DNA from: Stenotrophomonas maltophilia
GTDB lineage: Bacteria > Pseudomonadota > Gammaproteobacteria > Xanthomonadales > Xanthomonadaceae
Reading direction: 5' to 3'
Length of the DNA: 64,000 bases
NCBI RefSeq assembly: GCF_025642255.1
Contig: NZ_CP106759.1
Span: 2,321,501 to 2,385,500, forward strand
Positions 1-64,000 of the stretch are shown piece after piece. Position 1 is the first letter of the stretch; every line of letters begins with the position of its first letter. The position numbers were made by a program, and so were the translations under genes. The notes below the pieces were generated by a model. That model was not told where the DNA came from, did no database searches, and was given only the letters and a program-made list of their open reading frames with translations.

Positions 1-2
1 AC

Positions 3-197
3 GAGGTCGGTGATGCCACGCGCCAGCTGTTCCAGCTGCAGGCGTCCGGGCAACAGGCGGGCGCGCGGCTGCCGATCCTCGGCGACCAGGCCACCGCCAG
101 CTACGCGCGCTACCTGAAGAGTTTCGAGCAGGACATCCCCGCCTTCTTCGACACGGATGTCGGCAGTTCCAAGAGCACCTCCAACTCCGGACGCTGA
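3..197 (+). CDS. DUF3613-like protein, C-terminal part (5' end outside window)
   Basis: An open frame runs in from the left edge and stops at 195-197, giving 64 residues. The pattern VGDATRQLFQLQ, a spacer, then ATASYARYLKSFEQDIP resembles the short DUF3613 proteins found in Tad/Flp pilus gene clusters. The tail is serine-rich (SSKSTSNSGR). The TadG-like gene starts 8 bases after the stop, so the two are probably one operon. The biochemical role of DUF3613 is unknown. The assignment rests on pattern memory plus the neighbour; the open frame itself is clear. Confidence 0.6.
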   Translation, partial: EVGDATRQLFQLQASGQQAGARLPILGDQATASYARYLKSFEQDIPAFFDTDVGSSKSTSNSGR

Positions 198-205
198 GGC
201 ATGCC

Positions 206-2353
206 ATGAACCGCTCTCGCCAGCCCCGTTTCCACCGCCCGCGCGGCGGCATGTCCGTCACCATGATGCTGGTGATGCTGGCACTGGTGGCCATGCTGGG
301 TCTGATCGAGGTCGGTTTCCTGTTCTGGGCCAAGCGCGATGCGCAGAAGGTCGTGGACCTGGCGGCGCTGGCAGGTGCGCAGCGACTTGAGCTGTGTACA
401 TCGAGCAACGGCGACAACAGCGCCGCGCGGCAGAGCGCACTCACGCAGAACCAGTTCCCCGGCACGGTGCAGGTCCGCTGCGGCAACTGGAGCGCCGCAC
501 GTGGAGGCAACCGCTTCAGCGAGACGGTCGACGCCAGCAATCCGCGCAATGCGGTGCAGGTGGTTGCGACCCGCAGCGTGCTGCCGTTCTTCGGCCAGAA
601 CGAGAGCCTGCCGACCATCACCGTACAGGCCGTGGCGCGCCGCTCGGAACCGACGGCGGTGTTCGCGGTGGGTTCGCAGCTGCTGCGCACGAACGGCAAC
701 TCGCCCTTGATGGGCACCCTGCGCCTGGTGGGGCTGGACGTCACCAACGCCACGGTGCTGTCGTACGACGGACTGGCGCAGGCCAACATCACACCGTCAG
801 GCCTGCTCAATGCGCTCGGCATTCCGGTCACCGCCAATCTCAGCGTGGCCGACTTCAATCGCCTGCTGTCGTTGAACCAGGTTTCACTGGCACGGCTGGT
901 GGACGCCACCGCCACGGTGGTCGGCCGCAGCACCACCGCAGGCGTGCAGCTGCGTGCGCTGTCGGACCTGGTGGCCACCCGCCTTGACATCAATCGGGTC
1001 AATATCGCGCTGGGCAGCCAGAACGGCGGCGGCGGACTGTTCGCCGAGGTGATCTCTCCCGACGGCACGGTGGGCAGTGCGCTGCAGTCGCAGATCAACG
1101 TGCTTGACCTGGTCAATGCAGCCATCTCCATCGCCAATGATGGCAATGGCGTAGCGGTGCCGAACCTCAACCTGCTCGGCATGGATATCAAGGCAGGTGT
1201 TGTCGAACCGCCGTCGATCGCCATCGGCGGTGTCGGTTCGCGGGCCTACAACGCACAGGTCCGGCTGATGGTCGACGTCGACAGCGACCGCCTGTTCGGG
1301 GTGGGGCCACTGCTCAACCTGCTGGGCACGCGCCTGCACCTGCCATTGCATGTGGACGTGGCCAACGCGATGGGAACACTGACCAGCATCCAATGCAGCG
1401 CGGCACCGCCCACGGCCACCATCCAGGTGGACTCCTCGGTACTGCGCGCGTGCGTCGGCAAGGTCAATGCCGCCGACCGTTTCTCCAAGAGCAATGTCTG
1501 CGACGCCACCTTGCAGAACGAACAACTGCTGACACTGCTGGGACGGCCGCTGATCAACGACAAGATCACCCTGCCGGCGCTGACCGGCACGCAGAGCCTG
1601 ACCCTGGCCGCCGGCCAGACCGGCACCACCCGGATCAATCCCCTGGCCGTCGGTGACGCGGTCTCGCACCTGGTCAACGAGCTGCTGCGTGTCCTGTCGG
1701 GCATGCTGAGCTCGCCGGCACAGGGCATGAATGCCAACGACACGGCCAAGGCACTGGCCGACCGCTACCTGCAGGCAGCGTTCCCCTCGGGCGGCCGCTA
1801 CAACGTCGACCAGCTCATTCCCCTGCTGCGCGACGGCGACCCGTCGCGCAACCTGGCACCGCTGGGCAACTGGACGGTCAAGAAGGGCGTGCCCAAACCC
1901 TGCCTGATCGGGCTGGGCACCTGCTGGGAAGATGGCTCGGTCTGGGCAGGCTACCGCGCCACCGTGACGGGACAGGGCCTGGGTCTGCTCGACGGGCTGC
2001 TCGGCTCACTGGTCGGCGGGCTGCTCATCAACCGCTGCGACAGCCTGCTGGGCAACCTGATCGACTACAACGGCTGCGTCCGCACCAATCTGGCCTCGTA
2101 CATCCAGACCGCCCCGGACGGCTTCCTCGACGCGGCGGCCGGCGGCGGTGTCACCACGCCCGGCAACAACGTGTCCTGCAGCGGTGTGCTGTGCACCGTG
2201 CTGAGCCCGGTGCTGGCCGCGCTCAAGCCGGTGCTCAACACCGTCGGCTCCCTGCTGAGCACGACCCTGGCCAGCCTGCTGGGGCTGGAGCTGGGCCGCA
2301 CCGATGTCAACGTCCAGTCCATCCAGTGCAATGGCGCACAGCTTGTGTTCTGA
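206..2353 (+). CDS. TadG-like pilus assembly protein
   Basis: This 715-residue protein has a short basic N-terminus and one hydrophobic segment at about residues 16-38. That segment leads into AKRDAQKVVDLAALAGAQ, the typical start of TadE/TadG-like minor pseudopilins, where the helix anchors the protein in the inner membrane and the rest is periplasmic. The remaining ~650 residues are low in charge and rich in Leu, Asn, Val and Gly, with several cysteine pairs, as in large TadG-like proteins of Xanthomonads. It follows the DUF3613-like gene directly and is the last Tad gene visible. Its expected role is in Flp pilus assembly. I chose the ATG at 206 because it precedes the basic segment and sits just behind the upstream stop. 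Confidence 0.75.
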   Translation: MNRSRQPRFHRPRGGMSVTMMLVMLALVAMLGLIEVGFLFWAKRDAQKVVDLAALAGAQRLELCTSSNGDNSAARQSALTQNQFPGTVQVRCGNWSAARGGNRFSETVDASNPRNAVQVVATRSVLPFFGQNESLPTITVQAVARRSEPTAVFAVGSQLLRTNGNSPLMGTLRLVGLDVTNATVLSYDGLAQANITPSGLLNALGIPVTANLSVADFNRLLSLNQVSLARLVDATATVVGRSTTAGVQLRALSDLVATRLDINRVNIALGSQNGGGGLFAEVISPDGTVGSALQSQINVLDLVNAAISIANDGNGVAVPNLNLLGMDIKAGVVEPPSIAIGGVGSRAYNAQVRLMVDVDSDRLFGVGPLLNLLGTRLHLPLHVDVANAMGTLTSIQCSAAPPTATIQVDSSVLRACVGKVNAADRFSKSNVCDATLQNEQLLTLLGRPLINDKITLPALTGTQSLTLAAGQTGTTRINPLAVGDAVSHLVNELLRVLSGMLSSPAQGMNANDTAKALADRYLQAAFPSGGRYNVDQLIPLLRDGDPSRNLAPLGNWTVKKGVPKPCLIGLGTCWEDGSVWAGYRATVTGQGLGLLDGLLGSLVGGLLINRCDSLLGNLIDYNGCVRTNLASYIQTAPDGFLDAAAGGGVTTPGNNVSCSGVLCTVLSPVLAALKPVLNTVGSLLSTTLASLLGLELGRTDVNVQSIQCNGAQLVF

Positions 2354-2451
2354 GCCGGGCCGGCGCCCTTGGCGCCGCCGCCGCGCATGCTAGACTCCCG
2401 GGCGGGGAACACTTCCATCTCAACCCACACTCATCCGTGGATGGTCCAGAC

Positions 2452-3159
2452 ATGCGAGAAACTTCAGGGGGCACCGTCTTCGCCCGCCACGCGCGCGGCG
2501 CGGCACTGCTGGCCGTGGCCATGCTGCTGGCGGCACCGTCCGCACTGGCGGCGCGCAGCAGCCGCGAAGCCGCAGCCGAACCGGTACGCAGCAGCGCACC
2601 CGTGGTACGCAACACGGTGGACGAGCTCAAGCAGTTGATGGACGCACGCCAGCTGACCGAACTGCGTACCACGTACAACGGCAACTACGGCGCCAGCCTG
2701 CTTTTCAATGCCAGTACCCTGACCTACTACGTCGCCCTGTTCCAGGAAAAGAACTTCTGGCGCGTCATCAAGACCGATGCCGTCGACAACGCCGAGCGGG
2801 TCTATCGCACGTTCGTGCAGCAGACCGAACAGCTCGCGCAGGTCTACATCGATACCACCCGCCTGGAAGCCGGCAAGCGCTATACCGAGCGCCTGGTGGC
2901 CTACAACGAAGAGCGCCTGCGTACCCTGCAGCAGGAAATGGAGCAGCAGCAGGCGCAGTCGGCCCAGGTCAGCGCGTCACTGCAGCAGGCCCAGCAGCAG
3001 GCCGTCAGCCTGAGCACCGATGTGCAGAGCACCAACAGCCAGCTGGACGCCCTGCAGCGCCGCATCCAGATCCTGCAGGCCGAACAGGGCAACCCCGAAT
3101 TGAGCCTGCCGAAGCCGGACAGCACACCCGCGCCGGCAGCGGCCAGCGACGTTCGCTGA
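2452..3159 (+). CDS. Exported coiled-coil protein, DUF2968-like
   Basis: This 235-residue protein begins with a clear signal peptide (MRETSG..., hydrophobic core LLAVAMLLAAPSALAA, cleavage near residue 34). A globular part follows, with VDELKQLMDARQLTELRTTYNG and TYYVALFQEKNFWRVIKT, then a glutamine-rich coiled coil (about residues 150-215) and a Pro/Ala tail. This order fits the DUF2968 family of proteobacterial exported proteins, whose function is unknown. The frame stays open upstream, but the ATG at 2452 is chosen because the signal peptide starts there. A strong terminator follows the stop. Confidence 0.65.
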   Translation: MRETSGGTVFARHARGAALLAVAMLLAAPSALAARSSREAAAEPVRSSAPVVRNTVDELKQLMDARQLTELRTTYNGNYGASLLFNASTLTYYVALFQEKNFWRVIKTDAVDNAERVYRTFVQQTEQLAQVYIDTTRLEAGKRYTERLVAYNEERLRTLQQEMEQQQAQSAQVSASLQQAQQQAVSLSTDVQSTNSQLDALQRRIQILQAEQGNPELSLPKPDSTPAPAAASDVR

Positions 3160-3177
3160 ATCCCCCGACAGAACCCG

Positions 3178-3210
3178 ACAGCGGCGCCGAACGGCGCCGT
3201 TGTCGTTTTT
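3178..3210 (+). terminator. Intrinsic terminator after the DUF2968-like gene
   Basis: The stem ACAGCGGCGCCG pairs with CGGCGCCGTTGT across a two-base AA loop, with one G-T wobble. It is followed at once by TCGTTTTT. It lies 18 bases beyond the stop of the plus-strand gene and before the 3' end of the convergent DUF4124-like gene. Confidence 0.85.
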
Positions 3211-3229
3211 GGCCTGATTGCGACCCGAT

Positions 3230-3628
3230 TCAGCGGCAGGCCTCGAACACGGCATCGTCCCACTGCCTGCGCTGGACGAAATCCGCCCGGCGCGTTCTGG
3301 CCAGCGCCTCCGTGCGCATCCTGCGCGCCCGTGCACAGGCCGCAGCATCCGCACTGATCGGAATCAACGCCCCCTGTGCACGGCCCGATCGCCGCGTCGG
3401 CCTGCGTCCACCGTTACCCGTGGGGGTCGCCTCGGCGGTGAGCGGCGCACTGCCGCGCGGCAGCGACTGCTCGGCGGGCACTTCCCAGCGCCACTCCGCC
3501 TGCCCCTGGCAAGGCGTCTGCTGGTACAGCGCACGCCCGCCGTCCGTGCACTTGTAGACCTGGGTCTGCGCCGCTGCGGATGTCGTCAGCAGCATGGCCA
3601 GCAGCCCCCATCCCGGCAGAGTCCTCAT
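3230..3628 (-). CDS. DUF4124-like exported protein
   Basis: The 132-residue product starts with a signal peptide ([21 protein letters not shown]). Next comes [19 protein letters not shown], the cysteine-containing signature of the DUF4124 domain, a small periplasmic or envelope module of unknown function. The C-terminal half is basic and Arg/Ala-rich, with two more cysteines. The ATG at 3628 is supported by a strong Shine-Dalgarno (GGGAGGGGG) just upstream; a longer open frame reaching 3823 lacks a signal peptide and is rejected. It is convergent with the DUF2968-like gene and divergent from the hydrolase at 3816. Confidence 0.75.
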
Positions 3629-3815
3629 CTTCACCCCCTCCCACGACCAGCACTCATGGTCGGTACGACGAGCGCCGCGCGCCAGAGCGATCCGCGTCAC
3701 ATCCGTGCTCATCCAGCACAGCCGTGCAAGCCACTGCATCACCTCTGCGCTGTACTGCCACAGGCGACGGCCACCTTCGCCGCCGCCGTCCTTCCCTTCC
3801 GCCAAGGAAACCGCA

Positions 3816-4640
3816 ATGAGCAACTACATCACCGTCAACGACGGCGCCCGCATCTTCTACAAGGACTGGGGCACCGGGCAACCGGTCGTTTTCGCGCACG
3901 GCTGGCCACTGTCCTCAGACGCCTGGGACCCGCAGATGCTGTTCATGGGCCAGAACGGCTTCCGCGTGATCGCCCACGACCGGCGCAGCCACGGTCGTTC
4001 CAGCCAAACCTGGGACGGCAACGACATGGACACCTACGCCGACGACCTGGCCGCGGTGATCGACGCATTGGACCTGAAGGACGCCATCCTGGTCGGCCAC
4101 TCCACCGGTGGTGGCGAGGTGGCCCACTACATCGGCCGCCATGGCAGCGCGCGCGTGGCGAAGGTGGTGCTGGTCGGTGCGGTACCGCCCCTGATGCTGA
4201 AGACCGCGGGCAACCCGGCCGGAACGCCACTGGAGGTCTTCGACGGCATCCGCAAGGGCACCGGCGGTGATCGTTCGCAGTTCTTCCAGGACCTGGCCAC
4301 ACCCTTCTTCGGCGCCAACCGTGACGGCAACACGGTCACCCAGGGCATGCGCGATTCGTTCTGGCTGCAGGGCATGCTGGGCGGTGTGAAGGGCCAGTAC
4401 GACTGCATCCATGAATTCTCGGAAGTCGACTACACCGCAGATCTGCAGAAGATCGACGTGCCGGCATGGGTCGTGCACGGTGACGACGACCAGATCGTCC
4501 CCTTCGATGCGTCGGCCAAGCTGTCCTCGCAGATCATCAAGGACGCCGAACTGACGGTCTACCCCGGCGCGCCGCACGGCCTGACCGTCACCCATGCCGA
4601 TCGCTTCAACGCCGACCTGCTGGCGTTCGCCCGCAAATGA
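3816..4640 (+). CDS. Alpha/beta hydrolase of the non-heme chloroperoxidase family
   Basis: The 274-residue protein has the full alpha/beta-hydrolase pattern: oxyanion segment [12 protein letters not shown], nucleophile elbow GHSTGG with Ser96, acid region [10 protein letters not shown] and catalytic His in APHGLTVTH near the C-terminus. Length and motifs match cofactor-free haloperoxidases and related esterases, which act as esterases and can perhydrolyse acetate to peracetate. No signal peptide is present, so it is cytoplasmic. The ATG at 3816 has AAGGAAA seven bases upstream. It is a single gene, followed by a hairpin and a SMAG repeat pair. The true substrate cannot be read from the sequence. 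Confidence 0.85.
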
Positions 4641-4646
4641 TGTCCC

Positions 4647-4672
4647 GCGGCGGCGCCCCACTGCGCCGCCGC
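4647..4672 (+). terminator. GC-rich hairpin after the hydrolase gene
   Basis: A perfect 10-base stem (GCGGCGGCGC / GCGCCGCCGC) with the 6-base loop CCCACT begins 6 bases beyond the stop codon. No T-run follows, so it may slow or end transcription together with the adjoining SMAG pair rather than act as a canonical intrinsic terminator. Confidence 0.4.
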
Positions 4673-4681
4673 TCCTGCGGG

Positions 4682-4742
4682 GTAGCGACGGGTATTGCCC
4701 GGCGAACGTATCCAGCATCCGCCGGGCATGGCCCGGCGCTAC
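4682..4742. repeat. Inverted pair of SMAG-type REP elements
   Basis: Two 23-base palindromic units each begin with GTAG, the first read on the plus strand (4682-4704) and the second on the minus strand (4720-4742). Each contains a CGGGC/GCCCG hairpin around a short centre (GTAGCGCCGGGCCATGCCC then GGCG in the minus-strand copy). This arrangement between two convergent 3' ends fits the SMAG repeat family described in Stenotrophomonas maltophilia, where such units lie in intergenic DNA and can act on mRNA ends. The family call is from memory; the palindromes are visible directly. Confidence 0.8.
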
Positions 4743-4745
4743 CTG

Positions 4746-6392
4746 TCAGATATCGCTGTGATGGTGCGGTACCGCCGTGGGCAACGGGTCATGCCCGCCG
4801 ACGAAATGACGTACCACCGGCGCGCGTTCACCACGGTGCAGGGCACGCAGCACTTCCTGGATCGCCTTGTCGTCGGCCGTGATGCGTTCGTGCTGGCGCA
4901 GGTGCTCCAGCCAGGACGGGGTCACGAAATACTCCAGATGGATGCCCGGGCTGGCCACATCTTCAACCACGCCCCACACCACCGCACCGTCACGGCGCCG
5001 GATCGTGCCCAGCGCGCGCATCTGCGCCTGGAACGATGCACGGTCGGCGGCCTCGATGCGGTATTCGATCGTCACCAGCACCGGCCCGCGATCGTTGGAG
5101 ACCGGCACCGACAGTTCCGGCGCCGGCCAATGACCCGCAGGGCGCAGGTTGAGATCTTCGGTGCCAGCGATTCGCACCCTCCACACCAGCAGCCCGCCGA
5201 TGACCGCGCCTGCTGCCGCAACCAGCAGCGCCAGTTCCGGCGATGTTCGCTGCGCCAGCGCGCCCCAGCATAGGCCGCCGGCGGCCATGCCTGCCGAGAA
5301 CACCATGATGTACAGCGCCAGCGCTCGTGCCCTCACCCACGCCGGAACCGCCGTCTGTGCGGCGATCTGCAACGAGGACAGCACCGTGATCCAGGCAAAA
5401 CCGTTCACCAGCATCACCACCGGCAGCAGGTACCAGCTGCGGGTCAGCGCCAGTCCAACCAAGCTCAGTGCCAGCGCCAGCGTCGCCAGCAACACCAGCA
5501 GATCGCGGTCCAGCTGTGCGCGCAATCTAGGCAGCAGCAGCGCCCCGGCAACCGCGCCGATGCCGATGCAGCCCAGCAGCATGCCGTACTGCCCTGCACC
5601 GCCATGCATCTGCCCTCGCACCACCACCGGCAACAATGCGTTCATGGCCGCAGCGAAGAAGAAAAAGCCGACCGATTTGATCAGCACCGCCTGCAGACGC
5701 CCGGCGCGGCTGGCATAGCGCAGTCCGGCCTTCAGTCCGGCACCGAAGCCTTCCGGCGGCAGGCTCGATGCCTTCGGGTCACGCTTCCAGCCCCAGACCA
5801 CGAACAGCATCGCAGCGAAGGTGATGGCATTGAAGCCAAAGGCCCACACGGCTCCCAGCTGGGCGACGATCAGGCCACCGACAGCAGGCCCGATCGAACG
5901 GGCGATGTTGATGCCGATCGAATTCAGCGCCACTGCCGACGGCAGCATCGACTGCGGAACCAGCTCGGAGACGATCGCTGCCTGCGCCGGCATCGCCATC
6001 GCCGCGCCACATCCCATGCAGAACGTGAGCAGCACCAGCAGCTGCGGCGTCAGCATGCCGAGCGAGGTCAGCACCGCCATCAAGGCCGCCACTGCCAGCA
6101 TCCATCCCTGGGTGGCCAGCAGGTACGTGCGGCGATCGACGATGTCGGCCAGGGTTCCTGCGGCCAGTGCCAGCAGCACGATCGGTACGGTTGTGGCTGA
6201 CTGCACCAGGGCCACCATCAACGGTGATCCTGTGCGTTCGGCCATCACCCAGGCCGCGGCCACGTCATTGACCCACGTACCGATGTTGCTGGCCAGGATC
6301 GCCAGCCAGATCGAGCGGAACATGCGGATCTTCAGCGGGGACCAGGCACCTGCGGCCGGTGCGGGAGGTTGCGATGTGCGTGCATTCACCAT
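4746..6392 (-). CDS. MFS exporter with C-terminal alpha/beta-barrel-like extension
   Basis: This 548-residue membrane protein has about 12 hydrophobic segments up to roughly residue 410, with LADIVDRRTYLL as the MFS loop after helix 2 and SIGINIARSIGPAVGG in helix 5, as in MFS_3-type exporters. About 110 soluble residues follow (around 440-540: LVTIEYRIEAADRASFQAQMRAL, YFVTPSWLEHLRQHE) that resemble a dimeric alpha/beta-barrel (ABM-like) domain. It is the last gene of the six-gene operon. The start at 6390-6392 overlaps the stop of the porin gene and has GGAG seven bases upstream; an ATG at 6398 is possible but poorly spaced. Likely role: efflux of the compound handled by the operon. Confidence 0.8.
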   Translation of the reverse strand: MVNARTSQPPAPAAGAWSPLKIRMFRSIWLAILASNIGTWVNDVAAAWVMAERTGSPLMVALVQSATTVPIVLLALAAGTLADIVDRRTYLLATQGWMLAVAALMAVLTSLGMLTPQLLVLLTFCMGCGAAMAMPAQAAIVSELVPQSMLPSAVALNSIGINIARSIGPAVGGLIVAQLGAVWAFGFNAITFAAMLFVVWGWKRDPKASSLPPEGFGAGLKAGLRYASRAGRLQAVLIKSVGFFFFAAAMNALLPVVVRGQMHGGAGQYGMLLGCIGIGAVAGALLLPRLRAQLDRDLLVLLATLALALSLVGLALTRSWYLLPVVMLVNGFAWITVLSSLQIAAQTAVPAWVRARALALYIMVFSAGMAAGGLCWGALAQRTSPELALLVAAAGAVIGGLLVWRVRIAGTEDLNLRPAGHWPAPELSVPVSNDRGPVLVTIEYRIEAADRASFQAQMRALGTIRRRDGAVVWGVVEDVASPGIHLEYFVTPSWLEHLRQHERITADDKAIQEVLRALHRGERAPVVRHFVGGHDPLPTAVPHHHSDI

Positions 6393-7669
6393 TGCCATGC
6401 TCCAACGATCGAGGCGAACAACGTGTCCTGGCCACCGGCCTGCGTCAGCGCAGGACCGGCATCGACCCAGGCCAGCTGCAGCTGCCACTGCCAGTGTGCA
6501 CTGGCCTGCCAGCGGGTTTCGGATTTGTACTGGCGGCCGATCCTGCGCGCGCCGCCTGCGCTGCCGGGCAACGCCACCAGCGGTGCGGGCGTGGTGTACA
6601 CCGCATCGGCGCGGCGGTGCTTCCAGGCCATCTGCATGCCCAGTTCAGTGGTGACGGATTCGTGCAACCGCAGTGTGAGGGTTGGCTGCACGTCCATCAG
6701 GTTCGCCGGCGCCAGCAGGCTGGCTTCGCTGAAGTAGGCCGATTTCGGGAACAGGGCATTGAAGGTGCCCAGCCGGGCGTCGTTCGGGCGGCCATCACCA
6801 CTGGCGATGTCGGCCTTCAGTCCCAGCCGTGGCTGCAAGGGCAGTTGCGGCCAACGCCAACCGGTATCGGTGGCCAGCGTCCACGCGCGGATATCAAGCT
6901 GCTCGCTGGTGGTCCGCAGCTCACCGCCCTGCACGACCAGCTCGCTGTTCCAGTCCAACGATCCGGCCTGGCCGAACCAGCGCGCCCCGAGAGTCTGCCG
7001 GCGCTCGATGCCGGCGCCTGCCGCGAAGCGGGCGTCCTCCCGGCGATAGTCCAGCAGATAGAGGTCCCACTGGCCCGGACCCTGGCCTGGCGCCGTGGTT
7101 GCATAGGCACCCCACAGATGCGAACCGCGTTCGCCACGGTCATCGAACGCACCCGGCCGGTTCTCCACCGGACGCAGTGCCATCAGTTCCAGCACGCCCA
7201 GTCCGCCCTGCCATCCGACCCTGGCACCATCGAAGGCCAGGCGGATATTCGGCCCGTCGCGCACCGACAGCAGGCGCGAGCTGCCATGGCCCGCCTCCTG
7301 CCGCCCGAGCTGCACATGCAGGCCGCCGCGCTGCCAGCGCCAGTACGCCTGCTGCACGTCCAGCGCACCCCGATCGGTCCTGCCAGGTCCACCGGCCCTC
7401 CCACGCTCGCCGTGCACGCCCAGCTGCAGCATCGCCTTCCAGTCGCGTTCACCGTAGGTGGCCGACGCCAATGCGCGAAGCAGGCCGTAGCCATCCTCGC
7501 CGCCGCCGATACCGAAGCGGGTCGGGTCGTAGTACATGCCGCGCAGACGCATCGAGGCATCCCACTGCAACGTGCCATCAGCGGCATCGCTGCAGTAGCC
7601 CCCCTCGCAGGCGAGCGCAAGGGACGGCGCGGCCAGCAGGGCGAGGCTCAGAATGCGAAGCACGAGCAT
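6386..7669 (-). CDS. AlgE-like outer-membrane porin (alginate export family)
   Basis: The 427-residue protein carries a signal peptide (MLVLRILSLALLAAPSLALA) and then alternating aromatic/polar beta-strands to the C-terminus, ending in a Trp (VGAWQW). The pattern ALDVQQAYWRW...LHVQLGRQE...GSSRLLSVRDGPNIR is typical of the Alginate_exp/AlgE-like 18-strand barrels. In operons without alginate genes these serve as specific porins for organic compounds, so alginate itself is unlikely here. Its start lies inside the 3' end of the amidohydrolase gene (22-base overlap), and its stop overlaps the MFS start, so translation is probably coupled. Confidence 0.8.
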   Translation of the reverse strand: MLVLRILSLALLAAPSLALACEGGYCSDAADGTLQWDASMRLRGMYYDPTRFGIGGGEDGYGLLRALASATYGERDWKAMLQLGVHGERGRAGGPGRTDRGALDVQQAYWRWQRGGLHVQLGRQEAGHGSSRLLSVRDGPNIRLAFDGARVGWQGGLGVLELMALRPVENRPGAFDDRGERGSHLWGAYATTAPGQGPGQWDLYLLDYRREDARFAAGAGIERRQTLGARWFGQAGSLDWNSELVVQGGELRTTSEQLDIRAWTLATDTGWRWPQLPLQPRLGLKADIASGDGRPNDARLGTFNALFPKSAYFSEASLLAPANLMDVQPTLTLRLHESVTTELGMQMAWKHRRADAVYTTPAPLVALPGSAGGARRIGRQYKSETRWQASAHWQWQLQLAWVDAGPALTQAGGQDTLFASIVGAWQW

Positions 7670-9618
7670 CCCATCGCACCCCAGAATGCGGTCAGATCAT
7701 TGCTGGGTGCTGCGTGGCGCGCGGCATGGTCGTGTGCACCGTGGGTCCTGCAGGCCGCACCATGGTGATGGTGATGCGCCATCGCCAGGCCGGTGGACGC
7801 GCCGCCCACGTGATACCCCCCGAACCGGTTGACCGGCGACCAGTCCGGCATCGCCGGCGGCAGCTGCGGCGCCAGTCCGGCATAGTCTTCGCCGGCATGC
7901 ACGATGCGGCCACCGACCACGGTAAGCACGCTGGTGATGTCGGCGATGCGGGCATCTTCGACGCGGAAGAAATCGGCCGAGAGCAGGATGAAATCGGCCA
8001 ACTGGCCTTCCCTCAAGGTGCCCTTCACCGCTTCATCGCCGGAGAACCATGCGCTGCCCTGCGTCCACAGGCGCAAGGCCTGCTCGCGCTCCAGCAGGTT
8101 CTCCTCCCCATACAGCGCCAGGCCGCCGACGGTGCGCCCGGTGACCAGCCACGACAGCGCGACCCAGGGGTTGTAGCTGGCCACGCGGGTGGCGTCGGTG
8201 CCGGCGCCGACCGGCACGCCTTCGGCCAGCATGCGCTTCACCGGCGGCGTGTGCCGTGCCGCCTGCACGCCATAGCGTTCGACGAACGCTTCGCCCTGGT
8301 AGGCCATGCGGTGCTGTACCGCAATGCCTCCACCCAGTGCCCGGATCCGCTCGATGTTGCGCGGGGTGATGGTCTCGGCGTGATCGATGAACCAGTGCAG
8401 TCCATCGAACGGTACTTCGCGGTTGACCTGCTCATAGACATCGAGGATGCGGCCGATGCTCTCGTCATAGGTCGCGTGGATGCGGAACGGCCAGCGCTTC
8501 TGCACCAGCAGCTTCACCACATCATGCAGCTCCGGCTCCAGTTCCGGCGGCAGCTCGGGGCGTGGTTCGCTGAACAGCTCGAAGTCCGCTGCCGAGAACA
8601 CCAGCATCTCGCCGGCGCCGTTGTGGCGCAGCAGATCATCGCCCTGGCGGGGCTGCAGGATCTCACTCCAGCCACGGAAGTCATCCACTTCCTTGCCTTT
8701 GTTCTGCGTGAACAGGTTGTAGGCGATACGCACGGTCAGCTGGTCGTCGCGGTGCAGCTGCTCGATGACCTGGTAGTCCTCGGGATAGTTCTGGAAGCCT
8801 CCCCCGGCATCGATCACCGAGGTGATGCCGAGCCGGTTCAACTCGCGCATGAAGTGACGGGTGGAGTTGGCCTGGTATTCGACCGGCAGGCGTGGCCCCT
8901 TGGCCAGCGTCGCATACAGAATCAACGCATTGGGCTTGGCCAGCAGCAGGCCGGTGGGGTTGCCCAGCGAATCGCGCACGATCTGGCCACCGGGCGGGTC
9001 CGGCGTTTCGCGGGTGTAGCCGCATGCACGCAGCGCCGCCCCGTTGAGCAGCGCGCGGTCATACAGGTGCAGCAGGAACACCGGCGTATCCGGTGCGATC
9101 TGGTTGAGCTCCTGCAGGGTCGGCAGGCGCTTCTCGTGGAACTGGGCGGCGGTGAAGCCCCCCACCACGCGCACCCATTGCGGCGCCGGGGTGCGATCGA
9201 CCTGTGCCTTGAGCATGGCCATTGCATCGGCCAGCGAACGCAGCCCGTCCCAGCGCAGCTCCAGGTTGTAGTTCAGGCCACCACGGATGAGGTGGGTGTG
9301 ACTGTCGTTGAGGCCGGGCACCAGTCGCCTGCCCTGTGCGTCGATGAGCGTGGCTTCGGCTCCCCAACCACGCATGATCTCTTCATCGCTGCCTACGGCG
9401 ATGATGCGCCCTTCCTGTACGGCCAGCGCCTGTGCATGCGGACGGTGTGGATCGAGCGTGGTGATGCGGGCGTTGCGGATGACCAGTGTGTGCATGCGGC
9501 GCTCCTTGGGGGCGGAATCGAGGGCGGCGCCGGCCTGTCCGGCAAGGCCCAGCGCCACGGCAGCGCCGGTGCCCAGTACGACGCTGCGGCGGCCGGGATC
9601 GAGTGGCTCATGGTTCAT
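7648..9618 (-). CDS. Tat-exported YtcJ-type amidohydrolase with His-rich tail
   Basis: The 656-residue protein starts with a twin-arginine signal (PGRRSVVLGTGAAVALGLAG). It continues as an Amidohydro_3 enzyme: VIRNARITTLDPHRPHAQAL, the metal-binding NDSHTHLIRGG, FIDHAETITPRN and the late GTDATRVASYNPW. These enzymes hydrolyse amide, ester or imine-type C-N bonds with one or two metal ions; the substrate is not predictable here. The last ~50 residues are unusual, with AMAHHHHHG, several more His, and GCSCFAF at the end, and could bind metal. The start at 9618 overlaps the DoxX stop by 4 bases (ATGA); a longer open frame upstream lacks the Tat signal at its start. Confidence 0.85.
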   Translation of the reverse strand: MNHEPLDPGRRSVVLGTGAAVALGLAGQAGAALDSAPKERRMHTLVIRNARITTLDPHRPHAQALAVQEGRIIAVGSDEEIMRGWGAEATLIDAQGRRLVPGLNDSHTHLIRGGLNYNLELRWDGLRSLADAMAMLKAQVDRTPAPQWVRVVGGFTAAQFHEKRLPTLQELNQIAPDTPVFLLHLYDRALLNGAALRACGYTRETPDPPGGQIVRDSLGNPTGLLLAKPNALILYATLAKGPRLPVEYQANSTRHFMRELNRLGITSVIDAGGGFQNYPEDYQVIEQLHRDDQLTVRIAYNLFTQNKGKEVDDFRGWSEILQPRQGDDLLRHNGAGEMLVFSAADFELFSEPRPELPPELEPELHDVVKLLVQKRWPFRIHATYDESIGRILDVYEQVNREVPFDGLHWFIDHAETITPRNIERIRALGGGIAVQHRMAYQGEAFVERYGVQAARHTPPVKRMLAEGVPVGAGTDATRVASYNPWVALSWLVTGRTVGGLALYGEENLLEREQALRLWTQGSAWFSGDEAVKGTLREGQLADFILLSADFFRVEDARIADITSVLTVVGGRIVHAGEDYAGLAPQLPPAMPDWSPVNRFGGYHVGGASTGLAMAHHHHHGAACRTHGAHDHAARHAAPSNDLTAFWGAMGCSCFAF

Positions 9619-10034
9619 GCGATGTCTCCGGGAAATACGGGGCTGTCCAGCGCCCAGGCTCCCGGCCCGGCCAGCGCGATGGCCAGCAGGACGAGGGTCC
9701 ACATCAGGGGGTACTCGGCGCCGGCGCGCATCCAGAACCAGCCCTTGGGCACGGCCAGCAGCACGGTGAAGCCGATGAACGCCGCTGCGGCCAGCGCAGC
9801 GATGCGTGTCTGCCAGCCCAGCAGTACGGCCATTCCGGACAGCACCTGCAGCCCGGCCAGCAGCAATGGCAGAGGCGCGGCCGACGGCAGGCCGAAGCCA
9901 CGCAGTTCGCCCGCAAAGCCGCCCAGGCCAGGGCCACCGAACCAGCCGAACAGCTTGCCCAGCGCGTGGGGCAGCAGGAAGCCGCCCGCCGCCACGCGCA
10001 GGATCAGCAGCGCCAGGTCGAGCCCCGGATCCAT
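9615..10034 (-). CDS. DoxX family membrane protein
   Basis: The 139-residue protein has four hydrophobic helices and the DoxX opening LILRVAAGGFLLPHALGKLFGWFGG, with GMAVLLGW in the middle and WTLVLLAIALAGPG near the end. DoxX proteins are small inner-membrane proteins, some linked to quinone or thiosulfate oxidation, but most have no fixed role. It starts 2 bases after the isochorismatase-family gene and overlaps the amidohydrolase start, which places it firmly in the operon. Confidence 0.85.
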   Translation of the reverse strand: MDPGLDLALLILRVAAGGFLLPHALGKLFGWFGGPGLGGFAGELRGFGLPSAAPLPLLLAGLQVLSGMAVLLGWQTRIAALAAAAFIGFTVLLAVPKGWFWMRAGAEYPLMWTLVLLAIALAGPGAWALDSPVFPGDIA

Positions 10035-10036
10035 GG

Positions 10037-10693
10037 TCAGTGCCCGCCTTCCTGGGCGCCGAACATGGTCTTGGCGTACTGGATGCCGATGCCGTAACCG
10101 CCCGCATGATCACGGGCGATTCCGGTGGTCAGGCCATAGGTCTCGCCGCGCGCCCAGTCGCGCTGCAGCTCCAGCAGGTACTGCACGCTGGTCATCGGCA
10201 CCGCACCGGCCTGCACCATGCGGGCGATCGCCCGCTCATGTGCTTCCACGCTGACATCGCCGCAGGCGTCGGTGATCACGTACACCTGGAAACCCTGCTC
10301 CAGCGCTGACAGCGCAGGCCCCACGATGCACACGCTGGTCCACAGCCCGGCCATCACCAGGCGACGCCTGCCGATGCGATTGATCTCATCGATCACCGGC
10401 TGGTCTTCCCAGGTGTTCATCGAGGTGCGATCGAACACCTTCTGCCCGGGGAAGATCACCGGCAGCTCCGGAAACATCGGGCCGGAGAACGAGGTCTCCG
10501 CGACCGTGGTCAGCACCACAGGCACATTGAAACCCTGCGCGCCCTTGCTGATCAGCGCGACGTTGTTGCGCAGCGCCGAGATGTCGATCGTGTGGGTTGC
10601 AAATGCCATCTGCGACTGGAAATCGATCAGGACCAGTGCGTGATCGGTGGGCGATAGCAGGCCTTTGGCAGGAATTGCGGTAGCGAGGCTCAT
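10037..10693 (-). CDS. Isochorismatase-family hydrolase, YcaC-like
   Basis: The 218-residue cytoplasmic protein shows the cysteine hydrolase triad pattern: Asp24 in ALVLIDFQ, a basic residue in PGQKVFDRT, and Cys122 in TSVCIVGPALSALEQG. The segment RTSMNTWEDQPVIDEI and the overall length fit the YcaC subgroup, octameric hydrolases of unsettled substrate that are often linked to aromatic or quorum-signal catabolism. It overlaps the AraC-type regulator by 4 bases and is followed by doxX after 2 bases. It may act on the same compound as the exported amidohydrolase. Confidence 0.85.
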   Translation of the reverse strand: MSLATAIPAKGLLSPTDHALVLIDFQSQMAFATHTIDISALRNNVALISKGAQGFNVPVVLTTVAETSFSGPMFPELPVIFPGQKVFDRTSMNTWEDQPVIDEINRIGRRRLVMAGLWTSVCIVGPALSALEQGFQVYVITDACGDVSVEAHERAIARMVQAGAVPMTSVQYLLELQRDWARGETYGLTTGIARDHAGGYGIGIQYAKTMFGAQEGGH

Positions 10694-11106
10694 GGATGGA
10701 CTCCGTTGCGAACAAGGGCAGGGGGAAGGGACAGGGCTGCATCTCCAGCCAGGTACTGGCCGGGGCTGCAGCCGGTCTCCGCGCGGAAGCTGCGGACGAA
10801 ATGGCTCTGGTCGAAGAAGCCCAGCTGCTGCGCCAGGCAGGACATCGGCAGTTGCACGACGGGCAGTAGCTGACGGGCACGCTCGATACGGCGGCGGCGC
10901 ACGTAGCGCAGTGGGCTCGCGCCGGTTCCGGTGCGGAACAGCCGCACCAGATGGAAGCGGCTCACGCAGGCCGCGTCAGCCAGCTCGGTGACCCGCATCG
11001 GCTGTGACAGGTGTTCATCGATGTAATGCAGCGCACGCTGCAGAGCGGCAGCCTGCCGGGGCGGCAACGCCGCGACGGTCGGAACAGGGCGGGATACGGT
11101 AGCCAT
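10690..11106 (-). CDS. AraC-type transcriptional regulator (DNA-binding domain only)
   Basis: The protein has about 138 residues and consists almost entirely of the AraC/XylS double helix-turn-helix: RALHYIDEHLSQPMRVTELADAA, VSRFHLVRLFRTGTGASPLRYV, then LAQQLGFFDQSHFVRSFRAETG. There is no effector-binding domain, so it may sense through a partner, its own level or a very short N-terminus. The ATG at 11106 is preferred because the sequence upstream looks non-coding, although the frame is open to 11184. It is the first gene of the six-gene operon and overlaps the next by 4 bases, so it probably controls its own operon. Confidence 0.8.
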   Translation of the reverse strand: MATVSRPVPTVAALPPRQAAALQRALHYIDEHLSQPMRVTELADAACVSRFHLVRLFRTGTGASPLRYVRRRRIERARQLLPVVQLPMSCLAQQLGFFDQSHFVRSFRAETGCSPGQYLAGDAALSLPPALVRNGVHP

Positions 11107-11184
11107 GGAGGGGTGCCACGACGGGGTGCCCCATGGTGCGGGGCGCCGGCACGATGCCCTACCCCCGACGGACGAGGGCAGCAC

Positions 11185-11517
11185 CTACCCGAATGGGGGA
11201 GACCGTCGCTCCAGCACACGTCGTCCGAACAGCCGCGCGTCCAGCGAGTAGGCACCCGGCCCAAGTGCCAGCAGGGCCAACGGCAGCAACGCCAGGGCCC
11301 ACGGCACGGACTGCCAGAACAGGCACGGCACGGCCAGCAGCGCCGACACCGGCGTCAGCACCCCCAGCAGCAGCGACAGGGCGACCAGCAGGCAGGCAGC
11401 CGTCAGCCAGCCCGCGTCGGACGGGCGCACGCACAGCGCTGCGACCACGCACAGCCGCAGCCACAACAGGCCGGCGCCGGGACCGCGGTCAGGAAACATC
11501 ACGAACAGGCGCTGCAT
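11185..11517 (-). CDS. Small DoxX-like membrane protein of unknown function
   Basis: The 110-residue frame from the ATG at 11517 has three to four hydrophobic segments (LLWLRLCVVAALCV, LTAACLLVALSLLLGVLTPV, PWALALLPLALLALG). It ends with GAYSLDARLFGRR, a tail like that of DoxX-related proteins. It lies 78 bases upstream of the AraC regulator on the same strand and could be the first gene of that operon. It is divergent from the sensor kinase at 11614. No strong ribosome binding site is visible, which lowers confidence. Confidence 0.5.
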   Translation of the reverse strand: MQRLFVMFPDRGPGAGLLWLRLCVVAALCVRPSDAGWLTAACLLVALSLLLGVLTPVSALLAVPCLFWQSVPWALALLPLALLALGPGAYSLDARLFGRRVLERRSPPFG

Positions 11518-11613
11518 GGAGAGTCTCTGTGGTCCATGCCGGCGTGATAGCCGAGTGCCGCGGCAGGCGCCTACCCCGTTCGGGTCACCCCGCCCTGCCC
11601 CGCACCTGCGAGA

Positions 11614-14600
11614 ATGCGCTGCATGCATGGCTGCCCCTTCCCTTCCCTGCGTCGCCTGACGGCGTTGCTGATGTGCTTGCTGCTGTGCATCGCCCTGCCC
11701 GCCCACGCCGTGCAGCGCCCGGCAGTGAGCAGCGGGCTGCCCGGCTACGAGCACACCGCCTGGCGGGTGGGACAGGGCGCACCCGGCGATATCTGGGACA
11801 TCGCCCAGGATCGCGACGGCCTGCTCTGGCTGGCCACCGGCTCCGGGCTGTACCGCTTCGACGGGCGTCGCTTCGAGCGGCAGCCCGCACCGCCCGGCAG
11901 CCGATTTCCCTCCACCAACATGGTCACTCTGGTGCCCGGCGATGGCGATGCGCTGTGGATCGGCTATTTCCAGGCGGGCATCAGCCAGTTCGCCAATGGC
12001 CAGCTGCGCAACTTCGGGCGCGCGGAAGGGGTTCCGGTCGGCGTGGTGCCGCGCTTCAGCCGCGACCAGCACGGACGCCGCTGGGCCGCCATCAACGGCG
12101 GGCTGCGCTGGTTCGACGGCAAGCGCTGGCGGCCGCCACCGGCCAGCGCAGGCCTGCCCGAGCGGCGCGTGCAGTGGGTCCTGCAGGACAGCCGCAATAC
12201 CTTCTGGGTGCTGGCCGACCTGAAGATCTGGAAACGCGCGCCGGGTGCCGTCCGCTTCGAGGACACCGGCATCGCTGTCTCGCAGATGGCCACGTTGGTG
12301 GAGAGCCCGCTGGGTGAGGTGTGGCTGGCCGACCGCGTGCGCGGCACCTCGCCGCTGGCCAACGCGGAGGGTGTGCTGCCACAGCACGAGCGCGAGGCAC
12401 GCCGCCTGCCGGAGCTGGTCGCTGCGCGGCTGCAGTTCACCGCTGATGGCGCGCTGTGGGCGACGATGAGCCCGCACGGTGGGGTCGCCAGGGTCACGTT
12501 CGATGGCAGGCGCGCCGTGCGCATGGAACGTTTCGATTCACCGGATGGCCTGACCGCAACGTCGGCCGTGCCGATCATGGCCGACCGCGAAGGCAATATC
12601 TGGGTCGGCACCAATCTCGGCCTCAACCGCTTCCGCGCGCGCAGCGTGAAAACGCTGTCGGCCGGTCCTGCCGATCCGTATCGCTCGCTGGTCCGTGCCA
12701 GCGATGGCCGCGTGTATGGCTACGGCGAGGATCTGGCACCTTATGACCTGCGCCGGGAGCTGCTCGACGGCAGTGGCGCGCAACTGAAAGCCGCTGCACG
12801 CGGCGCGCCGACGCCGATCTGGCAATTCGACTGGGTCAATCTCGCGCGCACGCGTAACGGCCGGACCGCACGGATCGCACTGCCGGCGCCGTTCACCGGC
12901 CAGCCACTGCACGCGCTGCTGTTTCCCGATGACGAGCAGGCCTGGGTCTGTACCGGCGAGCGCGGCGTGCTGCATTACGCGCAGGGCCGTTGGCAGCGCG
13001 AAACGCGCCTGCCCGAGCAGGCCTGTTCCTCCCTGGCAATGGACGACAACGGCCAGCTGCTGCTGGGGTATGCCGATGGACGCCTGCGCCATCTGGGTGA
13101 TAGCACGATCGAGACCTTCGGTGCCGCGCAGGGGCTGTCAGTGGGGCCGGTGACTGCCCTGCTGCAGCAGCGCGATCTGTTGCTGGTCGCCGGCGAATCG
13201 GGCCTGGCCGCACGCCTGGGCGGCGGACGTTTCATGCCGGTACGAACCGACCTTGCGGGCGTGCTCGAGGGCATCACCGGCATGGTGGCCGATGCACAGG
13301 GCCGGCTCTGGCTCAACGGCAGCCGCGGCCTGGTGCGTCTGGACAGCGCGCATCTGCGGCACGCGCTGCGCGCCGGCCTGCCGGTGACGCCGCGCCTGTT
13401 CGATGCCGTGGACGGCATGCCGGGCGTCGCCCTGCAGAGCGGTCCGATCTCCACGGCGGTGCTGGCCGGTGACGGGCTGCTCTGGCTGGCCACCAACCAG
13501 GGCCTGGCATGGCTGGACACGACCCACGCGCACGTCAACAGCATGGCGCCGAGCGTCCGCATCGGCGATGTGCTGTACGGCAACGTGCACGAACCACTGC
13601 GTGACAATCTGCGCCTGCCCGCTGGTACCACCCAGCTGCAGATCGACTACGTGGCCCTTTCACTGGCCCGGCCCGAACGCAACCGCTACCGCTATCGACT
13701 GTCGGGTGTCGACGAGGACTGGCAGGACGCCGGCAGCAGCACCCGCGCCTACTACACCAACCTGGCCCCCGGCAGCTACCGCTTCGAGGTGGAGGCCGCC
13801 AACGAAGACGGCATCTGGAGCCGGGTGCCGGCGCATCGCAGCTTCCGCATCGCACCGACCTTCATGCAGACGGTCTGGTTCAAGCTGCTGTGCGCGCTGC
13901 TGGTGCTGGCGGTGCTGGTGATGGCCGTACGGATCCGCAGCGGACAGCTGGCCGCGCTGTTCCGGGCCCGGCTGCAGGAGCGCAACGGCGAACGCGAGCG
14001 CATCGCCCGTGACCTGCATGACACGCTGCTGCAGGGCAGCCAGGGCCTGATCCTGCGCCTGCACGCGATCAGCCAGTCACCACAGACACCGGAAACCGTG
14101 CGCAGCCAGCTGGAATCGGCGATGCAGCTGGCCGAACGCAATCTGGCCGAGGGCCGCGAACGGGTCAACGCCCTGCGCGACGGTCCCTTCGCGGGTCGTG
14201 ATCTGGCCTCGGCCCTGGCCGATGTGCACGCTGAGTACGCCGGCCAGGGCACCAACCCACTGCGCCTGACCGTGGAAGGCACCCCGCCCCGCCTGCAGCC
14301 GGATGCTGCCGAGGAGGTGTTCCTGATCGGCCGCGAGGCGATCCGCAATGCATTGCGGCATGCGCACGCCAGCGCCATCGAGGTCGAGCTGTCCTACGGT
14401 GCCCGCTGCTTCCTGCTGCATGTCCGCGATGACGGCGTTGGCATTGCCGACGACCATGCCGGTGCCGGCCACTGGGGGCTGCAGGGCATGCGCGAGCGCG
14501 CGCAGCGGCTGGGCGCGGCGCTGAAGCTGTGGACGCGGCCCGGCCTGGGCACTGAAGTGGCGCTGTCGGTCCCCGCGCGCCGCCTCTATCACCGAAGGCC

Positions 14601-14643
14601 GTCGCGCTGGCGCTGGCCCTGGAGCAGACCTGACCATGACTGA
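11614..14643 (+). CDS. Propeller-sensor histidine kinase
   Basis: The 1009-residue protein has a signal peptide (first ~32 residues, LMCLLLCIALPAHA). A periplasmic run of beta-propeller blades with Reg_prop-type motifs follows (DGLLWLATGSGLYRFDG, EGNIWVGTNLGLNRF, DGLLWLATNQGLAWLD). A Y_Y_Y domain occupies about residues 647-740 (NRYRYRLSGVDEDW, YTNLAPGSYRFEV), then one transmembrane helix (about 752-772). The cytoplasmic part is a HisKA_3 domain with His802 in RDLHDTLLQG and an HATPase domain (REAIRNALRHAHA, DDGVGIADD, GLQGMRERA). It overlaps the response-regulator start by 8 bases, so they form a cognate pair. The ligand is unknown; related sensors detect envelope or carbohydrate cues. Confidence 0.9.
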   Translation: MRCMHGCPFPSLRRLTALLMCLLLCIALPAHAVQRPAVSSGLPGYEHTAWRVGQGAPGDIWDIAQDRDGLLWLATGSGLYRFDGRRFERQPAPPGSRFPSTNMVTLVPGDGDALWIGYFQAGISQFANGQLRNFGRAEGVPVGVVPRFSRDQHGRRWAAINGGLRWFDGKRWRPPPASAGLPERRVQWVLQDSRNTFWVLADLKIWKRAPGAVRFEDTGIAVSQMATLVESPLGEVWLADRVRGTSPLANAEGVLPQHEREARRLPELVAARLQFTADGALWATMSPHGGVARVTFDGRRAVRMERFDSPDGLTATSAVPIMADREGNIWVGTNLGLNRFRARSVKTLSAGPADPYRSLVRASDGRVYGYGEDLAPYDLRRELLDGSGAQLKAAARGAPTPIWQFDWVNLARTRNGRTARIALPAPFTGQPLHALLFPDDEQAWVCTGERGVLHYAQGRWQRETRLPEQACSSLAMDDNGQLLLGYADGRLRHLGDSTIETFGAAQGLSVGPVTALLQQRDLLLVAGESGLAARLGGGRFMPVRTDLAGVLEGITGMVADAQGRLWLNGSRGLVRLDSAHLRHALRAGLPVTPRLFDAVDGMPGVALQSGPISTAVLAGDGLLWLATNQGLAWLDTTHAHVNSMAPSVRIGDVLYGNVHEPLRDNLRLPAGTTQLQIDYVALSLARPERNRYRYRLSGVDEDWQDAGSSTRAYYTNLAPGSYRFEVEAANEDGIWSRVPAHRSFRIAPTFMQTVWFKLLCALLVLAVLVMAVRIRSGQLAALFRARLQERNGERERIARDLHDTLLQGSQGLILRLHAISQSPQTPETVRSQLESAMQLAERNLAEGRERVNALRDGPFAGRDLASALADVHAEYAGQGTNPLRLTVEGTPPRLQPDAAEEVFLIGREAIRNALRHAHASAIEVELSYGARCFLLHVRDDGVGIADDHAGAGHWGLQGMRERAQRLGAALKLWTRPGLGTEVALSVPARRLYHRRPSRWRWPWSRPDHD

Positions 14644-15289
14644 GCTCTCCCCTCCCATCGGCGTGCTGGTGGTCGATGACCACCCGCTGCTGCGCGACGG
14701 CCTGGCGGCCCTGCTCGGCGCCCAGCCGGACCTGCGGCTGCTGGGCGAAGCTGCCGACGGTGAAGAAGCCATCGCGCAGTACCAGCATCTGCAACCGGAC
14801 GTGGTGCTGATGGACCTGCAGATGCCCCGGCTGGACGGTGTCGAGGCCATCATGCGGATCCGCGCGCTCGACCCGCGTGCCCGCATCATCGTGCTGACCA
14901 CCTACCGCGGCGACGTGCGCGCGGTGCGCGCCCTGCAGGCCGGTGCCAGCGCCTATCTGCTCAAGGACATGCTGCGCCATGAACTGATCGATACCATCCG
15001 CATGGTGGCCGGTGGTCGCCGTGCGCCTATTCCACCCGCGGTGGCCGCCAGCATCGCCGCGCACGTGGTGGAGGACCGGCTGTCGCCGCGCGAAACCGAG
15101 GTGCTGCGGCATGTTGCCGGCGGACTCTCGAACAAGCGCATCGGCGAACGCATGCAGATCTCGGAGCAGACGGTGAAAGCGCACATGAAGAGCCTGATGG
15201 ACAAGCTGGGCGTCGGCGACCGCACCCATGCGGTCACCCAGGCCCTGCGCCGCGGCATCATCAGCCTGGACGACAGCGGCCACGATTGA
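14636..15289 (+). CDS. NarL/LuxR-family response regulator
   Basis: The 217-residue protein has a receiver domain with acidic pair Asp14-Asp15 (VVDDHPLLRDG), phospho-acceptor Asp60 in VLMDLQMP and Lys110 in YLLKD. The C-terminal LuxR-type helix-turn-helix reads LSPRETEVLRHVAGG, NKRIGERMQISEQTVKAHMK, LGVGDRTHAV. It is the expected target of the preceding HisKA_3 kinase, with which it overlaps by 8 bases. Target genes cannot be read from the sequence; the adjoining exporter and the AraC operon are candidates only by position. Confidence 0.93.
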   Translation: MTELSPPIGVLVVDDHPLLRDGLAALLGAQPDLRLLGEAADGEEAIAQYQHLQPDVVLMDLQMPRLDGVEAIMRIRALDPRARIIVLTTYRGDVRAVRALQAGASAYLLKDMLRHELIDTIRMVAGGRRAPIPPAVAASIAAHVVEDRLSPRETEVLRHVAGGLSNKRIGERMQISEQTVKAHMKSLMDKLGVGDRTHAVTQALRRGIISLDDSGHD

Positions 15290-15311
15290 CGCGCGGCTGC
15301 GCGCGCACCGC

Positions 15312-16505
15312 TCAGCGCAGGCGGATCAGCAGGCTGCCACCGGCACAGAGCGTCGCCAGCCATGCCACCCCATGCCACCCCCACTGCGCCAATGCCAGGC
15401 TGCCAAGTGCTCCTCCGGCCGCCATGCCGATGAACATGCCGGTGAACAGCACTGCATTGAGACGGCTGCGTGCGGCGGGCGCCAGGCCATACACCAGTGT
15501 CTGGTGGGCCACCAGGGCCGACTGGAAGCCGAAATCGAACAGCAGTGCGCTGGCCACCAGCAGCGGCAGCAGTGCCGCTGCGGGCAGCCACGATTCGGCG
15601 AGCAGCAGTGCAAAGCCAAGCAATGCCACCATGATCGCCAGGCGTGCCACTGCGGGGCTGCCCAGCCTGTCGGCGAAGCGACCGGCGAACGGCGCCGCCA
15701 GCGCGCCCGCCGCACCGGCAATACCGAAGGCGCCGGCGGCAGCACTGCCCAGTCCCAGACGCGCATGCAGCATCAGCGCCAGGGTTGACCAGAACGCGCT
15801 GAAACCCACCGCCAGCAACGACTGGCTCGCCACCGCCCGGCGCAGCTGCGGCTGCTCCCGCCACAGCGACAGCAACGAGCCCAGCAGCGCCGGATAGCGC
15901 AGGGTGCTGGTGGGTGCGAAGCGGGGCAGTGCACGCGCCATCACCCCCCCCATCGCCGCCACGGACACGGCCGCCAGCACGAACTGGGTGCGCCAGCCCC
16001 AGGCCTCGGCCACCATCCCGCTGACCACGCGCGACAGCAGGATGCCCAGCAGCAGACCGGTCATCACCCGTCCGACCACCTGCCCGCGTTGCGCATCCGG
16101 TGCCAGCGCCGCAGCGGCAGGCACGATGTCCTGGGCCAGCGTTGCCATCAACCCGACCAGCAGGCTGGCCATCAGCAGGCCCGGCAGGTGCCCCGCCCCG
16201 GCCGCTGCGGCAAGTGCAACCGACAGCAGCGCGGACTTCAGCAGGATCAGCGACCGGCGGTCGAAACGATCCCCCAAGGGCGCCAGCAGCAGGATGCCCA
16301 GCGCATAGCCGAGCTGGGTCAGGGTCGGCACCAGACCTGCCGCGCGCTCGCCCGCGGACAGGTCCTGGGCGATCAGTCCCAGCATCGGCTGGCTGTAATA
16401 GAGCGATGCCACCGAAAACCCGGCACCGGCCGCCATCGCCAGTACCAGGGAGGTGGAAGGAGCCACGACCGGCGGGGCGGTCACGGAAAGCGTGGGGGTG
16501 GACAT
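15312..16505 (-). CDS. MFS drug-type efflux transporter
   Basis: The 397-residue protein has about 12 transmembrane segments and the MFS signature LGDRFDRRSLILL between helices 2 and 3, with SLYYSQPMLGLIAQDL in helix 1. It resembles the DHA12/AraJ-like efflux group that is often found next to LysR regulators. The ATG at 16505 has GGAG seven bases upstream. It is divergent from the LysR gene at 16590, with 84 bases between them, so the regulator probably controls it. The 3' end is convergent with the response-regulator gene. Confidence 0.85.
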   Translation of the reverse strand: MSTPTLSVTAPPVVAPSTSLVLAMAAGAGFSVASLYYSQPMLGLIAQDLSAGERAAGLVPTLTQLGYALGILLLAPLGDRFDRRSLILLKSALLSVALAAAAGAGHLPGLLMASLLVGLMATLAQDIVPAAAALAPDAQRGQVVGRVMTGLLLGILLSRVVSGMVAEAWGWRTQFVLAAVSVAAMGGVMARALPRFAPTSTLRYPALLGSLLSLWREQPQLRRAVASQSLLAVGFSAFWSTLALMLHARLGLGSAAAGAFGIAGAAGALAAPFAGRFADRLGSPAVARLAIMVALLGFALLLAESWLPAAALLPLLVASALLFDFGFQSALVAHQTLVYGLAPAARSRLNAVLFTGMFIGMAAGGALGSLALAQWGWHGVAWLATLCAGGSLLIRLR

Positions 16506-16572
16506 CAGCAACTCCAGTCAGGGAACGGGAGGTAGCCTGCGCCTATTCGCCTCACGTCTGTAGTAGGATCAA

Positions 16573-16587
16573 ATGAATACTTTTCAT
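16573..16587. promoter_or_regulatory. Candidate LysR-type operator
   Basis: ATGAA-TACTT-TTCAT is a 15-base inverted repeat that contains the T-N11-A spacing (T16574, A16586) of LysR boxes. It lies between a divergent LysR gene and the exporter it probably regulates. It is very close to the LysR start at 16590, which would suit autorepression, or indicates that the true start is at one of the downstream ATGs (16599, 16602 or 16608). Confidence 0.4.
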
Positions 16588-16589
16588 AC

Positions 16590-17546
16590 ATGGTGCGTAT
16601 GATGGACATGGCCCCGGGCGCCGACCGGCTCGACCTGCTGCGCACCTTCCTGCGCATCGTCGACGCCGGCAGCCTGTCTGCCGCCGCCGCGCAGCTGGGT
16701 ACCACCCAGCCCACCGTGAGCCGCCGCCTGCAGGCACTGGAACGGCAACTGGGCCTGCGACTGCTGCACCGGTCCACGCATGGTCTTCAGCTGACCGAGG
16801 AGGGCATGCGCTGCCAGCGGCACGCGCAGCGGGTGGTGGAAGAATGGGAAACGCTCCAGGCCGAACTGCAGGGACAACCCGACGTGCTGCGTGGGCGCCT
16901 GCGTGTGATGGTGCCGCATGCGTTTGGACAGGCACAGCTGCTGCCGACCATGCTCGCCTTCCTCGCCCGGCATCCACAGTTGAGCCTGGAGTGGATCCTC
17001 GAAGACCGGCGCCCGGACTTCATTGCCGAGGGCGTCGACTGTGCGGTGCGGGTCGGCCCGGTGGACGAGCCACGCATGGTCGCGCTGCCGCTGGCCGAAG
17101 TCCCACGCATCGTGGTCGCCGCGCCTTCGCTGGTCGATCCCGATGCGGTGACCACCGCTGCACAGGCGCAGGCATTGCCCTGGATCTCCCTCGTCACCTA
17201 CTACCGCGAACGCCTGCTGCTGCACGACGCACGCGGGCGTCCGCACACACTGTCGATCACGCCGCGCCTGCTCAGTGACAACCTGTTCGTGGTCCAGCAG
17301 GCGGCGCGTGCGGGCCTGGGTGCGGCGGTGGTATCGGCCTGGCTGGTCGCCGAGGATCTGGCGCACGGCCGCCTGGTCCAGTTGTTGCCGGGCTGGGAAG
17401 CGCCGCCCCTGCCGGTGCATGTGGTGTTTCCTGCCGCGCGCCAGCAGCCGGCGCGGCTGCGCGCCTTCATCGATGCGATGAAGGCCGCCCTGCCGCAGCT
17501 GCATGGCATGCGGCCGACTCCCGGTCTCAGTTCAACCGCGCCTTGA
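16590..17546 (+). CDS. LysR-family transcriptional regulator
   Basis: The 318-residue protein has the LysR N-terminal winged helix-turn-helix (DLLRTFLRIVDAGSLSAAAA, QLGTTQPTVSRRLQALERQ, LGLRLLHR). A periplasmic-binding-protein-like effector domain follows (GRLRVMVPHAFGQ, EGVDCAVRVG, AGLGAAVVSAWLVAEDL). Several ATGs cluster at the start (16590, 16599, 16602, 16608), and the real one is uncertain. It is divergent from the MFS exporter, which it likely controls. Its 3' end overlaps the HlyD-like gene by 20 bases in convergent orientation. Confidence 0.9.
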   Translation: MVRMMDMAPGADRLDLLRTFLRIVDAGSLSAAAAQLGTTQPTVSRRLQALERQLGLRLLHRSTHGLQLTEEGMRCQRHAQRVVEEWETLQAELQGQPDVLRGRLRVMVPHAFGQAQLLPTMLAFLARHPQLSLEWILEDRRPDFIAEGVDCAVRVGPVDEPRMVALPLAEVPRIVVAAPSLVDPDAVTTAAQAQALPWISLVTYYRERLLLHDARGRPHTLSITPRLLSDNLFVVQQAARAGLGAAVVSAWLVAEDLAHGRLVQLLPGWEAPPLPVHVVFPAARQQPARLRAFIDAMKAALPQLHGMRPTPGLSSTAP

Positions 17547-18717
17547 TCAACGGTCGCAGCAGGTAGTTCAGGACGCTGCGCTTGCCGGTCAGGATGTCCA
17601 CATCCGCCACCATGCCGGGAATGATCGGCAGGGCCTCGCCGTGCCGCCGCAGCTGGCTGCCATCGGTGCGGATCAGCACCTGGTAGAACGATTCCTTGCC
17701 CCGCGGCGTATCCTCCTCGATGGTATCGGCACTGATCTGCTCGACGGTGCCGCTGAGTTCGCCGTAGATGGTGTAGTCATAGGCGGTGATCTTGACCTTG
17801 GCCGGCATGCCCGGCACCAGGAACGCGACGTCGCGCGGCTTGACGCGGGCTTCCACCAGCAGCCGTTCCTCCACCGGAATCACCTCCATGATCGGCTCGC
17901 CGGGAGGAATCACGCCACCGCGGGTATTGATCAGCACCGTGTTGACCCGCCCACGCACGGGCGACAGGATCTCGGTGCGCCGCAGCTGGTCCTGCCGCTG
18001 GTGCACGATCGGCTCCAGTGCGGACAACTCCGCCTTCAGCTTGGAGCGTTCGGTATAGGCTTCCTGGAAATAGGTGTTGCGCAACTCGCTGAGCTTGCCG
18101 GTCAACGTGGCGATTTCCTGGGTCAGCTTCAACTCTTCCATCTGGCTGACGGCGTTGCGCGCGACCAGCGGCCGCACGATCCGCAGTTGGTCGCGCGCGA
18201 TCGACAGCTGCTGGCCGATGGCTGCCGAACTCTGCTGCAATGTCGCACGGCGGGACTGGTACAGCTCCCGCTCCGAACGTGCCAGCGCGCTCCCGGCCGG
18301 AATGTCGTCCGGGAACTCGATGGCACCTTTGCCCAGCACCTCCGCATCCAGTCGCGCGATTGCGGCCCGCAGCACCTGCGACTGGTTGGCCGATTCCTCG
18401 TAGTTGGTGCGGAAGTGGGTTTCCTCCAGCCGCACCAGCGGCTGGCCCACTTCGACCAGGTCTCCCTCCTTCACCAGCAGGCGATCGAGGATGCCGCCTT
18501 CCAGGCTCTGGATCTTCTGCATGCGGCTGTACGGCACCACCCTGCCCTCGCCACGGGTCACCTGGTCCAGCTGCGCAAGCGCGGCCCAGCCCACGGCGAT
18601 GGCCACCGTCGCCAGCAGCACCCACAACAGCGGTCGGTACACGGGATGCGTGGACGCCAGCAGTGGATCCGCAAGCTCGCGCCGCAGTCGCTGCGAACGC
18701 TTCTGCCGCTCAACCAT
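17527..18717 (-). CDS. HlyD-family type I secretion adaptor
   Basis: The 396-residue membrane-fusion protein has one N-terminal transmembrane helix (about residues 29-48, LLWVLLATVAIAVGWAAL). A lipoyl-like half motif (GILDRLLVKEGDLVEVGQPL), a long periplasmic coiled coil (about 90-250), and the returning ILSPVRGRVNTVLINTRGGVI with the beta-barrel follow. It would bridge the ABC exporter and the TolC-like channel during export of the giant adhesin. Its start overlaps the ABC gene by 8 bases, and it is the last gene of the four-gene operon. Confidence 0.92.
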   Translation of the reverse strand: MVERQKRSQRLRRELADPLLASTHPVYRPLLWVLLATVAIAVGWAALAQLDQVTRGEGRVVPYSRMQKIQSLEGGILDRLLVKEGDLVEVGQPLVRLEETHFRTNYEESANQSQVLRAAIARLDAEVLGKGAIEFPDDIPAGSALARSERELYQSRRATLQQSSAAIGQQLSIARDQLRIVRPLVARNAVSQMEELKLTQEIATLTGKLSELRNTYFQEAYTERSKLKAELSALEPIVHQRQDQLRRTEILSPVRGRVNTVLINTRGGVIPPGEPIMEVIPVEERLLVEARVKPRDVAFLVPGMPAKVKITAYDYTIYGELSGTVEQISADTIEEDTPRGKESFYQVLIRTDGSQLRRHGEALPIIPGMVADVDILTGKRSVLNYLLRPLIKARLN

Positions 18718-20875
18718 GATGTCCTCCTGCGACCGCGGCGATCGGCTGCACCTGGTTGCCCTGCACCACCTGCTCCAATGGGCCGTCCATGATGATCCTG
18801 CCGTTGCGCATCACCACGGCACGCTCGACGAGGGCCAGCATGCTGCGCTTGTGGGTGGTCAGTACCAGCGTGCGCTGGCCGAGCCAACGCTGCAGGAACT
18901 GGATGACATGGGTCTCGCTCTGCTGGTCGAAGGCGGCGGTGGGCTCATCCAGCAGCACGACAGGCGGATCCTGCAGGATCACCCGGGCCAGGCCGATGGC
19001 CTGGCGCTGGCCACCGGACAGGCTGCCGTTGCCCATCACCAGCTGGTCCAGCCCCAACGGATTGCCGCGCACGAAAGGCCCCATGCCCACCGCATCCAGC
19101 GCCTCCAGCAGCTCATCATCCCGCCAGGCGGCACCTTCCAGATTGAGGTTGTCGCGCAGGCTGCCATGGAACAGCGCCACGTCCTGCGGCAGATAACCAA
19201 TGTTGCGTGCACGGTCACCGGGATCGATCTGTGCCAGCGCCACGTCGTCCAGCAACAGGCGTCCCTGCTGCGGCGTCACCAGTCCGGACAGAACACGCAG
19301 CAGGCTGGACTTGCCCGCACCGTTGCCGCCCAGCAGCGCCACACGCTGCCCAGGTGCGATGGACAGCGCATGCACGTCGACCACCCACGGCCCTTCGCCC
19401 AGCGCCAGGCGGACATCGTGCAGCTGGTAGGCACCCTGCAGGCGCGACCGGTGCACGAAGCGGGCACCCTGTGGGCGCTCCTGCTCGGCGCCCATCAACT
19501 GGTCCAGCCCCTCCATGGCGACGCGGGTGTGCTGCCAGCGCCCCAGCACCGCCGCAACCTGCGCCAGCGGCGCGATCGCCCGCGATGACAGGATCGAGCA
19601 CGCCACCAGTGCGCCCACGGTCATCGCACCGTCATTGATGCGGTAGACACCGAAGGCGACCACACCCACATACGCAAGCTGCTGCACCACGGCCGCGCCA
19701 TGGCTGAGGCTGGCGGTGAGCGTACTTGTCTTCAACGCCGTTCCCGCCAGCTGCGCCGTCAGGCTTTCCCAGTGCTTCAGGCTGCGGCCTTCGGCACGCG
19801 TGGCCTTTACTGATTCCAGGTGTTCAAAGGCCTCCAGCAGCACGCTGTTCTTCATCGCCCCTTCGCGCAGATTCTGCCGCGACAGCTCACCCAGCCGGCG
19901 CTGCGCGAGCACGCCCGGCAGCACCATCAGGACACAGGCCACCACCGGCACCCAGACCACATGCCCACCGATCAGCGCGATCAGCAGCAGGAACACGAAC
20001 ACGAACGGCAGGTCGCTGAGCAGCGCAGCGGTGGACGAGGTGAAGAAATCACGCACGCCCTCAAACTCGCGCACCTGCGTACTGAATGCCCCCATCGACG
20101 CCGGCTTGGCGTTGATCCGGGTACCGAGCACGCGGGCGAACAGCAGCGTTCCCAGCTGCAGGTCCATGCGCTTGCCGAGCACATGCAGCAGCTGCCCGCG
20201 CAGGACGCGCAGCACCCCTTCGATGATGACCGCCAGGGCAACGCCACTGGCCAGCACCCACAGCGTGTCGAACGCTGCCACCGGCACCACCCGGTCATAG
20301 ACCTGCATGGCGAATATCGCCGTCGCGATGGCCAGCAGGTTGGCCACGAATGCGGCGGCCCCCACCTCGACATAGGAGCGCCACAGCTGACGCAGTGGCC
20401 CGTAGAACCAGTGCTCGCCCCGGCCCGCGGCGAAATCGCCGACCCGGCCATCCGAGCGGAAGCGCGGTTTGGCGAACACTGCCGTACCACTGTACAGCGC
20501 CTGCAGTGGCTGCAGCGGCATGGCCTGTGTGCCACCCTCGGCCTGTGGCACCTCCACCTGCGCCTGGTCATCGCTGATCGCCGTCAACAACAGCGTGTTC
20601 CCATTGTTCAGCAGCAGCAGGACCGGCAGCAGATAGGCGTCGATGTCGGTCAGCTCGAAGGCCTCCACGCGCGCGTTCAGGTCCGCCCGCCGCAGCGCGC
20701 GTGGCACCCGCTGCAATGGCAGCCGCCCCTGCTCCAGAGCAATGCCGTCAACCAGCTCGGCAGCACCCAGTGGCCGGCCCAGCCGCTCGCACAGCAGCAG
20801 CAGGCCATCCTGCAGCGGGTCGCGCGGCGTGTTGCCGCTGCCGGTGGTAGTCGATTCAATGCGCGGCGTCTGCAT
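18710..20875 (-). CDS. Type I secretion ABC exporter (LapB/HlyB-like)
   Basis: The 721-residue protein has an N-terminal C39-like domain (about residues 20-140) that appears to lack the catalytic Cys motif, so it should recognise rather than cleave the cargo. A six-helix membrane domain follows, then an ATPase domain with Walker A (GGNGAGKSS), signature LSGGQRQAIGLAR, Walker B VVLLDEPTAAFD and H-loop LTTHK. This layout matches exporters of giant RTX/Bap adhesins. The ATG at 20875 lies inside the end of the TolC-like gene (20-base overlap). A longer open frame upstream does not show exporter sequence. Confidence 0.92.
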   Translation of the reverse strand: MQTPRIESTTTGSGNTPRDPLQDGLLLLCERLGRPLGAAELVDGIALEQGRLPLQRVPRALRRADLNARVEAFELTDIDAYLLPVLLLLNNGNTLLLTAISDDQAQVEVPQAEGGTQAMPLQPLQALYSGTAVFAKPRFRSDGRVGDFAAGRGEHWFYGPLRQLWRSYVEVGAAAFVANLLAIATAIFAMQVYDRVVPVAAFDTLWVLASGVALAVIIEGVLRVLRGQLLHVLGKRMDLQLGTLLFARVLGTRINAKPASMGAFSTQVREFEGVRDFFTSSTAALLSDLPFVFVFLLLIALIGGHVVWVPVVACVLMVLPGVLAQRRLGELSRQNLREGAMKNSVLLEAFEHLESVKATRAEGRSLKHWESLTAQLAGTALKTSTLTASLSHGAAVVQQLAYVGVVAFGVYRINDGAMTVGALVACSILSSRAIAPLAQVAAVLGRWQHTRVAMEGLDQLMGAEQERPQGARFVHRSRLQGAYQLHDVRLALGEGPWVVDVHALSIAPGQRVALLGGNGAGKSSLLRVLSGLVTPQQGRLLLDDVALAQIDPGDRARNIGYLPQDVALFHGSLRDNLNLEGAAWRDDELLEALDAVGMGPFVRGNPLGLDQLVMGNGSLSGGQRQAIGLARVILQDPPVVLLDEPTAAFDQQSETHVIQFLQRWLGQRTLVLTTHKRSMLALVERAVVMRNGRIIMDGPLEQVVQGNQVQPIAAVAGGHHG

Positions 20876-22130
20876 GCGTCCTCCCTCCAAGCAACTCACC
20901 CAGCTGCCCGATCTGGGCGGCAGCGCGATAATCGATACGGACCCGCTCCATGCGCAGAGTTGCCAGCTGGCGTTCGGCCTCCATCCGCTCGCGCTGCACG
21001 CTGAGCAGATCGATGATGTCGCGGCGTCCGACCTGGAACTGGTCGTGATACAGGCCGCCGACGTGCGTGGACTCCTCCACCTGTTGCTGCAGCGCCTGCT
21101 CACGCAGTACCAGCGCATCGGCGTTGTCGAACAAGGTGCGCATCTTGCGCCGCAGATCACGGCGGGTGGCGTCGGCACTCCACTGCGCCGCCTCCAGTCG
21201 CTGCCGGGCCGCCGCCGGCCGCTGGAAATTGCTGAAGCCGCGCAGGACATCCATGCGCAGGCGCAGCGAAACCACCGAATCGTTCTCCATCTGGCCGCCG
21301 ATCTCGCGGCGCAGCGCCGATGCCTCCACGTTGAGCTGTGGCTTCAATGCCGCGCGCGATTCGGCCAGCTCCGCCTCGGCTGCCGCGGCATCCTCGCGCG
21401 ATTCCCGCAGCAGCGGCGCGGCCTCGATTGCTGCATCCAGGCCGTCACGCTGCCACGCCCGCCGTCCGGCAGGCAGGTCCGGCGCCTGCAGCGGGCCAGG
21501 ATCCCGGCCCAGCAGCAGGGCCAGCTGGTTGTTGGCATCGCGCAAGGCGCCTTCCTCGAACGCCAGCTGGTCCTGGCCGCGGGCGAACTCCAGCTGCGCG
21601 CGATCCAGCTCGGTGCGGTCGGCGTAGCCGCTGCCGCTGCGGTCGCGGGCCATGCCGCGGACGCCCTCGATCCGCTGCAGGAAGTCACGCACGGCCACCA
21701 CTCTTTCGCGGGCGACCAGCACGTCCAGGTAGGTCTCGATGATATCCAGCGCTGCGTCGTCCCGGGCGACCTCCAGCGCTGCCAGATAGCGGCGCTGGGT
21801 CGCACTGGCGGCCTCGACCTGGCTGCGCGTCCGGCCCCAGTCGAACAGCATCTGCGACAGCGTGACGTCGTACACCATTTCGGACATGTGTCCGGCCTGC
21901 GGTCCGCCGGAGATCTGCAGTGCGGGAAAGTAGCCCCCCCGTGCGATTTTCACGTCGGTGCCTGCCCGTTCCGCTTCGCTCAGCGCCGCACGCACCCGGG
22001 GATGGATCGCCAGTCCGGTCTGCACAGCCTGCTCCACACTCATCGCACTGGCCCCCGCCGGCAGGCCGCACAGCAGGAGGAGCGCGAACGCTCCTCCTGC
22101 CCACCGCCTTCGGCTCCGCCGTTGCGGCAT
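20856..22130 (-). CDS. TolC-family outer-membrane channel of the adhesin exporter
   Basis: The 424-residue protein has a signal peptide (AGGAFALLLLCGLPAGASA). Two related halves of long amphipathic helices follow, with the TolC-type openings LAIHPRVRAALSEAERAG and YDVTLSQMLFDWGRTRSQVE. Repeats of this kind build the outer-membrane barrel and periplasmic tunnel. Its ATG overlaps the adhesin stop by one base (TGATG), so it is translated right after the adhesin. It is the outer component of the type I system for the 3126-residue adhesin. Confidence 0.92.
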   Translation of the reverse strand: MPQRRSRRRWAGGAFALLLLCGLPAGASAMSVEQAVQTGLAIHPRVRAALSEAERAGTDVKIARGGYFPALQISGGPQAGHMSEMVYDVTLSQMLFDWGRTRSQVEAASATQRRYLAALEVARDDAALDIIETYLDVLVARERVVAVRDFLQRIEGVRGMARDRSGSGYADRTELDRAQLEFARGQDQLAFEEGALRDANNQLALLLGRDPGPLQAPDLPAGRRAWQRDGLDAAIEAAPLLRESREDAAAAEAELAESRAALKPQLNVEASALRREIGGQMENDSVVSLRLRMDVLRGFSNFQRPAAARQRLEAAQWSADATRRDLRRKMRTLFDNADALVLREQALQQQVEESTHVGGLYHDQFQVGRRDIIDLLSVQRERMEAERQLATLRMERVRIDYRAAAQIGQLGELLGGRTHADAAH

Positions 22131-25100
22131 CAGGCCACCACCTGCACCGAGTTGTCCTCCACCAGCAGCGTGGTGCTGCCAAAGGTGTACACGTCGTAGG
22201 TCACACCATTGATCAACTGGGTGGTTCCGGTGTTGACCGCACCGATGACGTTCAGCACATCGTTGCTCTCGCCGGTGATCTGCAGCGTGTCGTTGCCATC
22301 GGTGATCGCCGCCACCTCCGCCGCAGTGAGGGTGAGCACGCTGCCCGAATCTCCCGTGCCCAGATCGATGCGCTCGATGTTGCTGAGCGTGCCCACACCA
22401 GCCGAGTTGTAGTCCAGGTCGATGCCATTGGCCAGGATCAGGGTGTCGAATCCAGCCCCTCCATCGATGCTGACGAAGTTGGTGGCGGTGATCTGGATCG
22501 CGTCGTCGCCGTTGCCGGCGACCACGTGATCGCCGCTGCCGACGTTGAAGATCAGATCGCTGCCATCGCCGCCGTTGATGTGCTCGGAACTGCCGTTGGC
22601 GCCGGACAGTACGTCATTTCCGGATGTACCGTTGACATCGATCTGACCGATGTTCAACGACAGGCCGTTCGGACTCAGCGTGACGCCGTAGGCAGCGCTG
22701 TCGTTGCCGTTGGAATCGGTAGATACCAGATTGAAGGATATCTGCGACCCAAGGTTGAGGATATCGGTGATGTTCAACCCGAGCTGGCTGAGGATGGTCG
22801 GACTGAGCAGGTTCAGCGAGAAGTTGCCGGAGGAATCGGCCTGGATCGGCAGCAGCTCGACGTTCAGCGCGGGCGTGATCACCCGGATCACAACGCTCGA
22901 ATCCGGCTCGGTGGTGCCACTGAAGCCAAAGCGCGGACTGAGAGGATTGAGGCTGACGTCCACCCCGAAGTTGCCGATGGTGACCGGCTGTTCGATGCTG
23001 GTGCCGATGCCGATGCTGGCCACGTTGCTCGGATTGCCAGCCGGATCACTGCCCACGACCGACACCTGTGCGTTGAGCAGCTGGTCCCAGGTGAAGTCGA
23101 TATCCAGATCGGTGAGCAGGTTCAGCGACGCCAGGCCACTGTTGTCGGCGGTGACCGTCGCCGTGGCCGTCACACCTCCTACCGTCAGTGTGACCGTCAA
23201 CTCGGTGCCGGGTTCGGCGGAAATGGTCAGCAGATTGCCGACCAGCGACAGCACCGGGGTTGCGGGTGGAACCGTATCGATGGTGAAGGCTTCCGGCGCC
23301 GATGCGGTGCCACCGGCGACTTCGGCGGTGATGGTCGATGCGCCTTCCGGGAACGGCCCCATGCCAGCGGGCGGCGTCAAGGTCACGGTCACCGAACCGG
23401 CCGCGATGTCCGCAGCGGTCAGGGTGTGGCTGACATCGGCCTCGTAGCCGTTCTGGCCCGCGAACCTGACGGTGATGACCTGCCCGACCTGCATCGTCGG
23501 GCGAACGGTCACGTCGACCTGGATGCCGTCGCCGATTTCCGCAGCATTGATCCACGTGTCGGCGGCCTCCGGCACGCTGATGTCCGGTGGCGCAAGATCG
23601 GGGGCATTGATCGTCGCCGGACCGCTGGTATTGCCCGCCAGATCGATCGCCACCGCAGAGATCAGCTCGCCGGCAATCAACGGTGGTGCGAACGGCAGGC
23701 TGAAGTTGCCGCTGCCATCCACATTGACGGTGATCGGATTCGCGGTGTCTCCATTGACCACAATCCGGACCTGGCTGTTGGGCTCGGCCGTGCCGCTCAG
23801 CAGCGTACCGTCAGCACTCACGCTGAGCAGCGGCGCCGGCGGCGCCACGGCGTCCACCGTGGTGGTGGCCGGGCCGCTGTTGTTGCCCGCCGCATCCTGG
23901 GCCACCGCGTTGATCACGGTGCCATCGGGCAGCGGCGCTCCAGGAGTGAAGCCCCAGTTGCCGCTGCCATCGGCGGTGGTTTCGCCGATGGGATCGCCGT
24001 TGCCATCGGTCAGGATCACTGTTGCACCGGCTTCAGCGGTGCCAGTGATGACGCTGCCGTTGCTCGGATCGATCACCGGGGCCGGCGGCGCCACCGCATC
24101 CACCGTGGTGGTGGCCGGGCCGCTGCTATTGCCTGCGGGATCCTGTGCCACCGCGTTGATCACGGTGCCGTCGGGCAGCGGCGCTCCAGGGGTGAAGCTC
24201 CAGTTGCCACTGCCATCGGCGATAACTTGCCCGATCGGATCGCCATTGCCATCGGTGAGGATCACCGTGGCGCCGGCTTCAGCCGTACCGCTGATGACGC
24301 TGCCATTGCTCGGATCGATCACCGGGGCCGGCGGCGCCACCGCATCCACCGTGGTGGTGGCCGGGCCGCTGGTATTGCCTGCGGGATCCTGTGCCACCGC
24401 GTTGATCACGGTGCCGTCGGGCAGCGGCGCTCCAGGAGTGAAGCTCCAGTTGCCGCTGCCATCGGCGATAGCCTGCCCGATCGGATCGCCGTTGCCATCG
24501 GTGAGGATCACCGTGGCACCCGCTTCGGCCGTGCCAGTGATGACACTGCCGTTGCTCGGATCGATCACCGGGGCCGGCGGCGCCACCGCATCCACCGTGG
24601 TGGTGGCCGGGCCGCTGGTATTGCCTGCGGGATCCTGTGCCACCGCGTTGATCACGGTGCCATCGGGCAGCGGCGCTCCAGGGGTGAAGCTCCAGTTGCC
24701 GCTGCCATCGGCGGTGGTTTCGCCGATGGGATCGCCGTTGCCATCGGTGAGGATCACCGTGGCGCCGGCTTCAGCCGTACCGCTGATGACGCTGCCGTTG
24801 CTCGGGTCGATCACCGGTGCCGGCGGCGCCACCGCATCCACCGTGGTGGTGGTAGGGCCACTGCTATTGCCTGCGGGATCCTGTGCCACCGCGTTGATCA
24901 CGGTGCCGTCGGGCAGCGGCGCACCAGGAGTGAAGCTCCAGTTGCCACTGCCATCGGCGATAGCTTGCCCGATCGCATCGCCATTGCCATCGGTGAGGAT
25001 CACCGTGGCGCCGGCTTCAGCCGTACCGCTGATGACGCTGCCGTTGCTCGGATCGATCACCGGGGCCGGCGGCGCCACCGCATCCACCGTGGTGGTGGCC

Positions 25101-28100
25101 GGGCCGCTGGTATTGCCTGCGGGATCCTGTGCCACCGCGTTGATGACGGTGCCGTCGGGCAGCGGCGCACCAGGAGTGAAGCTCCAGTTGCCGCTGCCAT
25201 CGGCGATAGCCTGCCCGATCGGGTTGCCACTGCCATCGGTGAGGATCACCGTGGCGCCGGCTTCAGCCGTGCCGCTGATGACGCTGCCGTTGCTCGGGTC
25301 GATCACCGGGGCCGGCGGCGGCACAGCGTCCACCGTGGTGGTGGCCGGGCCGCTGCTATTGCCTGCGGGATCCTGCGCCACCGCGTTGATCACGGTGCCC
25401 TCGGGCAGCGGCGCACCGGGAGTGAAGCTCCAGTTGCCGCTGCCATCGGCGGTGGTTTGGCCGATGGGATCGCCGTTGCCATCGGTCAGGATCACTGTTG
25501 CACCGGCTTCAGCGGTGCCAGTGATGACGCTGCCGTTGCTCGGGTCGATCACCGGTGCCGGCGGCGCCACCGCATCGACGGTGGTGCTGACCGGGCCGCT
25601 GCTATTGCCCGCCGCATCCTGCGCCACCGCGTTGATCACGGTGCCGTCGGGCAGCGGCGTAGCCGGGGTGAAGCTCCAGTTGCCGCTGCCATCGGCGATG
25701 GCTTCGCCGATGGGATCACCGTTGCCGTCGATCAGGATCACCTTCACGCCGGGCTCGACGGTGCCGGTGATCACCGTGCCGTTGCTGGCATCGAGCGTCG
25801 GCGCCGAGGGCGCGACCGCATCGACGGTCGTGCTGACCGGGCTGCTGTTGTTGCCGGCCGCGTCGCGCGCCAGTGCATTGATGACGGTGCCATCGGGCAG
25901 AGGCGTGCCGGGCGTGAACGACCAGTTGCCACTGCCATCGGCGATGGTCTGCCCAATCGGAATACCGTTGCCGTCAGTGAGGATCACTGTCGCACCGGCT
26001 TCGGCGGTGCCGCTGATGACGCTGCCGTTGCTCGCGTCGATCGTCGGTGCCGGCGGCGCGACCGAATCAACCGTGGTACTGGCCGGGCCGCTGCCGTTGC
26101 CCGCCGCATCCTGTGCCACCGCAGTGATCACCGTGCCATTCGGCAACGGTGTAGCCGGCGTGTAGCTCCAGTTGCCGGCGCCATCGGCGGTGGTCTGGCC
26201 GATCGGGTTGCCGCTGCCATCGGTCAGGATCACTGTGGCACCGGCTTCGGCTGTACCGCTCACCACACTGCCGTTGCTCGGGTCGAGCACCGGCGCCGGC
26301 GGCGCCACCGTATCCACGGTGGTCGTGGCCGGGCCACTCGCGTTGCCTGCCGCATCCTGGGCCACCGCCGTGATCACGGTGCCATCGGGCAGCGGCGTGC
26401 CGGGCGTGAACGACCAGTTGCCACTGCCATCGGCGGTGGTCTGCCCGATCGGATCGCCATTGCCATCGGTCAGGACCACCGTCGCGCCGGCTTCGGCGGT
26501 ACCGCTGATCACCGCACCGTTGCTGGCGTTGATCACCGGCGCCGGCGGCGCCACCGCATCGACGGTGGTACTGGCGGGGCCGCTGCTGTTGCCGGCCGGG
26601 TCCGTCGCGATGGCGTTGACCACCGTGCCATCGGGCAATGGCGTGGCCGGAGTGAAGCTCCAGTTGCCACTGCCATCGGCCGTGGTCTGCCCGATCGGGT
26701 TGCCGCTGCCATCGGTGAGGATCACCGTGGCACCCGCTTCTGCCGTACCGCTTACCACACTGCCGTTGCTCGGGTCGATCACCGGTGCCGGCGGTGCGAC
26801 CGCGTCCACCGTGGTGCTTGCCGGGCCACTGGTGTTGCCCGCCGCATCCTGGGCGACCGCAGTGATCACCGTTCCGTCCGGCAGCGCTGTGGCGGGGGTG
26901 AAGCTCCAGTTGCCGCTGCCATCGGCCGTGGTCTGCCCGATCGGGTTGCCGTTGCCATCGGTGAGAATCACTATCGCACCGGCTTCGGCGGTGCCGCTGA
27001 TCACCACGCCGTTGCTGGCGTTGATGATCGGTGCCGGCGGTGCCAGCGCATCCACGGTGATGCTGGCCGGGCCACTGCTGTTGCCGGCCGGGTCCGTCGC
27101 GATGGCGTTGACCACCGTGCCGTCGGGCAATGGCGTGGCCGGGGTGAAGCTCCAGTTGCCGCTGCCATCGGCCGTGGTCTGCCCGATCGGAGTGCCGCTG
27201 CCGTCGGTCAGCACGATGACTGCATTGGCTTCTGCAGTGCCACTGATCTCGACCCCATTGCTGGGATCGATCACGGGCGCCGGCGGCGCAACGCCATCGA
27301 TGGTGATGGCCGCCGGCGCACTGTCGACACCCGAAGGACTGCGCGCGATCACGTTGACCACGGTCCCATCGGGCAGCGGTACGCCCGGGGTGAACGACCA
27401 GTTGCCACTGCCATCAGCCGTGACCTGGCCGATCGGGTTGCCGCTGCCATCGGTGATGATGACCGTATTGCCCGGATCTGCAGTACCGCTGATCACCGAG
27501 CCGTTGCTGGGATCGATCAGCGGAATCGAGGGCAACGAGCTGTCGACGGTGGTGCTTGCCGGTGCGCTGGTGTTGCCTGCGGCATCGGTCGCGGTGACGT
27601 TGACCACCGTGCCATCGGGCAGCGGCGTGGCGGGGCTGAAGCTCCAGTTGCCGCTGCCGTCGACAGTGGCCTGCCCGATCGGATTGCCGTCGCCGTCGGT
27701 CAGCGTCACGGTGCTGTTCGGTTCGGCAGTGCCGGTAAGGACGCTGCCATTGCTGGCATTGACGACCGGGGTTGGCGGCGCCACTGCGTCGACCGTGGTG
27801 CTGCCTTGCGGGCCGGTGTTGCCGGCCGCATCCTGCGCGACCGCGTTGACCACCGTCCCGTCAGGCAGTGCCGTGGCCGGGGTGAAGCTCCAGTTGCCGC
27901 TGCCATCGGCAGTGGTCTGTCCGATCGGGTTGCCATTGCCATCGGTGAGGATCACCGTGGCGCCGGCCTCGGCGGTGCCGGTGATCGTCGTGCCATTGCT
28001 CGGTTCGAGCACGGGGGCCGGCGGCGGCAGCGCATCGACGGTGATGGCCGCCTGGGGACCGGTATTGCCGGTGGCATCGGTGGCGGTCGCCACGATCACC

Positions 28101-31100
28101 GTCCCGTCCGGCAGCGGCGTGCCGGGAGTGAAGCTCCAGTTGCCACTGCCGTCGGCGGTGACCTGGCCAATCGGATTGCCGCTGCCATCGGTCAGGATGA
28201 CCGTGCTGCCAGCTTCGGCAGTACCACTGACGGTGGTGCCGTTGCTGGGATCGATGACCGGCGCCGGCGGCGCACTGGCATCGACAGAGACGGTGGCCGG
28301 CGGACTGGTATTGCCTGCCGCGTCCACCGCCACGGCCGTGACGACGGTGCCATCCGGCAGCGGGGTGGCCGGCGTGTAGCTCCAGTTGCCGCTGCCATCG
28401 ACGGTGACCTCCGCGATCAGGCCACCGTTGCCATCAGTGAGGATGATCGTGCTGTTGGGCTCGGCGGTACCGCTGACCGTGTTGCCGTTGCTGGGATTCA
28501 GCACCGGCGTCGCCGGTGGCAGCGCGTCCACGGTGATGCTGGTCGCGCCGCTGGTATTGCCAGAGGCATCGGTGGCGGTCGCGCTGACGACGCTGCCATC
28601 GGGCAGCGGCGTAGCGAGCGGGAACGACCAGTTGCCGTTGCTGTCGACCGGGGCCTGACCGAAGGGATTACCGCTGCCATCGATCAACGTGACGACACTG
28701 CCCGGCTCGGCCGTGCCAGTGAGCGTGATGCCATTGCTCGGGTTGACCACGGGTGCGGCAGGTGCGACGGCATCGACCGTGATCGACGAAGGCGCACTGG
28801 TGTTGCCGGTGGCATCGGTGGCCGTGGCGTTGATCACGGTGCCATCAGGAAGCGGCGTCGCCGGAGTGAAGGTCCAGTCGCCAAAGCCATCGGCGGTGAC
28901 CTGCGCAATGAGATTGCCATTGCCGTCGGTGAGCGTCACCGTGCTTCCCGGCTCGGCGGTGCCTACGATCAGGGTGCCATTGCTGACGTCGAGCACGGGC
29001 GCCGACGGCGCCTGCGAGTCGATGGTGACGCTGCTGCCGACGCTGGCGTTGCCGGAGCCATCCACTGACACGGCGTTGACCACCGTCCCGTTGGGCAGCG
29101 GCGTGGCGGGCGTGTAGCTCCAGTTGCCGCTTCCATCCACCGTTACGCTGGCAATCGGATCACCATTGCCATCGGTGAGGATCACCCTGCTGCCAGGCTC
29201 GGCGGTGCCAGTGACTGCGCTGCCGTTGCTCAGGTTCAGCACAGGCGCGGCCGGTGGCACCGCATCCACCGTGGTGCCGCCCTGCCCGCCGGTGTTGCCT
29301 GCTGCGTCGGTGGCGGTGGCATTGATCACGGTACCGTCCGGCAGTGGCGTGGCCGGGGTGAAGCTCCAGTTGCCGTTGCCGTCAGTGGTGGTCTGGCCTA
29401 TCGGAGTGCCGCTGCCGTCAGTCAGCGTCACGGTACTGCCGGGCTCGGCGGTACCGCTGATGCTCGTGCCGTTGCTGGGGAGCACGACCGGGGCGGCGGG
29501 TGCGACCGCATCAACGATGATGCTGGCGCCGGGGCCGGTGTTGCCGGTGGCGTCCGTGGCACTGGCGTTGACCACGGTGCCGTTCGGAAGCGGTGTGGCC
29601 GGGGTGAAGCTCCAGTCACCGTTGCCGTCGGCGGTGACCTGCCCGATCGGATTACCGTTGCCATCGGTCAAGGTGACCGTGCTGCCGGGCTCGGCGGTTC
29701 CGCTAAGCGTGGTGCCGTTGCTGGCCTCGAGTATGGGCGCGGCAGGCGGCTGCGAATCCACGGTGACCGTTGCCGGCGGGCTGCTGTTGCCTGAGGCATC
29801 CTGGGCAACCACCGTGACCACCGTGCCATCGGGCAGCGGCGTGCCGGGGGTATAGCTCCAGTTGCCGCTGCCATCGACGGCGACTTCCGCAATCGGATTG
29901 CCGTTGCCGTCGGTCAGCACCACCGTGCTTCCGGGCTCGGCGGTGCCCGTGAGCGTGCCGCCATTGCTGGGCTCCACGGTAGGCGTGGACGGCGCGACCG
30001 CATCGACCGTGATGCTTCCCTGGCCGCTGGTGTTGCCGGCCGGATCGGTTGCGGTGGCATTCACCACCGTGCCGTCCGGCAACGGCGTGCCCGGGGTGAA
30101 ACTCCAGTGGCCATCGCCATCGGCGGTGACCTGGCCGATCGGGTTGCCATTGCCGTCGATGAGGGTCACCGTGCTGCCGGCCTCGGCGGTACCGCTGATC
30201 GTCGTGCCGTTGCTTGGATCGATGACCGGTGCGGCAGGCGCAACGCCATCAATGGTGATCGACGTGGCGGGGCTGGTATTGCCGGCCGCATTCTGGGCCA
30301 CGGCAGTGACCACGGTTCCATCAGCAAGCGCCGCAGGCGGCGTGAAGCTCCAGTTGCCGCTCGCATCCGCTACCGTCTGGCCGATCGGATTGCCATCGCC
30401 ATCCGTAAGCAGGATGGTCAGGCCCGCGCCCGCCGTTCCGGAAATCACACTGCCATTGCTGGCATTCACCAGCGGCGCGTCGGGATAGTCGGGCGCCTGC
30501 ACCGTGACCGGCGGACTGCTGTTGCCGGCCGGATCGGTCACTACCACGCTGATCGTCTCGCCTTGGGTCAGCGGTGGATCCAGTGGCACCGTGAACTGGC
30601 CGTCGCCGCCGATCACCACGGTGGCATCGGGCTGGCCATCGCCATCGGTATCCACGCCCACCGTTGCTCCCGGCTCACCGCTGCCGCTGATGCTGCTGCC
30701 GTCGTCAGCCACCACCACGTTGCTGGCCGCTGCAGGCGGTGTCGTATCGGGGGCCGTCGCCTGCCCCGGTCCGCTCACGTTGCCGGCGGCATCGACCAGC
30801 GTCACGCTGACGCTCTCGCCGTTGGTCAACGGCGGCGACAGGGTGACACTGAATCGCCCATCGGCACCCACCGTTCCGGTCGCATCAGGCTGCCCGTCAC
30901 CATTGGTATCGACGCGCACCGTGGCACCGACTTCACCGCTGCCGGTAAGCGTCCGGCCGTCTGCACTGAATGCCAGCCCGGTGGGTGCGGCCGGCGGCGT
31001 GGTATCGGGTACCGGGGGATTCTGCGGTGGATTCGCCGATCCGCCACCACCACCGCCGCCGCTGTCGGCCAACGCCACCGCTGCGCCGACCGCGGCCAGC

Positions 31101-31510
31101 CCGCCCAGCACCATCGCGCCGCTGATGCCACTGCCCGCGCCCGCGCCCGCTGCCGTCAGCGAGTCGAATCCAGCCAGCGTCTCCTGCGGCAGATAGCTCG
31201 CCGCCAACGGCCCATCGCTGGCCACCACCGGCAGATCGACGGCCACGAGCTTCTTGTCATCCACCAGGAACAGATGGCTGGGCGATTGTCCTTCAGCATA
31301 GAAGTTGACGATGCGGACGTTCTCGCCGGTCTTCAGCTGCACCACGAGATCCTGGCCGTCCTTCACGTAGCCGGCGACCTGGTCTGGATCGATGTCCAGT
31401 GCGACGTTGCTGCTCTGCTGCAGCGTCACGACATCATTGCGGACGGTGGTGGCGGCGGTATCGGAGCTGATCGATTCGCTTGCCGGGACAACCTTGACGC
31501 GGATGGCCAT
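22130..31510 (-). CDS. Giant BapA/LapA-like surface adhesin
   Basis: About 3126 residues from the ATG at 31510, which has GAGGA upstream; the frame is open a little further but without a binding site. Order: BapA-type beta-rich prefix (1-110); a TAAG site (119-122); a hydrophobic Gly/Ala segment (131-150); a poly-Gly/Pro linker; two Ig-like domains with EF-hand-like DTNGDGQPD and DTDGDGQPD loops; and about 27 tandem Ig-like repeats of 82 residues (roughly 340-2555, core DPSNGSVISGTAEAGATVIL, DGSGNWSFTPG, LPDGTVINAVA). More diverged beta domains follow. The C-terminus (from about 2960) has GTSGNDVLSG, INGGDGSDLIF and AGNGDDAIQI, the calcium-binding type I secretion signal. Role: cell-surface adhesion and biofilm formation. 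The operon continues with its own exporter. Confidence 0.93.
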   Translation of the reverse strand: MAIRVKVVPASESISSDTAATTVRNDVVTLQQSSNVALDIDPDQVAGYVKDGQDLVVQLKTGENVRIVNFYAEGQSPSHLFLVDDKKLVAVDLPVVASDGPLAASYLPQETLAGFDSLTAAGAGAGSGISGAMVLGGLAAVGAAVALADSGGGGGGGSANPPQNPPVPDTTPPAAPTGLAFSADGRTLTGSGEVGATVRVDTNGDGQPDATGTVGADGRFSVTLSPPLTNGESVSVTLVDAAGNVSGPGQATAPDTTPPAAASNVVVADDGSSISGSGEPGATVGVDTDGDGQPDATVVIGGDGQFTVPLDPPLTQGETISVVVTDPAGNSSPPVTVQAPDYPDAPLVNASNGSVISGTAGAGLTILLTDGDGNPIGQTVADASGNWSFTPPAALADGTVVTAVAQNAAGNTSPATSITIDGVAPAAPVIDPSNGTTISGTAEAGSTVTLIDGNGNPIGQVTADGDGHWSFTPGTPLPDGTVVNATATDPAGNTSGQGSITVDAVAPSTPTVEPSNGGTLTGTAEPGSTVVLTDGNGNPIAEVAVDGSGNWSYTPGTPLPDGTVVTVVAQDASGNSSPPATVTVDSQPPAAPILEASNGTTLSGTAEPGSTVTLTDGNGNPIGQVTADGNGDWSFTPATPLPNGTVVNASATDATGNTGPGASIIVDAVAPAAPVVLPSNGTSISGTAEPGSTVTLTDGSGTPIGQTTTDGNGNWSFTPATPLPDGTVINATATDAAGNTGGQGGTTVDAVPPAAPVLNLSNGSAVTGTAEPGSRVILTDGNGDPIASVTVDGSGNWSYTPATPLPNGTVVNAVSVDGSGNASVGSSVTIDSQAPSAPVLDVSNGTLIVGTAEPGSTVTLTDGNGNLIAQVTADGFGDWTFTPATPLPDGTVINATATDATGNTSAPSSITVDAVAPAAPVVNPSNGITLTGTAEPGSVVTLIDGSGNPFGQAPVDSNGNWSFPLATPLPDGSVVSATATDASGNTSGATSITVDALPPATPVLNPSNGNTVSGTAEPNSTIILTDGNGGLIAEVTVDGSGNWSYTPATPLPDGTVVTAVAVDAAGNTSPPATVSVDASAPPAPVIDPSNGTTVSGTAEAGSTVILTDGSGNPIGQVTADGSGNWSFTPGTPLPDGTVIVATATDATGNTGPQAAITVDALPPPAPVLEPSNGTTITGTAEAGATVILTDGNGNPIGQTTADGSGNWSFTPATALPDGTVVNAVAQDAAGNTGPQGSTTVDAVAPPTPVVNASNGSVLTGTAEPNSTVTLTDGDGNPIGQATVDGSGNWSFSPATPLPDGTVVNVTATDAAGNTSAPASTTVDSSLPSIPLIDPSNGSVISGTADPGNTVIITDGSGNPIGQVTADGSGNWSFTPGVPLPDGTVVNVIARSPSGVDSAPAAITIDGVAPPAPVIDPSNGVEISGTAEANAVIVLTDGSGTPIGQTTADGSGNWSFTPATPLPDGTVVNAIATDPAGNSSGPASITVDALAPPAPIINASNGVVISGTAEAGAIVILTDGNGNPIGQTTADGSGNWSFTPATALPDGTVITAVAQDAAGNTSGPASTTVDAVAPPAPVIDPSNGSVVSGTAEAGATVILTDGSGNPIGQTTADGSGNWSFTPATPLPDGTVVNAIATDPAGNSSGPASTTVDAVAPPAPVINASNGAVISGTAEAGATVVLTDGNGDPIGQTTADGSGNWSFTPGTPLPDGTVITAVAQDAAGNASGPATTTVDTVAPPAPVLDPSNGSVVSGTAEAGATVILTDGSGNPIGQTTADGAGNWSYTPATPLPNGTVITAVAQDAAGNGSGPASTTVDSVAPPAPTIDASNGSVISGTAEAGATVILTDGNGIPIGQTIADGSGNWSFTPGTPLPDGTVINALARDAAGNNSSPVSTTVDAVAPSAPTLDASNGTVITGTVEPGVKVILIDGNGDPIGEAIADGSGNWSFTPATPLPDGTVINAVAQDAAGNSSGPVSTTVDAVAPPAPVIDPSNGSVITGTAEAGATVILTDGNGDPIGQTTADGSGNWSFTPGAPLPEGTVINAVAQDPAGNSSGPATTTVDAVPPPAPVIDPSNGSVISGTAEAGATVILTDGSGNPIGQAIADGSGNWSFTPGAPLPDGTVINAVAQDPAGNTSGPATTTVDAVAPPAPVIDPSNGSVISGTAEAGATVILTDGNGDAIGQAIADGSGNWSFTPGAPLPDGTVINAVAQDPAGNSSGPTTTTVDAVAPPAPVIDPSNGSVISGTAEAGATVILTDGNGDPIGETTADGSGNWSFTPGAPLPDGTVINAVAQDPAGNTSGPATTTVDAVAPPAPVIDPSNGSVITGTAEAGATVILTDGNGDPIGQAIADGSGNWSFTPGAPLPDGTVINAVAQDPAGNTSGPATTTVDAVAPPAPVIDPSNGSVISGTAEAGATVILTDGNGDPIGQVIADGSGNWSFTPGAPLPDGTVINAVAQDPAGNSSGPATTTVDAVAPPAPVIDPSNGSVITGTAEAGATVILTDGNGDPIGETTADGSGNWGFTPGAPLPDGTVINAVAQDAAGNNSGPATTTVDAVAPPAPLLSVSADGTLLSGTAEPNSQVRIVVNGDTANPITVNVDGSGNFSLPFAPPLIAGELISAVAIDLAGNTSGPATINAPDLAPPDISVPEAADTWINAAEIGDGIQVDVTVRPTMQVGQVITVRFAGQNGYEADVSHTLTAADIAAGSVTVTLTPPAGMGPFPEGASTITAEVAGGTASAPEAFTIDTVPPATPVLSLVGNLLTISAEPGTELTVTLTVGGVTATATVTADNSGLASLNLLTDLDIDFTWDQLLNAQVSVVGSDPAGNPSNVASIGIGTSIEQPVTIGNFGVDVSLNPLSPRFGFSGTTEPDSSVVIRVITPALNVELLPIQADSSGNFSLNLLSPTILSQLGLNITDILNLGSQISFNLVSTDSNGNDSAAYGVTLSPNGLSLNIGQIDVNGTSGNDVLSGANGSSEHINGGDGSDLIFNVGSGDHVVAGNGDDAIQITATNFVSIDGGAGFDTLILANGIDLDYNSAGVGTLSNIERIDLGTGDSGSVLTLTAAEVAAITDGNDTLQITGESNDVLNVIGAVNTGTTQLINGVTYDVYTFGSTTLLVEDNSVQVVA
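23848..30490. repeat. About 27 tandem 246-base units inside the adhesin gene
   Basis: Successive copies of a landmark such as CGATCACCGG are spaced exactly 246 bases apart (24070 and 24316, for example), which gives 82 codons per unit. Copies at 23.85-25.6 kb, nearest the 3' end, are almost identical, while those above about 28 kb differ strongly. The units encode Ig-like domains and are under coding constraint; they are not a CRISPR array or satellite. Copy number is the least certain part of any assembly here. Confidence 0.9.
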
Positions 31511-31952
31511 GGGACATTCCTCTCTACAGGCGCACCGCCATGCGCACAACGACGTCACGCACAGCGATCACGCTGGCACGGCGGCACGGAATGGATATGT
31601 TTTCGCGCGAAGCCACCGCCAACGGGCAAAACGCCTGCTGCCGGATACGTGCTTCGGAATCTTCAGGCGACCGGATGCAGCGATGCGACGCGCCCGGTCG
31701 TGGTGCGATGCAGCGCTACAGCGTGGGCGCGAGATGCAGATGCATGACGACAATCCTCTTGTCTGGAATCGCCGACGCGCGTTCAGCGACGCGGTCAGGG
31801 CCGTCGGACGTCGGCCATTGCTCCCCGTCCGCTGCGGGAGGGTATACACCGCGTCGAAGTGAACGTTCCATGCAGATTGCGTGCATGCGGCCTTCATTGC
31901 GTGGGCCATTGAAAGCTCTGTGACGCAGTTGGCACGTCATTACGCTGGAACA

Positions 31953-31966
31953 CCCGTTTTCACGGG
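31953..31966 (-). promoter_or_regulatory. Small stem-loop with GAAA loop upstream of the adhesin
   Basis: Read on the minus strand, CCCGT-GAAA-ACGGG forms a 5-base stem closed by a GNRA-type tetraloop, directly preceded by seven T. The T-run is on the wrong side for a terminator of either strand, so a leader-RNA or DNA-structure role is the alternative. It lies 443 bases upstream of the adhesin start. Confidence 0.3.
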
Positions 31967-31998
31967 AAAAAAATGCGATCCAAATTGACGCTTCAGGC

Positions 31999-32021
31999 TC
32001 GTTTTGCGCAGCGCAAAACGA
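31999..32021. promoter_or_regulatory. Perfect 23-base palindrome upstream of the adhesin
   Basis: TCGTTTTGCGC, one central A, then GCGCAAAACGA gives eleven perfectly paired bases on each side. It lies 79 bases past the stop of the amidohydrolase gene and 489 bases before the adhesin start. No T-run follows on either strand, so an operator for a dimeric regulator is more likely than a terminator. The binding protein is unknown. Confidence 0.45.
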
Positions 32022-32100
32022 ACGAAGGAACGGTCGGGAGTGCCCGCAGCAACGTGTGGCGACTCCCCCGTTCCCCTCATCACTACAACGATGACTGCGT

Positions 32101-33567
32101 TCAGTCCGCTGATCGGGCCTTGTCTGCTTCATCGTTCCACGCGGCCACGCGCGCGCGGGTGTCGGCCAGCATCTTGTCCAGCGCTGCACGATCATGCACG
32201 TGGCCGCGCAGGATCACGCTGTCGATCTTCCGGGTCCCGGCGATGTCCTGCAGCGGATTGGCGGTGAGCAGTACCAGGTCCGCGGCCTTGCCCGTGGTCA
32301 CGCTGCCGTAGCGGTCCATCTGCCCGAACCAGGCCGGGCCAGACCGCGTGGCCGCTGACAGGGCCTGGGGCGGTGTCAGCCCTTCCTGCACGAACAGCTG
32401 CAGTTCCTGGTGCAGTCCGATCCCGGGATAGTTGAACGAATTGAGGAAGCCGGCGTCGGTGCCGGCAATGATCGTCACACCCGCTTCCTGAAGCATCGGC
32501 AGCACCGCGGCCACCTGCCGGTACTGCGCGTGCCGCGCCTGGATCTGTGCCGGCGTGGCCTTGGCCGCGCGTTCCACGCGCCACTGGTAAGTGGCACGCA
32601 GGCCTGGGCCGATGTAGGCCAGATAGGGATCGTGGGCATGATCGTCCTGGTCGAGGAAGTCGAGAATGCGTCCGCCGTTGAGTGTGGGCGTCACGAACAC
32701 GCCTCGACGGGCGAAATCACGATACGCGCGCATCGCGGTGTCACGGTCGAAACTGGCATCCAGCTGCCGATTCGCTTCCGTACGATCGATACGTCCGGCG
32801 CCGAAATCGGCTGCAATCCGCGCCTCATCCCTGCTGCCCGCCTTGAACGCATAGTCCAGGTGTTCGATCGACGCCAGGCCAGCATCGACCGCCTGCTCCA
32901 CGGTCAGCGCCATTGGGATATGGCCCGATGCCCTGAATCCTGCCTTGCGCGCGGCGGCAGCCGAGTACAGGAACAGTTCCGGCGTCAGCGTACTGTCCGT
33001 GATCTTGACGAAGTCGACCTTGTCGCGCTGCAGGCGCGTGATCGCCTGATCGGCATCGGCGCGGCTGCCGACTTCGATCGTCCCCTTCCAGACCGGCTTG
33101 ATGCCTTCGATCTTGGCGCCGGAGCTGAGCAGGCGTGGACCGAACAGTGTGCCGGCGGAGATCTCGCCACGCCACTGCAGCACCTGCTGCGGCAGATCAC
33201 CCGAACAGTCGCGCACGGTGGTGATGCCATGGGCGACGTACAGCGGCAGCAGTGCCTTGTTCTCTTCGATCAGCGCAGGGCCTCCACCGAAGTGCACATG
33301 CATGTCCCACAGTCCCGGAATCAGGTACTTCCCCTGCGCATCCAGCTGCCGGTCCGCGCGCCACTGGCCCTCCAGCCCTGCGTCAGGGCCGACCGCAACA
33401 ATCGTCTCGCCGCGGATCACCACGCTCTGCCCCGGCAGGGTGCGGGCGTGCTCCACATCGACCACGGTGGCATTGCGGATCAGCAGATCGGCACGTTCGG
33501 CTGCAGCAGCGGACAGCGGTGCGCAGGCGAACAGCACAGCAAGGGACAACGGGCGGAAACAGAACAT
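32101..33567 (-). CDS. Exported metal-dependent amidohydrolase (imidazolonepropionase-like)
   Basis: The 488-residue protein has a signal peptide (MFCFRPLSLAVLFACAPLSA). It continues as an Amidohydro_1 enzyme with RNATVVDVEHARTLPG, metal-binding DMHVHFGG, a Lys in VDFVKITDS, ASGHIPM, IEHLDYAF and the late Asp in IIAGTDAGF. This is the pattern of periplasmic prolidase/imidazolonepropionase-like hydrolases; the substrate is unknown. The ATG at 33567 is chosen because AGGA lies eight bases upstream; 33576 and a GTG at 33588 are alternatives. It follows the ankyrin gene by 51 bases on the same strand. Confidence 0.85.
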   Translation of the reverse strand: MFCFRPLSLAVLFACAPLSAAAAERADLLIRNATVVDVEHARTLPGQSVVIRGETIVAVGPDAGLEGQWRADRQLDAQGKYLIPGLWDMHVHFGGGPALIEENKALLPLYVAHGITTVRDCSGDLPQQVLQWRGEISAGTLFGPRLLSSGAKIEGIKPVWKGTIEVGSRADADQAITRLQRDKVDFVKITDSTLTPELFLYSAAAARKAGFRASGHIPMALTVEQAVDAGLASIEHLDYAFKAGSRDEARIAADFGAGRIDRTEANRQLDASFDRDTAMRAYRDFARRGVFVTPTLNGGRILDFLDQDDHAHDPYLAYIGPGLRATYQWRVERAAKATPAQIQARHAQYRQVAAVLPMLQEAGVTIIAGTDAGFLNSFNYPGIGLHQELQLFVQEGLTPPQALSAATRSGPAWFGQMDRYGSVTTGKAADLVLLTANPLQDIAGTRKIDSVILRGHVHDRAALDKMLADTRARVAAWNDEADKARSAD

Positions 33568-33618
33568 GGACAACATCCTGGTAGGCACGGCCAGCGTGCG
33601 GAATGGAAGGAGCAGATA

Positions 33619-34323
33619 TCAGCGTGTCGCGCCATGCTGGCGCAGCAGGGTTTCGATCGCGGCGAATCCGCGCTGGCGCGCGTGAGCCAGCGGCGTCACG
33701 CCCTCGCCGTCGGCCAGCTCAGGATCGGCGCCCGCTTCGAGCAGCAGCTGCACGATCTGCGTGTGGCGCGGCCCTCCGTCGCCGAGCAGGATCGCCTCCA
33801 GCAGCGCCGTCCACTGCAGTCGATTGACGTGGTCCACTGCCACGCCCGCACGCAGCAGCATGCGCACCGTGGTGACGTGGCCACGCTCGGCGGCAGGAAT
33901 CAGGGCGGTGCCGCCATAACGGTTGGTGCTGCGCAAGTCGGCACCATGGCTCAGGGTCAAGGCCAGGATCCCGTCCAGTCCGCGCGCACCGGCGTACAGA
34001 TAAGCACTGTCCTGCAGCCTGTCCTTGGCGTTGACATCGGCCCCCGCCTCGATCAGCACGCGCGCCGCGTCCACGCGGTTGCCATGGGTCGCCAGCAGCA
34101 GCGCGGTGCGGCCCTGTGCGTCGCGCGCTTCCAAGGCCGCGCCATCGGCCAGTGCCTGGCGCACCGCTCCGGCATCGCCGCGGCTGGCGGCCTCCCGCAA
34201 CCGCACGTCGGCCTGGCCGGACGGGTCTGCGGCACAGGCCGGAAATGCCACGGCCAGCAGGCACAGCAGAAGCGCGCGCCGTGAGGGCGCAGCCCAGCGC
34301 AGGCAGCGGTGTTGCAGGTACAT
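33619..34323 (-). CDS. Exported ankyrin-repeat protein
   Basis: The 234-residue protein starts with a basic N-terminus and hydrophobic core (RRALLLCLLAVAFPACA), which predicts export. About five ankyrin repeats follow, with the typical TALLLATHGNRVDAARVLIEAGADVN, GGTALIPAAERGHVTTVRMLL and VTPLAHARQRGFAAIETLL. Such periplasmic ankyrin proteins bind partner proteins, often oxidative-stress or hydrolase partners. The ATG at 34323 has the strong site GGAGGG seven bases upstream. It forms a two-gene unit with the amidohydrolase and is divergent from the LysR gene at 34416. Confidence 0.85.
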   Translation of the reverse strand: MYLQHRCLRWAAPSRRALLLCLLAVAFPACAADPSGQADVRLREAASRGDAGAVRQALADGAALEARDAQGRTALLLATHGNRVDAARVLIEAGADVNAKDRLQDSAYLYAGARGLDGILALTLSHGADLRSTNRYGGTALIPAAERGHVTTVRMLLRAGVAVDHVNRLQWTALLEAILLGDGGPRHTQIVQLLLEAGADPELADGEGVTPLAHARQRGFAAIETLLRQHGATR

Positions 34324-34415
34324 GATGAACCCTCCGGAGTCAGTCGGCCGGACGTTGCCGGTGCCTTGGCCGCATGGTAGAAGTCGCCACGGGTATCCAG
34401 AAATGAAATGTTCAA

Positions 34416-35297
34416 ATGCAAGAAAGTTCAAAATCGAATAGGTCACTGTTCGAACTGGACCTGCTGCGGGCCCTGGTGATGGTGGCCGACTGCGGCAGCT
34501 TCACCACTGCGGCGACCCGCCTGCACTCGACCCAGTCCACGGTCAGCCAGAAGGTGCGTCGTCTGGAAGACCTGGCCGGTCATCGCCTGCTCGAGCGTGG
34601 CCATCGCGATGTGCAGCCCACCGACGCCGGCCACACGCTGCTGGGCTATGCCCGGCGCATGCTCGACCTGAACGAGGAAATGGCACAGGCGTTGGCGGGC
34701 GCCACGGTCGAAACAGCGGTCCGCATCGGTGTGCCCGAGGACTTCGTCAACGCGCAGACCACGCGCATGCTGGCCGCTTTCAGCCGCCGCCATCCGCAGG
34801 TGAAGCTGGAGATCAGCAGTGGCCTCAGCCGCGATCTGGCCCATGGCTTCGATCATGGCGAACTGGATCTGGTCCTGGTCAAGCAGCGCCGCAACAGCCG
34901 CCAGGCCGTGCATTGCCGGCGTGAACCCATGCACTGGATCGACAGCCTGCGCAGTGGCTGCCTGCTGCAGGAGCCCCTGCCGCTGGTGACCTTCCCGCCG
35001 CGCGGACTGTACCGCGACGAAATGATCCAGGCGGTCGAAGCACTCGGCCTGCGCTGGCGCATCGCCTTCACCAGTTCATCGCTCAGCGGCATCCAGGGCG
35101 CGGTTGCCGATGGCATCGGCATCAGCCTGCTGCCGCGCCGGGCAGTGGGCCGCGGACACCGCATCATCGACGGCGAACGGAACCTGCCGGTGATCGACAA
35201 CTACGAGATCGGGCTGCTGCACCGTGGCGACGCCGATGATGCCGTGCGTGCGCTGGCCAGCGAGCTGTGGCAGCAGGTGCAGCGCGAGCCGGTATGA
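34416..35297 (+). CDS. LysR-family transcriptional regulator
   Basis: The 293-residue protein has the LysR helix-turn-helix (LDLLRALVMVADCGSFTTAA, RLHSTQSTVSQKVRRLEDL, GHRLLERGHRDVQ) and an effector domain (VRIGVPEDFVNAQTTRML, GELDLVLVKQRR, GIQGAVADGIGISLLPRRAV). The 92-base gap to the divergent ankyrin gene suggests control of the ankyrin-amidohydrolase pair. A short inverted repeat TGAA-ATG-TTCA (34404-34414) touches the start codon and is a possible autoregulatory site. Confidence 0.9.
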   Translation: MQESSKSNRSLFELDLLRALVMVADCGSFTTAATRLHSTQSTVSQKVRRLEDLAGHRLLERGHRDVQPTDAGHTLLGYARRMLDLNEEMAQALAGATVETAVRIGVPEDFVNAQTTRMLAAFSRRHPQVKLEISSGLSRDLAHGFDHGELDLVLVKQRRNSRQAVHCRREPMHWIDSLRSGCLLQEPLPLVTFPPRGLYRDEMIQAVEALGLRWRIAFTSSSLSGIQGAVADGIGISLLPRRAVGRGHRIIDGERNLPVIDNYEIGLLHRGDADDAVRALASELWQQVQREPV

Positions 35298-35396
35298 GCC
35301 CGTTCGATGAATATCGCCGGGTGCAGGGGCGCGGCGGGTGCGCCGTACACAGCGCTGAACGGGTACCATAGACACCTGTTTCCGCTGTGATGCCGC

Positions 35397-36038
35397 ATGG
35401 GCCCGTCCGACCGCCACGATCGTATCCGCCGCTGGCAGGCCGCTTCACTGCTTGCCGCCGCGCCGATCGCCAGCCTGTCCGCCAGCGATGCCGTCGGCGC
35501 TCCGCCGCCGCAGGCACCGCCTGGCCAGCAGCGGATCGCCCCGGCGGCGCTGGTCGAACGGCTGCATCAGCGGGTGCTGTCCGGGCAGAGCGCCACAGCC
35601 ACGCTGGAAAGCTGGTGTGCCGAACACGGCCTGGCCCAGCAGGCCCGCGTCCGCGCGGTGCGCATCCATGGCGATGACAAGCAGGCCCCGGCCGAGGTGC
35701 TGCAGGCACTGGGCGCCGACTCCAGCGCCGCGCTGCGCTACCGCCGCGTGCAGCTGGTGTGCGGGAACCGCGTGCTGTCCGAGGCCGACAACTGGTACCT
35801 GCCCGGCCATCTCAGTACGGCGATGAACCAGGTGCTGGACAGCACCGACGAGCCTTTCGGCCGCGTGGTCGGCCCGCTGGGCTTCCAGCGCGAGACCGAA
35901 GCCGACCAGACCTTCTGGCCCCCCCGTGGCGAGGGCGACCACGGCATCATCCTGGAAGTACGCGCCTTGCTGCGCGACCGGCAGCAGCAACCTTTCAGCT
36001 ACGTCATCGAATCCTATCTGGTGCAGGCGTTGCCGTAA
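35397..36038 (+). CDS. Hypothetical protein with possible chorismate-lyase-like fold
   Basis: The 213-residue protein has a basic N-terminus and a weak signal-like segment (WQAASLLAAAPIASLSASDAVGA), then a Pro/Gln linker. The C-terminal domain (about residues 110-213) contains RVQLVCGNRVLSEADNWY, STAMNQVLDSTDEPFGRVV and SYVIESYLVQALP. The idea of a chorismate-lyase/UTRA-type fold comes from the order of these strands and the dtPFGRvv-like motif. It is an inference, and a lyase activity should not be assumed. It is a single gene, 99 bases after the LysR gene and convergent with the TonB receptor. Confidence 0.55.
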   Translation: MGPSDRHDRIRRWQAASLLAAAPIASLSASDAVGAPPPQAPPGQQRIAPAALVERLHQRVLSGQSATATLESWCAEHGLAQQARVRAVRIHGDDKQAPAEVLQALGADSSAALRYRRVQLVCGNRVLSEADNWYLPGHLSTAMNQVLDSTDEPFGRVVGPLGFQRETEADQTFWPPRGEGDHGIILEVRALLRDRQQQPFSYVIESYLVQALP

Positions 36039-36093
36039 GCGTGATTGCGAGCGGGGGTGACGACTGTCCGTGCGTCGTGAAGGCATCAAGCGA

Positions 36094-36131
36094 CGCCTCT
36101 CCGCTCGCCGCAGACGCGAGTCGAAGAGGCG
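36094..36131. terminator. Two-step hairpin between convergent genes
   Basis: CGCCTCT pairs with AGAGGCG (outer stem) and CTCGC with GCGAG (inner stem) in the gap between the gene ending at 36038 and the TonB-receptor gene ending at 36147. There is no T-run on either side. A bidirectional terminator or mRNA-end stabiliser is likely from position only. Confidence 0.35.
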
Positions 36132-36146
36132 CCCCACCTGCGCTGC

Positions 36147-38873
36147 TCAGTTGAAGCGGTAATCCATCTCCACCCAGAACTGGCGGCCATAGGGGTCGTA
36201 GTTGCCGACCGGATAGAACGGCCAGCCCCCCCCGTTGCGGTCCGCCGGCGGCCGGCTGTTGCGCAGGTTGTTGACGATGACACCCAGCGACAGGTTGTCG
36301 CCGAAGCTGCGGAACACGCTCGCGTTGTACGTCATGTACGGTCCGATGCGGCCGCTGCCATCGCTCTTCGGCAGCGAGCCATAGCGGTTGCCGTACACCG
36401 TCGCGGTCCAGTCACCGCGGTTCCAGGTCACGCTGCCATTGACCTTGCTGCGCCACTGCCAGTCGTCGAGGGAATTGCGGATGTCACGCACCTCGTCATC
36501 GGCGAACTGCCGGTACTCATGCTCAAGCACGACGGTGTAGGCCAGACGCGTGGTGAAGCGCCCCGCCCGCCCGGCATCGAAACGCCAGTTGCCCTTCAGA
36601 TCGATGCCGCGCACGGATTCGGATGCCGCGTTGATCGGATTGATCAGCACCCGGGTGACCTGGTCCGGCTGCACCGCCGCCGTGGAAGGATTACGGATCA
36701 CGCGGGCCAGCGCGTCCTGGCACAGCGGCGAACCGATATCGCGCACTTCGCCGCCCAGGGTACGGCCGAGGCGGCAATCGGCTTCGTCGCGCAGGATGCG
36801 GCTGCTGTCGAGATTGGTCACCTCGTTGTCGATGCGGATGTCGTAGTAGTCCGCACTGAAATCCAGGCTTGCCAGCGGCGACCAGACCACACCGAAGCCG
36901 TACGACTTGGCGGTTTCCGGTTGCAGCTGCGGATTGGCGCGGTTGCTGAAGTCGATGGACAGGCCGTTGAAGTCGCAGTCGTCATACGGCTGACCGGCGG
37001 TACGGCACCGCCAGTAATCGGTCATGCCCGGGTTGTAGCCGCGGGTTTCAGTGGCGAACACGTAGTTCATGTCCGGCGCACGGAAACTGGTGGCGGCCGT
37101 GCCACGGATCAACAGGCTGTCCAGCGGGCGGAACTCCACGCCGAAGCTCCACGTCGCCTTGCCGATGTGTTCGCCTGCGGCCCGGTACTGATCGTAGCGG
37201 CCCGCCAGCGTGGCGGTCAGGCGCGGCAGCAACGGCAGCTGCAGTTCGGCGCCCACCGCATAGCGATCACGCTCTCCTCCTGCGCCAACGCCGGCACTGG
37301 TGTTCCAGAACTCTCCGGTTCCCAGCCGCGGGTCCGGTCGGTTGCGATACCCCTGGCTGCCGGCCTCGACCACGGCCGCCAGCGCCGCGTCTCCCCCGGG
37401 CAGTTCGAAGAGGCGGCCGTTGACGCTGGCGCTGAAGGTCTGCAGCCACGCCGCATTGCGGCTCTCCTGGTAACCGGACAACTGCCCGTACTCGTCCGGC
37501 GTCAGCGGCTGGTAAAGCCGTGCCGGATCCGGCGCGTAGACTTCCACCCCGTCGCGCACGCCCAGCGTGGGGCCGAGCAGGTATTCGTTGATTCCCGCCA
37601 GCAGCACCGGCCGCCGCGTCCGGTTCTCGTAGCGCGAGCGGCTGTAGACGGCCTCGTAGTCCCAGTCACTGTCACCCAGCTGGCCGCGTACACCGACGTT
37701 AAACGACCACGATTTTTCCAGGAAGCGATTGGCGTTGCGCGGCAGGCCGCCCACTTCTTCCGGTGCGAACCGGCGATACCAGCTCTCCAGTTCACCACTG
37801 TTCTGGTTGTAGAAGTAATTGCGTGCGGACGTCCACGTCGGGGCACGGGTGTTGTTGTAGATGGTGGCGCTGCCCACGGCCAGGTCGGCGAACAGATCGG
37901 TCCGTTCGTCCAGGTGGAAGGTCAGCAGGCCATAGCCATCGAGGTTGCGCTTTTCAGTCTGCACGGTCCAGTAGCTGGCGGCGGCCTCGTTGCTGCCGCA
38001 GTAACTGCCCAGGCGCGGATTGGTGGCGCGGAACACGCTCCCGCCGTAGATCCCGGAAGCGGCATCGCAGCCGTCACTGCCCGGGTCGATGTTCCTGCCG
38101 GTGGCTGCATTGCGCCGATAGGCGATGGCCGTGGCCTGCGGGACCGTGCCACGCGGATCATCGTCCAGCGAGTCCATGAAATCGCGCTGGCGTGCGTGGA
38201 TGGCCTTGCGGATTCCCAGCTCGAAGCCGAACACGCCTTCCCATCGCTCACCGGCACCACCTCCCACCACCTGCACGCGCTGGTTGTCTCCCCCGCCCTG
38301 CTGGGTACCGCCGGCACGTACGTTGATGTCCACGCCGTCGTAGCGCTCCTTGAGAATGATGTTGACCACGCCGGCGATGGCGTCGGAACCGTACACGGCC
38401 GAAGCGCCGCCGGCGAGCACTTCGATACGCTCGATGAGGGCGCTGGGAATGTTGGCCAGGTTCACCACGTTGACCGAGCCTTCGTAGGCCAGCGGATAGT
38501 CGGACTGGCGACGACCGTTGACCAGCACCAGCGTGCGGTTCGGCCCCAACCCGCGCAGATTGATGGTGTTGGCGGCCGGGGTGAAGGTATTGCCGTAATC
38601 CTCGCCCTGCACGTTGCCGGTGTTCTCGGTCAGCGCACTCAGGGCGTCGAATGCATTGCGGTAGCCCTGTGCGTCGATCTGCTCCCGGCTGATCACGGTC
38701 ACCGGCGACGGCCCTTCAACGCTGGCGCGCGGAATGCGCGAACCGGTGACCTTCACTTCCTGCAGCGATGTAGGTGCGCTTTCCTGCGCGAAGGCGGGCA
38801 ACGAGGCCAGCATCAGGGACGACAGCGCGAGCACCAGCGGACGATGGCGCAGCGCCTGGGGAGAGGCGGACAT
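36147..38873 (-). CDS. TonB-dependent outer-membrane receptor
   Basis: The 908-residue protein has a signal peptide (LVLALSSLMLASLPAFAQ). A TonB-box-like start and plug domain follow (LQEVKVTGSRIPRASVEG, INLRGLGPNRTLVLVNGRR, VYGSDAIAGVVNIILKE), then a 22-strand barrel that ends in EMDYRFN. Length and the VTGSRI/NGRRQSDYPL pattern match the large Xanthomonad receptors for carbohydrates or peptides more than siderophore receptors. The ATG at 38873 has AGGAAG upstream, and a frame extension to 38924 lacks signal features. A strong palindrome lies 70-94 bases upstream. The ligand is unknown. Confidence 0.92.
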   Translation of the reverse strand: MSASPQALRHRPLVLALSSLMLASLPAFAQESAPTSLQEVKVTGSRIPRASVEGPSPVTVISREQIDAQGYRNAFDALSALTENTGNVQGEDYGNTFTPAANTINLRGLGPNRTLVLVNGRRQSDYPLAYEGSVNVVNLANIPSALIERIEVLAGGASAVYGSDAIAGVVNIILKERYDGVDINVRAGGTQQGGGDNQRVQVVGGGAGERWEGVFGFELGIRKAIHARQRDFMDSLDDDPRGTVPQATAIAYRRNAATGRNIDPGSDGCDAASGIYGGSVFRATNPRLGSYCGSNEAAASYWTVQTEKRNLDGYGLLTFHLDERTDLFADLAVGSATIYNNTRAPTWTSARNYFYNQNSGELESWYRRFAPEEVGGLPRNANRFLEKSWSFNVGVRGQLGDSDWDYEAVYSRSRYENRTRRPVLLAGINEYLLGPTLGVRDGVEVYAPDPARLYQPLTPDEYGQLSGYQESRNAAWLQTFSASVNGRLFELPGGDAALAAVVEAGSQGYRNRPDPRLGTGEFWNTSAGVGAGGERDRYAVGAELQLPLLPRLTATLAGRYDQYRAAGEHIGKATWSFGVEFRPLDSLLIRGTAATSFRAPDMNYVFATETRGYNPGMTDYWRCRTAGQPYDDCDFNGLSIDFSNRANPQLQPETAKSYGFGVVWSPLASLDFSADYYDIRIDNEVTNLDSSRILRDEADCRLGRTLGGEVRDIGSPLCQDALARVIRNPSTAAVQPDQVTRVLINPINAASESVRGIDLKGNWRFDAGRAGRFTTRLAYTVVLEHEYRQFADDEVRDIRNSLDDWQWRSKVNGSVTWNRGDWTATVYGNRYGSLPKSDGSGRIGPYMTYNASVFRSFGDNLSLGVIVNNLRNSRPPADRNGGGWPFYPVGNYDPYGRQFWVEMDYRFN

Positions 38874-38942
38874 GGGCTTCCTGGGGGAGTTGGACGATTG
38901 GACGGGACGCGGCGGCCTGTGCACGCATAACGATCCCGTAAC

Positions 38943-38967
38943 GAAAGTGTCCCGAACGGACAGTTTC
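38943..38967. promoter_or_regulatory. 25-base palindrome upstream of the TonB receptor
   Basis: GAAA-g-TGTCC-CGAAC-GGACA-g-TTTC has nine paired bases on each side, broken only by one G-G mismatch. It sits between the divergent TonB-receptor and GNAT-like genes. Symmetry and position suggest an operator for a dimeric repressor of the receptor gene. It does not look like a standard Fur box. Confidence 0.45.
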
Positions 38968-39090
38968 AGCGGAAATGACCAGGCCTGATGGGCTTATGCC
39001 GGAACCTGATAAGTGACACCGCGCGCTGACAACGTGCGTTTTACAACATTCTTGATGGTGTGGCGGCGCATGTACGGGCATCGTCAAGCC

Positions 39091-39687
39091 ATGACGACCT
39101 GTTCCTTCGGCCCTCCGATTCCGCCGCTCCGCCCCGTGCTGCGCCAACACCTCGTGCAGCTGCAGGCGGCCCCGATCACCCTGCGCCTGTTCAACCGCGC
39201 CGATCTGCCACGCTGGCGCGCCTTCGACGATCGAAGGAGCCGCGGCATCTTCCGCCCGTCAGGCGTCGACGAGGAAGCGCGCTTCCTGGCAGGCGTCCAC
39301 CGTTCGCGCCTGCAGCAGGACAACGACCAGCTGCTGCTGGGCGTGTTCGATGACCGGCACGGCATGCTGCATGATCAACTGCAGATCCAGCTGCACTCCG
39401 CCCACGCCCGTTGCGCCGAGCTGCGTTCAATGCAGCACAGCCACGAGCATCCCGCGCAGGCGTTGCAGGCGCTGTGCCCCTTCCTGTTCGACCAGGTCGG
39501 ACTGCATCGCGTGTTCACCCTGCTTCCGGTGGCCAGCAGCACGCCTTTCGTCGATGCACTTCGCTCGGTGGGGTTCGAGCATGAAGGCCTGCTGCGCGAT
39601 CACCATCTGGATATCGATGGCTGGCAGGACCGGCAACTGCTGGCCTTGACCGCGCCGCGCTGGCGACAACAGGTCCGCCCGGACTAG
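39091..39687 (+). CDS. GNAT-like acetyltransferase
   Basis: The product of about 198 residues resembles RimJ/RimL-type GNAT proteins: ITLRLFNRADLPRWRAFDD at the substrate end, HPAQALQALCPFLFDQVGLHRVF in place of the acetyl-CoA loop and helix, and ALRSVGFEHEGLLRDHHLDIDGWQD as the final strands. The central strand carrying the usual Q/R-x-x-G-x-G/A loop is poorly kept, so activity is uncertain. The ATG at 39091 is preferred; 39070 and 39013 are in frame. The 3' end overlaps the next gene by 4 bases in convergent orientation. Confidence 0.6.
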   Translation: MTTCSFGPPIPPLRPVLRQHLVQLQAAPITLRLFNRADLPRWRAFDDRRSRGIFRPSGVDEEARFLAGVHRSRLQQDNDQLLLGVFDDRHGMLHDQLQIQLHSAHARCAELRSMQHSHEHPAQALQALCPFLFDQVGLHRVFTLLPVASSTPFVDALRSVGFEHEGLLRDHHLDIDGWQDRQLLALTAPRWRQQVRPD

Positions 39688-40460
39688 CGGACCCGCTCCA
39701 GCGCCGCATCCGCCCCGGTCAGTACCGAGCACGCATGGTCCTGCAGCTCCTCGCCGCTGGCCTCGTTGCCGGTCGCGGGATCCAGGCGGGTCGCCAGCAG
39801 AATGAAGCCGGGGCCTCCCAGCACATTCTCGCGGCCTGCCACCACCAGGCTCCATTGGCCGACATCGGGCAGCCCGCTCAGGTCATAGGCGAGCAGGTTC
39901 AATGGATTCGCACGCAGTTCTGCTCCCGGCAGCATGCGCGCAACGTAACGATGGCCACGCAGCGGCACGGGCAACGCCGCCCACTGCATTCCGACCGCCG
40001 CGGCGTGCGTGTCCAGCGCCTGCAGCACATCGGCGCGCAGGCAGTCGATGTGGATGTGAAGCTGATGCTGGGAACGGCCGTGCGGCGAGTTCAGTGCAAG
40101 GCTTGCGACATTGCGCGGCAGGGGGCGGCCCAGTGCCTGTTCGGTATGCCCGCGGGCCTGCCAGGCGGCCGCGAAGTAGTTCGGCGCACCGCGCTGGTAC
40201 AGGGCAGCGCTCTCGATGCCACTGACCTTGTCCAGTGGCATCAGCAGGAACTGGTAGTCGCCATGGGCATCCTTGATGAGCACATCGCGGCGGGCCGCGG
40301 TCGCGTCCCGTTGTAGGCAGGCGCCACGCGGCACATCGGCACCGCGGCAATCGCGCTCGATCAGCCTCCACAGCGCATCCGACGGGACCGGAGCAGGCGC
40401 AGGCGCGCTGGCGCAGGCCGCCAGCAGCGAACAGGACAACAACAGGATCAGGCGGGTCAC
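39684..40460 (-). CDS. CDP-diacylglycerol pyrophosphatase-like lipoprotein
   Basis: The 258-residue product begins with a lipoprotein signal (MTRLILLLSCSLLAACAS, lipobox LAAC). It contains the HxHxD motif in SQHQLHIHIDCL, preceded by NSPHGRS, plus CRGADVPRGACL and FLLMPLDKVSGIES. These fit the Cdh family, HIT-like enzymes that hydrolyse CDP-diacylglycerol to phosphatidate and CMP at the membrane. A GTG at 40460 is the probable start; a GTG at 40469 is also possible, and no ATG gives the signal. It lies 56 bases beyond the Tle1 phospholipase gene on the same strand. Confidence 0.8.
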   Translation of the reverse strand: MTRLILLLSCSLLAACASAPAPAPVPSDALWRLIERDCRGADVPRGACLQRDATAARRDVLIKDAHGDYQFLLMPLDKVSGIESAALYQRGAPNYFAAAWQARGHTEQALGRPLPRNVASLALNSPHGRSQHQLHIHIDCLRADVLQALDTHAAAVGMQWAALPVPLRGHRYVARMLPGAELRANPLNLLAYDLSGLPDVGQWSLVVAGRENVLGGPGFILLATRLDPATGNEASGEELQDHACSVLTGADAALERVR

Positions 40461-40516
40461 GGGTCTCACAATCGACGGCACGGCAAGGGCTGCGCCGGCC
40501 AGTGTACCCTGCCCCC

Positions 40517-42214
40517 TCAGCCGGGCACGGCCTCTCGCGTATCCGCCGTCTCCTCGACCTTGCCGGGCGTGTACTTGGTCGCGCCGAAGTACAGCACCCG
40601 CCATTGGCTCAGGTTGCCGATGAACCAGTGCGCCACCGAGTCATGACCGTACCCGTCGAAGAAGGTCTCCACCTCCGGCGGCAGCAGGGTCGTATTGTCC
40701 CAGGATTCCAGAGTGACCCGCTCGGCCATGGTCAGCGTTCTGCCGCGCTCCCGGCGCCGTCGCAGGCTGACGATCTTGTCCAGCAGCGTGTCGTTCTCCT
40801 TCTCCAGCCCCCGGCGCTGCTTGCGTACCGCAGAGAGCTCATCGTTGCGCGCCTTCAGCTCGTCTGAGACCCGGTTCCATTCGGCGGTCTTCTCCGCATT
40901 GCCCTGGTCGGCCAGATGCAGGTTGTCGTTGTCCCAGGGCGATGGCAGCTGCGACTGCCGTCGGCGCAGCGTGCGCACCTGTTCCCGCAGGGCCTCTTCG
41001 CGTGCAGCAAGCCGCTGCATCGACGGCAACTGGTCACCGCGTGCCACGCGCACGCGCAGCCAGCGATACAGCAGCTCCATATGCGATGCCTGCACGTCCT
41101 CCATGCGCCCGCGCTTGACCCGCACCGCCTGCAGATAGGCGTTGAACACCGCCTGCAGTTCTGGATCCTGCTTGTCGAACTCGGCCTTGACGTGCTCTTC
41201 CAGGCGACTGATCGGGTTGAGCAGCACCCCCCTGGCCTGCGCCATGTCATACATCTCGTTCAGGGCAAAGCGCGCGATGCTGTTCCGGCGCCCCTGGTGC
41301 TGGGGATCGTAGCCACCGCCCACGTCCGAGTGCACACCCGGGAACCATATTTCCACCGTGTTGGCGGGGTATTGGGCATGCTCGCGGGTGGAATCCAGGG
41401 GGAACTGGCCGCGCAGCTCATGGGCGGCGGTCATGTGCACCGACTGCTCCACGATCTCCGGTATGGTCATGCCTTCAGCCCATCCGGTATGCCCATTGCG
41501 GTAGTTCACTGCCGCCGCCGTCAGGCTGGGCCACACCGAGCACACCGTATCGAACACGCCCATGAATCCGATCCGCAGCGGAATACGCTCGCGGTACAGC
41601 CAGGTGCCATCGGCCTGGCGTCGGCAGCGCGCGGCCAGATCGCGGGCGAACGCGCGTGCCGAAGCCGCTCCGCGCGAAAAGCCCAGTACCGACACGCTGA
41701 CCACCAGGATGCGCATCGGCTCGGGCTGGCTGTCTATCAGCTCGTCCAGCGACTGCAGCGCGAAGTCGATGCGCTCGCGCCCGCCCTTGCCGATGGACAG
41801 CCCCAGCAGCCCCCCCTTATCACCGACCTCCGGGCACGGTGTTCCTACGCCGGACAGGTACTGCCGTTTTATGTTCCGTGTGTCGTCCCTGTGCGCGATG
41901 AACAAGCGGGCGATGTTCGACAATGCGCGCTCATTCTGGGCCTTGTTCAGCTCCTCATCGCGATTGTTGCCGGTGCCATCGAAGAATACGGCCAGGTGCA
42001 GGCTCTGCGTGCATCCCGTAGTGGCCGCTTCCTTGTCGGGCACGGTGCCACACATCGCCTCCTGGCGACGGCGGCGCTCGGCATCGCTCAGCGGACGTGT
42101 GCCGCGGGCCAGTCGCGCAGTGCGTGCCGTGCCCTCAGCCTGGGCGACCGGATCCGGGGTGCCCGGTTCAAGATCCACCTGCCCGGGAATCGCGGTCGGA
42201 TCAATACTGGTCAT
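40517..42214 (-). CDS. tle1: T6SS phospholipase effector, Tle1-like (DUF2235), copy A
   Basis: The 565-residue protein has the DUF2235/Tle1 hydrolase core: LAVFFDGTGNNRDEE, nucleophile Ser180 in GFSRGAA, Asp297 in GVHSDVGGGY and a late His (about 524) in YGHDSVAHW. It has no signal peptide, as expected for a T6SS-injected effector. Tle1 enzymes are phospholipase A-type toxins that attack membranes of rival cells. A charged coiled-coil stretch lies at about residues 400-475 and is absent from copy B. It is the last gene of cassette A, and its start overlaps the DUF3304 gene by 14 bases. Confidence 0.9.
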   Translation of the reverse strand: MTSIDPTAIPGQVDLEPGTPDPVAQAEGTARTARLARGTRPLSDAERRRRQEAMCGTVPDKEAATTGCTQSLHLAVFFDGTGNNRDEELNKAQNERALSNIARLFIAHRDDTRNIKRQYLSGVGTPCPEVGDKGGLLGLSIGKGGRERIDFALQSLDELIDSQPEPMRILVVSVSVLGFSRGAASARAFARDLAARCRRQADGTWLYRERIPLRIGFMGVFDTVCSVWPSLTAAAVNYRNGHTGWAEGMTIPEIVEQSVHMTAAHELRGQFPLDSTREHAQYPANTVEIWFPGVHSDVGGGYDPQHQGRRNSIARFALNEMYDMAQARGVLLNPISRLEEHVKAEFDKQDPELQAVFNAYLQAVRVKRGRMEDVQASHMELLYRWLRVRVARGDQLPSMQRLAAREEALREQVRTLRRRQSQLPSPWDNDNLHLADQGNAEKTAEWNRVSDELKARNDELSAVRKQRRGLEKENDTLLDKIVSLRRRRERGRTLTMAERVTLESWDNTTLLPPEVETFFDGYGHDSVAHWFIGNLSQWRVLYFGATKYTPGKVEETADTREAVPG

Positions 42215-42701
42215 GGTCCTTGTGCTCCTTCGGCACTGGCATGCGCCGTACGTCCCACTTGTTCACGCCCTTGTCCAGCAGCTCGGCCTCGACATGGCCG
42301 TCCGCATAGAAGTGCAGCAGCAAGGTGGCCGGGTTGGGCGGATAGGGCGTCTTCAGCGGTACCACGGCTTCACGCGGCACGCGGTGCCCTTCATCCAGAT
42401 AGCGGTTGGTGGCCAGATCGTATCGGTTGGCCTCGATCCAGCGCACGCGCACGCTGTGCGGCCCCTTGCCTCGTGGCGCGCGGGGGCCCATGCCGGAACC
42501 ACCGTTGGTGTACCCGTCCAGCCCTCCGAGATACTGCCCGTCGACACGCACGTCAGCGAGGTAGTTCGGACTGTAGTTGAAGGCGAACAACGACATGATC
42601 GGCGTCTTACCGCGTGCCATCGCCCGGCTGCAGCCGACGCCCATCAGCAGCAGTGCGATCACCGCCAGCGCGCTCCACCACAGGTACTTGTTGCCCATCA
42701 T
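42201..42701 (-). CDS. DUF3304 protein, probable immunity partner of Tle1 copy A
   Basis: The 166-residue protein has an N-terminal hydrophobic segment ending in a Cys (LLLMGVGCSR), which could make it a lipoprotein or periplasmic anchor. The DUF3304-like core follows: SLFAFNYSPNYLADVRVDG, a GGSGMGP-type glycine stretch and VRVRWIEANRYDL. DUF3304 proteins often sit beside Tle1 genes, and a periplasmic location would suit protection against a lipase. That immunity role is inferred. It overlaps the effector start by 14 bases, so the two are translationally coupled. The ATG at 42701 is chosen; 42698 is equally possible. Confidence 0.75.
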   Translation of the reverse strand: MMGNKYLWWSALAVIALLLMGVGCSRAMARGKTPIMSLFAFNYSPNYLADVRVDGQYLGGLDGYTNGGSGMGPRAPRGKGPHSVRVRWIEANRYDLATNRYLDEGHRVPREAVVPLKTPYPPNPATLLLHFYADGHVEAELLDKGVNKWDVRRMPVPKEHKDHDQY

Positions 42702-42717
42702 TCCGATCGCGCTCCGT

Positions 42718-43581
42718 TCAGTCCCAGCTTTCTTCAAGCGGCCACACTTCGTCACCGATATCGGCAGCGCTGCGCCGCCCCGCCGCGAAGTCCTGCAGGC
42801 GAAGCCGCCATGCGGGATCCTCGCCAAGATCGACGCCGGCCAGCAGCGCCCAGGTCGACACCATCACCAGCCGTCGGCTGTCCTCGATGCCGACGTCCGC
42901 GGCCGTGGCCACCACCCGTCGGAAGAAGGTATACCAGCGCGCACGGGGAAGCCGCGCCAGCAGCTCCGGATCGGAGAGCTGGAAGTGATCGATCAGCGTG
43001 TAGGGGTAGCTGGCATCGATCAGGGCGCGCCGCTGCGCCGCCTCCAGCACCCAGGGAGGATCGTGCGGATCCTGCACGCTGTCCTGCAATTCCAGGTGCG
43101 CCCATTTCAGATCGTGGCGCAGGTACCACCAGCGCTCTCCCAGCGCCAGGAAGGCCCGGCACTGCGCCGCGTCCAGCACCTGCACCCACCATGGCAGCAC
43201 CCGCGCGTCGAAGAAGCGGGCCAGGAACAGCTTGCCGTTCGGGTAGCTGGCGTCCAGCCGTCTCTGCAGCCGCTGCTGCAGCTCTTCCGCAGGCAATGCC
43301 GTGTCGATCAGGCTGAGCAGGCCCGGAGAACGCGCGTAAGACGCCGCACGCTGCAGGAAACCGTCAAGCTCCAGGCCACGCGGCAGGCGCGCGAGGAACA
43401 CGCTGGCGTCATCCGTGCCATCGGCCAGCAGGCCGTCAAACAGGGGCAGCGGCGCCCAGGGCAGCGCGCGCAGCAGTTGCAGGGGCTGCTCGCACTGCGC
43501 GCCATCAAGCAGAACGTAACGCTGGGTGCCCTCCTCCAACGGCGGTGGCGAGAACGGTGGGAACTGCCAGTCGTTGGCCAC
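42718..43581 (-). CDS. DUF4123 T6SS effector adaptor, cassette A
   Basis: The 287-residue protein has the DUF4123 opening (RYVLLDGAQCEQPLQLLRAL, ASVFLARLPRGLELDGFL) and the conserved GKLFLARFFDARVLP. DUF4123 proteins (Tap/TEC) are cytoplasmic chaperones that load an effector onto its VgrG. The GTG start at 43581 is supported by the strong site GGGAGG six bases upstream and lies 2 bases beyond the VgrG stop; an ATG further up would overlap VgrG by 55 bases. Order and spacing place it between VgrG and the Tle1/DUF3304 pair it should serve. Confidence 0.85.
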   Translation of the reverse strand: MANDWQFPPFSPPPLEEGTQRYVLLDGAQCEQPLQLLRALPWAPLPLFDGLLADGTDDASVFLARLPRGLELDGFLQRAASYARSPGLLSLIDTALPAEELQQRLQRRLDASYPNGKLFLARFFDARVLPWWVQVLDAAQCRAFLALGERWWYLRHDLKWAHLELQDSVQDPHDPPWVLEAAQRRALIDASYPYTLIDHFQLSDPELLARLPRARWYTFFRRVVATAADVGIEDSRRLVMVSTWALLAGVDLGEDPAWRLRLQDFAAGRRSAADIGDEVWPLEESWD

Positions 43582-43583
43582 GC

Positions 43584-46358
43584 TCAGCCTCCCTTCGGTG
43601 TCAGCGGGGCTGCACGCTGTGCGGCCAGCAGCAGGCATTCCTTGCAGACCGACTGCGGGAAGACCGGCAACGGGTAACGGCCGCGATCGCCGGGCAGGAA
43701 CGACTTGCGTCCCGCGTGCACGGCGATCCTCCCGGGTGCGTTGAACACGATGTTGCCGCCGCTGAGGGTGATGCTGGCCCCGCCTGCGGTGGCCACCTGC
43801 ACCGTCCGGCCCGCAGCCACCTCCACGGCGCCCTGTGCGCTCGTGCCACGCAGCGACTGCCGCGACTGCACGCGCACTTCGTCCTGTTGCGCCTTGACGT
43901 CCAGCACCTGTTCGCCACTGGCCAGGGTCAGCGCCGGCTCGCCCGGATCAGCCCCCTCCAGTGTTGCGGCCAGTACGCCGATGGCCTGCCGTCCATGCCA
44001 GCGCGCCTGCCCCATCACCACGGCCTCGCCGTGCTGGCCGCTGCCCAGTGCCAGAGTCTCGCCCGGCGCCCAATGCAGCCCCTGTCCGGCCACCATCAGC
44101 GCACCATCAGGTGCAGCCAGGCCCAGCAGGGCATCGCCGGTATGCGGAACGCGGCCCTCGCCGGCATCACCGCTGCGTTCCGGCGCCGAGCCGGCCGCAT
44201 CCTGCAACGCGCTACCGGGCACCGTACTGCGCACGCTGGCCAGCAGCACCGGCAGCGGTGACTGCGAACCGTCCAACCGCGAGCGCTGCGGCGATTGCAC
44301 GCCGACATGCGCGGCCGGCCGCACTGTCAGATGCGTACCCGCCGCCGCAGCATGGCTGTGGGCCAGCGTGGCCAGCTGCTGCAACAGCGCAGCAGGCTGT
44401 GCCGCCGTACCTGCCGGTTCGACGCTGCGGCGGGCATAGGCACTCAACCAGAGCCCGCCTTGCCCGCGCACGCTGCCCCAGGCGTCGCTGCGCAACTCGA
44501 ATCCACTGCCGCGGAAGCTGCCTCTATGGTTGTCCGCCTGATGGCGCAGATGCCCCAGCGTCAATGCCGAAGCCTGCTGGCTGCTGGCCAGCTGGGCCCG
44601 CAGCTGCTGGTCGCTGTCGTCGAACAGCAGACGATTCCAGCCGGCCCCCTGCCACTCCCGTGATTGCACGCCCCACAGCGCACCGGCGTTGCGGTGTGCC
44701 TGCTCTCCGGTCGCCGCCGCGTGCCAGGCAGGCGCCTGGCCGCCCCCGAGGTTGGCCTGCGCACTGCCGGTGCCATCCCTCGCCTGTGCGTACATGGACG
44801 TATCGGCCTCCGCGCTGGCGCCCGCCGGGGTCGGCGCGACGCCGCCTTCTCCGCGCCCGTTGTACAGCGCGCCCAGCACCAGCGGCCGGTCGATGTCGCC
44901 CTCGAGGAAGCCCACCAGGACTTCCTGGCCGATACGGGGCAGGAACTGGCTGCCCACGCCCGGCCCCGCGTAGCGCTGCGCGACGCGCAGCCACGCGCTG
45001 TCCGTGCTGCCCTCTTCCTGCTGGAAGTGGAACCGCACGCGGATCCGTCCCAGTGCATCGGCGTGCAGCTCGGCGCCATCGGCGCCCTGCGCAGCCACCA
45101 CGACCGCTGTCTGGTAACCGGGCGCCAGCGGCCGCGGATTGCGTCGCGCACCCGTGCCGTCCCATAGCGTCGGACGCCAACGCCGGTCGCGGGGCAGAGC
45201 GACGAATGTCTGTGCGTAGCCCTGCGTCTGGGCAGCCACCTGCAGCGTGTCCGCGGTGGCGGCGGCATCGTCCATCGTTGCCAGCGCCTGGCGCAGATCC
45301 ACCGGCAGGTTGTTGACCCCGGCGTGCTCGACGTCCACCAACAACAGTTCGGTCGGCACTGACCCCGGCGTTCCGCTCAATGACCAGACCTGGCCGGCAT
45401 CGCCGCTGCGCACGCTGCCACGGCCGTGCCACTGCAGTGCCTGCGCCTCCAGTGCCTCGGCGACCAGCCGAGCGTGGTGCTGCAGCTCGGCCGCGTCGGC
45501 AAAGGCATGCGCGCCAACCGGGTCGTAATCCTCGCGTCGCGCCTGCCCGCTGCCCTGCACCGGCAACTGGCCGGCCAGCGAGCGCGCACTGCGGTAGTCG
45601 CTGCTGTGCAGCTGCACGTGCGTGCTATGCAGCCGCCGTTGCAGGCCGAGCTGCTGCACGCCATCACTCTGCTCGGTGCCATCGGCGCGATGGAAGCGGA
45701 TCCCTCCCGCCGACTGCGACGCAGCGGCTTCCGGCAGGAGGGTCGAATCGGCGAACAGCAGCACGCCGTGGCCGGCCGTCGCCTCCCCGGTATCCTGCAC
45801 GCACCAGCCCAGCCCTTCTTCGGCCAGCAAACGCTGCACGAAGGCCAGGTCGGTCTCGCGGTACTGCACGCAATAGCTGCGCGGCCGGGATGCGGCCAGC
45901 ATCCCGTCGACCTCATCGCTCCAGCGCCAATGCGCATGTTGCGGGTGCATCTGGAACACCGCGTCCACGATCTCGCGCACGCTCTGTTCCTGGAACACGC
46001 GGCTGCAGCGGGCCTGGTCGAGCCACCAGGTCCAGTCACGCAGCGTGATGCGATAGCGCACCAGTCCACCGTCAGCGCCCACGCACTGCGCATCGGCGAT
46101 CACGCCGTGACGCGGCCAATCCTGGCCATCGGCCAGGTGCACATGCAGGCATGCGGGCCGCCCCGGCCAGTCAGCCAGTGGCAGCGATGCGTCCAGCGCG
46201 AGTACATCGATCTGAAGATGCCGCCCCTGCGACAGGGCATCACGCCCGTGCCACCGGTCGACAACGACCGCCGGCATGCCGGGGAGATCCAACCGATACA
46301 GGCGGCTGCCGGCATCAAGACCCGCTGCCTGCACCATGAGGTTGCGAATCGCTTCCAT
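43584..46358 (-). CDS. vgrG: T6SS spike protein VgrG (TssI), cassette A
   Basis: The 924-residue protein has the gp27-like N-terminal module (CSRVFQEQSVREIVDAVF, SYCVQYRETDLAFVQRLLAEEG) and the gp5/OB region (SAWLRVAQRYAGPGVGSQF, LPRIGQEVLVGFLEGDIDRP). A DUF2345 beta-helix follows (from about residue 650, NLGGGQAPAWHAAATGEQ before it, GGASITLSGGNIVFNAPG near the end). The C-terminus ends with a CKEC cysteine pair. It forms the piercing tip that carries PAAR and the effector. It is a clear paralogue of the VgrG at 51876-54659. GGTAGGAA precedes the ATG. Confidence 0.93.
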   Translation of the reverse strand: MEAIRNLMVQAAGLDAGSRLYRLDLPGMPAVVVDRWHGRDALSQGRHLQIDVLALDASLPLADWPGRPACLHVHLADGQDWPRHGVIADAQCVGADGGLVRYRITLRDWTWWLDQARCSRVFQEQSVREIVDAVFQMHPQHAHWRWSDEVDGMLAASRPRSYCVQYRETDLAFVQRLLAEEGLGWCVQDTGEATAGHGVLLFADSTLLPEAAASQSAGGIRFHRADGTEQSDGVQQLGLQRRLHSTHVQLHSSDYRSARSLAGQLPVQGSGQARREDYDPVGAHAFADAAELQHHARLVAEALEAQALQWHGRGSVRSGDAGQVWSLSGTPGSVPTELLLVDVEHAGVNNLPVDLRQALATMDDAAATADTLQVAAQTQGYAQTFVALPRDRRWRPTLWDGTGARRNPRPLAPGYQTAVVVAAQGADGAELHADALGRIRVRFHFQQEEGSTDSAWLRVAQRYAGPGVGSQFLPRIGQEVLVGFLEGDIDRPLVLGALYNGRGEGGVAPTPAGASAEADTSMYAQARDGTGSAQANLGGGQAPAWHAAATGEQAHRNAGALWGVQSREWQGAGWNRLLFDDSDQQLRAQLASSQQASALTLGHLRHQADNHRGSFRGSGFELRSDAWGSVRGQGGLWLSAYARRSVEPAGTAAQPAALLQQLATLAHSHAAAAGTHLTVRPAAHVGVQSPQRSRLDGSQSPLPVLLASVRSTVPGSALQDAAGSAPERSGDAGEGRVPHTGDALLGLAAPDGALMVAGQGLHWAPGETLALGSGQHGEAVVMGQARWHGRQAIGVLAATLEGADPGEPALTLASGEQVLDVKAQQDEVRVQSRQSLRGTSAQGAVEVAAGRTVQVATAGGASITLSGGNIVFNAPGRIAVHAGRKSFLPGDRGRYPLPVFPQSVCKECLLLAAQRAAPLTPKGG

Positions 46359-46432
46359 GGCGTTCCTACCGTTGCTGCCCTCCGCGACGCGGCGGGCAGG
46401 TCCTTCCCCTGTAGGGCGACGGTAGCAGATGG

Positions 46433-46458
46433 AAAACGGCGGCGCACGCGACCGCCGT
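46433..46458 (-). terminator. Intrinsic terminator between the two T6SS cassettes
   Basis: On the minus strand ACGGCGG, a 9-base loop and CCGCCGT form a 7-base stem, and the last bases run into TTTT then CC. It lies 22 bases after the stop of the exported protein gene at 46481. It would separate cassette B and its trailing genes from the VgrG of cassette A, which would then need its own promoter in 46359-46432. Confidence 0.5.
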
Positions 46459-46480
46459 CACGCCGGATTAACGTTCCGGA

Positions 46481-47098
46481 TCAATAGGTTCCGTAGGACA
46501 CTTCGACGATCACCGGCTTGCCTGTGTCTTGTGCCGGTTGCAGGGTGAAGCGGTCCAGCGCGCTGCTGTCATCCCCCAGCGGCGTGCTGCGGAACTGCAG
46601 GCGATAGGTCGCCCCTGCCTGCACGCTGCCATCGGGCAGCAGGCGCGCGTCGGCGGGCAGCAGCAGGCCTCCCAGATCGCTGTAGGCTTCGGGCGCGTCG
46701 CTGAAACCGTAGTCGACAAGCTCATCGGTACGACGCATTTCGTAGACCCGCGTCGGCCAGGGGCGGGCCGTGCTGCGGCCGTTGCGCAGGTCGGTCACCC
46801 ACTGCTCTGGCAATTGATAGACCTTGCGCAGTGCGGTGTCATCCAGCTCGGCACTGGCCACCTGCAGGCAGCACACCAGCCGCTTGCTCTCGCGGTCATA
46901 CACCGAGAAGCGCGCATCGCGTGCGACCGGCGTCGGCAGCAGTGCGAACGGGATGTCGCGCAAGGCGGGCTCGGCACCATCGCGGGAGTCCAGGTTGCGC
47001 CAGCCACCAAAGGCCGGTTCGGCGGCCTGTGCCAGCGGCGCCGCCAGGCACAGCGCCACCGCAAGCCCGCCGGCGGTGCGTCCGATCCACTTCTGCAT
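46481..47098 (-). CDS. Exported protein of unknown function, paralogue of 47902-48492
   Basis: The 205-residue protein has a signal peptide (GGLAVALCLAAPLAQA). The mature part shares an ordered set of short motifs with the protein at 47902-48492: GGWR, a ...LLP/MLP turn, VCCLxV followed by AE, WxTDLxNG, GGLLLPxDAR and a terminal VEVxxGTY. I do not recognise a family. Position between two Tle1 cassettes and periplasmic location suggest an immunity or accessory protein, by inference only. The ATG at 47098 is used; 47107 is in frame and possible. Confidence 0.7.
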   Translation of the reverse strand: MQKWIGRTAGGLAVALCLAAPLAQAAEPAFGGWRNLDSRDGAEPALRDIPFALLPTPVARDARFSVYDRESKRLVCCLQVASAELDDTALRKVYQLPEQWVTDLRNGRSTARPWPTRVYEMRRTDELVDYGFSDAPEAYSDLGGLLLPADARLLPDGSVQAGATYRLQFRSTPLGDDSSALDRFTLQPAQDTGKPVIVEVSYGTY

Positions 47099-47224
47099 GT
47101 CGTTCATCCGTCGATGGCCGGTGGCCAATCAGTTTCGTGAGGATGCCATGAAGGTGCGACGCCCGCCACGTCGGGAGGCCAGGCTCGTTCAGCCGGGCCC
47201 GGCGCTCGCGGGGGAACGCGGCCG

Positions 47225-47836
47225 CTACTGCATGTACTGCGTGGTGTGGCCGGTGAATCTGACACCATCGAATCCGAAGCAGAAGCGGCCCTCTTCGAAT
47301 GCCCGGTAGACGAGCAGTGCGCCGTTCACGCAGAACGTGTCGCTCTCAGCGGATGTCTCCACCGTGCCATAGGTACGCGCGCCCTCCTTGCCCACCAATG
47401 GGCCCGAGAACGCATCGATAGGCAACGGATACACGGTGCCGTCGCGGCTGTCGATCAGCACGATGGAGCGCTGGAAGTACTCCTTGCGCTCGTCCAGCTG
47501 GGCCAGGATGTAATGCCGGTTGAAGTTCGGCACCTGGGTAAGGATGGCCTGGTCGATCTGCGCGCGATGCTGCGCATCACAGAAGTCCACCGGGCTGTAT
47601 TCGTACGCGCAGCCGGAGTGTGGATAGCTCATCACAACGCCTGCGTAGGGCGCGTTGTGGGGCGTCGATGCCGGTCCTTGGCTGGCCGCGGCCGAACCTC
47701 TCGATGGATCCGGCTTGCCGGCGCACGCGGCAATCAAGACAAGCAGGATCAGCAGCAGCACTTGCTGGAAACCGCAGCAGCTGTCCGAAGTCCTGTTGCG
47801 CCGCACGCAGTCCTCCATCAGGTTCGACATGCACAT
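47225..47836 (-). CDS. Putative lipoprotein of unknown function in the T6SS locus
   Basis: The 203-residue frame has a hydrophobic segment with a lipobox (LLLILLVLIAACAGK), so it is a predicted lipoprotein. The mature part has five scattered cysteines (SGCAYEY, VDFCDAQH, DTFCVNG, GRFCFGF) and the motif RSIVLIDSRDGTVYPLPID. It belongs to no family I can name. It lies between the two paralogous exported proteins on the same strand. Several ATGs (47836, 47830, 47818) are possible starts; the first has a G-rich stretch upstream. A role in immunity is possible but unproven. Confidence 0.65.
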   Translation of the reverse strand: MCMSNLMEDCVRRNRTSDSCCGFQQVLLLILLVLIAACAGKPDPSRGSAAASQGPASTPHNAPYAGVVMSYPHSGCAYEYSPVDFCDAQHRAQIDQAILTQVPNFNRHYILAQLDERKEYFQRSIVLIDSRDGTVYPLPIDAFSGPLVGKEGARTYGTVETSAESDTFCVNGALLVYRAFEEGRFCFGFDGVRFTGHTTQYMQ

Positions 47837-47901
47837 CCCGCAGTAGCCCCCAGGTCCGCATGTGCTCCGTACATGCCTGCGCGCCGATTCAATGGCGGCA
47901 A

Positions 47902-48492
47902 CTAATAGGTTCCGAAGGGCACTTCGACCTTCAATGCCGCACCGCCCTTGGCCGGTTTCAAGGTGTAGGTATGAACGCCACCGTCACCATCGGCCAGCGA
48001 GGTCTCATGGCGCTGGACCGTATAACGCTCGCCGTCGATCTCCAGGGTGTCGGCCGCCACCGCCCGCGCGTCGGGTGGCAGCAGCAGACCACCAGCCGCT
48101 TCACGTTCTTCCTTGAAGGTGTAGCTGCTCAACGCACCCTGCACCTTCAGCAGCTGCACATGCGGGCGATAGGGTGCGGCATCGAGATTCCAGCCATTGG
48201 TCAGATCGGTGATCCACGGCCCCGGAATGTCAAAGCGATCCTGGAGCTCACTTTCGCCCACCTCGGCACCGTCCACCGACAGGCAACACACCACCTTGCC
48301 CGCCTTGGCGTCGTAGGCGGCCCATCGACTTCCCGCTGCTGCAGCGTGCGGCAGCATGGAGAAATGGTACTGTCGCTCCAGATCGCTGTCGGAGACTCTG
48401 CGCCAGCCGCCCACTTCGGGAGGCTGTGCATGGCACCCCACCGTGAGCAGTACACCGGCTACTGCAGCAGCCCGAATCACGAAGCCAGACAT
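47902..48492 (-). CDS. Exported protein of unknown function, paralogue of 46481-47098
   Basis: The 196-residue protein begins with a short signal (IRAAAVAGVLLTVGCHAQ) that could be lipidated at the Cys or cut after HAQ. The mature part carries GGWRRVSDSD, KVVCCLSVDGAE, PWITDLTNGW, GGLLLPPDAR and the terminal KVEVPFGTY, matching the paralogue downstream in order and spacing. The start at 48492 follows AAGGCAGG at modest spacing. It is 62 bases beyond the Tle1 copy B stop, so it is probably cotranscribed with that effector. Confidence 0.7.
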   Translation of the reverse strand: MSGFVIRAAAVAGVLLTVGCHAQPPEVGGWRRVSDSDLERQYHFSMLPHAAAAGSRWAAYDAKAGKVVCCLSVDGAEVGESELQDRFDIPGPWITDLTNGWNLDAAPYRPHVQLLKVQGALSSYTFKEEREAAGGLLLPPDARAVAADTLEIDGERYTVQRHETSLADGDGGVHTYTLKPAKGGAALKVEVPFGTY

Positions 48493-48554
48493 CTTCAGTT
48501 GCCTGCCTTGGACCAGGCCATCATTGCAACGGGCATTCCAGACGCTGCATCGCC

Positions 48555-50387
48555 TCACCCGCCCATTGCCGAGCCCAGCTGCTGGAACGCGCCGCCGATG
48601 GTGGGGATGTTCGCTGGCGGCAGCGTAGCCGGATCCCGGCACTCCTGAGCCCTCCTGCCGGCCACACTGAAGACCTCGCGATAGCGGAGGTAGCCGTAGG
48701 TATTGACGGCAGGAATATTCAGCTCCGTCCACTTCCCGATGTAGAAGCCGGCCAGCGAGTCATGCATGTAGTTGTCAAACAGCACCGTACTCACATCGGG
48801 TACCGGCGCACCGTCCAGCACAAGGTTAAGCAGAGTGCTGGTCTCGGCCGGGATTTTTGCGTAGTCGTAAGCCGCCTGGGAGGCCCGCGGCGTAGGTTCA
48901 AATACCGGTCGCCCGATCTTGCGACCCGCCTCCATGCGCTTCTGGCTTTCGTCCAGCTGCCTGCGGTAGGCCGCCATCTCCTCCTTGCCCCTGCGCAGCT
49001 TTCCAACCAGATTTGCGAAATCGCGCTGCGCATTGGCCAGATCCACCTGATCCTCGGCGTCGGACTGCTTGAAGAACGGCTGTTGCAGCACGCTCTGTGG
49101 ACCATTCGGCAGCCGCTTGCCCTTCCAGGCAACGTACTGCCGGCAATGTCCTGCAATCTGCTGCGTGTGCGCGCCTCCGGGGACACCGTGACCGGTCAGC
49201 CAGGCGTTGTAATCGCGGATCAGCTGTGGGTGGCAGCCGAAATGCATGGCGAGCACTGGCTGCGCCCCCAGTTCCTCGATCGTTTTCATTATCACGCCTG
49301 CCTTGACGGCCTCATGATGCATGTCGATCAACGGAATCTGCGCAAGCTTGGCGGTACCGTTCGCGGCACCGGAAACGAAGTCCTTGCCCTGGCCGCCGGG
49401 CGAGTAGCCGCCACCGACATCCGAGTGCATGCCCGGGTAAAGCACCTCCTTCCCGCTGGTCGCCAGGTCCAGCGGGAAATTGATCCGCTGCTCGTGCAGG
49501 GCCGCGAAATGCACGCTCTGGCGCGCTTCGGGGTGAATGCTCATCATGTCACCGGCGGCCCAGTCCCACTTGCCCTTCGAGACGCGGCTCATCGCAGCAA
49601 CGCCGACCGACGCAACGGTATCGAAGATGCCCATGAAGTTCAGGTAGAGCGGAATGCCGGCAATGTTGTAGCCGCAACCGCTGCCCCAGGCTTCTGCCGT
49701 CTCATACAGCCGGTGCACGAACGCCCGCGCCTGTGCCGCGCCACGCGAGAAGCCGAAGACGGAAACGTGCACCGACTTGACCCGGCGCTGGTGCCCCTTG
49801 ACCACGCGCTCCAACCGCTGCGCGATTGCCGTGAGCATCGCGCGTCGCGTCATGCCTTCCAGCAGTCGCGTCTCGCTCATTGAGGCGACCAATACTTTGG
49901 CTTCGTTGGGCTGGATCAGGTCACCACCGTTCAGGTACTGATGTACCGAATTGATGACCTGCAGGATGGCCCAGTGGATGCGGTCCGCACCATAACGCGC
50001 GGCGCCGCCTCCCAGCGTGTCACCATCCTGGTTGGTATCGCCGACGTCGGTGAATGGCGTGCCGACGCCGGGAACGTAGATGCTGAAGAAGCCGTTGCCA
50101 CGCTCCTTCAGGGCGGCGTCGTACAGGCGCGCCACATTGCTGTGACCGTTGCGGGCCAGCTGGGTCTTGGGGGAGCGCGTCTTGCCGGTTACAAAGGTCC
50201 CTTCCCACTCGCGGTTGTTGCCGGTGCCGTCGAAGTAGATGCCTACGTGCACCTGGCCCTGGCATTCGGAGCCCTTCTCGCGCATGCACGCCATGGCCCG
50301 CGCCCGCTGCTGCGCTTCGGCGCCGCTCAGCGCTCTGCGTCCATCTGCCGGCATTGGTTGCGCGCCGGTTGCCGTGCGTCCACTCAT
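48555..50387 (-). CDS. tle1: T6SS phospholipase effector, Tle1-like (DUF2235), copy B
   Basis: The 610-residue protein has the same catalytic layout as copy A: GIYFDGTGNNREWEG, Ser214 in GFSRGAAQARAF, Asp323 in GMHSDVGGGY and His542 in YMHDSLAGFY. It lacks the long coiled coil of copy A and instead has a Gly/His/Cys-rich central part (GCHPQLIRDYN, HTQQIAGHCRQYVAWKG) and a different C-terminal tail. No signal peptide is present. The two effectors are diverged enough to need separate immunity proteins. It lies downstream of VgrG, DUF4123 and DUF3304 genes in cassette B. Confidence 0.9.
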   Translation of the reverse strand: MSGRTATGAQPMPADGRRALSGAEAQQRARAMACMREKGSECQGQVHVGIYFDGTGNNREWEGTFVTGKTRSPKTQLARNGHSNVARLYDAALKERGNGFFSIYVPGVGTPFTDVGDTNQDGDTLGGGAARYGADRIHWAILQVINSVHQYLNGGDLIQPNEAKVLVASMSETRLLEGMTRRAMLTAIAQRLERVVKGHQRRVKSVHVSVFGFSRGAAQARAFVHRLYETAEAWGSGCGYNIAGIPLYLNFMGIFDTVASVGVAAMSRVSKGKWDWAAGDMMSIHPEARQSVHFAALHEQRINFPLDLATSGKEVLYPGMHSDVGGGYSPGGQGKDFVSGAANGTAKLAQIPLIDMHHEAVKAGVIMKTIEELGAQPVLAMHFGCHPQLIRDYNAWLTGHGVPGGAHTQQIAGHCRQYVAWKGKRLPNGPQSVLQQPFFKQSDAEDQVDLANAQRDFANLVGKLRRGKEEMAAYRRQLDESQKRMEAGRKIGRPVFEPTPRASQAAYDYAKIPAETSTLLNLVLDGAPVPDVSTVLFDNYMHDSLAGFYIGKWTELNIPAVNTYGYLRYREVFSVAGRRAQECRDPATLPPANIPTIGGAFQQLGSAMGG

Positions 50388-50466
50388 GTCCTTGTCTCCT
50401 GGATTCGCTGCTGGTCCCCGCCGGGATCGTTGTCCTTGCCACCCACGCCAAGCATTCGGATCGGAT

Positions 50467-50485
50467 GCCCGGTGAGCGACCGGGC
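50467..50485. promoter_or_regulatory. Hairpin between DUF3304 and Tle1 copy B
   Basis: GCCCGGT and ACCGGGC form a 7-base perfect stem around a GAGCG loop in the 105-base gap between the immunity-like and effector genes. No T-run follows on the minus strand. It could lower expression of the effector relative to the genes upstream, or protect mRNA ends. In cassette A the matching genes overlap and have no such element. Confidence 0.3.
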
Positions 50486-50492
50486 CCCGTGA

Positions 50493-50972
50493 TCACTTTT
50501 CAAGCGGGCGCCGAAGGTGCTCCCAGATTGGATTCTCGCCCTCGCGCAAGGGCGCCTCGGGGCCGGTCAATGGATAGTCGGGATGACCGAGCACAAGATT
50601 GGTGACGAAGACCTTGATCTCGCCATTGCGCAGGAAATGGACGGCCAGGTTTCCGAGCTGGTTGTACTTCGGAATCGCAACGGTCTTCTTCTGGAACGTT
50701 TCGAGATCCGTGGTCCATTCGATCTCAACCTTCATGTCCGGCGTCCATCGATCAGGCAGCACGACGCAGCAGACAGTTCCGCCTTCCGAGTGGGAATCGG
50801 CCGACCCGCCACTGCCGCCATTCACGAGGAACTGCGCAATGTATGCATCCGTATGGTTGTAGCCGAGCACGGCCACCGGCGTGGAGGCCGTCCGTCCCTT
50901 GCAGGCCGCCAATGCCGGCAACAGGAGCAGCAACGCCAGGGCCGCCAGCAGATGGGTCCGCATCAAACGCAT
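50493..50972 (-). CDS. DUF3304 lipoprotein, probable immunity partner of Tle1 copy B
   Basis: The 159-residue protein has a clear lipoprotein signal (LLAALALLLLLPALAACKG, lipobox LAAC). The DUF3304 core follows: VLGYNHTDAYIAQFLVNG, a Gly/Ser stretch, EGGTVCCVVLPDRW and VEIEWTT. A membrane-anchored periplasmic protein is what protection from a membrane-attacking lipase would need. The ATG at 50972 has GGAAG upstream. It lies 10 bases after the DUF4123 gene. The immunity function is inferred from position and family. Confidence 0.8.
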   Translation of the reverse strand: MRLMRTHLLAALALLLLLPALAACKGRTASTPVAVLGYNHTDAYIAQFLVNGGSGGSADSHSEGGTVCCVVLPDRWTPDMKVEIEWTTDLETFQKKTVAIPKYNQLGNLAVHFLRNGEIKVFVTNLVLGHPDYPLTGPEAPLREGENPIWEHLRRPLEK

Positions 50973-50982
50973 GATTCTTCCT

Positions 50983-51879
50983 TCACGTCCACGAGGGTGC
51001 AGGCTCGGCCTGCAAAGGCGAGGCGGTGTGGTCCCACAGCGGGACGCCCGTCGTCCAGATATCTTCCGGCAGCGCTGATGCCCAGTCCGCGAACGGCACC
51101 TCACAGCTCCCGGCAGGCTGCGCGAAACGCGCCTGCACGGCAGGATGGCCGCGGCACGCGCCGGAGGTGTACAACGCCAGCAGCAGGTACTGCACGTGAT
51201 CGTCCACCTGGTTCACACCGTGGGCGATCGTATCCTGCATAAGGTCGACGACGAACGGGTACAGCGATCGATACGGCACCCGCTTGATCTCATCGGGGAT
51301 GACCCTGCGAAGCTGGGCAATGGCCACATCCGGCTCGCACGCGTCCAGCAGGCGCGTGTACTGGTCTTCGTCCAGGCGCAATGGCGGAAGCGCAGGCAGG
51401 CCGGCATCATCCATTCCGGCCAGCATCTCGGCCAGCGGCCATTCCTGCAGATCGCCGTAGCGATCGAAGTACTGCAGGCGCTGCACGCCCTCCAGCAGGG
51501 CGGCACGCTGCGCAGGCAACAACAGATCCAGCAGTGCAGGCAGGATACGGGTGTCGTACCAGCGCAACAGCATCTCACGACCGCCCTTCTCGGGCACCTT
51601 CACCAGATGGAAAGCACGCAACCGCTTCGCGAGATCGTCCAGTTCCAGTGCACTCCACAGCAGGGTCACGCCCGGCCTTTGCGCCCCCATCTGCCGGATC
51701 TCCGCATCCAGCTGCGCGTGCACGTCCCTGTCCGTCCAAGCCACCAGCAAGGGAGCAATATCCAGCAGGCCGGCCTCGGCCGTGCCTTCGAACAGTGAGC
51801 GATAGCGCGCGCCAAGACGCTCCAGCCGCTCATGGAAGTGCGACCGCTGCGCGCTGTCGATCACGGCGTAACGATTCAC
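50983..51879 (-). CDS. DUF4123 T6SS effector adaptor, cassette B
   Basis: The 298-residue protein shows the DUF4123 layout: an opening YAVIDSAQRSHFHERLERL, PLLVAWTDRDVHAQLD, and MLLRWYDTRILPALLDLLLP in the conserved position. It is much diverged from the cassette A adaptor, as expected if each serves its own effector. It overlaps the VgrG stop by 4 bases (ATGA). Confidence 0.85.
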   Translation of the reverse strand: MNRYAVIDSAQRSHFHERLERLGARYRSLFEGTAEAGLLDIAPLLVAWTDRDVHAQLDAEIRQMGAQRPGVTLLWSALELDDLAKRLRAFHLVKVPEKGGREMLLRWYDTRILPALLDLLLPAQRAALLEGVQRLQYFDRYGDLQEWPLAEMLAGMDDAGLPALPPLRLDEDQYTRLLDACEPDVAIAQLRRVIPDEIKRVPYRSLYPFVVDLMQDTIAHGVNQVDDHVQYLLLALYTSGACRGHPAVQARFAQPAGSCEVPFADWASALPEDIWTTGVPLWDHTASPLQAEPAPSWT

Positions 51880-54659
51880 ACCAGCACTCCCGGCGTGCCC
51901 TGGCGCATGGCGTCGAGAATGCAGCTCTTACAGCTGCTGCGCGGGAACTGGGGAAGCGGATAGCCCTGCTGCGCCGGGCCGACGAATGACTTGCTGCCCG
52001 CATGCACCTTGATCGTGCCCGGACAGGCGATGGTGATGTTGCCACCGGCAATGGTCAGGCTGGCCCCCCCGGACGTCGCCACGTGGATCGTATTGGCCGC
52101 TGCGAGTTCCACCGGCGCCTGCGCGCTGGCCCCGCGCAGAGCGCCACGCGACTGCACGCGCACCCCATCCGCCTGGGACTGGATATCGAGCATTTCAGTG
52201 CCGGCCACGACGTCAAGCGCGGTGGGTGTGGCCGCTGCTCCCTCAACCACGGACGCAAGCACGCCGATCGCCTGCCCCGCATGCAGACGGGTCTGCCCCA
52301 TGGTAACCGTGTCGCTATGACCGCCACTGGCCAACAGCAGGCCTTCACCGCTCCCCCAGTGCACTCCCTGGCCTGCCACCTGCACCAGTCCCTGCGGTGC
52401 GGCCAGTCCAAGCAGTGGATCACCCGAATGCGGCACGCGATCCTGCCCAGCATCCGACTTGCGCTCGGTCGCACCACTCTTGCCGATATCGAATCCATCA
52501 CCGCCCGTGGTGGTGCGTACGCTCGTCAGCAGCGCGGGAACCGGCGACTGATCGGGAACCAGCTCCGAGCGCTTTGGCGCGCGCGCGCCCTCCTGCATCG
52601 CCAACGGGCTGGTCAGGTGTGTACGCGCGGCCTGGGTGAAGCGCTCGCCCAGCGTCTGCAGCTGCGCAAGCAGCGCGGAAGGCTGCACCGCCTCGCCCGC
52701 AGGTGCCGTCGACCGATGCCCGTACGCCGAGAACCAGGCACCGGCCGTGGCGCGCACCGCGCCCCACGCGTCGCTGCGCAGTTCAAAACCGGTGCCACGC
52801 AGGCTGCCGACATAATTGTCTGCCTGATGACGCAGGTGCCCCAGGGTCAGTTGTGACACCTGCTGGCTGCTGGCCAGCTGCGCGCGCAGTTGCTGGTTCG
52901 AGTCATCGAACAGCAGATGGTTGGCGCCCTGCCCGCCTTCCCACTCGCGCGAGCGGATACCCCACAGCGCACCGCCCTGCCGATGCGCCTGGTCCCCCAT
53001 GCCGGCAGCATGCCAGGCCGGCGCCTGGCCGCCACTGAGGTTGGCCTGCGCGCTGCCGCGCATGTCTGCAGCCTGGCCATACAGCGATACGTCGCTCTGG
53101 CCGCTTCCGCCGGCTGGCGTCGGTGCCACGCCCGCCTCGCCACGTCCGTTGTACAGGGTGCCCAGCACCAGTGGCCGATCGATATCGCCGTCGAGGAAGC
53201 CCACCAGCACTTCCTGACCGATGCGCGGCAGGAACTGGCTGCCCACGCCGGGTCCGGCATAGCGCTGTGCCACGCGCAACCATGCGCTGTCGTTGGCTCC
53301 GCCGCCCTCGCCTTCCTGGAAGTGGAAACGCACGCGCACGCGGCCATGGCTGTCTGCGTGCAGGTCCTTGCTGGCGCCTCCGTCGCCGGCAACCACGACA
53401 GCGGTCTGGTAACCCGGCACGGTCGGGCGCGGATTCAGCCGTGCGCCACTACCGTCCTGCAGCAGCGGGCGCCACGGCAGGGTGCGATCCACCGCGTCGA
53501 AACGGTTGCCATACCCGGTTGCTTCGGCCTGCTGCCAGAGCGCAGCGTCGGCCGGATCGATCGGCGCCACGCCCAGCGCGTCATCGAGGCTTCGTCGCAG
53601 ATCGGTAGGGAGATTGTTGATGCCGGCATGTTCGACGGCCACCAGCAGCAGCTCAGGCGGTGTCGCACCGGGGGCCTGCTGCAGCCGCAGCCATTGTCCG
53701 GACTGGAAGCCGCGAACCGTACCCGACCCCTGCCAGCCACGGCTGTGGGTTTCGCGCGCCTGCGCCTGCAGGCGGGCCTGACGCGCACCGGCGGTACTGT
53801 CGCTGAAGGCGTAGGCACCTACCGCATCGTAGTCTTCGCGCGACGATTGGCCACCTCCGCCCTCCATCGGCGACTGTGCCACCAGTGCGCGTACCTGGCG
53901 GTAATCATCGCTCTGCAGGCTGATCGAAGTACTGGCCAGGCGCCGACGCAGGCCAATGGCCTGCACGCTGTCACTGGATTCGGTGGCGTCACTGCGATGG
54001 AACCGCACGCCTGCAGCCGCGCTGGTGGCATCTTCCGGCAGCGCGACGCTGTCGGCGAAGATCTCCATGCCATTGCCGCAGGGCGCTTCCTCATCGGCGT
54101 ACAGACGCCAGCCCAGGCCTTCTTCGGCGAGCACGCGCTGCAGGAAATCCAGGTCACTCTCGCGGTACTGCACGCAGTAGCTGCGCACGCGCTGGCCAAG
54201 GAAGGCGTCGACGCCCTCGGCCCAGCGCCAGCGCGCGATGCCAGCGTGCCCTGCCAGTACGGCATCGACGATCGCACGCACGCTCTGTTCCTGGAACACG
54301 CGGCTGTGCCGAGCATGCTGCAGCCACCACGTCCATGACACCAGCTGCAGCCGGTAGCGCACCAGGCCACCGTCGCTGCCCAGGCAGGAAGCGTCCGCGA
54401 TCAGGCCGCTGCGCTGCCATTGACCACCATCGGCCATCTGCGCGACCAGTGTCGCACGCGTGCCCGGCAGGGCATCCAGCGCGATATCAGCGCGCGTGGC
54501 GAGTACATCGACATCGGTCCAGGCATGTTGGCCGAGCGCATCACCGCCGCGCCACCGCTCCACCGTGCACCCTTCCAGTGCATCGGACCGCAGTCGATAC
54601 AGGCGTTGCGCGTCACCGAGCCCGGCAACCTGGGTCATCACGTAGTTCAGCTGATCCAT
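51876..54659 (-). CDS. vgrG: T6SS spike protein VgrG (TssI), cassette B
   Basis: The 927-residue protein has the same domains as the cassette A VgrG and long shared stretches: SRVFQEQSVRAIVDAV, WLRVAQRYAGPGVGSQFLP, RIGQEVLVGFLDGDIDRPL, YNGRGEAGVAPTPAG. It also has a DUF2345 C-terminal region ending in a CKSC pair. The last ~50 residues and parts of the DUF2345 region differ between the copies, and these are likely to set adaptor or effector choice. It is the first gene of cassette B, divergent from tssA, with a 233-base gap in between. GGAATTGG precedes the ATG. Confidence 0.93.
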   Translation of the reverse strand: MDQLNYVMTQVAGLGDAQRLYRLRSDALEGCTVERWRGGDALGQHAWTDVDVLATRADIALDALPGTRATLVAQMADGGQWQRSGLIADASCLGSDGGLVRYRLQLVSWTWWLQHARHSRVFQEQSVRAIVDAVLAGHAGIARWRWAEGVDAFLGQRVRSYCVQYRESDLDFLQRVLAEEGLGWRLYADEEAPCGNGMEIFADSVALPEDATSAAAGVRFHRSDATESSDSVQAIGLRRRLASTSISLQSDDYRQVRALVAQSPMEGGGGQSSREDYDAVGAYAFSDSTAGARQARLQAQARETHSRGWQGSGTVRGFQSGQWLRLQQAPGATPPELLLVAVEHAGINNLPTDLRRSLDDALGVAPIDPADAALWQQAEATGYGNRFDAVDRTLPWRPLLQDGSGARLNPRPTVPGYQTAVVVAGDGGASKDLHADSHGRVRVRFHFQEGEGGGANDSAWLRVAQRYAGPGVGSQFLPRIGQEVLVGFLDGDIDRPLVLGTLYNGRGEAGVAPTPAGGSGQSDVSLYGQAADMRGSAQANLSGGQAPAWHAAGMGDQAHRQGGALWGIRSREWEGGQGANHLLFDDSNQQLRAQLASSQQVSQLTLGHLRHQADNYVGSLRGTGFELRSDAWGAVRATAGAWFSAYGHRSTAPAGEAVQPSALLAQLQTLGERFTQAARTHLTSPLAMQEGARAPKRSELVPDQSPVPALLTSVRTTTGGDGFDIGKSGATERKSDAGQDRVPHSGDPLLGLAAPQGLVQVAGQGVHWGSGEGLLLASGGHSDTVTMGQTRLHAGQAIGVLASVVEGAAATPTALDVVAGTEMLDIQSQADGVRVQSRGALRGASAQAPVELAAANTIHVATSGGASLTIAGGNITIACPGTIKVHAGSKSFVGPAQQGYPLPQFPRSSCKSCILDAMRQGTPGVLV

Positions 54660-54859
54660 GCCAATTCCAGTGTGAAGACGCCTGCACCTACCCGGCGGCG
54701 TCGGATTCCAGCCATCAAATCTACCAGATTGCGGTGTTCGTCAAAATCACGACGCCTCGACCACCGTAGAAGTGGGTTGTTCGTCACATAACTGACGGCA
54801 TTCCGTATTCAGGCATGCCTGGACGGACCAATCCCGCGACCGCGTTCACATCGGCGGGC

Positions 54860-54865
54860 TAGAAT
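54860..54865 (+). promoter_or_regulatory. Possible -10 element upstream of tssA
   Basis: TAGAAT lies 28 bases before the tssA ATG in the 233-base gap between the divergent vgrG and tssA genes. No good -35 box is seen at 17-base spacing, so the call is weak. Confidence 0.25.
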
Positions 54866-54892
54866 CGCCCACAGTCCCCAACGAGACCCGCC

Positions 54893-55951
54893 ATGCTGGA
54901 TCAGGAAGCCCTGCTGGCCCCGATTTCGGAACACGCCCCGACCGGTGAAGACCTGTCGTTCTCGGCTGAATTCGATCGGATCATCGAAAACCGTCGTGCC
55001 GACGACCCGACCCTGGACCAGGGGGCGTGGCAGACCGACATCAAGTACGCTGACTGGAGCAGCGTGCTGCGCGATGCCACCGACCTGCTGCAGACCCGGA
55101 CCAAGGACCTGCGGCTGGCAGGCTGGCTCAGCGAAGCCGCCACCCAGCTGGAAGGATTCCAGGGCCTCGCCGCTGGCTACCGGCTCACCGCCGGCCTGTG
55201 CGACCGCTACTGGGATGACGTGCATCCGCAGGCACCTGACGGCGATTTTGAAGAGCGCATCGGCAACCTGAGCTGGTTGCTGACCAACTCGCTGCAATGG
55301 CTGCGCTCCGTGCCGATTGCCGTCGCGCCGCAGGGGCGTTTCAGCCTCGCCGACTTCGAGCATGCCCATGCCCGTGCCAACAGCGGCGAAGAGGATGACG
55401 GCCGCCCTGGTCTGGACATTCTCACTGCCGCCCGCCGCGATACCCAGCACGGGTTCTACCGGCAGCTGGCCGACGACCTGCCCGACTGCAGCCAGGCCCT
55501 GGCCGAACTGCAGGCCGCGGTCGACAACCGCCTGGGGCTGGATGGCCCAAGCTTCAGCGCGGTGCGTGAGCAGCTTGAACACCTGCAGCGCACCGTGCTG
55601 CGCTTCGCACGCGAAGCCGGGGTGTTGCTCGATGGCGAAACCGAAGCCTCCTCCGACGATTTTGAAGATGCATCGTTCGGCCATGAGGCGCCCGCGTCCG
55701 AAGCGGCCCCGGTGACAGTACCGCGTGGCCCTGCGGGCGCACCCGGCTCGCGCAAGGAAGCGCTGCAGCAGCTGCGCCAGGTCGCTGAGTTCTTCCGTCG
55801 GACCGAACCGCACAGCCCCGTGGCCTATCTCGCCGAGAAGGCCGCACGCTGGGGCGAGATGCCGCTGCATGTCTGGCTCAAGCGCGTCATCAAGGACCAC
55901 GGCACGCTGGAACAGATGGAAGAGATGCTGGACGTCAATCCAGAAGACTGA
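54893..55951 (+). CDS. tssA: T6SS assembly protein TssA
   Basis: The 352-residue protein has the ImpA N-terminal domain (LLAPISEHAPTGEDLSF, ADWSSVLRDATDLLQTRTKD, LRLAGWLSEAATQLEGFQGL, YWDDVHP). An acidic linker and a C-terminal region (KEALQQLRQVAEFFRRTEPH, YLAEKAARWGEMPLHVWLKR) follow. The length of about 350 residues fits TssA1-type proteins, which prime sheath assembly at the baseplate. It is the only plus-strand T6SS gene in the window and is convergent with the OmpA-like gene. Confidence 0.92.
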   Translation: MLDQEALLAPISEHAPTGEDLSFSAEFDRIIENRRADDPTLDQGAWQTDIKYADWSSVLRDATDLLQTRTKDLRLAGWLSEAATQLEGFQGLAAGYRLTAGLCDRYWDDVHPQAPDGDFEERIGNLSWLLTNSLQWLRSVPIAVAPQGRFSLADFEHAHARANSGEEDDGRPGLDILTAARRDTQHGFYRQLADDLPDCSQALAELQAAVDNRLGLDGPSFSAVREQLEHLQRTVLRFAREAGVLLDGETEASSDDFEDASFGHEAPASEAAPVTVPRGPAGAPGSRKEALQQLRQVAEFFRRTEPHSPVAYLAEKAARWGEMPLHVWLKRVIKDHGTLEQMEEMLDVNPED

Positions 55952-55975
55952 TCTGCCTGCGGATCACGCTCATGC

Positions 55976-56000
55976 GGGGATCGGGACTGGCCCAATCCCC
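55976..56000. terminator. Hairpin between tssA and the convergent OmpA-like gene
   Basis: GGGGAT...GGG pairs with CCC...ATCCCC around the loop ACTGG, with one C-A mismatch. It sits 25 bases after the tssA stop and 8 bases before the OmpA-like stop. A bidirectional terminator is likely from position, but T-runs are poor. Confidence 0.5.
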
Positions 56001-56007
56001 GTCATGT

Positions 56008-56796
56008 TTACTGGATCTTGAACTCGATGCGCCGATTGCGTGCGCGGCCATCGTTGCTGGTGTTGTCCGCCACCGGCTCGTCCGGTCCCTTGCCGACGAC
56101 ATCCATGTGGCTGCCCGGAATGCCCTTGGACACCATGTAGTTCTTCACCGACAGCGCACGCGCGTGGCTGAGCGCCAGGTTCGATTCGCGCTGCCCGACA
56201 TTGTCGGTATGGCCGATGATCAGGAAACGGCTGTCCGGCATCTGCGCCATCTTGGCGACCATCTCGTCGAGGATGCTCATGCCAAACGGGGTCAGACGCG
56301 CACTGCCACTCTGGAATTCGATGATGCGGTTGGCCAGCGTCTGGTCCAGCACGTTCTGCTGCGAGCCGACCTTCAGCGCGTTGGTCACGGTGTAACTGGT
56401 ATTGCTGGCCAGACTCAGGTCGCTGGCCACCTGCTGCCGCAGCGCTTCGTTGCCGACCTCACCGGTGATCCGCACTGCCTGTCCGTTCACTTCCAGCTTG
56501 CCGGGCGACACCCGCTTCAAGCCGGGATTGATCATGCCCGCCACGTAATCGCCCCAGTTCGGCGGGGTCGCGATCGTCTCGACCTGGATGCGGTCGACCA
56601 CGCGCTCGGCGCCATACACGGCACGCAGATTGTTCAGCAGCTTGGCCTTGGTCGCCTGGTCAGGCACCACGCCTTCGATCACCACCGGTCGTTCGGTGGC
56701 AGCCTGTGCCGCAGCAGGCGCGTTCTGCGCGGCCAGCGGCACGGCTGCGAGCAGCAGCGGCAACGCAAGGGAGAGAGGGTTGCACAAGCGCATCAT
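56008..56796 (-). CDS. OmpA-like peptidoglycan-binding protein of the T6SS
   Basis: The 262-residue protein has a signal peptide (LSLALPLLLAAVPLAAQ). A BON-like region follows (VVIEGVVPDQATKAKLLNNL, RVVDRIQVET), then an OmpA domain (about residues 150-262: FQSGSARLTPFGMSILDEM, IIGHTDNVGQRESNLALSHA, GKGPDEPVADN, RARNRRIEF). It should bind peptidoglycan in the periplasm and help anchor the membrane complex, like TagL-type proteins, although it has no inner-membrane helix of its own besides the signal. Its start overlaps the tagF stop by one base. Confidence 0.85.
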   Translation of the reverse strand: MMRLCNPLSLALPLLLAAVPLAAQNAPAAAQAATERPVVIEGVVPDQATKAKLLNNLRAVYGAERVVDRIQVETIATPPNWGDYVAGMINPGLKRVSPGKLEVNGQAVRITGEVGNEALRQQVASDLSLASNTSYTVTNALKVGSQQNVLDQTLANRIIEFQSGSARLTPFGMSILDEMVAKMAQMPDSRFLIIGHTDNVGQRESNLALSHARALSVKNYMVSKGIPGSHMDVVGKGPDEPVADNTSNDGRARNRRIEFKIQ

Positions 56797-57779
56797 CAGG
56801 TTCCCAGGAAAGTCTCGCCGAACAGCTTGCGTGCGGTGGCCAGGGCCAGATCGTCACGGTCGAGGAAGCTGCCGAAGCGGTTGAGGTTGTAATCGCCGCG
56901 CAGATAGTCGTCCACCCATTCCGAATGCTGGATCCGGATCAGGAAGTCGCCGGCTTCCGCCGGGTCCAGCACCGCACGCAGCACCTGGCGGTCGGCGCCG
57001 TTGAAACCGACGATCATGCTCGGCGCAGCGTCGTTGCGGATCAGCACCGCCAGTTCGAAATCGCCGCGGGAGACGAAGCTGGACAGCAGATCCAGCCAGA
57101 ATGCCGCCACCAGTGGGCGATAGGCCGGGTCACGGACCAGCGGAAACACCAGCGCCTTGTCGATGTTGACATCGCCCCCGCTGAGCACCGGCTGCAGCAG
57201 CAGGCCCAGTGCCGGCAGCACCTGTCGCAGCGCCACCTCGCCGTGACCGGAATCGCGCAGGCGCGACTCGAGGTCTGCCACGGAGGTGCTCTCCAGGAAG
57301 TCCTGGAAGCTGCCGTTGTAGTCACCGGGATCGGTGCTGATGCTGAAACGTGCGTCCGCCAGCTGCGCCAGCGCCTGCGCCGCGTCGCTTTCCTGGTAGG
57401 CCTGGCGTGCCAGGCGGGCCAGCCCTGACCAGGCGTTGGACATCGCCAGCGGGCTGCGGCCGATGAACGGCAACGGTTCCGGCGCATCCAGGCGCAGCGC
57501 GGACAGCAGCGGGAAGCGGCGTTCGGAGGAATCGCGGCTGGCCAGGAAGTGCCCGCACAGCACCATCTTGCTGCGAGAACCCAGGAACGCGTAGTGGATC
57601 TCCGGTGCCTCGTCGTAGCGCTGCTTCCAGTCCGGGCTCTGGCTCAGCAGTTCCAGGCTCTCGCCCGCCCACCGGTCCAGCCAGCCCAGCAGTTGGTGAT
57701 TGTCGGCCGCACGGACGAAATCACCGCGCGACGGCACCTTGCCGAAGTAGGAAACTCCGGCGCTGACGACGCGGCTCAT
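56796..57779 (-). CDS. tagF: T6SS-associated protein TagF
   Basis: The 327-residue protein has the TagF/ImpM opening GVSYFGKVPSRGDFVRA and FLGSRSKMVLCGHFLASRD, followed by SERRFPLLSALRL. In Pseudomonas TagF represses T6SS posttranslationally. The C-terminal ~120 residues (AFWLDLLSSFVSRGDFELAV) are longer than minimal TagF. It overlaps tssM by 4 bases. Confidence 0.9.
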   Translation of the reverse strand: MSRVVSAGVSYFGKVPSRGDFVRAADNHQLLGWLDRWAGESLELLSQSPDWKQRYDEAPEIHYAFLGSRSKMVLCGHFLASRDSSERRFPLLSALRLDAPEPLPFIGRSPLAMSNAWSGLARLARQAYQESDAAQALAQLADARFSISTDPGDYNGSFQDFLESTSVADLESRLRDSGHGEVALRQVLPALGLLLQPVLSGGDVNIDKALVFPLVRDPAYRPLVAAFWLDLLSSFVSRGDFELAVLIRNDAAPSMIVGFNGADRQVLRAVLDPAEAGDFLIRIQHSEWVDDYLRGDYNLNRFGSFLDRDDLALATARKLFGETFLGT

Positions 57780-60700
57780 TGCGCACCTCCCGTGGTCTGC
57801 GCCGCAGCAGGCGCGGTGGCCGCCGGCGCGGGCGCGGCAGGGGTACCACCGGCCACCCGCTCGGGAAGCTGCAGGCCACGCTGCCAGTCACCGCCGCCCT
57901 CGCTGCCGCTGCCGGCCCGGCGGACGATGCGCATTTCCACCGTCACGGCCACACCATTGCCGTTCCAGGTGATACGGCTGGAATCATCCAGCCGCTCGTA
58001 TTCGCCTTCGGCCATCAGGCGGTTGAAGCCGTTCGCGCCCGGTGCACTGAATACCTCCACGGTACGACCATCGCCGGTCACCGCCGTGATCTTCACGCCC
58101 GGCACCTGACCCGCGTTCGGGTACTGCATGGTGGTCCACTGCGGCGGGGTATTGCGATAACGAAGCACCTGGCCATCGATCTCGATGCTGTACTCCAGCG
58201 CGCCGGCAGCCGGCGACGGCAGGATCTCGAAGATCGTGGTGTCCTGCGCCGCGCCGGCGGCAGAGCCGCTCACCCAGTTGCCATAGTTGGCAACCAGCTC
58301 AGCCGACAGGTTCACACCCTGCCCTGCCCAGCGGCGGGTCTCCAGCAGCGGACCGCGCTGGATCACCAGCGTGCCGAGCGCGTCCTTGTTGAAGGCGGCA
58401 ATGCTGCCACTGGCACCGAAGATGCCGGCGATGTCGCTCGGTGCGGCATCCACATCCGAGTTGAGGTTGAACGGGTACTGCTGCCCGATGCGTGCCTTGA
58501 ACGGGTCATAGACCTGCGCCTTCCAGGTCTTGTTGACCTCATCTTCGGTCGGCGGGATCAGGGCGCTGAAGGTCTGGGTCAACGGGCGCAGCAGCAGCGG
58601 GCGCAGGGCTTCACGCTGCTTCTCGTCCAGCCCGGTCAGTACCTGCTCGTCGACCAGCGCCAGGCCCGCGCTCAGTTCGGAGCCTTCATTGCTGAAGGTG
58701 TCCTGCATCAGCTTGCGGGTGCCCACGCCGATTTCGCCCTGGCTCTTGATGGCATTCAGGCGCGCACGCAGTTTGCCCAGTGTCTCGAAGTAGGCCGTGA
58801 TCACTGCCGGCTGATCGCCGCGCTCACTGGTGAGCCGCGCGATGCCTTCGAACGCCTTGCCGATCGGACCCACCGGCTGCGCGGCGGCCGTCGCTGCCGG
58901 GTCCTTGCGCAGGATGGTGCGCTGGAACCAGGCCACGAAGCCCTTGCGCGCCTTGCTCGAACGCGCCTGCGCCGGCGGGTTGTCCCATACCGTCTCCTCG
59001 TTGATGCGCTCCAGCAGAACACGGAGCGGCGAGTTGCCGGGATCACCCAGCTTGTTGATGCGGGCCACCGCCTCGTCGAACGTACTGAACTCGGCCACGC
59101 TCAGGCCCTGCACGAACTTGCTCCACTCGCGCGCGTAGTCGTTCTTGTACAGGGTCACCAGCTCGCGCGAGACATGCTCGGGGCTGCCGGCCAGCGACAG
59201 ATCGCTCTGCTCGGTGGTACCCAGCACCCAGTCGGTGGTGCTCAGCTGGGTATTGGCTGCTTCCTTGATCGCATCCTTTACGTACTCTTCCCACGCCTTG
59301 CGCGTGAACGCACCGGAAATCGCATAGCTGCCGTTGATCAGGCGCCCGTTGCGCTCCACACCCACCAGGCTGTCGACGGTGGTGGTTCCGAAGCGGGCGC
59401 CGGCACGTGCCTTGATCTGCGCGTACACGCGCTCCATCGCCGGCTGCCCCTTCATCACCTGCCCCAGCGCCTGGCGCGTGTCGGACACCAGCGTGACCTT
59501 GTTCTGTATCTGCGGCCAGCTGGGCTGGCCCGCCTGCGCCACGTAGAAGGTCATCAGCTTCTCGGCCGCGCGCACCATCTCCTCACGGCTCATCTGGCCG
59601 CGGTTGGCCTCCAGCCAGGTGCGCCAGAACAGGGTCAGCTGCTGCGACAGGTGAGCACCTTCGACGTACTTCGGGTTACCCAGCATCAGGTAGGTCTTCA
59701 GTGCGTTGTACGCATCGTTGGTACTGGTCGGCGATGCGTTCTGATACAGCACCTCGCTCTCGGCGGCAGCGCTGCTGCCCTGGCCAAGCTTGTCGCGCTC
59801 GGCGACCACCTGGCCGAGATAGTTCTCCAGATTGGAGACGGTCGGCGCCAGCATCACCTGCTGCATGCCGTGGTTGTACTCACGCAGCAGCTTCTCGCGG
59901 ATCGCGGTGCCCTGGTACAGGCCCAGATGGGTGGTGATGCCGCCCTCCTTGCCATAACGGTCCAGCTGCTCCATGCGATCCTGCAGCAGAAGCAAGGCAT
60001 CGATGCGCGACTTCAGGTCCATGCGGTCCTTCTGCACGCGCACGGCCTGATCCAGGTCCTTGGTGGCATTGGCCACCAGCTGGGCATTGGTGGTGTACGA
60101 CCAGGTCCACAGGCCCAGCGCCAGCGCCAGCACACCCACTGCGCCCAGGAACACGCCATAGCGCAGCCGGTTCTGGTGCGGGCTGGAATACTGCCGGACC
60201 AGTTCCTTGTCGGCGAAGATCACCTTGCGGAACAGGTCCTTGAGGAAGAACGCGGTATGGCCGGTCGGCGCCTCATCGACATTGGACCCGCGCTCCAGGT
60301 TGAACTGGCGGCCGACGCGTTCGGACGCGTGATGCACCGAACGGCCTTCCTGCAGTGCGCTGGAGAAGTAGAAGCCACGGAACACCGGCTTGAACTGGTA
60401 GGGGTTGTCCTCGAACAGCGTAGCGATGAAGGTGCGCAGCGCCGGCTTGATGCCGACGAACTCCAGCGGCAACGACAGCAGCCCAGGCGAGACTTCACGG
60501 CCACGCTGCATCGCCATGTGGGTCAGGCTCATTTCCTTGATGCCTTCGGCCAGCTCGTCGAAATGGCTGTCGAATGCCGCCAGCGCGTCGCCCTGCTGAT
60601 GCACGTCGAACGGCAGCGTCGCACCCCACACATGCTCGCGCTCGCCGGGATCGAGGTTGCGGAAGAACTCGCTGAAACCGGCGATGAGGTCGGCCTTGGT

Positions 60701-61477
60701 GAACAGCACGTACACCGGCGCGAACACTTCCAGCCGCTCGGTGATTTCCTGCACGCGCTGGCGCAGGTTCTTGGCCAGCTCGATCGCGAACTCCGGCTTG
60801 CTGCCGGACAGCTCGGCCAGGCTGGCGGCGATGATCACGCCGTTGATCGGTGCGCGCGGGCGGTTCTTCTTCAGCAGGCCGAGGAAGGTCAGCCACTCCA
60901 TGCGGTCCTCGACGCTGACCGAGTAGCGGCCAGCGGTGTCGAGCACGATACCGTTGGTGGTGAAGTACCAGTCGCAGTTGCGGGTACCACCGATGCCCTG
61001 CACCACGTTGCCGCGGTTGTCCTCGAACGGGAACTGCAGGCCGGAATTGAGGATGGCCGTACTCTTGCCCGCAGCCGGATTGCCGATGATCACGTACCAC
61101 GGCAGCTCGTACAGCGCGGCGTTGCCCTTCAGCACGCCCATCCGCGAGGACTTGATCTGCTTGACCGCGTCCATCATGCGCGTGCGCAGCGCCTCGGTAT
61201 CGGCACGCTGGGCGGGTTGAGCGGTGGCTACCGCCTTGTCCGCCTCATCCTTGACCATCGCCTCCACGCGCTTGGCCGCGCGACGGGCCAGGATCCGCTT
61301 CACGATCCAGACCAGCAGCGCCAGCACCAGCAGGCCGGCCAGCACGATGGCCACCCAGATGCCGATCTGCCGTGCTTCGGCCTCACCGTAGTGGGCCAGC
61401 GCAGCGGCACCGACCAGGCCGAGCACCATCCAGAGACGGTAGTCGCGCAGGTAGTAGCTGAAATTGCTCAAACTCAT
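57776..61477 (-). CDS. tssM: T6SS membrane-complex protein TssM (IcmF)
   Basis: The 1233-residue protein has two N-terminal transmembrane helices (about 13-30 and 39-58) and a cytoplasmic NTPase-like part with Walker A GNPAAGKS (132-139) and DTAGR (180-184). A third helix lies near residues 436-460, followed by the large periplasmic IcmF region. TssM forms the trans-envelope core with TssL and TssJ. The ATG at 61477 is preceded by GGATCC-type spacing; the open frame further upstream overlaps the next gene and lacks TssM sequence. It is followed by tagF with a 4-base overlap. Confidence 0.95.
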   Translation of the reverse strand: MSLSNFSYYLRDYRLWMVLGLVGAAALAHYGEAEARQIGIWVAIVLAGLLVLALLVWIVKRILARRAAKRVEAMVKDEADKAVATAQPAQRADTEALRTRMMDAVKQIKSSRMGVLKGNAALYELPWYVIIGNPAAGKSTAILNSGLQFPFEDNRGNVVQGIGGTRNCDWYFTTNGIVLDTAGRYSVSVEDRMEWLTFLGLLKKNRPRAPINGVIIAASLAELSGSKPEFAIELAKNLRQRVQEITERLEVFAPVYVLFTKADLIAGFSEFFRNLDPGEREHVWGATLPFDVHQQGDALAAFDSHFDELAEGIKEMSLTHMAMQRGREVSPGLLSLPLEFVGIKPALRTFIATLFEDNPYQFKPVFRGFYFSSALQEGRSVHHASERVGRQFNLERGSNVDEAPTGHTAFFLKDLFRKVIFADKELVRQYSSPHQNRLRYGVFLGAVGVLALALGLWTWSYTTNAQLVANATKDLDQAVRVQKDRMDLKSRIDALLLLQDRMEQLDRYGKEGGITTHLGLYQGTAIREKLLREYNHGMQQVMLAPTVSNLENYLGQVVAERDKLGQGSSAAAESEVLYQNASPTSTNDAYNALKTYLMLGNPKYVEGAHLSQQLTLFWRTWLEANRGQMSREEMVRAAEKLMTFYVAQAGQPSWPQIQNKVTLVSDTRQALGQVMKGQPAMERVYAQIKARAGARFGTTTVDSLVGVERNGRLINGSYAISGAFTRKAWEEYVKDAIKEAANTQLSTTDWVLGTTEQSDLSLAGSPEHVSRELVTLYKNDYAREWSKFVQGLSVAEFSTFDEAVARINKLGDPGNSPLRVLLERINEETVWDNPPAQARSSKARKGFVAWFQRTILRKDPAATAAAQPVGPIGKAFEGIARLTSERGDQPAVITAYFETLGKLRARLNAIKSQGEIGVGTRKLMQDTFSNEGSELSAGLALVDEQVLTGLDEKQREALRPLLLRPLTQTFSALIPPTEDEVNKTWKAQVYDPFKARIGQQYPFNLNSDVDAAPSDIAGIFGASGSIAAFNKDALGTLVIQRGPLLETRRWAGQGVNLSAELVANYGNWVSGSAAGAAQDTTIFEILPSPAAGALEYSIEIDGQVLRYRNTPPQWTTMQYPNAGQVPGVKITAVTGDGRTVEVFSAPGANGFNRLMAEGEYERLDDSSRITWNGNGVAVTVEMRIVRRAGSGSEGGGDWQRGLQLPERVAGGTPAAPAPAATAPAAAQTTGGAQ

Positions 61478-61493
61478 GCAGGGATCCAGGAAG

Positions 61494-62927
61494 TCAGGGG
61501 GCCGACGGCGCATCGGCCGCCTGCGTCGGGGAAGGAAGAGGGTCGACCAGGCCGAACAGTCGCTGCTGGTTGTCGGCCACGCCGAGCAACAGCACCGGCT
61601 CGGCCTGGCGGTCAAGCTGTGCGCGGGCCAGTGCCAGCTGCGCCAACGGCAGCACCGGGCCCAGTTCGCCTGCGCTGATCGCCAGCGCCAGGCTCTGCGG
61701 ACTGAAGTCCAGGTCGGGAGCCAGCGACGCCGTGATGGCGGCGGCATCGACCATCAGATCGCCCCGGTGATCGGCATCATGCAGCACGAACTGGGCCTGT
61801 GCGCCCTCCAGGCCCAGCGTCTGCTGCCACTGCGCAGCGAGCGTCGCCAGCTGACGGCGCTGTTCGGCCGGCCGGGTTGCCTCGATCTGCTCGGCGCGTA
61901 CCAGTTGCGGGCGCCACAGCCGCGCGTCGCCTTCATGGGCAACGCCCCGGCTCGCCAGCAGGACGCCGGCAGCACCCTCGCCCGGTATGCGGCCATCCGG
62001 ATTCTGTGCGGTTGCCAGCACACCGGAGGACTGCCATGAGGAAACGATGGCGGCATCGATCGAAGAAGACGCGGACACCAGCAGGTGCCAGCGTGGCTCG
62101 CCCTGATCCAGTGCGTCGATCACCCGTTGCAGGTGCGGCCACACCTCGCGTGCGCCGTCCAGCGAGGTGACCCGGACATCGAAGCGGCGCGCATCGATGC
62201 CTGCCATCCGCGCCTGCTCCAGCAGCCATGTCTGCACCCAGGGGCGCAGCGCATCGGACCAACTGCCCGGCACCAGCAGCTCGACGCTCAGTACGTTCTC
62301 CACGCGCTGTTCGTCGCGACGCCGCAGACCGGCCACCACCACTTCCTCGGAAGCCATGATTTCCGGCAGCGCCGCGGATGCTGCCTCCAGCAGTTCCTCC
62401 AGCACCGGCTGCAGCAGGGCAAGCGCACGCCGTTCGTGGGCTGCGGTGTCGATGCCGTCCTGACGGGCCTGCAGCACCAGGAACTCATCGAGGTCCTGCG
62501 CCGCGCTCATGCGCACCGGCAGGTTGTAGTTGTCGCGGAAGCGGCCATCGAGCGTCGGACGCGGCGGCGCAGCGGCAGCAGCCAGCCATGATTGGGCATC
62601 CAGATCCACACCCAGCCTGAGGCCACCGGCAATCAACGCCACCGATGGCGGCACCATCACCTTCGTCGCGACCGCTTCGCCTTTGCCCTTGGTCGGCTCC
62701 CCATCGTTGGCCGCAGCCTTGTCCAGCGCCGCATCGACGCCACGGCGCGCGGCGCCACGCAGCATGAAGCCGGCACCGCTCAGGCCGACGGGCAGCAGGC
62801 CCAGGTAGGCCAGCATCTGCATGCCGGTCGGTACCGTGCCGCTGTTGCGCCAGTAGAGAATCGTCGCGCCCCAGGTGGCGACGAAGATCATCACCACCGA
62901 AGCTGCTTTGCCCAGCCATCCTGCCAT
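61494..62927 (-). CDS. T6SS-linked membrane protein with ketosynthase/thiolase-like motif
   Basis: The 477-residue protein starts with two transmembrane helices (about residues 8-25 and 36-56), then a cytoplasmic or periplasmic region. Residues around 300-340 read LLVSASSSIDAAIVSSWQSS, then NPDGRIPGEGAAGVLLA. The latter resembles the conserved GEGAA loop of beta-ketoacyl synthases and thiolases. The upstream part (about 110-290) does not show a catalytic Cys motif, so enzyme activity is doubtful. It sits 16 bases before tssM and is probably part of the T6SS operon. Family name unknown to me. Confidence 0.75.
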   Translation of the reverse strand: MAGWLGKAASVVMIFVATWGATILYWRNSGTVPTGMQMLAYLGLLPVGLSGAGFMLRGAARRGVDAALDKAAANDGEPTKGKGEAVATKVMVPPSVALIAGGLRLGVDLDAQSWLAAAAAPPRPTLDGRFRDNYNLPVRMSAAQDLDEFLVLQARQDGIDTAAHERRALALLQPVLEELLEAASAALPEIMASEEVVVAGLRRRDEQRVENVLSVELLVPGSWSDALRPWVQTWLLEQARMAGIDARRFDVRVTSLDGAREVWPHLQRVIDALDQGEPRWHLLVSASSSIDAAIVSSWQSSGVLATAQNPDGRIPGEGAAGVLLASRGVAHEGDARLWRPQLVRAEQIEATRPAEQRRQLATLAAQWQQTLGLEGAQAQFVLHDADHRGDLMVDAAAITASLAPDLDFSPQSLALAISAGELGPVLPLAQLALARAQLDRQAEPVLLLGVADNQQRLFGLVDPLPSPTQAADAPSAP

Positions 62928-62969
62928 CAGTTGCCCTGCTCCATGCGCTGCTCCTGTCGACCGCGCAGG

Positions 62970-63230
62970 TCAACGCAGACCGGTCATGGCCTGTGAAGCG
63001 ACCAGCGTCGCTCCACACGCGGTGCGGTCGCCGTCGCGCGCCACCGGCTGACCGTCGATGAGCACTGTCGCGTCGCCACTGACAATGGTGGTGGCGCCGT
63101 GCACGGCGCACAACGCACGATCACCGACGCGCGCCACCGGCCTGCCATTGATGTCGGTCTGTCCGGTGCCCGCCACCACGGTCCCTCCGTGGCTGAGCGG
63201 GTCACCGACGACGATAAACGGTCGTGCCAT
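62970..63230 (-). CDS. PAAR spike-tip protein
   Basis: The 86-residue protein is a stand-alone PAAR domain: VVGDPLSHGGTVVAGTGQ, RPVARVGDRALCAVHG and GQPVARDGDRTACGATLVAS. PAAR proteins sharpen the VgrG spike and carry a zinc site made of His and Cys residues, here likely H14, C41, H44 and C72. No effector domain is fused. It is 42 bases upstream of the membrane protein gene. Confidence 0.92.
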   Translation of the reverse strand: MARPFIVVGDPLSHGGTVVAGTGQTDINGRPVARVGDRALCAVHGATTIVSGDATVLIDGQPVARDGDRTACGATLVASQAMTGLR

Positions 63231-63335
63231 CCATCATGCTCCTTGATCCATGTGTGACCCGGCGTTCCATCGCCCCCCGGTTCCCCCGACGACGCAGGCC
63301 ATCGGCGTAACCATACCAGTACCGCCGTGCGGTTA

Positions 63336-64000
63336 TCACCCTTGACGGGACAGTTCCTCGCGCTTTGCCACCCGGGCGGCGCGGCAGCGGTCCGTCATTT
63401 CCACGTGAACATAGTCCTTGATGCTCCGCCAGTTTCCGCCCCAGTCCAGGCCCGCCTGTTCAGCCAGCTCGCCGTACAGGAAGTACCCACGCCGGGTCCA
63501 CGGATCTTCCATGTCCCATTGCAGCTTGCCATCGCGGATGGGTGCGCTGTCCACGCCCAGCCCATACTGGTGGCAGCTCTGCCAGGCACCGGCCCGGGTC
63601 GCCTTGCCACCGGCCATCAGTTCGGCCTGCCGCTGCGGACTGCGATAGCCTTCGATCAGCACCATTTCGTAACCGTACTGGCGTCGCATCACCTCATAGA
63701 TGGCCAGCACGCGCTGCTGCAGATCGGGATCGATCTGACCCCATTTGCGATCAGCCGTGACGATTTCAGGCCGCAGACGACGCACTTCGGCAGTGGTGAA
63801 CACCTCCGGCGGCGGCGGCGGTGGCGGCGTCAGCCGCTCCCCGCGTAGCAGCTGGGCGACCATCGAACTCGATTCCGCCAGATCATCGCCCCTGAAATCC
63901 TCCAGCACCACGGTCTGCCGCGTGACGAATATCACAATTGGAGGAATCAGCAGCAACGCTGCGGCGACAACCAGAATGAGCCAGTGGCGCCGCAGTGCGC
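63336..64000 (-). CDS. M15-family peptidase, 5' end outside window
   Basis: The frame is open to the right edge and encodes more than 220 residues. It begins with a hydrophobic anchor (WLILVVAAALLLIPPIVIF), then a Pro-rich linker, then an M15/VanY-like peptidase domain. Zinc ligands are visible in SCHQYGLGVD (His and Asp) and in DYVHVEM (His), with LIEGYRSPQRQAELM as the substrate-binding part. This fits CwlK-type L-Ala-D-Glu or VanY-like peptidases that cut peptidoglycan stems. The TTG at 63956 is not needed as start, since coding continues upstream. Next to PAAR and TssM it may open the cell wall for T6SS assembly, as reported for TagX of Acinetobacter. Confidence 0.8.
   Translation of the reverse strand, partial: ALRRHWLILVVAAALLLIPPIVIFVTRQTVVLEDFRGDDLAESSSMVAQLLRGERLTPPPPPPPEVFTTAEVRRLRPEIVTADRKWGQIDPDLQQRVLAIYEVMRRQYGYEMVLIEGYRSPQRQAELMAGGKATRAGAWQSCHQYGLGVDSAPIRDGKLQWDMEDPWTRRGYFLYGELAEQAGLDWGGNWRSIKDYVHVEMTDRCRAARVAKREELSRQG

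Follow-up and report, generated by a model that had tools for sequence, protein, structure and literature searches.

The window, that is, the whole stretch of 64,000 nucleotides of Stenotrophomonas maltophilia contig NZ_CP106759.1 that was analysed, carries two vgrG modules with tle1 genes, and Tle1 B is separated from the next vgrG by three small exported-looking genes, all encoded on the minus strand: copy 2, the gene at 47225-47836 and copy 1 (Table 1).

Table 1. Features of the window around the two paralogous genes (positions are those of the window).
Feature	Coordinates	Strand	Description
cdh, CDP-diacylglycerol pyrophosphatase	39684..40475	-	PF02611, E 5e-67; neighbour of the lone family gene in T6SS-less genomes
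VgrG A	43584..46358	-	Starts the vgrG-DUF4123-DUF3304-tle1A-cdh module downstream of copy 1
Copy 1	46481..47098	-	205 aa, ATG at 47098; apparently exported; paralogue of copy 2
Second candidate orphan immunity gene	47225..47836	-	Lipoprotein-like by eye; homologues behind effectors with the same carrier and another C-terminus
Copy 2	47902..48492	-	196 aa, ATG at 48492; apparently exported
Remnant	48493..48515	-	Last 7 codons of the displaced effector (stop included) plus 2-nt spacer before copy 2
Tle1 B, DUF2235-type phospholipase	48555..50387	-	PF09994, E 4.6e-22; effector now occupying the slot
DUF3304/Tli1a-family gene	50493..50972	-	PF11745, E 1.4e-22; start chosen by the analyst
DUF4123 adaptor (Tla1-like)	50983..51879	-	PF13503, E 8.1e-24; NCBIfam Tla1 77 bits, below the cut-off of 200
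VgrG B	51876..54659	-	C-terminal tail of the Tle1-module type; rest collinear with carriers of the M15-type effector

The original prediction had described copies 1 and 2 as homologous open reading frames with shared motifs, and both points were borne out. BLASTP aligned the two proteins, both encoded on the minus strand, from end to end with 71 of 207 positions identical (34%, E 3e-30 in this single pairwise comparison). Across 30 aligned relatives, the cores of the common motifs do not vary (G-x-W-R, VCC, TDL at its D, GGL-x-x-P, EV and the final Y); in copy 1 numbering, the invariant positions include G31, W33, R34, P55, D68 and VCC 75-77, and likewise D103, GGL 143-145 and P148. The open frame of copy 1 extends to 47128, past the chosen ATG. 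Both copies are apparently exported, as read by eye from their N-termini. No promoter-like sites were found in 46300-48800, with 0.4 expected by chance.

Searches against Pfam, NCBIfam and PHROGs found no credible known domain in either copy. DUF3304 was absent from both, copy 1 matched no Pfam family at all, and the only Pfam match of copy 2 was to an unrelated family (E 0.046, below that family's cut-off). When 30 family sequences were used as a profile against the PDB, one weak match came up, to a CBS domain (E 0.65). Built from 57 sequences, the AF2 model of copy 2 has a mean pLDDT of 86.4 and a pTM of 0.81, is confident from about residue 22 onwards and is mostly beta; neither Foldseek nor VIA gave a clear match to a PDB relative of the model, a result that does not show the fold to be new. 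With copy 2, a search of 5.8 billion proteins yielded 52 rows, including the window's own protein; with copy 1, it yielded a separate set of 37 rows. Rows with a named source come from Stenotrophomonas or Achromobacter, the exceptions being a compost metagenome and a single row with the label Bacillus subtilis. Among the weaker rows for copy 2, some resemble frame-shifted versions. Several relatives carry the database name 'decarboxylase', but Pfam, NCBIfam and PHROGs detected no decarboxylase domain in the two copies that would back the name.

Upstream of copy 2, Tle1 B is 88% identical to the Tle1 found in the same slot of genome G063 (locus L070) and 29% identical to Tle1 A, and the last 39 residues of VgrG B are identical to those of the VgrG preceding the Tle1 of G063. 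The gene at 50493-50972 scores 114.4 bits against the NCBIfam Tli1a_fam profile (cut-off 110) and is a candidate for Tle1 B's own immunity gene. The order of the VgrG A module is the same at loci L037, L038, L061 and L065.

In S. maltophilia LMG 978 (L037) and SJTL3 (L038), the equivalent slot has other contents. There, the genes behind vgrG are, in order, one for an Ivy-type inhibitor, those for a 485-494 aa protein and a 733 aa protein, and a homologue of copy 2, after which come two small genes, a copy 1 homologue and the next vgrG. These two loci duplicate L061 and L065, while that of Stenotrophomonas sp. RAC2 (L039) is from the same genome as L084. In LMG 978, the Ivy match of the first slot gene is above Pfam's cut-off, and the second gene matches a phage tail-lysozyme in PHROGs (E 2e-17). 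The 733-aa protein shows an SH3 match, an EF-hand match and, at its C-terminus, an M15-type peptidase match, each of them below the Pfam cut-off. The best M15 match of this effector, also below Pfam's cut-off, has an E value of 0.0012. All 16 effectors compared have H666, D673 and H727, a pattern that we take to be that of the M15 zinc ligands. A PDB search with the C-terminal 255 residues of the effector returned nothing, and in one with the 16 whole effectors the EF-hand region was the sole match. The slot held in relatives by this SH3/EF-hand/M15-peptidase-like effector of about 730 aa is the one held by Tle1 B in the window. The effector found no match in the window's own genome, where the best hit to its M15 domain reached only E 0.295.

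The DNA between these arrangements can be compared almost base by base. The window and L037 are collinear (80-82%) down to window position 51976, inside the 3' end of vgrG, are unrelated between 51976 and 48515, and become collinear again at 48515, through copy 2 (88%), and once more from 47657 on. The remnant matches the end of the L061 effector gene and its spacer at 22 of 23 nucleotides, and the 37 nucleotides preceding it match at 9 of 37, which is chance level. The break in collinearity within vgrG, the Tle1-type tail and the remnant together indicate that a module reaching from the vgrG tail to tle1 replaced an older effector, whose immunity gene stayed. As that effector has no match in the genome and its last codons were left directly before copy 2, copy 2 is best read as an orphaned immunity gene.

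A third type of content occurs in the same place. Another genome of the species (G042) has in this slot an effector with another C-terminal domain (c44), which shows that the slot varies within the species; a search for that domain in the window's own genome, run without a positive control, found none. In the parts of a study of S. maltophilia isolates that were covered, the vgrG2 slot is described as variable, holding a phospholipase, an SH3 protein or an M23 endopeptidase, and the word 'orphan' does not occur in the main text (PMC13055248).

We assessed the association between family and effector in 91 Stenotrophomonas genomes, with roughly one genome for each species. A full-length M15-type effector was present in eight of them, and in all eight a family member is encoded directly behind it. 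The spacing is 2 nt in seven cases, the eighth (L068) having an uncertain start; the underlying table has ten rows, since L037 and L038 repeat L061 and L065. In four further genomes (G042, G078, G084 and G089), the match to the effector is confined to its SH3/EF part and lies in longer frames whose C-terminus differs, and G055 has an effector fragment only. None of the four effectors with the other C-terminus is directly followed by a family member, and G089 lacks any family gene. The same carrier with another C-terminus thus goes without a family gene behind it, which suggests that the antidote travels with the M15 toxin domain. A tree was made of 75 of the 82 family ORFs, leaving out the six rows of L037-L039, duplicates of L061, L065 and L084, and a short L076 piece. 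In this tree, copy 2 groups with five effector-linked genes, the G078 gene and 12 Achromobacter/Bordetella genes, and a separate clade is made up of three cognate genes, from G031, G056 and G072. Taken from gene order and homology, the target of copy 2 is very likely the displaced M15-type peptidoglycan peptidase effector, which it would bind and inhibit.

The gene at 47225-47836, which sits between copies 1 and 2 and looks exported, did not figure in the original prediction. Its homologues are located directly behind the c44 effector at loci L084, L086 and L099, and genes 42-44% identical to it lie behind the effectors of L115 and L116, from another genus. Among the four Stenotrophomonas genomes whose effectors have the other C-terminus, three (G042, G078 and G084) have such a homologue behind the effector. 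The C-terminus of the c44-type effector reads like, and may be, a lysozyme or transglycosylase. This adjacency makes it probable that 47225-47836 is an orphaned antidote to the effector variant with that other C-terminal domain. Since this gene and copy 2 follow different toxin domains, the window would have kept two antidotes, belonging to two displaced toxins.

Copy 1 has a different distribution. Its clade comprises 53 rows of the tree, none of which is effector-linked (0/53), and its target is therefore deduced from the 34% identity to copy 2; on that footing, we lean slightly towards copy 1 also blocking a peptidoglycan peptidase of the M15 type. The family is present in 56 of the 91 genomes of the genus and missing from 35, and TssB is present in 24. 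Family carriers make up 15 of the 24 genomes with TssB and 41 of the 67 without. In all 41 carriers without TssB, the family gene lies within 250 nt of cdh and no vgrG occurs in the examined stretch. None of the 13 carriers with both TssB and a nearby vgrG has the gene in that position next to cdh (one of them, G049, has no cdh), and G033, whose TssB is on another contig, shows the lone arrangement; these counts cover 55 loci, the window's own genome being excluded. With the latter included, the family gene is found among vgrG modules in 14 T6SS-positive genomes.

An I78-like inhibitor gene, with an I78 match just below Pfam's cut-off, is encoded in the stretch of 40 of the 41 lone-gene genomes. 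The T6SS cluster of the window ends exactly at the other side of this neighbourhood, with the I78-like gene and then four genes that we take to be dld, lldD, lldR and lldP. Six genomes have cdh with no family gene: five without TssB, in the same neighbourhood, and G037, where a vgrG-Tle1 module is present but the family is not. Among the five, the I78-like gene adjoins cdh in G030 and G052 and is one gene further away in G028, and lldD adjoins cdh in G011 and G077. The cdh site occurs in three states, with neither family gene nor T6SS, with a lone family gene, or with a T6SS. We take copy 1 to be the orthologue of the gene that alone occupies the T6SS site in species without a T6SS.

In a wider set of 395 genomes of the taxonomic family, some of the genus included, the effector query matched 33; most of the longer matches stop near residue 520, covering the carrier, and a few cover the M15 part. 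The M15 part was matched in nine genomes of other genera. At the five of these loci that were examined (L136-L139 and L142), no family member was present and other genes lie downstream. A remote kinship between the family and the gene behind the M15 protein of L137 was considered and was not supported by profile comparison (6.8% probability). M15 domains 62-64% identical also occur in proteins named after Nannocystis and Archangium. A genome scan with the clade of copy 2 gave 15 loci, three in Stenotrophomonas, 11 in Achromobacter and one in Bordetella trematum, and none of the 12 carriers outside Stenotrophomonas has the effector. The Achromobacter/Bordetella loci show about six different surroundings. 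Three of them (L043, L049 and L050) share a neighbour gene of one kind, that of L043 being SMI1/KNR4-like at Pfam's cut-off, and the L049 family gene adjoins genes common to the T6SS cluster of the window. Their family genes read as orphan immunity genes that have moved around, but the absence of the effector from these carriers, like the other genes behind the M15 proteins of other genera, counts against the link between family and effector.

The family genes are intact coding sequences, none of the 64 matches in the genus containing a stop. Copy 1 and copy 2, each compared with its L061 counterpart, gave dN/dS values of about 0.09, the copy 2 homologue of L061 being effector-linked. The value was 0.09 among four effector-linked genes, whereas lone genes had medians of 0.21 in the large clade (435 pairs of 30 genes, from 31 rows, G033 being excluded as it has TssB) and 0.13 in the second clade (20 of the 21 pairs of 7 genes, from 10 rows). 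Changes in copy 2 were polarised with two outgroups, for which 18 of the 60 differing codons were usable: six were synonymous and five nonsynonymous on the window branch, against seven and none on the L061 branch (Fisher p 0.10). For copy 1, with one outgroup of its own clade, the window branch had 15 synonymous and three nonsynonymous changes and the L061 branch 14 and three. The copy 2 figures hint at a constraint relaxed after orphaning, in a contrast that is not significant.

Taken together, we consider it likely that the stretch is an array of orphaned T6SS immunity genes, copy 2 being directed against the displaced M15-type effector, with copy 1 and 47225-47836 of the same nature. The slot at this vgrG would originally have held an effector of the SH3/EF-hand kind that ends in an M15-type (D-Ala-D-Ala peptidase-like) domain, and copy 2 would have been its periplasmic antidote. 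The module composed of vgrG tail, DUF4123, DUF3304 and tle1 would then have displaced the effector, of which the last seven codons, counting the stop, remain together with the immunity gene. We infer that export takes the antidotes to the periplasm, where they bind the arriving enzyme and keep it from cutting peptidoglycan; the cell would thereby be shielded from neighbours that still fire the old effector.

The original prediction proposed additional immunity proteins against Tle1 enzymes or a T6SS accessory family. The first idea survives in part: additional immunity is well supported for copy 2, by the effector linkage and the remnant, and plausible for copy 1, but Tle1 does not hold as the target. 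The start of copy 2 just 62 nt past the stop of Tle1 B, and the exported look of the proteins, would suit immunity to Tle1 phospholipases for both copies. However, Tle1 B has its own Tli1a-family DUF3304 gene, a domain that the copies lack; the M15-type effector precedes a family member in 8 of the 8 genomes having it; G037 and G089 carry Tle1 modules without the family; and the remnant before copy 2 shows that copy 2 was not placed there with Tle1 B. We regard this target as highly improbable. A part in the T6SS apparatus or in effector delivery, as a chaperone or accessory instead of an antidote, could be read into the position of the family among the vgrG modules of the 14 T6SS-positive genomes. 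It is hardly credible in view of the 41 of 56 carriers of the genus without TssB and the 9 of 24 TssB genomes without the family; exported-looking proteins are, moreover, ill-suited to cytoplasmic loading, and copy 2 persists after the loss of the effector. Within the genus, homologues lie mostly away from T6SS genes, in genomes without TssB, an outcome that the original prediction had itself listed as refuting, and the 12 Achromobacter/Bordetella carriers lack the effector. The prevalence of TssB-less carriers speaks against an accessory family and fits orphan immunity genes.

The family might instead be a resident periplasmic inhibitor of an endogenous peptidoglycan hydrolase, with a housekeeping role beside cdh retained by copy 1, copy 2 being a recruited antidote. 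The clade of copy 1 does stand alone beside cdh in 41 of 41 TssB-less carriers, 40 of them with the I78-like gene, and the low dN/dS (median 0.21 over the 435 pairs) would be expected of such a gene. Yet the family is missing from 35 of the 91 genomes, and five TssB-less genomes have the same cdh neighbourhood with no family gene, so that the family is dispensable; in T6SS strains, furthermore, it lies between two vgrG modules. A housekeeping role is, therefore, unlikely, and we favour the array of orphaned immunity genes.

This reading finds parallels in known systems. In the parts of a study of S. rhizophila that were covered, the vgrG2 operon contains tse2a-tsi2a, tse2b-tsi2b1 and the homologous immunity gene tsi2b2; in strain CFBP13503, Tai2b1 (20.9 kDa) and Tai2b2 (22.4 kDa), annotated as decarboxylases, are the predicted immunity and homologous immunity proteins of V2b, a 79.8 kDa protein with SH3 and a Zn-dependent DD-peptidase (PMC13340143). 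The genes of L058/L062 encode proteins of 20.9, 22.4 and 79.9 kDa, using starts chosen by the analyst, in a corresponding order. The arrangement is alike in both, with vgrG2, the Ivy gene, V2a, V2b, two family genes (Tai2b1/Tai2b2, or Tsi2b1/2b2) and vgrG1, as far as an order taken partly from accession numbers tells; the Tai2b-type proteins WP_141057884 and WP_181406176 are likened to the family by gene order, name and mass, not by sequence identity. In S. rhizophila, the effector is present, whereas in the window it is gone, with its last codons left and Tle1 in its place. Neither orphaned copies nor the lone gene found in species without a T6SS are described in the covered parts of that paper.

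In the T6SS of Vibrio cholerae, according to the part of the work covered, an old effector is displaced by a new effector-immunity module but its immunity gene persists, and the retained genes possibly protect against kin that keep the old effector (PMC5361080). The window is alike in that its genome has no match to the cognate effector of copy 2, relatives have that effector at the same locus, a new module lies upstream and the 3' end of the old effector can be traced. It differs from the V. cholerae arrays, as described there, in genus and in effector and immunity families; moreover, its exchange reaches into the vgrG tail, and the seven-codon remnant marks the break. Tli1 and Tli1a are DUF3304 immunity proteins to Tle1 (PMC13133936, in the part covered). 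They resemble what is proposed for copies 1 and 2, being exported immunity proteins encoded with a vgrG-Tle1 module, but the copies have no DUF3304 and their family goes with the M15-type effector. The lone gene reported at the T6SS site of S. maltophilia K279a and T50-20 probably belongs to the clade of copy 1, an identity that we infer; the covered part of that report gives it no function and no effector link (PMC10732056). In the literature searched, which excluded subscription papers and preprints, and of which sources were covered in part, no description of these Stenotrophomonas genes as orphaned was found.

One wider reading, which we hold tentatively, with the balance tipping slightly against it, is that a single gene of the copy 1 type stands in for the weapon cluster across the genus. 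It would be a stand-alone shield against the peptidoglycan-peptidase effectors of armed kin, kept by purifying selection, with Achromobacter/Bordetella orphans, lacking the effector, at several chromosomal sites and T6SS strains such as the window's stacking several such shields behind every effector newly taken up. For a family with the database name 'decarboxylase', the analysis proposes both a role and a target; one paper seems to have recorded this family, with no explanation, where a T6SS cluster would otherwise lie. The analysis also finds the effector displacement known from Vibrio outside that genus, with a break point readable almost to the base. A question that becomes directly testable is whether selection by armed kin accounts for the single antidote retained by unarmed strains in the genus of an opportunistic pathogen.

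The two Tle1 phospholipase effectors of the window, Tle1 A and Tle1 B, share an identity of only 29%. Counterparts of Tle1 A were found at >90% identity in most S. maltophilia-like loci, and a second type comprises Tle1 B and the enzymes of genomes G063, G031, G089 and G080. A third Tle1-like frame, of 491 aa, is present in the same genome outside the window. The window itself also contains one uninterrupted open frame of 3143 aa.

Behind the homologue of copy 2 or behind Tle1, several strains with the M15-type effector, as well as G063, carry a gene of cluster c24, which is also located upstream of the M23-type effector. It was not found in the window interval between copy 2 and the small gene at 47225-47836. 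The c24 gene is possibly another antidote for the same effector slot.

In four Achromobacter loci (L042, L046, L049 and L050), the family gene is followed each time by the same gene (cluster c46), of 339-348 aa, whose product we read from its sequence as a putative membrane protein; a Pfam scan of the L049 copy returned no family above the cut-off.

Coordinates of the features discussed
Feature	Location	Strand
Large open frame	window 22130-31558	minus
Tle1 A	window 40517-42214	
Tle1 B	window 48555-50387	
Third Tle1-like frame	G000:C1:834535-835182	
M15-type effector	L037:7797-9995	
c24 gene	L037:10704-11354	
c24 gene	L039:4819-5634	

The M15-type effector, used as a query, was matched in 33 of 395 genomes. 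Its SH3/EF-hand part (approximately residues 5-520) is common to proteins with differing C-terminal domains in the taxonomic family (loci L115 and L116), and this carrier may mark additional unknown effectors.
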